Made by a program: the position numbers and the translations under genes. The notes beneath the pieces are model-generated. The model did no database searches, was not told the origin of the DNA, and worked only from the letters and a program-made list of their open reading frames with translations. This document shows, in pieces, positions 1 to 21,493 of a stretch of DNA of 21,493 nt. The stretch's first letter is position 1. Every line of letters begins with the position of its first letter. The DNA comes from a virus, in the IMG/VR virus record IMGVR_UViG_3300021074_000131, positions 1-21,493 of that record; one strand, given 5' to 3'.

Positions 1-364
1 CAGCAGCAGCATAAGCAGCAGTAGCATAAGCAGCAGCAGCATCAGTATTCTTGGTTTTTACTGATGGATTTGCTAAATAGTCTTTTGCAGCTTCAATAGC
101 TTTTCGTGGTCTGTCGTCGGTAGGATACTTCTTTTCGTATATATCAATGACTTGTTCAGCTGCAAATATGGCATATTGGACTTTCTGCTTTTTGTTCATA
201 ACACGAACTATCAACCAATTCGCCCAATCCAGTTTATCAGCTTCAATGAGTTTATTCAGAAAGTCTATTGCAGGCATTCCGATTAATTTGTTTTCTGTTA
301 CCCACACCATGCCTGATTTACAGGCGTTATGAGATACAAGGAATTTTGTTGTTATTGTTTTCAT
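1..364 (-). CDS. Imm5-like putative immunity protein, 3' end cut off by window
   Basis: The frame is open from an ATG at 364 to the left edge, giving 121 codons without a stop. It reads MKTITTKFLVSHNAC near the start. The core has WANWLIVRVM, then YAIFAAEQVIDIYEKKYP, then RPRKAIEAAKDYL, the pattern of proteins annotated as 'putative immunity protein' (Imm5-like) in phages and bacteria. After residue about 105 it becomes an Ala/Tyr repeat (AAAAYATAAYAAA) encoded by GCT-rich repeats, typical of the family and probably helical. The start overlaps the stop of the gene at 361-630 as ATGA, so translation is probably coupled. The family name does not establish an immunity function in this phage. Family assignment is from memory of the motif. 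Confidence 0.65.
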   Translation of the reverse strand, partial: MKTITTKFLVSHNACKSGMVWVTENKLIGMPAIDFLNKLIEADKLDWANWLIVRVMNKKQKVQYAIFAAEQVIDIYEKKYPTDDRPRKAIEAAKDYLANPSVKTKNTDAAAAYATAAYAAA

Positions 365-630
365 GGTTTTATTTGTTTGGTTGATAATGATTCTAAATGG
401 CATCTGACTATATCGTCAAGTGCCGTTATGGTGTATTTGTTTTTTTGAACTTCAAGCTGGTTCAACTCGTGATATTTTGTTACGATTTCATTTCTTATCT
501 GTGCATTTGCAAGGTGTAGTTCAGATTCAAGCCATTTAACATAATCAACAACATCGTTCACAATCCATCCTTTTTCATCAAAGATGAGTTTGCCTGTTTC
601 TTGAGTAAATTGTTCTCTATAATTTGTCAT
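361..630 (-). CDS. Small hypothetical protein (89 aa)
   Basis: An 89-residue protein starting MTNYREQFTQETGKL, with a YVKWLESEL helix near residues 30-37 and a second amphipathic helix around residues 40-63. Small proteins with a YREQF...ETG...Y(V/S)xWLE pattern are common in phages of Bacteroidetes, but I know of no function. Both ends overlap their neighbours by the 4-base ATGA arrangement: its ATG shares bases with the stop of the GH16 gene, and its stop overlaps the start of the Imm5-like gene. It therefore sits in the middle of one translationally coupled run. No signal peptide, membrane segment or metal-binding motif is visible. Confidence 0.7.
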   Translation of the reverse strand: MTNYREQFTQETGKLIFDEKGWIVNDVVDYVKWLESELHLANAQIRNEIVTKYHELNQLEVQKNKYTITALDDIVRCHLESLSTKQIKP

Positions 631-1394
631 AACACCTTTTTATAAATTTTTACATACTCTACAAGACATTCATTTGGAAAACTTAATGTTCCATTAGGTT
701 TATATCCATTCTTGACAGCTATTTGAACAATGAGATACATTGGTATATCGGGAATATAGTTCCCTGTATAACTATATACTAATATATTGTCTAAATAGAA
801 GTTTATATAGGTGGGTTGCCAATCTACAGCGTAAATATGATAATCAAGAGATAGATCAACCTTAGAAGTGATTATTTGTGTATCACGAAGTTGCATAACT
901 CCATCAACACGCTTATGTACACTGGATGTAAATTGATTTGATGCGAGATTCATAAATTCCGCAAAATCAATTTCTCCATCCCACAAAAGTCCTACAAGCC
1001 AAACTCCACTGTAATTATCAATGCCATCTTTTGCTACCTTCATTTTCACTTCCCAATAGCCATATTTCTGAACACAACTTTTAAATGTTGTAATCATTCC
1101 AGCCTTAATCTGAGGCTCCCCGGAAGCAGTATTAAGATCATTGGTTAATATGCAATTGTTGTTTGCCTGTCTCACCTGTGAGGGCTTCCAAATAACATAA
1201 TCATCTGGAGGATCATTTTTAATTAAGCTGTGTGTTACAGGATTTCCGTAACATTCCATTGTTTCCCATTTATCATTAGGAAATGCCTGAGGAACATCAA
1301 AATCATCTGAAAATACCAATTCATATCCTGTTTTATCAACTGGAAAAACAGGAGGTTTTGGTTTTGGTTTTGGTTTGAATATATTTAAGCACAT
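627..1394 (-). CDS. Glycoside hydrolase family 16-like protein (255 aa)
   Basis: A concanavalin A-like glucanase fold is suggested by ordered GH16 signatures. YELVFSDDFD lies near the N terminus, then YGYWEVKMKV, then the catalytic cluster GEIDFAEFM with E141, D143 and E146 (nucleophile, assisting Asp, acid/base in the E-x-D-x-x-E form), then YHIYAVDWQPTYINFYLDN, and a final VEYVKIYKK strand. I chose the ATG at 1394 because the longer frame up to 1529 runs through the neighbouring gene that ends at 1399; the extension also lacks any GH16 feature. The first 20 residues hold a KPKPKPKPP linker encoded by a repeated hexamer. No signal peptide is seen. The family cleaves beta-1,3/1,4-glucans or galactans. 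Here it could act on capsule or another surface glycan, but that is inference. Its place among small non-structural genes, away from the virion module, is unusual for a depolymerase. Confidence 0.8.
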   Translation of the reverse strand: MCLNIFKPKPKPKPPVFPVDKTGYELVFSDDFDVPQAFPNDKWETMECYGNPVTHSLIKNDPPDDYVIWKPSQVRQANNNCILTNDLNTASGEPQIKAGMITTFKSCVQKYGYWEVKMKVAKDGIDNYSGVWLVGLLWDGEIDFAEFMNLASNQFTSSVHKRVDGVMQLRDTQIITSKVDLSLDYHIYAVDWQPTYINFYLDNILVYSYTGNYIPDIPMYLIVQIAVKNGYKPNGTLSFPNECLVEYVKIYKKVL

Positions 1395-1398
1395 AAGT

Positions 1399-1707
1399 TT
1401 ATTTATTAATCCATCCCGGACAATTAGTTTCAATAATACGTTTATGATTTTCCAACATATACTCAAGATATTCAATCTTCTTGAGTATTTCACGCTCAAT
1501 TTCTCCGTGTGTGTTATCAACATCAGCAATACAATCCCTCACATCCCAATTATCATCAAGGGAGTATTCTCTTTGATTTATAATATGTAAAAGAACCTCT
1601 GCATGTACAACAGCTCTTTGCTCAACATTACAGCTTGTGCCATTGCTGCTAATTATTCCCTGTAAAGCAGCGATAGCACCTCTTTGAATAAATTCTTTAT
1701 TATTCAT
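1399..1707 (-). CDS. Small hypothetical protein (102 aa)
   Basis: I take the start at the ATG at 1707 (MNNKEFIQRGAIAAL), which overlaps the TGA of the upstream gene as ATGA. The longer frame from 1731 would intrude on that gene. The protein has a small-residue N-terminal helix, a Cys at about residue 26, and a long C-terminal helical part rich in Glu and Lys (HGEIEREILKKIEYLEYML) that could form a coiled coil. It ends 4 bases before the GH16 start. I do not recognise the family. Confidence 0.65.
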   Translation of the reverse strand: MNNKEFIQRGAIAALQGIISSNGTSCNVEQRAVVHAEVLLHIINQREYSLDDNWDVRDCIADVDNTHGEIEREILKKIEYLEYMLENHKRIIETNCPGWINK

Positions 1708-1931
1708 AACATTTTTAGTTTTTCTTCCCAAAATTTTGTCACTTCCTTTACAACATCTTGTGATTTGGCAAATACTATTGTTTTACCATCTGAAAGATGT
1801 ATAGGTATTTTGTTAGAAACATCTCCAGAGAGGAAATGCTTCTTGGTTAAGGTATTCTGAATAGTATGTTGGATAGCAGAGCCTATGCCATGTTTGGTCT
1901 TACGCTCTTGAACTCTGGAATTCTTGTTCAT
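1704..1931 (-). CDS. Small hypothetical basic protein (75 aa)
   Basis: A 75-residue protein beginning MNKNSRVQERKTKHG. The first third is strongly basic, and the C-terminal third (VVKEVTKFWEEKLKML) looks like an amphipathic helix. A clear Shine-Dalgarno, AAGGAGA, lies 7 bases before the ATG on the minus strand, which supports the start. It heads a coupled run (1931 to 1), and a 15-bp inverted repeat sits between it and the gene upstream. Function unknown; the basic N terminus would be compatible with nucleic acid binding, but nothing more specific is visible. Confidence 0.65.
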   Translation of the reverse strand: MNKNSRVQERKTKHGIGSAIQHTIQNTLTKKHFLSGDVSNKIPIHLSDGKTIVFAKSQDVVKEVTKFWEEKLKML

Positions 1932-1958
1932 TATTCTGTCTCCTTGAAGATCTTTCTC

Positions 1959-2014
1959 CTTATAGGGAGATAGCTCAAAGATATTAAAATTTCTTCAAAC
2001 TATCTCCCTGTAAG
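1959..2014 (-). repeat. 15-bp imperfect inverted repeat in intercistronic gap
   Basis: The arms are 1959-1973 and 2000-2014, reading CTTATAGGGAGATAG and CTATCTCCCTGTAAG on the plus strand. They pair over 15 positions with one mismatch around a 26-base AT-rich loop. The stem starts 6 bases after the stop of the gene at 2021-2191 and ends 27 bases before the ATG at 1931. No U-tract follows on the minus strand, so a simple intrinsic terminator is unlikely. An intercistronic stabiliser, RNase III site or attenuator would fit. Confidence 0.6.
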
Positions 2015-2020
2015 ATGATA

Positions 2021-2191
2021 TTATACAGCGTTTTCAAGCTGTGTTATAATTCCCTTGATTAAGGATATTTCAGGATTTTGCAAATTTTCTTTTCGCACAA
2101 TTCTCCTTGCATAACGCAATAAAGAATCAGCTCTTCCTGCAGCCCTGAGCTCTTTATTTATAACCAATGTTTTAATTTCTGTTGCTTTCAT
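2021..2191 (-). CDS. Small hypothetical basic protein (56 aa)
   Basis: This open frame runs from the ATG at 2191 to a TAA at 2021-2023. It starts MKATEIKTLVINKEL and contains a very basic segment, AAGRADSLLRYARRIVRKE, then an acidic/polar tail. It fills the otherwise empty space between two accepted genes, in the same direction and with neat spacing to both. The basic helix could bind nucleic acid or a partner protein, but I do not recognise the family. No strong Shine-Dalgarno precedes it. Confidence 0.6.
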   Translation of the reverse strand: MKATEIKTLVINKELRAAGRADSLLRYARRIVRKENLQNPEISLIKGIITQLENAV

Positions 2192-2202
2192 ATTGTTTAG
2201 CT

Positions 2203-2430
2203 TTAGGTGTTTAAATGTTTTTGTTTATTTGCACATGTGTGCCATAATACATGAAGCTCATATAAATATTCCTTATCAAAGGAACAAGCATCATCATATT
2301 TAGCTTTGAATATATCAATCATATTGTCTGCTGAATGAAGCTGTTGATTTGTCTTACAGCTTTCTATGGACTTTTTTATCTTCTCAAAAGCAGCCCGTCT
2401 CTCTATTTTATCTGGAATTTTTCTCATCAT
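2203..2430 (-). CDS. Small hypothetical helical protein (75 aa)
   Basis: I set the start at the ATG at 2430 (MMRKIPDKIERRAAF), which overlaps the TGA of the previous gene as ATGA; the longer frame to 2454 would overlap it more deeply without need. The protein is mostly helical and charged, with KIKKSIESCKTNQQLHSADNMI and a C-terminal YLYELHVLWHTCANKQKH. Two Cys and two His lie in the last part, but their spacing is not a known zinc motif. Function unknown. Confidence 0.65.
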   Translation of the reverse strand: MMRKIPDKIERRAAFEKIKKSIESCKTNQQLHSADNMIDIFKAKYDDACSFDKEYLYELHVLWHTCANKQKHLNT

Positions 2431-2615
2431 TTCTTCTTTACATTGTTCCACCATATTTCAAATGTATGAGAAGGAAGATTTGCTTCATTAGCATGTTTAC
2501 AAAGATCCTTCACTTCCTCTTCAGAATAATAGAATACCTTGCTCTTACGTTTGCTATTGTATTCAGCCAGCATTTCGTGTAGGCTTTCAGTAACATCATC
2601 ACATGACTTTCTCAT
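2427..2615 (-). CDS. Small hypothetical protein (62 aa)
   Basis: A 62-residue protein starting MRKSCDDVTESLHEML, with a central basic patch (NSKRKSKVFYYSEEEVKDLC) and ending in WWNNVKKK. A GGAGG Shine-Dalgarno lies just upstream of the ATG at 2615, inside the 3' end of the 36-aa gene, whose TGA shares one base with this ATG (TGATG). The downstream gene begins within its stop (ATGA). This tight packing supports all three being real. I do not recognise the family. Confidence 0.65.
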   Translation of the reverse strand: MRKSCDDVTESLHEMLAEYNSKRKSKVFYYSEEEVKDLCKHANEANLPSHTFEIWWNNVKKK

Positions 2616-2725
2616 CAGTGCCTCCTCTCCGGTTCAAGATAGCCATTCTTCATTCTCAACATCATTCCATCTATTTCGTCTATTAGACGTTCAATAGCTT
2701 TTTCTAATTCTTTAATTGCTTTCAT
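2615..2725 (-). CDS. Very small protein (36 aa)
   Basis: The frame from the ATG at 2725 to the TGA at 2615 encodes a 36-residue helix starting MKAIKELEKAIERLID and ending PERRH. The regular spacing of Leu and Ile suggests a short coiled coil. A good Shine-Dalgarno (TTAAGGAGA) precedes the ATG by 7 bases, matching other left-arm genes, and its stop overlaps the next start as TGATG. Function unknown; a small oligomerising or host-binding peptide is one possibility. Confidence 0.6.
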   Translation of the reverse strand: MKAIKELEKAIERLIDEIDGMMLRMKNGYLEPERRH

Positions 2726-2743
2726 AATTTTTCTCCTTAAAGA

Positions 2744-2947
2744 TTAATGAAAAAGTAAAAATCCTTCAATATTTCCGCTTGGTAAGAAGTATCTGTCTTT
2801 ATGTCCAAAATGGTTACTAAAAACAAACTCTATTGTTCCAAAGATACAAGTGAAACTTTCTATCTCACCATCATTCCATACAATGCTTCTGCAAGGTCTG
2901 ATAATTTTATTACCATCAACCTTATATATTATTGTTGGTTGTTTCAT
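2744..2947 (-). CDS. Small hypothetical beta-rich protein (67 aa)
   Basis: A 67-residue protein, MKQPTIIYKVDGNKI at the start, with alternating hydrophobic stretches (IVWNDGEIESFTCIFGTIEFVF) that suggest a small beta-sheet fold. Its ATG overlaps the stop of the upstream membrane protein gene as ATGA. It ends 18 bases before the 36-aa gene, whose Shine-Dalgarno occupies that gap. No family recognised. Confidence 0.6.
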   Translation of the reverse strand: MKQPTIIYKVDGNKIIRPCRSIVWNDGEIESFTCIFGTIEFVFSNHFGHKDRYFLPSGNIEGFLLFH

Positions 2948-3165
2948 GTCATATCAATGTATTCGTTTTCATATTCTTCAGAGAACTGATAGCTTCTCCA
3001 ATAGATGATTGCTGCAGTATATCCAATTAGGGATAACCCAAGCATAATGAAGAATGCTTCTGTATCTATAACGAATTCTTTGTACAAATTACAGGCGCAC
3101 ATTACAAATAATGTACTAAGAATGTACATTACAATAGATGTTATTTTAAGTGCTTTCTTTTTCAT
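2944..3165 (-). CDS. Small two-helix membrane protein (73 aa)
   Basis: A basic start (MKKKALKIT) is followed by a hydrophobic helix at about residues 9-27, a short loop, a second hydrophobic helix at about 36-56 (AFFIMLGLSLIGYTAAIIYW), and an acidic tail (SEEYENEYIDM). By the positive-inside tendency, both ends are likely cytoplasmic, though the tail's acidity leaves this open. It could be a superinfection-exclusion or host-membrane-modifying protein, but there is no specific evidence. It overlaps the next gene by ATGA. A sequence CAAACTTA at 3226-3233 could be a minus-strand -7 box (TAAGTTTG) for it, although the -33 spacing (22) is off. Confidence 0.65.
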   Translation of the reverse strand: MKKKALKITSIVMYILSTLFVMCACNLYKEFVIDTEAFFIMLGLSLIGYTAAIIYWRSYQFSEEYENEYIDMT

Positions 3166-3237
3166 ATTTTAGTCTTAAATTGCGTTAATGCCATATTATT
3201 CGTCCAAATGAAAATACCCATCAAACTTAAAGATATC

Positions 3238-3438
3238 TTATGATTCATTATCAAACTTCTGTTGAGCATCAATTGTATCTATAATCCAATTAAGTATATC
3301 CATTCTATCTATTTCCCCATTCAATGGAGAAGTGAGAACAAGCCTATCTTGACAAAAGAACAACTTATATCCATTATACTCTTTTAAGAAGTGAGATTCA
3401 ATGTTTATCCCACTTCTTGTATGTACTATCTGTTTCAT
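3238..3438 (-). CDS. Small hypothetical protein (66 aa)
   Basis: A 66-residue protein beginning MKQIVHTRSGINIES, with a beta-like middle (YNGYKLFFCQDRLVLTSP) and a C-terminal helix (MDILNWIIDTIDAQQKF). It is coupled to the upstream gene by an ATGA overlap at 3435-3438. No motif links it to a known family. Confidence 0.6.
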   Translation of the reverse strand: MKQIVHTRSGINIESHFLKEYNGYKLFFCQDRLVLTSPLNGEIDRMDILNWIIDTIDAQQKFDNES

Positions 3439-3629
3439 ATAGAAAAGCTTAACTTATTAACACTTCGTACATTACTTAATGTCACCTTCGTATTGACATC
3501 TTCTATTTCAATCACCTCGTAATAAGCAACTTCCTTGCCTCTCACAATAGATGTATGATGAAGATGTCTCTCGTATCGCTTTCCTTTGTATTCACACTCA
3601 GGATGAATACCTAAATACTTTAATGTCAT
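3435..3629 (-). CDS. Small hypothetical protein (64 aa)
   Basis: I use the second in-frame ATG at 3629 (MTLKYLGIHPECEYK) rather than the one at 3644, because a perfect GGAGG lies 8 bases before it and the upstream ATG overlaps that same Shine-Dalgarno. The protein has many His and Tyr residues early (KRYERHLHHTS) and beta-like strands later. It is the first gene of a coupled pair and sits downstream of a long AT-rich regulatory stretch. Function unknown. Confidence 0.6.
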   Translation of the reverse strand: MTLKYLGIHPECEYKGKRYERHLHHTSIVRGKEVAYYEVIEIEDVNTKVTLSNVRSVNKLSFSI

Positions 3630-3637
3630 AATGTTGT

Positions 3638-3642
3638 CCTCC
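3638..3642 (-). promoter_or_regulatory. Shine-Dalgarno GGAGG that decides the start at 3629
   Basis: On the minus strand GGAGG is followed by 8 bases and then ATG. It touches the alternative upstream ATG at 3644, so initiation there would not use it. Confidence 0.6.
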
Positions 3643-3803
3643 ATAAAGTTTAATTATTAATGTATATCATTGTGAATACTGTTTTATATCATCTCTGACG
3701 TTGATATATATCAATAAAAGAACGTATGTATGTCAACTATATCACTGACATAAACACATAAATCAGTTGATATTAATACACTCATTAATATATATCTCTC
3801 ATT

Positions 3804-3947
3804 TCATTCATTAATATATCTCATCCTCAATTCTTTGACTATGTCATAAATTTCCGCTAACTTTGCTGCAGTGAGCTGAAGAATGATTAGCGAACACCAT
3901 ATCCCACCAAGAAGCTATAATTCCTTAAAAGAGCAGTTTATACACAT
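3804..3947 (-). pseudogene. Possible relict small gene with in-frame TAG
   Basis: From the ATG at 3947 the frame reads MCINCSFKEL, then TAG at 3915-3917, then 36 open codons including LQLTAAKLAEIYDIVKELR, to a TGA at 3804. The part after the TAG is strikingly helical and charged for chance sequence. No Shine-Dalgarno is visible. It starts 18 bases after the gene at 3965-4282 ends. It could be a decayed gene, a readthrough product or a chance frame; at this base composition runs of 36 codons are not rare. Confidence 0.25.
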
Positions 3948-3964
3948 ACTCAGGTGCAAGAAGA

Positions 3965-4282
3965 TTATAATAATAACTGAGGAATTTCAGGATATGAATG
4001 AAGTTGCCACCATTCTGAGCCATCATATTCTCCTCTATCAAACCATTGACCACCTTCAAGCCATATGGTTCCATCAACTTTCTGACCACCAAAGCCATTG
4101 TTGTAATTGAAATCAATCTCCTTAAGAAATTTCTGATAATCCTCTTCGGAATATCCTTTCTTCAGAGTATAACACCAGGGCTTTTTATCCTCTTCAAAAC
4201 TCCAGAAATCAGCCTGTTGTAAAATTGCACAAAGAACCACAAGTCCTTTAGTACGTTCTAAAAATTCTTGTTTTGCTTTCAT
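3965..4282 (-). CDS. Hypothetical protein (105 aa)
   Basis: A 105-residue protein starting MKAKQEFLERTKGLV. An N-terminal helix (residues 1-25) is followed by an aromatic-rich C-terminal half with GFGGQKVDGTIWLEGG and WFDRGEYDGSEWWQLH. This Gly/Trp-rich pattern looks like a compact beta fold, and I believe similar proteins occur in other Bacteroides phages, without an assigned function. AGGAGG lies 4-5 bases before the ATG. The shorter frame at 3925-4116 in another phase is a shadow. Confidence 0.75.
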   Translation of the reverse strand: MKAKQEFLERTKGLVVLCAILQQADFWSFEEDKKPWCYTLKKGYSEEDYQKFLKEIDFNYNNGFGGQKVDGTIWLEGGQWFDRGEYDGSEWWQLHSYPEIPQLLL

Positions 4283-4297
4283 ACATCCTCCTTAAGA

Positions 4298-4693
4298 TTA
4301 AATGCAAAATTTGTCAATTGATATCAATTTCTTTATTCTATCTACCAGATAGATAGCTCTGAGATTCTGCACATTTTCATTCAGGTCATGCAGACATAAG
4401 AGAACTGGAAGAGGAACAAGAACAATGTCCACATCCAACCAATAAGCTTCATTAAGTCTATCCTGACAAGCCTCAGACATCTTCCACTTCTTACTGACAG
4501 AAGTGATATGCACACCACTTACAGTAACATGCTGTTTCTCAACATCCTCATTATCAAGCTTTGTCTCTTCAGCTATTTCATTGGATACTGCAGACAATAT
4601 TGTTCCATCCTCAAACTCAAAAGCATGAGGAGAATTGAAATTAGCTACCCTCAGACCATTGCTGAGAGTGACTATTGGAAATGTATTGTTCAT
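4298..4693 (-). CDS. Conserved-looking hypothetical phage protein (131 aa)
   Basis: It starts MNNTFPIVTLSNGLRVANF, followed by FEFEDGTILSAVS, an N-terminal pattern I associate with a widespread but uncharacterised phage family. The second half contains ACQDRLNEAYWLDVDIVLVPLPV and ends with VDRIKKLISIDKFC. No catalytic motif is evident. AAGGAG lies 7 bases before the ATG, inside a 5' leader with a 9-bp hairpin (4771-4803). The ATTGATATCAAT palindrome falls within its last codons. Function unknown. Confidence 0.75.
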   Translation of the reverse strand: MNNTFPIVTLSNGLRVANFNSPHAFEFEDGTILSAVSNEIAEETKLDNEDVEKQHVTVSGVHITSVSKKWKMSEACQDRLNEAYWLDVDIVLVPLPVLLCLHDLNENVQNLRAIYLVDRIKKLISIDKFCI

Positions 4694-4770
4694 TTTATTT
4701 CTCCTTAAAGGTTTAATTCATAATTAGTTTCGCTAATGCTCATCAGTACAGGACTCACACCTGCAGACTG

Positions 4771-4803
4771 CCTTATAGCTCCCAGCCTCAGCCTGCTATA
4801 AGG
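4771..4803 (-). promoter_or_regulatory. Hairpin in 5' leader of the 131-aa gene
   Basis: CCTTATAGC (4771-4779) and GCTATAAGG (4795-4803) form a perfect 9-bp stem with a 15-base loop. It is flanked on both sides by GGACT...ACACCTG elements (4751-4763 and 4802-4820). It lies about 80-110 bases upstream of the ATG at 4693. A structured leader controlling that gene is possible. I tried to fit a tRNA here and could not close an acceptor stem. Confidence 0.4.
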
Positions 4804-4820
4804 ACTTTATGTTACACCTG

Positions 4821-4979
4821 TTAATTGAAAGCTGACACCAATAACAGGGATGATTTTTTTAATCTACCATATCCTCTCATATCTGTCAGAACATGAGCAT
4901 TCTGGCTACAAACTTTACTCTCATCCTGCAGGTAACAATGCTACAGAACTACCATCCAGTTAGTTGTTTTAGCTTTCAT
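4821..4979 (-). pseudogene. Relict or readthrough gene with in-frame TAG
   Basis: From the ATG at 4979 the frame reads MKAKTTNWMVVL, TAG at 4941-4943, then 39 codons including HCYLQDESKVCSQNAHVLTD and MRGYGRLKKSS, to a TAA at 4821. Its ATG overlaps the TGA of the preceding minus-strand frame as ATGA, the same junction style as intact neighbours, which argues it was once a real gene. Whether the TAG is a nonsense mutation, a suppressed codon or a sign that the frame is chance cannot be settled from this window. Confidence 0.35.
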
Positions 4980-5092
4980 ATCATTTCAGATATGACACAT
5001 GCACAACCATTCTTCTTATTATACTCCGAACTTTTAAGAGTAGGCGTGAAACAGAGCCTATTATTATCTCTCCTATATAAAGGAACAACTCT
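4976..5092 (-). pseudogene. Protein-like frame lacking a start codon
   Basis: Directly in frame after the TGA of the 67-aa gene, 38 codons stay open to a TGA at 4976-4978. The frame includes RRDNNRLCFTPTLKSSEYNK. A Shine-Dalgarno-like AGGAGAGATAAT precedes AAT AGG CTC where a start codon would be expected, but there is no ATG, GTG or TTG there. Its stop overlaps the next ATG as ATGA. This looks like a gene that lost its start, or a C-terminal extension of the 67-aa protein reached by readthrough. Confidence 0.25.
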
Positions 5093-5296
5093 TCACATTC
5101 CTTTATATACAAATGTATATTCCTTCATCGTGACAACACTACCAACAGTCTCTTCACGCATAATACTAATTGACTCTATATAACAAGGATCAATCACATT
5201 ATTATCAGTAGAAACATCACCTATACTATTAACATGTAATCCATAGGTGTCGATGATAGCATCACCAATAATACCCAATCTAATTATATTCTCCAT
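5093..5296 (-). CDS. Small hypothetical protein (67 aa)
   Basis: A 67-residue protein starting MENIIRLGIIGDAII, mostly hydrophobic and beta-like, ending MKEYTFVYKGM. A GGAGG lies 5 bases before the ATG at 5296, which supports it over the overlapping plus-strand frame at 4893-5183. A VEK-like charged segment is absent, and there is no signal peptide or metal site. The frame after its TGA remains protein-like for another 38 codons. Function unknown. Confidence 0.6.
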   Translation of the reverse strand: MENIIRLGIIGDAIIDTYGLHVNSIGDVSTDNNVIDPCYIESISIMREETVGSVVTMKEYTFVYKGM

Positions 5297-5773
5297 ATAC
5301 CTCCAATTGATTAACTCGTGAAACTCTTCCTTATAGAGAGATATTCATTCTAATAGACATTACTCTTCATAGAGATAGACATAAAGCCATACCATTATCC
5401 ATAATGATGTTGTTTTGATATCAATATTATCACTTTAATATCAAGGAAGGATATTATAAGGCTGAAAAACAGATACTTATCATCAATCAATAGTAATAAA
5501 TTCATCTGATTGAAATCTAGACCATTGACAAGCATCCTTATAAAACTCCGGATAAGCACTCTCAATAAAATCAATAACAAGACATATAGTTCCAACACTC
5601 TAATAATACAATTACCTTTCTCAACAAGACTAACTTATTCATACGATAGTTTATTAGTAAAGCTATAGTTTAATATCAATAACACATTAATTTGATAGTG
5701 TTTTGATATCATTATAATATCAAGAAGAGGATGTTTCCTCAACTAAAACACCAATGTTATCAAGGGTTTCCAA
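5297..5773. other. Sparse AT-rich stretch with ATATCA motifs and a broken frame
   Basis: No intact gene is visible on either strand. Two related elements, TTTTGATATCAATATTATC near 5412 and TTTTGATATCATTATAATATC near 5701, are each followed by CAAG(A/G)A and a GGAT. A third TAATATCAATA lies near 5671. A minus-strand relict frame occupies 5483-5634. The Leu/Ile-rich 67-aa frame at 5395-5598 appears to be a shadow in another phase. Confidence 0.4.
5483..5634 (-). pseudogene. Frameshifted relict of a small gene
   Basis: On the minus strand VSLVEKGNCIIR is open from about 5634. One base-phase change near 5596-5605 then continues into GTICLVIDFIESAYPEF and CQWSRFQSDEFITID, to a TGA at 5483-5485. 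The second part has no usable start in its own frame. Joined, the two parts resemble one small phage protein. The upstream end is also interrupted by a TAA. Decay by frameshift is the simplest reading; a programmed shift is possible but no slippery site is seen. Confidence 0.3.
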
Positions 5774-5944
5774 TCAATAGTACTTTATTCTATAGATCCA
5801 TATTCCCTTATAGATTACTCTCTTTGTAGACAGACATTTGTTCCTTAGAGTATAATAATTAAGATCTTTACTCCACTTACAAGCCTGTATTAAGGACCTG
5901 TATTCTGTCAATTTACCTGTTTTTGGATCAATTGTAACTATCAT
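5774..5944 (-). CDS. Small NUMOD-like protein (56 aa)
   Basis: The frame from the ATG at 5944 to the TGA at 5774 reads MIVTIDPKTGKLTEYRS, then QACKWSKDLNYYTLRNKC, then VIYKGIWIYRIKYY. The order 'short strand with Gly turn, small helix with a helix-turn-helix-like YYTLRN, final K-G-x-x-I-Y-R-I strand' recalls the NUMOD-type DNA-binding modules found in homing endonucleases, and parallels the VCINSLSGEV...HGWMIVK segment of the GIY-YIG protein at 6923. A -7-like TATATTTG (minus strand, 5946-5953 region) lies just upstream, with no good -33 box. I call it intact but cannot assign a role; it may be a remnant of an endonuclease gene. Confidence 0.5.
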   Translation of the reverse strand: MIVTIDPKTGKLTEYRSLIQACKWSKDLNYYTLRNKCLSTKRVIYKGIWIYRIKYY

Positions 5945-6041
5945 ATAGCTGTTTTAGGCTACAAATATAATACAAAAACCGGTCAATACTTAGGATTCTT
6001 ACCACTTTTATAAAACTATTTCTCACACTCCATGGATACAT
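5928..6041 (-). CDS. Doubtful very small frame (37 aa)
   Basis: From an ATG at 6041 the frame reads MYPWSVRNSFIKVVRIL and ends LKQLYDSYN at a TGA at 5928, overlapping the 56-aa gene by 17 bases. There is no Shine-Dalgarno. Upstream in the same frame another ATG is separated by one TGA. It may be a small gene, a relict or chance. Confidence 0.2.
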   Translation of the reverse strand: MYPWSVRNSFIKVVRILSIDRFLYYICSLKQLYDSYN

Positions 6042-6046
6042 ATATA

Positions 6047-6092
6047 ATAATGTATAGAGAACAACCAATGATAATCACTCCCTATACATTAT
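6047..6092. repeat. Perfect 11-bp inverted repeat
   Basis: ATAATGTATAG (6047-6057) and CTATACATTAT (6082-6092) are exact reverse complements separated by 24 bases; pairing extends into flanking TA repeats with a one-base bulge. The left arm borders one copy of the GTTGTTC...TATA motif. It could be an operator, a cruciform-prone site or an RNA hairpin. Confidence 0.5.
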
Positions 6093-6124
6093 ATATATAG
6101 TAACATTTGAGTGGCTAACTCTCT

Positions 6125-6253
6125 TTACGGATTTACATTCCCAAAGCCATAAGGGAAACACCTCTGTACAATTCCATATAACATCTGAAGAGCAATCATT
6201 TGTTCATGCATACCTTCTGATCAGTAATTCAACGCATTATCATCTCTATTCAT
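6125..6253 (-). pseudogene. Small frame interrupted by TGA
   Basis: From the ATG at 6253 the frame reads MNRDDNALNY, TGA at 6221-6223, then SEGMHEQMIALQMLYGIVQR and CFPYGFGNVNP, ending TAA at 6125. The second part alone could start at its own ATG (6211), giving 28 aa with a weak AGAAGG before it. The continuity across the TGA suggests a nonsense mutation in a 42-residue protein, or a Trp-coded TGA. The first ATG lies immediately after a GTTGTTCCCTATATA motif. Confidence 0.3.
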
Positions 6254-6319
6254 TATATAGGGAACAACTAAGAGTAGGTGATTGGAATATTAAGACCCAC
6301 CCACTCCACCCGATATATA

Positions 6320-6343
6320 AGAGAGAGTCCGAAGACTCTCTCT
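6320..6343 (-). terminator. cUUCGg hairpin terminator of the 133-aa gene
   Basis: On the minus strand a perfect 10-bp stem AGAGAGAGTC/GACTCTCTCT is closed by TTCG in the ultra-stable C(UUCG)G context. It starts 9 bases after the stop codon at 6353-6355. The downstream sequence is TATATA rather than a T-run, so termination may be partial or the hairpin may protect the 3' end. Confidence 0.7.
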
Positions 6344-6352
6344 CTTAATCAA

Positions 6353-6754
6353 TTAGGCAATGAGGCTTTCCAATGCAATGGATTCACCCTTTGCAAGATC
6401 TGCAAGACTGAAACCTTCACTCGGCTTGCCTTCTGGCACAAGAAAGAAAACTCCCTCAGTGTTCTCAATCACCTTCAGATTGAGAAGACTTTTCAAAACC
6501 TCCACTTTCTTAGCTCCTTGTGTCAGTGCCTTACGCACCAATTTGCTAAGTCTTACGCTCAAGGACAACATCTTGGGAGCATCTTCTTCTGTCTCTTTGA
6601 TAAAGAGACATACTCTTGCCTCTCCTTCAATGTTCTTCTGAGAAAATGACAGCACATCAGTTTTTACTAACTGACTTTTGAGTGTACCATGTTCGGTAAT
6701 TTCACTCCAACTCCCTGTCCCTGTTGATTCTACTACTGCTAATTTCAGTTTCAT
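6353..6754 (-). CDS. Hypothetical protein (133 aa)
   Basis: A 133-residue protein beginning MKLKLAVVESTGTGSWSEI. It has a beta-rich N-terminal half (ARVCLFIKE near residues 46-54) and a more helical, Lys-rich centre (LSVRLSKLVRKALTQGAKKVEVLKSL), then a strand pair (VFFLVPEGKPSEGF). It has no Cys-based metal site and no membrane segment. It is the first minus-strand gene from the divergent switch at 6755-6922 and has a strong terminator of its own, so it is probably transcribed alone and strongly. I do not recognise the family. Two plus-strand frames over the same region are shadows. Confidence 0.75.
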   Translation of the reverse strand: MKLKLAVVESTGTGSWSEITEHGTLKSQLVKTDVLSFSQKNIEGEARVCLFIKETEEDAPKMLSLSVRLSKLVRKALTQGAKKVEVLKSLLNLKVIENTEGVFFLVPEGKPSEGFSLADLAKGESIALESLIA

Positions 6755-6922
6755 AACTTTAACTATTTAAGATTAATGACGGGGAATGCCCCCAACTCTT
6801 TCAAATCACCGTGGGGTTGAAGTTGGAGGTCTACTAAGTAGGTACTCACTTAAAAAATTTTAAAAATAAAAATAAATTTTGAAATTTTGGAAATATTCCT
6901 TATCTTTGTAAAAATTTTAGTT
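6755..6922. promoter_or_regulatory. Divergent intergenic switch between left and right arms
   Basis: Minus-strand genes lie to the left and plus-strand genes to the right. It contains a GGGG-AATG-CCCC mini-hairpin (6781-6792) in the leader of the 133-aa gene and a very A/T-rich tract (6850-6880). The plus-strand promoter 6878-6908 is clear; I could not find a matching consensus promoter for the minus strand. crAss-like genomes typically switch direction once between gene blocks, and an origin near such a switch is possible but not shown. Confidence 0.5.
6878..6908 (+). promoter_or_regulatory. Bacteroides-type promoter for the GIY-YIG gene
   Basis: TTTG at 6878-6881, 19 bases, then TATCTTTG at 6901-6908. 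This is an exact match to the primary-sigma promoter form of Bacteroides (TTTG-N19-21-TAnnTTTG). The expected start of transcription is only about 5-10 bases before the ATG at 6923, giving a very short leader. Confidence 0.8.
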
Positions 6923-7801
6923 ATGGGAAAAACAAAGTCTTATCCGGGGATATATCAGATGTTGAATATCCAGAATAAAAAATCATATATTGGTTATTCT
7001 AGAAGTTGTTTAAAAAGAATGCAAACTCATAGAAATCACCTTAGAAAGAATAATCATAAAAATCCACATCTTCAAAGTGCTTGGAATTTTTATGGTTCAG
7101 ATAATTTTATATGTCGTATTATTGAACATTTGGATAACTCATTAAGTAATAAACAATTTGAAGAAGTAGAAATCAAATGGGTATTACATTTTCAGTCTCA
7201 TCTTTCTGAATATGGATATAATAGTGTTCTTCCAGGATTTAAACCCTTAAAAGATGAAGGAGTTAACACTACTCAACGGCAGTTAGTTGAATATGTATGT
7301 ATCAACTCTCTCTCCGGAGAAGTATTATTTCTATCAGGAGTACAAGAGGTAATGAAATCTACATCCATTTCTTCTAATAAGATAGAAGACTTATCTTCTT
7401 ATTGGAAAGGAAAGGGAAGAAGAAAGTCTCTACATGGATGGATGATTGTCAAACAGGAAGATTATAATGAAGATTTTGATTATGTCAAGTATAAAAAGGA
7501 GAAACCATCTGCATATAAATATGGAAGTAAATATACTGCTACAGAGTATTATAGGATTAGAAAGGCTCTTGATCCTACCTACCAGCAAAAGAAAAAAGCT
7601 CCTGAGGATATTATTCCACGTAAGAATAGAAATCTAAAGAGAGTTTCTATTCTTGCCAAGAATATTCTTACAGAAGAAGAGAGAATGTTTTCTATGATAA
7701 AGAGTTGTTATCCAGAGTTTAGTCTGATGAAGGTGAGAAAATGCATCAACAATGAGTATGGTAAATACAAACATAGAGGACATTATTTTAAAAGAGTTTA
7801 A
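6923..7801 (+). CDS. GIY-YIG homing-type endonuclease (292 aa)
   Basis: The N-terminal catalytic domain (about residues 7-104) has the paired strands G9-I-Y11 and Y22-I-G24, the helix LKRMQTHRNHL with the likely catalytic Arg32, an acidic helix with E81 (FEEVEIKWV) as metal ligand, and the closing G-Y-N100. The rest carries two NUMOD-like modules: VEYVCINSLSGEV...LHGWMIVK (about 127-185) and IKSCYPEFSLMKVRKC...YKHRGHYFK at the end. Such proteins nick or cut DNA at a specific site and spread themselves. I start at 6923 because the longer frame (6887) begins inside the promoter. It stands alone at the border of the two arms, so it is a free-standing element rather than intron-borne as far as the window shows. 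Confidence 0.9.
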   Translation: MGKTKSYPGIYQMLNIQNKKSYIGYSRSCLKRMQTHRNHLRKNNHKNPHLQSAWNFYGSDNFICRIIEHLDNSLSNKQFEEVEIKWVLHFQSHLSEYGYNSVLPGFKPLKDEGVNTTQRQLVEYVCINSLSGEVLFLSGVQEVMKSTSISSNKIEDLSSYWKGKGRRKSLHGWMIVKQEDYNEDFDYVKYKKEKPSAYKYGSKYTATEYYRIRKALDPTYQQKKKAPEDIIPRKNRNLKRVSILAKNILTEEERMFSMIKSCYPEFSLMKVRKCINNEYGKYKHRGHYFKRV

Positions 7802-7830
7802 CTTTTTCAATTATAAATTTTCCTTCTCCT

Positions 7831-7861
7831 GTTGACTTTTCACTAAATATGTTTATATTTG
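7831..7861 (+). promoter_or_regulatory. Bacteroides-type promoter of the virion module
   Basis: GTTG at 7831-7834, 19 bases, then TATATTTG at 7854-7861, the same geometry as the promoter at 6878. A TTAACTACAT element follows at 7871-7880, at or just after the expected transcription start, and the ATG is at 7887. Confidence 0.75.
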
Positions 7862-7886
7862 TATGTTCAATTAACTACATACGGAT

Positions 7887-8234
7887 ATGATTGTTCAGAA
7901 ATTGAAAAAGGTGACAGAAGACAATTATCAGTTGGGTGAGAAGTATTATGAGATATTGTCTTCATTGAATTCTCTGGATTTGACAACAAGGGAGATTCAG
8001 CTTGTGGCTTATGCTGCTATACATGGAAATATTTCTTACACACATATTAAGGAGGGATTTTGTGAGAAGCATAATACATCTGTTCAGACGATTTATAATA
8101 TTGTGTCAAAGCTTATAAAGTTGAAGGTGCTCATTAAGGATAATGGGAAGATTAAAGTGAATCCTATTATTGCCCTTAAGTTCAATGACACGATTAAGCT
8201 GGAGATAACATTAAATTTCAACGGAAATGGATAA
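7887..8234 (+). CDS. Winged-helix-like DNA-binding protein (115 aa)
   Basis: Residues 30-95 fit a winged helix-turn-helix: LTTREIQLVAYAAIHGNIS, then SVQTIYNIVSKLIKLKVLIKDN as recognition helix and wing. The family is not certain. It is the first gene of the plus-strand virion module with its own promoter, and overlaps the IHF-like gene by 8 bases. It could be a late-gene regulator or a small terminase subunit, which also commonly uses a helix-turn-helix to bind the packaging site. The sequence alone does not decide. Confidence 0.7.
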   Translation: MIVQKLKKVTEDNYQLGEKYYEILSSLNSLDLTTREIQLVAYAAIHGNISYTHIKEGFCEKHNTSVQTIYNIVSKLIKLKVLIKDNGKIKVNPIIALKFNDTIKLEITLNFNGNG

Positions 8235-8673
8235 GCCTGTTTCTCTTTCTGTTAAGGCATGGATAATACGGAACATGTCTGTAAGGACACAAATGCAGGA
8301 ACGGGAAATAGAGATGATTGTCAATCACCAGTTTGATTCTGCATATACAGCTTTGGAGAGTTGTAATAGTTTGGAGTTCTCGGGATTTGGTAGGTTCTTC
8401 TTTAATAAGTGGAAGGCTCTTAAAAAACTGGAGAAGTTCAAGAGCCAGATAAATGAGTTTAGTCGCATTCTTAATGATCCTTCTTCTACGGAAATCAGGA
8501 AGAGAAATATTGAAATGAAACTACAAATGACAAGAAAGAATTTTGAATATCTAAATACAAAGTTAAATGGATGTACACAAGATCTACGAGGGATGGAGAA
8601 ACAAGTGCTTTCCTCCGAAGGAATTGAAGGACGTGATTCAGAGAGTGACGATGGAGAGGATGATGATTTGTAG
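8227..8673 (+). CDS. IHF/HU-like DNA-binding protein (148 aa)
   Basis: Residues 5-70 follow the IHF/HU fold: helices KAWIIRNMSVRTQMQEREIEMIVNH..., then NSLEFSGFGRFFFNKWKAL, where SLEFSGFGRF matches the conserved strand-turn of IHF (usually E-I-x-G-F-G-x-F). crAss-like phages are known to encode IHF-like proteins near the packaging genes. The long DNA-wrapping arm is short here, and a helical Lys-rich region (65-115) and an acidic tail (ESDDGEDDDL) replace it. The last 107 bases overlap the next gene in another frame. It ends with TAG, one of only two TAG stops in the plus-strand genes. Likely acts in DNA bending during packaging or transcription. Confidence 0.8.
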   Translation: MDKPVSLSVKAWIIRNMSVRTQMQEREIEMIVNHQFDSAYTALESCNSLEFSGFGRFFFNKWKALKKLEKFKSQINEFSRILNDPSSTEIRKRNIEMKLQMTRKNFEYLNTKLNGCTQDLRGMEKQVLSSEGIEGRDSESDDGEDDDL

Positions 8674-8857
8674 GAATTGTCCAGAGAATTCTCAACAACA
8701 TAATAGTATTAGGCCAGATGAACATTGTCTTATTTGTGGATGCACACTTTCAGCAAAGACAGCTTGCTTATCATGTGCTTGTCCTTTATATAAATGGAGA
8801 GAAGTAGTAACATCCCAACAGGAAGAAGAAATGGAACAAAACAATGAGCAAGAATAA
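8567..8857 (+). CDS. Cys-rich zinc-binding protein (96 aa)
   Basis: Eight cysteines lie in the second half: C35 and C38 (CRNC), then C54, C57 and C59 (CLICGC), C67, C70 and C72 (CLSCAC), enough for two zinc sites. RPDEHC...CGCTLSAKTACLSCACPL...W is a pattern I recall in small proteins beside terminase genes in Bacteroidetes phages. The N terminus HKIYEGWRNKCFPPKEL looks like true family sequence, so I keep the start at 8567 even though it overlaps the IHF-like gene by 107 bases. A later ATG at 8651 would shorten but not remove the overlap. Function unknown; possibly a packaging accessory. Confidence 0.75.
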   Translation: MDVHKIYEGWRNKCFPPKELKDVIQRVTMERMMICRNCPENSQQHNSIRPDEHCLICGCTLSAKTACLSCACPLYKWREVVTSQQEEEMEQNNEQE

Positions 8858-9056
8858 ATTGGAGATAAAGAAGGTTCGTTTGAGAGAGTTCATTGAGACA
8901 TTAATGGAGATATACGAGAGTGGTATAGATTATGTTAATATATTGGTGGAGAAAGGAAATCATCAGGATTCTATTTGGATTGTTGGGGATATTGATGATG
9001 AACAGAAGCATACAAAAATTAACGGTGAGAATATTAATTTTGAGGAGCTTACATAA
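8844..9056 (+). CDS. Small hypothetical protein (70 aa)
   Basis: A 70-residue protein beginning MSKNKLEIKKVRLREF, with a basic N-terminal helix and a C-terminal beta-like part (YVNILVEKG...SIWIVGDIDD). It overlaps the Cys-rich gene by 14 bases and shares one base of its stop with the next ATG (TAATG). Its position within the pre-terminase cluster suggests a packaging or DNA-associated role, with no direct evidence. Confidence 0.65.
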   Translation: MSKNKLEIKKVRLREFIETLMEIYESGIDYVNILVEKGNHQDSIWIVGDIDDEQKHTKINGENINFEELT

Positions 9057-9391
9057 TGGCTAAGAAACTAAATAGTTATATTTCAGCAGAGTTGGATTTT
9101 GCTGAGCAGTCCCTTCAAGAGTGGAGGAAGTATATTGAGGCAAATCCTATTGATCAGGTGGAAGACAGATGGGGAAAGAAAGAGATGCCAAAAGGAGGAT
9201 ATGCTTGGGTTGTTACAGCTACAAAGGAACAACAGATTAAATGTATACAAGACACCCTCTCCAGATATTTACAACTCCTTGAGGTTGTTAATAATCTTAG
9301 AGAGAAAGAAGAAGCTAAAATAGAGGTGAGAGGTAAGGTGGAATTAGGCTCTCAAGCAGAACAGTTTTTGAAGAAACGCAATGGAGGATAG
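9056..9391 (+). CDS. Helical protein next to terminase; possible small terminase (111 aa)
   Basis: Mostly helical: ISAELDFAEQSLQEWRKYIEAN at residues 9-30, then a Trp/Gly segment (RWGKKEMPKGGYAWVV), then a long helix IQDTLSRYLQLLEVVNNLREKEEAK that could oligomerise. It lies directly before and overlaps the large terminase gene by 11 bases, the usual place for a small terminase subunit. There is no clear helix-turn-helix, so this is a positional guess; the gene at 7887 is the rival candidate. It ends in TAG. Confidence 0.6.
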   Translation: MAKKLNSYISAELDFAEQSLQEWRKYIEANPIDQVEDRWGKKEMPKGGYAWVVTATKEQQIKCIQDTLSRYLQLLEVVNNLREKEEAKIEVRGKVELGSQAEQFLKKRNGG

Positions 9392-11405
9392 TCAATTACA
9401 AACTATAGATTATAAGGATTGGTACTTAAATCAAAAAAGAATTCCAGATAAACAATCTGTTGAATATGTTTCTTTCTTTGCTTTTCATAAAGAACTTTGT
9501 TTAAATGGGTGTATGATGGAAGGGGAGTATATTAATCCCTTTTTAATGTGGCACTTAAATTTCTGGAATACAGAAGTAGATTATGTTGATGATAGAGGTA
9601 GGATAAGTGATAAATATTCCCATCCTCTTCTAAGAGATAACGAATGGGTGGTTACGAATGAGATAGAAAGAGCACATAAAGAACACAAAGGACTAGTAAT
9701 TTTAGGGTTGCGAAGATTTGCTAAAAGCGTTTTGGAAGCAAGTTATATTGGATGGGGGGCTACGTTTGATGAGAATTCCCAGAATGTTATTGCCGGATTA
9801 AATGCTCCAGATATAAAACTGATTACAGATAAGCTTGATAAGGGGTTGAATTTTCTTCCTGAAGCTTGGAGATGGCAGAGAGTGGAGGATGATTGGAAGA
9901 AACAGGTTACACTTGGAATTAAAACAAGAGCAGGAGAAAGAATACCATTCTCTCAAATTCTTATAAGAAATTTGGATGAAGGGAATAATGAAGAAGCAAT
10001 TGCTGGAACAAAACCACGTAAACTAATTATTGATGAGATTGGAAAAGGGTCATTCTTGAGAGGATTGAAAGCTGCAGAGCCGGGATTTACAACACCATTT
10101 GGATGGGCTTGCTCCCCAATATTGACAGGCACAGGTGGGGATATGAGTAAATTTGGAGATGCCAAAACCCTGATGTTCAATGTTCAGAACTACAATTTTC
10201 TTACATATAATAATGAGAAGGATACAAAGAGAGTACATGGTTTATATCTTTCCTATAAATATAGGATGGAAGCAAAGGAAGACTCCTCATTAGGAAAATT
10301 CCTTAATAAACCAGAGGATAGCGTTTTAAATAAGATTCCAATGCTTGTTTCAAATGAAGAAAAAGCAAAGGAAATTACCACTCATAATTTAGAAGTATTA
10401 AAGAAAGGTAGTGACAGAGTTGTATATCTAAAGGAGAAGATGTATTATCCCTTTGAAGTGGATGATATATTTTCCAATGAGGATACAAACATATTTGATA
10501 TTGAAGCAGCAAAGAGACAAAAAGCAAAACTATTAGCACAGGAGAGAACAGGAATCCCTGTTATTCTCTTCTCTGGAGAAAATGGGATAGCCCACGAATT
10601 TACAGACAAATTACCAATTACAAACTTTCCTCTTAACCCGGGAGATTCAAAGGATGCTCCTATAGTTATATATGAGTTCCCTGTAGACAGTCCTCCTTAT
10701 GGATTGTATGTTGCAGGAGTTGACCCTTATAGGCAAGGACAAGCTAAATATAGTGATTCCCTTGGTTCTGTATACATATATAAAAGGATGCATGATTTGA
10801 CAGGGGAAAAATTTCAGGATATGTTTGTGGCTTCTTATTGTGCAAGACCTGAGAAAAAAGAAACATGGGAAGAACAGGCAAGACTCTTAATTAAATACTA
10901 TAATGCCAGAACCCTCTGTGAAAATGATGAAATCTCCTTTATTGAATATATGAAAGCAAAAGGGGATGCTCATTATCTGGAAGCACAACCAAGATGGTTA
11001 TTGGAAATTATTCCAAATACAACAGTGCATAGAGAATATGGTGTTCACCGCACTGCAACTAAAGTGATAGATTATCTCCATGGATGTTTTAAAAAATATA
11101 TGGAAGAAATTGTTCATACAGAAAGAGATGAACAAGGAAGTGTAATAAGAGAGATACATGGAATAAATAAAATATTTGATCCTGTCCTCCTTGAAGAGGT
11201 GATACAATATAATGAATTGGGAAATTTTGATAGGATTGTTGCTGCAGAACTTGCTATAGCACAGGCAATTAAGATGGACCCAATTATGGGAAGAGTAGGA
11301 GGAAGTGGAGATGTAAGAGTACAGGCAATGAATAGAAAGGTGAATAATCCTCTATTCATGCCATCAAGGAATTTAAGAGGAAAACAACGAAGGTTATTTA
11401 CATAA
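9381..11405 (+). CDS. terL: Large terminase subunit (674 aa)
   Basis: This is the motor and nuclease that packages DNA into the procapsid. The ATPase domain has a divergent Walker A G109-LRRFA-K115-S116, Walker B LIIDE with D218 and E219, and a coupling motif around TGTGGD (249-254). The C-terminal RNase H-like nuclease has D448 in YVAGVDPYRQG, an acidic E514 in TLCENDEI, and D617 in NFDRIVAAELAIAQ as the third metal ligand. About 675 residues is typical of crAss-like terminases. The start overlaps the preceding gene. The Walker A lacks the usual glycine before Lys (FAKS instead of GKS), as in many phage terminases. Confidence 0.95.
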   Translation: MEDSQLQTIDYKDWYLNQKRIPDKQSVEYVSFFAFHKELCLNGCMMEGEYINPFLMWHLNFWNTEVDYVDDRGRISDKYSHPLLRDNEWVVTNEIERAHKEHKGLVILGLRRFAKSVLEASYIGWGATFDENSQNVIAGLNAPDIKLITDKLDKGLNFLPEAWRWQRVEDDWKKQVTLGIKTRAGERIPFSQILIRNLDEGNNEEAIAGTKPRKLIIDEIGKGSFLRGLKAAEPGFTTPFGWACSPILTGTGGDMSKFGDAKTLMFNVQNYNFLTYNNEKDTKRVHGLYLSYKYRMEAKEDSSLGKFLNKPEDSVLNKIPMLVSNEEKAKEITTHNLEVLKKGSDRVVYLKEKMYYPFEVDDIFSNEDTNIFDIEAAKRQKAKLLAQERTGIPVILFSGENGIAHEFTDKLPITNFPLNPGDSKDAPIVIYEFPVDSPPYGLYVAGVDPYRQGQAKYSDSLGSVYIYKRMHDLTGEKFQDMFVASYCARPEKKETWEEQARLLIKYYNARTLCENDEISFIEYMKAKGDAHYLEAQPRWLLEIIPNTTVHREYGVHRTATKVIDYLHGCFKKYMEEIVHTERDEQGSVIREIHGINKIFDPVLLEEVIQYNELGNFDRIVAAELAIAQAIKMDPIMGRVGGSGDVRVQAMNRKVNNPLFMPSRNLRGKQRRLFT

Positions 11406-11417
11406 TAATTAGAAGTC

Positions 11418-14012
11418 ATGATAATCCGGTATACAAAGGACGCTACCATACGGTATAGTTACCTTAACATCTTCCCCGATCAGTTTAAAACTGAGAAAGA
11501 AAAACAGGATGAGTCTTGGGTGAAGAACACTATGGACTACTTTTCTAATAAGGCTTATTCTGAATATCAGAAGAATAGAGACCCTCGTACAGGTTTTGTA
11601 AAAAACTATGATTTAATAAAGGGTATTCTTCATGCAGAGGATTTCTATCAGGAACCAGAGGTGAAGAGCTTCTCTGAGATTCTTGAAAAGGATTTGGAGC
11701 TTCCCAAATATGTACAGCATTATTCCATCATGACCACACCTATTAATGAACTGGTGGGAGAGATAAGCAAGAGGCCTGATACTTATAGAGCGAAAGCATT
11801 TGATGATGATAGTCGTTCTGAGGAACTTCAGTTTAAAATGGATATTCTTCAGGAGTATGTTTTAAATGAAGCCAAGAATCAAATTCTTACAAAGGCTGCC
11901 AGACAAGGAGTGAAAGTAGAAGAAGAAGAACTACAAAAGATGGCATTTGAAGAAGTGAAGGATCAGATTGATAGCTACACTTCTGTAGCTGAGAAATGGG
12001 CAAATCATATTCTCACTTGTCAGAAAGTGGAGTTCAATATAAAAGAAAAGAGCGAGGATGCATTCAGAGATCTTAATATCTCATCTAGGGAGTTTTATCA
12101 CTTATATGAAGATAACTCAAAATTGGGATTCAATGTAGAAGTGGCAAATCCAAAAAATACGTGGTTTCTTACAACTCCAGATAGGAAATATATAAGTGAT
12201 CCTTCAGGCAGGGCACAGGGAGCATATGCTACAGGAATGGTAAATGTGATGGAGCTTTCAGAAATTATAGAAACCCTTCCAGATATAACAAAGGATGAGA
12301 TAGATCATCTCAGGAGTAGTCTTCAGGATTATGGACTTATCAATGTCAGGGAATCTAATCTTGGAAATCCTAATGTTTCCCCGGGAATAGACTCTGTACA
12401 ATATGACACTTTTGACCCTCTTGTTCTCCAGACAAGAATGCTTATTGAATCTGAAATGAAAGAGAATTCAGATACTCTTAAAGACTTCTTAGGGCTCACA
12501 TCAAATGTTTCTTCCTTTGGATATAAGTATGTAGTGGTGAGAGCCTATTGGATCTCCAAGAAGAAAATAGGAAAACTCATCTATTTAGACGAATTAGAAA
12601 TTCAGCAGTCAATGCTTGTTGATGAGAGTTATAAAAAGGGAACTATTCCTACAGAAATTAGTTTGGAATGGGGTTGGATCAATCAATGGTATCAGGGAAC
12701 AAAAATTGGTCCTGATATTTATCATGTTAAACCTTTCAACCTATTGAACTATTCTCCTATTATAGGAACAGTTCATGAGGTGAAAAACACAGAGGCTCGT
12801 TCTACAGTAGATTTGATGAAGCCTTTTCAGGTAATATATAATGTATGTATGAATCAGCTTTTCAAACTCCTTGAGAAGGAAATTGGAAAGGTGTATCTAA
12901 CCTCTATCAGACACATCCCTGTGCCTAAGGATGGAGATGCTCAAGATGCTCTCGACATATGGGAAATGGAAGCAAGAAACAGAGGTGTGGTATTTATTGA
13001 TGACTCCCCTGAAAATCTTAAGAGTCCCAGTGGATTTAATCAATTCCGTAATATTGATCTTACAAGAACACAGGAGATCCAGTCTCGCTATACATTAGCT
13101 CAACAGATGAAGAATGAATGCTGGGAACTCGTTGGTCTCTCTAAACAGCGACTAGGTTCTGTCAGTGCTAGTGAAAGTGCTACAGGTACCAATACTGCAG
13201 TTCAACAGAGTTACTCTCAGACAGAGCCTCTATTTGTGGCTCATGAGTATGTTTTAGGGCAATTGTATCAGGCAATTATTGATGCTGCTCAATATATCGA
13301 AAGCTCCAAACCTTCCTCCACTATTTCTTATGTAACAGATGAAGGAGAGAATGCTTTCATTAGTGTCAATGGAACCGATATTAAATTTCGTGATCTCAAA
13401 GTGTTTCCAACAAATCGTCCTGAAGATACACAAATGTTTAATGAACTCAGACAACTCTCACAGGCTATTATTCAGAATGGCGGAACTCTCTATGATGTTA
13501 TAGAGCTCTATTCTACTAAATCTATCAGGGAGATGAAGAAAACTTTTAAGGATCTCAGAGATAGAATGATACAGCAACAGCAAGAGGCACAGCAACAGCA
13601 GCAACAACAACTTGAGCAACAGCAACAGCAGGCACAGGCTACTTTGGAGCAAAATCAAAATCTTGCCCAACAGAAGATGGAAAATGATAATTATGAGAAA
13701 GAACTTGACAGGATTAACAGGAAAGAGATAGCTATCATTCAAGCCACTGGATTTGGTAAGGTGGAAAGCGAAGATACCAATCAGAATAATGTTCCTGATG
13801 TTCTTGAGGTGAGCAAACTTGCTGCTGAAGAGACAAATGCTACAAGAGATCATATTGCTAAAATGGCAGACATTAGTGCCAAGATGAAATTAAGTATGCA
13901 AAAGATTGAGATTGATAAGGAAAAACTTAAGAATGAAAGACTTAATATGGCAAATGATTTGGCTGTAGCTCGTGAGAATGCTAAAGGTAGAAGCAATAAG
14001 AAAAGTAAGTAA
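11418..14012 (+). CDS. Portal protein (864 aa)
   Basis: Forms the dodecameric ring at one capsid vertex through which DNA enters. Evidence is position (12 bases after the terminase gene), length usual for crAss-like portals, and the N terminus SYLNIFPDQFKTEKEKQDESW...MDYF followed by MTTPINELVGEISKRPD. The middle contains KPFQVIYNVCMNQLFKLLEKEIG and SKQRLGSVSASESATGTNTAV. The C terminus (after about residue 717) is a Gln-rich coiled coil with runs of up to seven Gln, then a helical tail that ends very basic (ARENAKGRSNKKSK). A D-x-N-x-N-x-V-P-D loop near residues 785-793 resembles a dockerin or EF-hand calcium loop. Confidence 0.9.
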   Translation: MIIRYTKDATIRYSYLNIFPDQFKTEKEKQDESWVKNTMDYFSNKAYSEYQKNRDPRTGFVKNYDLIKGILHAEDFYQEPEVKSFSEILEKDLELPKYVQHYSIMTTPINELVGEISKRPDTYRAKAFDDDSRSEELQFKMDILQEYVLNEAKNQILTKAARQGVKVEEEELQKMAFEEVKDQIDSYTSVAEKWANHILTCQKVEFNIKEKSEDAFRDLNISSREFYHLYEDNSKLGFNVEVANPKNTWFLTTPDRKYISDPSGRAQGAYATGMVNVMELSEIIETLPDITKDEIDHLRSSLQDYGLINVRESNLGNPNVSPGIDSVQYDTFDPLVLQTRMLIESEMKENSDTLKDFLGLTSNVSSFGYKYVVVRAYWISKKKIGKLIYLDELEIQQSMLVDESYKKGTIPTEISLEWGWINQWYQGTKIGPDIYHVKPFNLLNYSPIIGTVHEVKNTEARSTVDLMKPFQVIYNVCMNQLFKLLEKEIGKVYLTSIRHIPVPKDGDAQDALDIWEMEARNRGVVFIDDSPENLKSPSGFNQFRNIDLTRTQEIQSRYTLAQQMKNECWELVGLSKQRLGSVSASESATGTNTAVQQSYSQTEPLFVAHEYVLGQLYQAIIDAAQYIESSKPSSTISYVTDEGENAFISVNGTDIKFRDLKVFPTNRPEDTQMFNELRQLSQAIIQNGGTLYDVIELYSTKSIREMKKTFKDLRDRMIQQQQEAQQQQQQQLEQQQQQAQATLEQNQNLAQQKMENDNYEKELDRINRKEIAIIQATGFGKVESEDTNQNNVPDVLEVSKLAAEETNATRDHIAKMADISAKMKLSMQKIEIDKEKLKNERLNMANDLAVARENAKGRSNKKSK

Positions 14013-14105
14013 TGCTATATTACGCACAAAAGTAGAGTGATTTATCATTAAATATGTTTTTTTTAATTAATTTTATTATAATTTTACATTACAAACTGGT
14101 ATAAA

Positions 14106-14114
14106 TAACTACAT
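14106..14114 (+). promoter_or_regulatory. TAACTACAT leader element before scaffold gene
   Basis: TAACTACAT abuts the ATG at 14115. Similar elements precede the genes at 7887 (7871-7880) and 17022 (17006-17016). The 100-base gap before it holds a T8 run and TATAAT-like sequence (about 14080), possibly a promoter for the scaffold and capsid genes, but no TAnnTTTG box. Confidence 0.35.
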
Positions 14115-15356
14115 ATGGCTGATATTAATAATGATCGTCCATCCTTCAGCATTGAAGAAACAATGGATATGGGTGTAGGTAACACTGAACTCATTAAAGA
14201 TTTAATGACACCTGAATTAGTGTCAGGTAATGCAGATGATCTTCAACCTGTTATCGAGGAAAAGAAAGATGAAAAACCTCCAAAGACAGAGAAGAAAATT
14301 GAAAAGAAAGGTGGGGATTCCAAAGAAGAAACAACTGAAGAAAAAGAGACCAATCAGAATCTAATTTCTAATTTTCTTGAAGAAAATGAGGATGAAGAAA
14401 AAGATGAGAAGATTGTTCAAAATAAAACTGAAAAGAAAGAGGGTGTAGAAGAAGAACAAGTAGAAACGCCTTCTCAATTCAATGCTCTTGCAAATGACCT
14501 CTACAAACTTGGTATATTTACAAAGGATGATGAGGATGAAGATGATGAAAAAATTACTTCCGCTGAAGAGTTTCTTGAAAAGTTTCAAACTGAAAAGAAA
14601 AAAGGAGCTACAGAAGCACTTCATAATTTCATTGGACAATTTGGTGAGGACTATCAGAATGCATTTGATGCCATATATGTAAAAGGAGCAAATCCAAAAG
14701 AGTACTTTGCAGCATATAGTGCTGCTGTAGACTATGCTCAGATGGATATGACAAAAGAACAAAATCAGGAAACTGTTGTTCGTCAGGCTCTTACAGATCA
14801 GGGACTTGAGCCTGAAGATGTTAATACAGAAGTAGAAAGACTTAGGAACTACGGAGATCTTGAAACAGTTGCTGCAAAGCATCACAAAGTACTTGTGAAG
14901 AAAGAAGCAATTAAACTTCAACAACTTGAACAGAAAGCTGAAGTAGACTTAAAGCAAAAGAACCTAATCAAGACTCAGTATATAAATAATGTGCAGACTA
15001 TTCTGCAGGAAAAGATAAAAAGTAAGGAGTTTGATGGAATACCGATCAACCCCAAACTAGCAGGTGAACTACAAGACTTTTTGTTGGTGGATAAATGGAA
15101 GACGGCTTCCGGAGAAACCCTCACTGATTTTGATCGTGCTATTTTGGAGTTAAAGCGTCCTGAAAATCATGTGAATAAGGTTAAACTTGGACTTCTCTTA
15201 AAAATAATGGAAAAGGATCCCACATTATCTGTCATTCAAAAGTCTGGTATCACAAAAAAGACTGATCAGATATTTAGCGAAACTGCAAAGCAGGTGATTA
15301 AAAACAAAGCAGGTGGAGCAAGTGGATCACAAAAAACTCACTCATGGTTTATCTAA
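14115..15356 (+). CDS. Scaffold-like head assembly protein (413 aa)
   Basis: Lies between portal and major capsid genes, the usual place for a scaffold or head-maturation protease. The first 150 residues are disordered-looking and highly charged (Glu/Lys/Asp tracts such as KDDEDEDDEK), followed by helical segments with coiled-coil potential (about 225-290, KKEAIKLQQLEQKAEVDLKQ). No Ser-His protease motif is visible, so I prefer scaffold. The C terminus ends QKTHSWFI, a short conserved-looking tail that could contact the capsid protein. The large antisense frame at 14361-14924 is a shadow of the Lys/Glu-rich coding. Confidence 0.75.
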   Translation: MADINNDRPSFSIEETMDMGVGNTELIKDLMTPELVSGNADDLQPVIEEKKDEKPPKTEKKIEKKGGDSKEETTEEKETNQNLISNFLEENEDEEKDEKIVQNKTEKKEGVEEEQVETPSQFNALANDLYKLGIFTKDDEDEDDEKITSAEEFLEKFQTEKKKGATEALHNFIGQFGEDYQNAFDAIYVKGANPKEYFAAYSAAVDYAQMDMTKEQNQETVVRQALTDQGLEPEDVNTEVERLRNYGDLETVAAKHHKVLVKKEAIKLQQLEQKAEVDLKQKNLIKTQYINNVQTILQEKIKSKEFDGIPINPKLAGELQDFLLVDKWKTASGETLTDFDRAILELKRPENHVNKVKLGLLLKIMEKDPTLSVIQKSGITKKTDQIFSETAKQVIKNKAGGASGSQKTHSWFI

Positions 15357-15366
15357 CAATAAAAAT

Positions 15367-15387
15367 TAACCTTAAACACTAAACAAA
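15367..15387 (+). promoter_or_regulatory. A-rich SD-less leader of the major capsid gene
   Basis: TAACCTTAAACACTAAACAAA immediately precedes ATGGCT. Nearly the same leader precedes the gene at 18750. There is no Shine-Dalgarno. A-rich, SD-less leaders fit strongly translated genes in Bacteroidetes. Confidence 0.5.
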
Positions 15388-16941
15388 ATGGCTATTCAAA
15401 CAATTCCCGGTTTAACTGGTTTTGTCTACTCTCGTGTTGCCTCTATGGACAAGCGAGCAGTAGGTAAACTCACAGACGCAAATCATTTGGAATCATTTCA
15501 CAGCACTGAACCTGCAGATTATGATAAGAAAATCATCAGTCTGTACACGCAGAGCTCGCTCTATAGCAATGACTTCCTTGACATGATCAACAAATCTAAA
15601 CCATTCTACATTACCAACAACAGTGATGCATGGAAATGGGAAGTACAGGTTCCTTACAAATTTCCAAAAATCATCGACATTCCTGCTTCTACATTGAATT
15701 TACCAAAGCCGGGTATTGATGGTCAGGAATTTCAGGTAGTTATTGACACTAACGAATTCTCCAAGAATGCAATTATATCTGTGGGATCTCGTCAGTATGG
15801 TCCTCGCTGGTATGTTACCAAAGACCCCATGCCATATAATATGGGCTATCTCTACAACTTTACTCTGGTAAGTGACAATCCTATCATTGATTATGTAAGT
15901 TCCACCTTCCTTCAGATAGGTTTGGAACTCGAACTCATAGATGGAGTGATTGGTGAATTCGATCAGGATTTACTTGGTCTTCCTCGTTTGGGTGAAAAAA
16001 TCCAAATGTTTGAATCTCTCGGTTCAGCATATGGATATGAACATAAAATTACCCAGTGGGCTGATGAAAAGATGATGAGGGATTCCTCAGGGAAAGCTCT
16101 TGACATTTTGGTTTATGCTCCTCAGCGTAGAAACCAGCTTCCTCTTACTCGCAATGATATTAAATGGGAACCTTTTATTGAATTCTGGATGCGTAAATCT
16201 ATGCTTGAACTGAAAGTTAAGCGTATGATTTGGAGTAAGCCGGGAACTGTAAAAACAGGTGGTAGCAAACAGGAACTGAAACGTGTATCTGCTGGTGTAT
16301 ATCACAGGATGCGTATGAATGGAAATCTTGTTCAATACAATCGTGGAGAGTTCTCTGCAAATCTCATTCGTTCTGTCTTTGGAGATTTATTCTACAGGCG
16401 TGTTGATGTAAAAGATCGTCATGTAAAAATGTACACCAATGAAGCAGGATTTGATGTATTCCAGCAGGCTCTTAAAAACGATGCTCTTAATTCTGGCCTC
16501 ACTTTTATGGCAGATAGTGGCAATCGTTACTTACAGGGAGAAGGTCAGCATATCACTTATAACTTTGCATTCGATGCAATGGTTACTCGTGAAACCGGAA
16601 GGGTTGAACTTATTCACCTGAAAGAACTTGATCTGCCGCAGAGCAATCTTGAGTTTGGTCAGAACAAGAAATCTACTCCTGTGTTCATGGTATTCGATGT
16701 CTCTCCAATGAGTGATGGTTCTATGGTGAACAATATTCGTGAGGTCAGGATGGAAGGTGCTCCTTCAATGACTTGGGGTTATATTGATGGGACTGCTCAT
16801 CACCTTGGTTTTGCAAAATCACAGGGAATGAGTTCAGCAAATAAATTCCCGGGATATGAACTCTGGATGAAAGACCGTTGTGATGTCTTTATTGAAGATC
16901 TGTCTAGGACAGTCTTAATTGAGGAAATCCCTCAACTCTAA
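15388..16941 (+). CDS. Major capsid protein, crAss-like (517 aa)
   Basis: Builds the icosahedral shell. Its place after portal and scaffold-like genes, its length of about 500 residues, and its sequence character match crAss-like major capsid proteins of the HK97 fold. Recognisable segments are TPGLTGF-like start (IPGLTGFVYSRVASMD), SLYTQSSLYSNDFLDMI, a SVGSRQYGPRWYV segment, LPLTRNDIKWEPFIEFWM, and NSGLTFMADSGNRYLQG. The codon usage differs slightly from neighbours (more CGT Arg, more GGT), as expected for a highly expressed gene. It has an A-rich leader and a strong terminator right after it, so it can be expressed at a high independent level. Confidence 0.92.
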   Translation: MAIQTIPGLTGFVYSRVASMDKRAVGKLTDANHLESFHSTEPADYDKKIISLYTQSSLYSNDFLDMINKSKPFYITNNSDAWKWEVQVPYKFPKIIDIPASTLNLPKPGIDGQEFQVVIDTNEFSKNAIISVGSRQYGPRWYVTKDPMPYNMGYLYNFTLVSDNPIIDYVSSTFLQIGLELELIDGVIGEFDQDLLGLPRLGEKIQMFESLGSAYGYEHKITQWADEKMMRDSSGKALDILVYAPQRRNQLPLTRNDIKWEPFIEFWMRKSMLELKVKRMIWSKPGTVKTGGSKQELKRVSAGVYHRMRMNGNLVQYNRGEFSANLIRSVFGDLFYRRVDVKDRHVKMYTNEAGFDVFQQALKNDALNSGLTFMADSGNRYLQGEGQHITYNFAFDAMVTRETGRVELIHLKELDLPQSNLEFGQNKKSTPVFMVFDVSPMSDGSMVNNIREVRMEGAPSMTWGYIDGTAHHLGFAKSQGMSSANKFPGYELWMKDRCDVFIEDLSRTVLIEEIPQL

Positions 16942-16956
16942 TGTTAATCTGAGAAA

Positions 16957-16990
16957 GCTCCCTCCTAAGTGAGGGAGCCTTCTTCTTTTT
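16957..16990 (+). terminator. Intrinsic terminator after the capsid gene
   Basis: GCTCCCTC and GAGGGAGC form a perfect 8-bp GC-rich stem (16957-16964, 16971-16978) with loop CTAAGT, followed by CTTCTTCTTTTT. It lies 15 bases after the stop codon. Confidence 0.9.
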
Positions 16991-17016
16991 AAATTTGAAA
17001 CTTAATTAAACTACAT
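16990..17016 (+). promoter_or_regulatory. Possible promoter or leader of the 322-aa gene
   Basis: TAAATTTG (16990-16997) matches the -7 form and is followed after 8 bases by TTAAACTACAT (17006-17016), the same order and spacing as TATATTTG and TTAACTACAT before 7887. The -33 box is missing, because the terminator occupies that place. Confidence 0.35.
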
Positions 17017-17021
17017 TTTAT

Positions 17022-17990
17022 ATGGCGAAAGTTGGCAAGATTTCCACTATTAAGAAAGATTATTCAGTTAGTGGATTACAAACAATGCAAGGAAGCTTAG
17101 TACAAAAAGGACTAACACGTATTCCCGGTACAGGGGTATTCAAATATCCTTACAAGGAAATGGATGGAAAATATAGGACAGGACTTGATAAAGATGCCTC
17201 CTACATTAAACGAATACAAGATCCCACTGAAAGAGAAATTGAACAAGAGAGAGTCAGTAAGCTAAAACAAAAATTAGAAGAAGCTCTTGGAGGAATTGAT
17301 CTTGGTGTCCGTTCACCTTTCTGGAATCACAGTCTTTCTACATCAACAGATGATGCTCTTCATGTTCAGCCTGTAAAACTAACAGATGGAGATAACTATT
17401 TTGATACTAGTATTCCTTTTCAGGAACTTGCCTTTTCTTGGTTAAGGGTACATCCCACGATTGCCAGTAGTTATCAGGCATGGGAAAGAGGGGATTATCC
17501 TGCTGAAACTCAATTTTATGTTGTTGATGATGATATTGAGAATATGGTAGTATTTAAGAAAAAAGTACTTATCAATAAAGCAATCTCTAAATTCGACAGC
17601 ATGACTCCTGATAAAAAGAAGAAAGTAGCAAGACTCTTGGGGCTTCCTGTTACAGATTCTACTACTGAGGAGTCAGTATACAATCAGGTGGATAATATTC
17701 TTAAACAACATGAATTCAAATCCGGAAACTACCAAGGCTTATCAACTGTCGAGGTGTTTAACAGGTTTGCTGACATGAAAGAAAACCTACTTCATATAAA
17801 AGACTTAGTAAAACAGGCAATTCAATTTTCCATATATAGGGCAAAACCTAATGGTAAGATATATGAAGGAGAGTTTGAAATTGCTACAGATGAAGACGAA
17901 CTTGTAAAATATCTTTCAGATGATGATCACCAAGACGATCTTATTACACTGGAAGGTAAAATTAAACTGAAGAAAATAGCTGCCATATGA
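17022..17990 (+). CDS. Structural protein downstream of capsid gene (322 aa)
   Basis: A 322-residue protein starting MAKVGKISTIKKDYSVSG, with GLTRIPGTGVFKYPYKE near residues 30-46, a helix-rich centre (PTEREIEQERVSKLKQKLEEAL), then FWNHSLSTSTDDALHVQPV and a C-terminal helical half ending in an acidic/basic tail. This type of gene follows the major capsid gene in crAss-like genomes and is usually found in virions. I cannot say whether it is a capsid accessory or a head-completion protein. Its stop overlaps the next start (ATGA). Confidence 0.7.
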   Translation: MAKVGKISTIKKDYSVSGLQTMQGSLVQKGLTRIPGTGVFKYPYKEMDGKYRTGLDKDASYIKRIQDPTEREIEQERVSKLKQKLEEALGGIDLGVRSPFWNHSLSTSTDDALHVQPVKLTDGDNYFDTSIPFQELAFSWLRVHPTIASSYQAWERGDYPAETQFYVVDDDIENMVVFKKKVLINKAISKFDSMTPDKKKKVARLLGLPVTDSTTEESVYNQVDNILKQHEFKSGNYQGLSTVEVFNRFADMKENLLHIKDLVKQAIQFSIYRAKPNGKIYEGEFEIATDEDELVKYLSDDDHQDDLITLEGKIKLKKIAAI

Positions 17991-18718
17991 TTCCTGTAGA
18001 TAGTTTATTATACAAAATAGATCAGAAACTAAATAAGCTATCTACTAATGAACATCAGCAGATTCAATTAGAGGATAAGATATTATCCTTGAATGAAGCA
18101 CAGCTCAAACTAATTAAACAAAAGGTTGATGGCCCTGCCACTCCTCTGGGAACTGGAATGGATTCAACCAGAAAGAGATACGAAGATCTTCAGAAGCTTA
18201 TAGAGTCTTTTGAGAATCATCCTCTTACTCTTTCTCTTGTAAACAAAGAATTAAATAAATGGACAGCTTCCCTATTGGGAGTTTCTCCTGCATACATGTT
18301 CTATGTTGATGCATATATTCTTGCTGATAAAGGGAAATGCAAAAACAGAAAGATATGGATAAATAGAGATTTACTAAGTCATGGTGATCTTCAGTTTGTT
18401 TTGAACAATGTTCATTATAAACCATCATTTGAATATCAAGAAACATGTAGTTATATTTCTTCAGATGAAATTGCTATCTTTACAGACGGAACATTTACAC
18501 CTATAAAACTCTATCTATCCTACATTCGTTATCCCAAATACATTGATAAAGAGGGATATGTAAAATTGGATGGAACGAATTCCGTTAATGAAAATTGTGA
18601 ATTAAAGAATTACTTGGAGGATGAACTTGTTGATCTGACAGTACAGGATATCGCAGGATATACTGAAAATGCTGGAGCAGTGAGTACAGCTCAAAGTAGA
18701 ATACAAAAAAGTGAATAA
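17987..18718 (+). CDS. Probable head-tail connector or adaptor (243 aa)
   Basis: A 243-residue protein beginning MIPVDSLLYKIDQKLNKLS. An N-terminal helix (3-45) is followed by a mixed domain with PAYMFYVDAYILADK, YKPSFEYQETCSYISSDEI and PIKLYLSYIRYPKYIDKEGY. The C terminus LEDELVDLTVQDIAGYTENAG...AQSRIQK resembles the helical ends of phage adaptor proteins that dock on the portal. Coupled to the previous gene by ATGA, which suggests fixed stoichiometry. The assignment is from general features, so moderate. Confidence 0.6.
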   Translation: MIPVDSLLYKIDQKLNKLSTNEHQQIQLEDKILSLNEAQLKLIKQKVDGPATPLGTGMDSTRKRYEDLQKLIESFENHPLTLSLVNKELNKWTASLLGVSPAYMFYVDAYILADKGKCKNRKIWINRDLLSHGDLQFVLNNVHYKPSFEYQETCSYISSDEIAIFTDGTFTPIKLYLSYIRYPKYIDKEGYVKLDGTNSVNENCELKNYLEDELVDLTVQDIAGYTENAGAVSTAQSRIQKSE

Positions 18719-18727
18719 ATTTAATAC

Positions 18728-18749
18728 TAACCCTTAATACTTAAACAAA
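18728..18749 (+). promoter_or_regulatory. A-rich SD-less leader shared with the capsid gene
   Basis: TAACCCTTAATACTTAAACAAA lies directly before ATGGCT, almost identical to the leader at 15367-15387. Confidence 0.5.
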
Positions 18750-19913
18750 ATGGCTGATTTTTCATTGACTACTCTGTTTGTAGTGCCGGTTGGCGTAGCA
18801 ATCGCCAGTGCCAACTCTACACAGGACCTCACAGCTGGTCAAGTTGGATTTTTTAATCAAGCTTATGCTGCTGTAACAAACGCAACCAGTCCTACGATTC
18901 AGGCTGGTGATTATTTCTATGTTGCTCAAGGTAGGACAAACACCTATTTACAGGGCAGTAAACGCTCGGACAAAATCAAAGGTTGTCCTACAGCTAATTG
19001 CAAAAGCAATGTTACTGAGTTTTACAAAGTAACAGGTTGCCCTACACCTATCAATCAGATAATCGACATTGGTAGTTGGGATGTTAAATGTGGCGATGTT
19101 ATCACATTAACCATCCGTGCTCACTCAAGTTATCTTGATACTCTTTATTTCAATGGTTTCACCCGTAGTGTAACTGTTGTTGCTCCTTGTTGTGATTGTG
19201 GAGACAGTCCTTGTGATACAGTTGATGTAGGTGATCTTATTGATGCTTTCATTGTAAAGCTGGAAGCAACTGCTCCTAATTTCCTTTTACCTTCTGGTCA
19301 GACAGGAAGTAATTCTGACAACATTACCTTGTCAGATTTCTTTACCTTCAGCAAGGTTAATGGAACTATTCTGGAAATTCAGGGAAAATCACTGACTAAA
19401 TATGGTCAGCCTTGTGATGTTTCTGCCTTCCCATATGAATATGACAGGATGTGGTTCAGGACATTTGTTTATAGTGGACCTGCTACAACTGCTGATTTCA
19501 TTGTTAGTGATGCTTGTAACATTGTTGCTGTATCCACTACTACTCAGAACTCTAATTATGCAAAAGGTACCTCTGAGGAAATCAAACAGATGGAGAAGAA
19601 TTATTACAGCTATCAGGCTGGATATCTGAAACATCTGTACAGGATGATGGGATACAATGGTAACTACGAAAGTTGGGTTACTGATGGAACTACCTATGAC
19701 ACCTATTATATTAAATTCAATGAATATGACAAAGCTCTCCAGAATTGGGGCGATTATGTTCCTGAAGATAATATGGTGATTATTGCTGTTCAGAAATCTA
19801 GTACTGAAGCTACGGCAGTTTCTACTATCCTCACTGCTGCACTTGGTGCTCCTGTTGATGAAAGTGGTGCTTGTATTACTACAACCACAACTACCACAAC
19901 TGTCTTAACTTAA
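18750..19913 (+). CDS. Cys-rich virion protein with poly-Thr tail (387 aa)
   Basis: A 387-residue protein starting MADFSLTTLFVVPVGVAI, beta-rich, with scattered cysteine pairs (GCPTANC, GCPTP, VKCGD, CCDCGDSPC, QPCD, DAC) and ending C375-I-T8-V-L-T. The isolated unit (own A-rich leader and strong terminator) and capsid-like codon use mark it as abundant in the virion; auxiliary capsid or tail-tube protein are both possible. The Thr run is coded by mixed ACA, ACC and ACT codons, so the residue, not a DNA repeat, is maintained. There may be disulfides or metal sites. Confidence 0.75.
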   Translation: MADFSLTTLFVVPVGVAIASANSTQDLTAGQVGFFNQAYAAVTNATSPTIQAGDYFYVAQGRTNTYLQGSKRSDKIKGCPTANCKSNVTEFYKVTGCPTPINQIIDIGSWDVKCGDVITLTIRAHSSYLDTLYFNGFTRSVTVVAPCCDCGDSPCDTVDVGDLIDAFIVKLEATAPNFLLPSGQTGSNSDNITLSDFFTFSKVNGTILEIQGKSLTKYGQPCDVSAFPYEYDRMWFRTFVYSGPATTADFIVSDACNIVAVSTTTQNSNYAKGTSEEIKQMEKNYYSYQAGYLKHLYRMMGYNGNYESWVTDGTTYDTYYIKFNEYDKALQNWGDYVPEDNMVIIAVQKSSTEATAVSTILTAALGAPVDESGACITTTTTTTTVLT

Positions 19914-19938
19914 TAAGTTTTTAATTCATAAAAATACC

Positions 19939-19973
19939 AAGGGGGTGGGGGACAAACTCCCTACCCCCTTTTT
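19939..19973 (+). terminator. Intrinsic terminator after the 387-aa gene
   Basis: A 12-bp stem AAGGGGGTGGGG/CCCTACCCCCTT (19939-19950, 19959-19970, one G-T wobble) with loop GACAAACT is followed by a T5 run. It is 25 bases after the stop. Confidence 0.9.
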
Positions 19974-19989
19974 ATTTTAAATCAATATT

Positions 19990-20550
19990 ATGGCAACTCC
20001 CGGTACCGAATCTTATAATATAGTGATGCTTCCTACTTACGATATCACTACATTGGCAATTGTTGATACGTCTGTATATATTACTACTCCTCCCACAGTC
20101 ACGCTCATTATAGATGTGCCGGGATTTGGTATAGTGACAGATGTTCCATTTACAGTTAACAGTACGAATATCTATAATTCGATAGATTTAGGTATATCTA
20201 CTATCGTCGAACCTCTTCCTGATGGAAACTATTGTATTTCATATATGATTACAGGTGAACTTGTTTCTTCTATTAAAAAAAGAATACTAAGGGTAGATAA
20301 ACTTCAACAGAAGTTTGACAATGCATTCATGAAGCTTGATATGATGGAATGTGATAAGGCTATAAAAACTCAAGCCAAGGTCGATCTCATGAGTATATAT
20401 TTCTTTATACAGGGAGCAATTGCTGCAGCCAATAACTGTGCCGTCATAGAAGCAACCAAACTTTATATTCAAGCAGATAAAATGTTGGATTCTTTTATTT
20501 CAGAAGATTGCGGATGTTCAGGAAATAATTATATTATAAACTTCTCGTAA
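19990..20550 (+). CDS. Structural protein with beta head and helical tail (186 aa)
   Basis: Residues 1-95 are Thr/Val/Ile-rich and beta-like (PTVTLIIDVPGFGIVTDVPF, GNYCISYMITGEL), compatible with an Ig-like domain. Residues 96-175 are helical (KKRILRVDKLQQKFDNAFMKLD, VDLMSIYFFIQGAIAAANN), ending CGCSGNNYI. This two-part layout recurs in the surface and fibre genes of crAss-like phages. It begins a new run after the terminator and is followed by three more Cys-rich genes. No exact role can be given. Confidence 0.65.
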   Translation: MATPGTESYNIVMLPTYDITTLAIVDTSVYITTPPTVTLIIDVPGFGIVTDVPFTVNSTNIYNSIDLGISTIVEPLPDGNYCISYMITGELVSSIKKRILRVDKLQQKFDNAFMKLDMMECDKAIKTQAKVDLMSIYFFIQGAIAAANNCAVIEATKLYIQADKMLDSFISEDCGCSGNNYIINFS

Positions 20551-20551
20551 T

Positions 20552-20689
20552 ATGAAAACCTGTGTTGGTTGCGGAAAGCAAGTCTCTTGCGGATGTCAGT
20601 TAGTTAATGGATTATGTTCAGCTTGTAGAAAAATTAAGAAAGGAGTAATAGATGTTACAACCAAAGCTTACAAATTGTTCGGAGTGTAA
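20552..20689 (+). CDS. Small zinc-ribbon-like protein (45 aa)
   Basis: The frame from the ATG at 20552 to the TAA at 20687-20689 has six Cys in CVGCGKQVSCGCQLVNGLC followed by SAC, giving CxxC...CxC...CxxC, a clear metal-binding pattern, then a basic helix. Small Cys-rich proteins of this kind recur among crAss-like structural genes. It follows the 186-aa gene by 1 base and overlaps the next by 38 bases in another frame. Possibly a virion or assembly accessory. Confidence 0.75.
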   Translation: MKTCVGCGKQVSCGCQLVNGLCSACRKIKKGVIDVTTKAYKLFGV

Positions 20690-21032
20690 TGACATTCAGA
20701 TACTTTTAAATAAGATAGACTGCAAGCTAGCAAAATTAGGACATGTTTTATATGGAAATGTAGTATTCCTGTTAACCAATAGTATTTCAGCAGTAGTGAT
20801 GTATGATCTGCTGAACTACAAACGAATACTCACTTATAAACAAGTAAGTCCTGATTACTGTGAGAATTATACAGTAGAGATGATTTCCAGTGTGGTAAGA
20901 AGACTTACTGCTGGTGAAGTTTGCACATCATGTAATGATGATGTCACTATCATCACTACAACATCAACCACCACTACTATCCCCCATACCACAACTACCA
21001 CTACAACAATAACCACAATTAGTCCAAATTAA
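20652..21032 (+). CDS. Virion protein with Thr-rich C-terminal tail (126 aa)
   Basis: Begins MLQPKLTNCSECNDIQ, with a CxxC, then a helical section (LLNKIDCKLAKLGHVLYGN), a moderately hydrophobic stretch and EVCTSCNDDV. The last 27 residues are mostly Thr in two blocks (TTTSTTTT and T7) split by IPH, coded by mixed Thr codons. An AAGGAG lies 7 bases before the ATG, so this start is well supported although it overlaps the 45-aa gene. The Thr tail matches that of the 387-aa protein and may be exposed or modified. Confidence 0.7.
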   Translation: MLQPKLTNCSECNDIQILLNKIDCKLAKLGHVLYGNVVFLLTNSISAVVMYDLLNYKRILTYKQVSPDYCENYTVEMISSVVRRLTAGEVCTSCNDDVTIITTTSTTTTIPHTTTTTTTITTISPN

Positions 21033-21053
21033 TCACCTCTTAATATATAAATT

Positions 21054-21493
21054 ATGTCTTGTACAAATTGTTTCGGTGGTTGTGTAGAGACCACATCAGA
21101 TAAATGTGTAAAATACACAGGAAGTCCAATAACATTTCTTAATATCCATACAGGGGATTCATTAGAAGCAGTTGAAAAAGCTATAACCGACTATCTAACC
21201 ACAGTATTAAGTGGAATAGGTATACTCCCTGTAATAGAACCAACTCTCATCTGTGATACAGTAAAGCAATATTTTCCATGTGAAGAGTGTGGTTCTCCTA
21301 CATTAATAGATATTCTCACAGCTATTATTCAGGCAATATGTGCTATAGAAGTAGAGATTGCTGTTGAAAGAGGAAGAATTGATGCTATAGAAGCAGATTA
21401 TACTGTAGGATGTCTTAGGGCTGCACCAAGAGATGGCACTCATGTTATTCTTCAGGAAGTCATAACTACTCTCTGTACAGCAATAGATGATAT
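21054..21493 (+). CDS. Cys-rich fibre-like structural protein, 3' end cut off
   Basis: Open from the ATG at 21054 to the right edge, 146 codons and two bases. It starts MSCTNCFGGCVETTSDKCVKYTG (written here as two parts: CxxC...C at the front, then KCVKYTG), then IHTGDSLEAVEKAITDYL, PTLICDTVKQYFPCEECG, and helices. I recall this N-terminal form from crAss-like structural proteins that carry the head or tail fibres, often followed by collagen- or beta-type repeats beyond this edge. The assignment to head or tail cannot be made from the part shown. Confidence 0.7.
   Translation, partial: MSCTNCFGGCVETTSDKCVKYTGSPITFLNIHTGDSLEAVEKAITDYLTTVLSGIGILPVIEPTLICDTVKQYFPCEECGSPTLIDILTAIIQAICAIEVEIAVERGRIDAIEADYTVGCLRAAPRDGTHVILQEVITTLCTAIDD

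Follow-up and report, generated by a model that had tools for sequence, protein, structure and literature searches.

Are the minus-strand reading frames that continue across single stop codons in this phage DNA decayed genes, recoded genes, or no genes at all? Intact genes occupy 375 of the 1659 nt between positions 4694 and 6352 (23%) of the window (the whole stretch analysed, a 21.5-kb fragment), compared with coding shares of 0.91 at 361-3644 and 0.97 at 7887-20550. A sequence-only reading had described the region as a graveyard, or a recoded set, of small genes, naming stop codons (TAG at 3915, TAG at 4941, TGA at 6221), a lost start near 5060, a frameshift near 5600, and an ATGA junction kept at 4979. 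All of these were verified: the three stops are in place, a frame without a start spans 4976-5092 with the ATGA overlap at 4976-4979, and two frames near 5600 need joining. Identical stops occur in a second record (L002), which between 3875 and 14053 differs from the window only at 4830 and 10388. The sparseness was likewise borne out, but two intact small genes within the stretch, one of them conserved in relatives, had not been named.

Terminase and portal are of crAss-like type (PHROG 6681 and 6547, which we take to be crAss-like families). Every terminase match was below 60% identity; among them were gut crAss-like records and Cellulophaga phi17:2, with Leptolyngbya phage Lbo-JY46 (41%) as the best. 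We consider it likely that most of the stretch does not code, that it is a variable and probably regulatory part of a crAss-like phage genome, and that it holds a single constant gene together with one decayed copy. We favor this reading because of (i) sparseness in four phages; (ii) purifying selection on the constant gene; (iii) the match of its predicted product to I-HmuI; (iv) the clustering of motifs; (v) a tandem duplication; and (vi) a replacement of DNA in L003 between well-conserved flanks. The intact genes in and around the stretch are:

6353-6754, minus strand: intact 133-aa gene, upstream border of the sparse stretch
5774-5944, minus strand: constant gene for a 56-aa protein with a predicted beta-beta-helix-helix-beta-beta fold, probably DNA-binding
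5093-5296, minus strand: intact 67-aa gene, sole relative found in the same species
4298-4693, minus strand: intact 131-aa gene, sole relative found in the same species
3965-4282, minus strand: intact 105-aa gene of a widespread small phage family (PHROG 3972)

The 133-aa gene is 93% identical in L003 (dN/dS 0.15); PHROG and Pfam searches gave nothing for it at E ≤ 0.001. For the 67-aa gene, codon usage was reached by 0.031 of null runs, and no match was found in phages at E ≤ 1. The family of the 105-aa gene comprises 258 phage records, and its homologue in L036 lies in the same order with the same end point. A near-identity DNA search of phages with the whole window gave no match; a distant DNA search with 3450-6900 gave five records, all confined to the 105-aa gene.

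Coverage was compared among the phages with the constant gene by a mechanical count of ATG ORFs of at least 50 aa on the gene strand. It was 0.42 in the window, 0.53 in L003, 0.27 in L022, and 0.38 in L036, as against 0.91-0.97 in other blocks of the window, which speaks for the favored reading. Because three related phages also show thin coding here, sparseness appears to go back further at this locus than a recent collapse alone would explain. Thin stretches near the same junction also occur in six further relatives whose records extend far upstream and which lack the constant gene (e.g. L020); sparseness is thus independent of this gene, which counts against the favored reading. In its favor, 1094 nt in L003 stand in place of 2351 nt in the window between well-conserved flanks. 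The stretch adjoins the point where gene direction flips, and the small genes beyond the constant gene vary among relatives. A 68-aa gene of L003 was considered as AP2-like and rejected: its sole PHROG match was weak and to HNH (E = 0.008), and Pfam gave none.

The constant gene has homologues in L003, L022, and L036, encodes 56-59 aa across the four phages, and is under purifying selection (dN/dS 0.12 for the L003/L022 pair). Judged from the structural model (pLDDT 81), its product may resemble the DNA-binding domain of the homing endonuclease I-HmuI, a module presumably of the IENR1/NUMOD1 type, and may bind DNA. In the PDB comparison, where a family's absence from the matches does not exclude that family, the best match was the C-terminal domain of I-HmuI (1u3e, residues 122-174), with the same beta-beta-helix-helix-beta-beta order, Z of 5.5 (under 8; the next match reached 3.2), and rmsd of 2.2 over 51 residues at 26% identity. 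Foldseek gave E = 1.6, and in the viral library 14 of the 50 matches listed named HNH, homing endonuclease, or NUMOD4, all with E > 0.01. Unlike the HNH enzyme I-HmuI, the 56-aa protein stands alone without a nuclease and without a sequence profile match: profiles gave no HTH or NUMOD match and none of the homing-endonuclease DNA-binding module families at E ≤ 10, and one weak HEPN-like match (E = 0.024) appeared in one of four members. Among phages the gene matched only Gordonia phage GAL1 (two records, E = 0.3), and its L036 form had no phage match at E ≤ 1. It was confirmed in none of 84,980 species represented by one genome each, and its profile matched none of ten other loci at E ≤ 1. An 81-aa gene of L022 was unsupported as a paralogue. 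A neighboring GIY-YIG homing endonuclease was rejected as the source (negative profile comparison, 35 to 404 of 500 shuffles as good). This negative comparison and the missing HTH and NUMOD profile matches weigh against the favored reading.

Downstream of the constant gene lie traces of a second copy:

5405-5503, no strand assigned: downstream copy of a tandem duplication (upstream copy 5693-5790), with repeat families D3, D5, and D6
5483-5640, minus strand: apparent duplicate of the 5774-5944 unit that has decayed, readable through only by joining frames 2 and 0 near 5600

The duplication measures 285 nt, its direct repeats keeping register at spacings of 279-288 nt, and the DNA score of the duplicate was 69 versus a maximum of 54 across shuffles (0 of 500 as high). 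At the protein level, 24 of 2000 shuffles were as good as 5483-5640 against the intact gene and 1723 of 2000 against the L036 form, so that protein support is modest and, against L036, absent. Homology to the intact gene together with a broken frame qualifies this piece as a decayed copy.

The idea of a graveyard generalizes from this case, taking most broken frames as remnants of once-intact small genes. We regard it as unlikely, though the foremost of the alternatives. The duplicate with its broken frame is in keeping with it, as is the excess, on the minus strand only, of frames of at least 50 codons with a start and one internal TAG or TGA: five were found on this strand and none on the plus strand, compared with a mean of 1.33 in shuffles, 6 of 500 of which reached five. 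Two of the five are the intact genes 5774-5944 and 5093-5296 plus the run past their stops (the run past 5093-5296 being the startless frame), and of the stop-broken frames named beforehand only 4979/4941 is among them. This single-stop excess also weighs against the favored reading. Codon usage values (the share of shuffled runs equally gene-like) were 0.43 for 4979-5092, 0.44 for 3807-3914, 0.86 for 3918-3986, 0.58 for 6224-6289, 0.95 for 5574-5645, and 0.16 for 4824-4940. Somewhat gene-like usage, as remnants would have, was seen for 5486-5599 (0.049), 6128-6220 (0.045), and the 12 codons of 4944-4979 (0.020, compared with longer null runs). Against a graveyard, an intact version was found for none of the frames, and the stretch is likewise sparse in three related phages. 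The individual frames concern the following features:

6128-6211, minus strand: 28-codon ORF (MHEQ..) behind TGA 6221, open in L003
4821-4979, minus strand: MKAK.. frame with TAG at 4941, no homologue found
3730-3898, minus strand: DNA block conserved in L022 (73%), covering most of the 3804-3914 frame and extending beyond it

The MHEQ.. ORF showed 8.5 non-synonymous versus 1.5 synonymous changes, spread 4/4/2 over codon positions, and L003 has an additional stop in the 6221 frame; by this comparison, the ORF is probably without protein-level selection. For the 4941 frame, no convincing homologous protein was found among the relatives compared (best E = 0.40) and no phage match at E ≤ 1; it probably either does not code or forms a short leader ORF. 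The lost-start frame had weak matches only among these relatives (best E = 0.053). The 3804-3914 frame reads alike in L022 (EIxDIxKELRMRYIN), as a remnant might, and of the three frames there it alone stays open in both phages. It was confirmed in no other record, is startless in L022, and had no phage match at E ≤ 1, and the DNA homology to L022 runs through a 1-nt indel. The frames at 6221 and 4941 and the lost-start frame start on the GTTGTTC..TATA motif or lack homologues, and the 3915 frame overlies indel-crossing DNA. The frame near 5600 is the single broken frame that, by sequence comparison, resembles a decayed gene copy. The others are most likely non-coding DNA open by chance, and seem to come near what the sequence-only reading had itself named as contrary to decay, i.e. 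relatives without homologous proteins or uniform substitution across codon positions. Its observation was partly confirmed, and its interpretation as decay is partly supported, for one of the five frames named and not for the other four.

Returning to a probably regulatory region, the following DNA features bear on it:

6319-6344, minus strand: hairpin with a TTCG loop behind the 133-aa gene, putative terminator (-18.3 kcal/mol, equalled by 0 of 200 shuffles)
6240-6300, minus strand: conserved block with CTACTCTTAGTTGTTCC.TATATA (motif at 6254-6268), putatively promoter-like
6048-6091, minus strand: long A+T-rich hairpin whose 3′ arm contains a GTTGTTC motif (6051-6065)
5074-5089, minus strand: GTTGTTCCTTTATATA motif that directly follows the stop codon of the 67-aa gene and on which the startless frame begins
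3701-3715, no strand assigned: TTGATATATATCAA palindrome, a TTGATAT/ATATCAA site and possible operator, identical in L022

Hairpins of differing sequence occupy the position of 6319-6344 in L003, L022, and L036, with 64, 8, and 102 of 200 shuffles as good, respectively; those of L003 and L036 are thus no better than shuffles. Terminator scans of the window, L003, and L022 listed only the L022 hairpin, and no T run follows 6319-6344. The 6240-6300 block is identical to L003 in 57 of 61 columns and 80% identical to L022 over 100 nt. Its motif has three copies in the window, all within the sparse stretch (0 in 100 shuffles), and 11 of the window's 17 TTGATAT/ATATCAA sites fall in 3645-6352. The 6048-6091 hairpin has z of -3.2 in the window and -5.7 in L003; L022 has a weaker hairpin of other sequence (z -1.6, 12 of 200 shuffles). 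Two results count against the favored reading: in L036 the GTTGTTC motif is absent and TTGATAT sites are not enriched, and a sigma-70 scan neither picked out the GTTGTTC blocks nor found an excess in L022 (12 sites versus 10.8 expected) or L003 (15 versus 13.0), the window having 24 versus 15.3 (sd 3.8). A search of viral contigs for CTACTCTTAGTTGTTCC gave seven stretches, three of them from this lineage; the copies in L026, L029, and L030 lie inside an ORF, and in the seventh (L027) the sequence is nearly that of L030. In one literature search, no paper on early promoters of crAss-like phages was among the results.

In the proposed sequence of events, the hairpin behind the 133-aa gene would probably end its transcript, and the conserved GTTGTTC and TATA block would then probably start a new leftward transcript, the hairpin-bearing leader of which would precede the constant gene. 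This gene would supply the small protein with the predicted homing-endonuclease-like fold, most likely a small regulator, perhaps acting (speculatively) on the clustered TTGATAT palindromes. Tandem duplication of the constant unit in this lineage, with decay of the second copy, is supported. Promoter-early stem-loop (PeSL) cassettes, covered in a passage of PMC4503421, lie in plastic regions of T4-like phages. The stretch is like them in its small variable genes, and its repeated promoter-like blocks with a stem-loop between may correspond to theirs; it differs in belonging to another phage group, in having only three motif copies, and in that its promoters are putative.

A further reading, which we hold to be rather improbable, makes the stretch the early control and gene-exchange hub of an undescribed crAss-like lineage, with a phage-specific GTTGTTC/TATA promoter used repeatedly, a constant stand-alone regulator of homing-endonuclease type that would act on TTGATAT palindromes, and exchanged cargo that includes RNAs processing themselves or resembling tmRNA. 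Very unlikely is a locus of non-coding RNAs, in which the open stretches would be structured RNAs, including a self-cleaving leader:

4722-4773, minus strand: weak candidate for a hammerhead ribozyme core, located in the leader that precedes gene 4298-4693

This candidate has all of the conserved type III core and its three stems, but stem II (2 bp) and stem III (3 bp) are minimal; it scored 24.6 bits against Rfam RF00008 (gathering 48.5; E = 0.045 or 0.27), below the gathering score, and 4 of 300 window shuffles contain a core as good. The hammerhead descriptor found none in L003, L005-L020, L022, L036, or L044. Folding argues both ways, 6014-6353 being better than shuffles (z -2.68, 1 of 100) and 4694-4860 no better (z 0.57). 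A permuted tmRNA lies within a comparable stretch of L036, and Lbo-JY46 carries 17 tRNA genes near its terminase, both in keeping with an RNA locus; in the window the best tmRNA score was at chance level (13.4 bits).

Recoding, with TAG or TGA read as an amino acid here, has next to no probability: passages of PMC7886860 document it in crAss-like phages, mostly in late genes and recognized by stops in TerL, MCP, and portal, but in this window, of the same broad group by its terminase, none of 25 intact genes has an in-frame internal stop (ends: TAA 16, TGA 7, TAG 2), no tRNA was found, and L003 carries its second stop in the 6221 frame. No suppressor tRNA was identified in seven related records (possibly fragments), two of which gave one tRNA match each, one Met and one not called by ARAGORN.

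Open runs in DNA of 33% GC do not attest recoding, even where they somewhat outnumber those in shuffles. What looks like a series of suppressed or broken genes in a dense phage can turn out to be a thinly coded, variable and probably regulatory region common to relatives, and a small constant protein and DNA motifs can now be named as candidate regulators in crAss-like phages.

The minus-strand stretch at 4694-6352 is sparse and variable, with one constant gene and one duplication. Intact coding is scarce in it, as the sequence-only reading had held: it takes up 22.6%, and coding density is 91% in the gene block on the left and 97% in that on the right. The window has all the stops named in that reading, along with the frame that lacks a start and the overlap at ATGA. 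The stops are present in two assemblies, since record L002 is identical to the window across 3875-14053, differing at 4830 and 10388 alone. On the minus strand, five frames of at least 50 codons have a start and one internal TAG or TGA (plus strand: 0). Shuffled sequences averaged 1.33 such frames and reached five in 6 of 500 cases, so the minus strand has more of them than expected, but two of these five consist of an intact gene and the tail behind it. The elements discussed below are:

6353-6754, minus strand: first leftward gene, 133 residues
6221, minus strand: frame interrupted by TGA
5774-5944, minus strand: constant gene, 56 residues
about 5600, minus strand: frame broken by a frameshift
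5093-5296, minus strand: gene of 67 residues
about 5060, minus strand: frame with a lost start
4941, minus strand: frame interrupted by TAG
3965-4282, minus strand: gene of 105 residues
3915, minus strand: frame interrupted by TAG

Four different phages that carry the constant gene span the locus: the window (together with L002), L003/L017 (66.9-kb contig), L022 (117 kb), and L036/L035 (117.6 kb). On both sides, L003 matches the window at 84-98% identity, yet window positions 3663-6014 (2351 nt) are swapped for 1094 nt. Within this variable stretch of L003, an open frame at 11363-11620 (plus strand), ending MDKFVIVIMSIFKLLFWIAVVSAISIVFVFLATF and overlapping another small ORF, possibly encodes a small membrane protein. 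Coverage by gene-strand ATG ORFs, measured from where the first leftward gene stops up to the following gene block leftward with hand-chosen borders, was 0.42 (window), 0.53 (L003), 0.27 (L022), and 0.38 (L036) at a minimum of 50 residues, and 0.47, 0.53, 0.36, and 0.49, respectively, with a 40-residue cut-off. A terminase search gave 17 loci, 15 of which were compared with the first 9,380 bases of the window (eight of the 15 have less than 5 kb ahead of the terminase). Among these 15 the constant gene was seen in none but L017, and a profile search for it in ten loci gave no match. Thin 500-nt bins near the junction occurred, to varying degree, also in six loci with longer upstream DNA (L006, L009, L012, L014, L018, and L020).

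Homologues of the constant protein at the corresponding place share 45% (L003), 48% (L022), and 54% (L036) identity. The dN/dS was 0.12 for L003 versus L022; against the window, dS was saturated. The predicted structure (pLDDT 81, built from four sequences) has a beta-beta-helix-helix-beta-beta arrangement, and its top PDB match was residues 122-174 of the homing endonuclease I-HmuI (Z 5.5, next match 3.2; Foldseek E 1.6). Among the 50 listed of 639 viral-library matches at E ≤ 10, 14 were named HNH, homing endonuclease, or NUMOD4, none with E < 0.01. Because sequence-profile searches with the protein returned nothing of homing-endonuclease kind, it is called homing-endonuclease-like by predicted fold and not a family member. 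Such a protein would bind DNA and might serve in regulation.

The frame reported as broken near 5600 lies in a second copy of the constant unit: repeats that recur in register at 279-288 nt show that this unit was duplicated in tandem. The DNA score of the duplicated unit was 69 (maximum in 500 shuffles, 54). Of four comparisons of its protein piece with the constant proteins, three showed a resemblance (24, 10, and 25 of 2000 shuffles did as well); the one with L036 did not (1723 of 2000). Compared directly as DNA with L003 and L022, this copy did not reach significance (26 and 91 of 200 shuffles did as well), while the intact copy did (0 of 200 for both).

The lower part of the frame with TAG 3915 resembles L022 (26 residues, 65%, E = 5 × 10−6), and no further record was confirmed beyond these two. 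It is the sole one of three frames open in both phages, which counts against a non-coding reading; the DNA homology runs beyond the frame and across a 1-nt indel inside it, and the start is absent in both copies. That it is the lost tail of the upstream 105-residue gene was rejected, since this gene ends at the same point as its L036 homologue. The upstream part of the TGA 6221 frame is the translation of a conserved DNA block with CTACTCTTAGTTGTTCC; L003 keeps this TGA and adds a second stop, and the 28-codon ORF behind it shows 8.5 non-synonymous and 1.5 synonymous changes. The frame near 5060 opens on the motif GTTGTTCCTTTATATA, directly after the stop of the 67-residue gene, with weak matches (best E 0.51 in one comparison, 0.053 in another). 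No homologue was found for the TAG 4941 frame (best E 0.40).

Recoding by stop-codon reassignment, the other option raised, is not supported by the 25 intact genes counted, none of which has an internal stop (stop usage TAA 16, TGA 7, TAG 2). In crAss-like phages, according to PMC7886860, reassignment affects mainly late genes and was recognised through stops in TerL, MCP, and portal. A tRNA gene search of the window found none; two of seven related records had one match each, one of them Met.

The pattern GTTGTTCN{1,3}TATAYA occurs three times in the window, always within the sparse stretch, and in none of 100 shuffles, a figure flattered by deriving the pattern from these very copies. L003 has two copies, L022 one, and L036 none. 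Of 17 TTGATAT/ATATCAA sites in the window, 11 lie inside 3645-6352 (corresponding stretches: L022 6 of 11, L003 2 of 6, L036 1 of 10). A hairpin follows the first leftward gene in all four phages, better than shuffles only in the window and L022; a terminator scan of the window, L003, and L022 listed, among first-gene hairpins, only that of L022. In the window, the hairpin behind the first gene may act as a terminator and the repeated motif block as a promoter. Among the same three phages, a long hairpin ahead of the constant gene is strong in the window and L003 and weak in L022.

PeSL cassettes are known from T4-like phages. They are the nearest concept for the sparse stretch (in part after PMC4503421). 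Within their coverage, our searches for papers on crAss-like pseudogenes, early genes, or promoters turned up nothing on this locus.

The window, an IMG/VR record of 21,493 bases, is probably a fragment. Gene direction and GC skew flip at about 6.9 kb, with the sparse stretch on the leftward side, and a GIY-YIG homing endonuclease gene (PF01541; 6887-7801, plus strand) lies between the divergent blocks, missing from L003 and found in the equivalent position in both L036 and L005. A leftward gene at 627-1529 (minus strand) carries a Glycosyl hydrolase family 16 domain (PF00722). An alanine/tyrosine-rich (AAYA) repeat ends a small protein at 1-45 and is common to L022 (8298-8414), with short matches in L012, L014, L017, and L020.

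RNA candidates were also noted. In L036, 7961-8224 (plus strand) matches the permuted (two-piece type) tmRNA model RF04321 in a crAss-like phage, at 46.2 bits, slightly below the gathering score of 47 (E = 5.5 × 10−8 within the stretch), with a candidate tag GNTVEMNRQSFRMAA ahead of a stop. ARAGORN did not detect it, and the window and eight other related records gave nothing above 13.4 bits; the model matched 13 of 14 control genomes, mostly below cut-off. Two-piece tmRNAs are known from aquatic phages (PMC9004378); on crAss-like phages, PMC6235969 has the word tmRNA in a reference title alone. A weak hammerhead ribozyme candidate with complete core lies at 4722-4773 (minus strand), within the leader of gene 4298-4693.

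The PHROG matches of the window's terminase and portal are 6681 and 6547. Among annotated terminases, that of Leptolyngbya phage Lbo-JY46 comes closest (41%), ahead of those from Cellulophaga phages (32%) and from gut crAss-like records. Lbo-JY46 (PP438436.1; L044) carries 17 tRNA genes at 4681-9221, upstream of its terminase genes, so RNA genes may generally be sited at the junction upstream of the terminase. The host of Lbo-JY46, a cyanobacterium, provides a lead to the host of the window's lineage.
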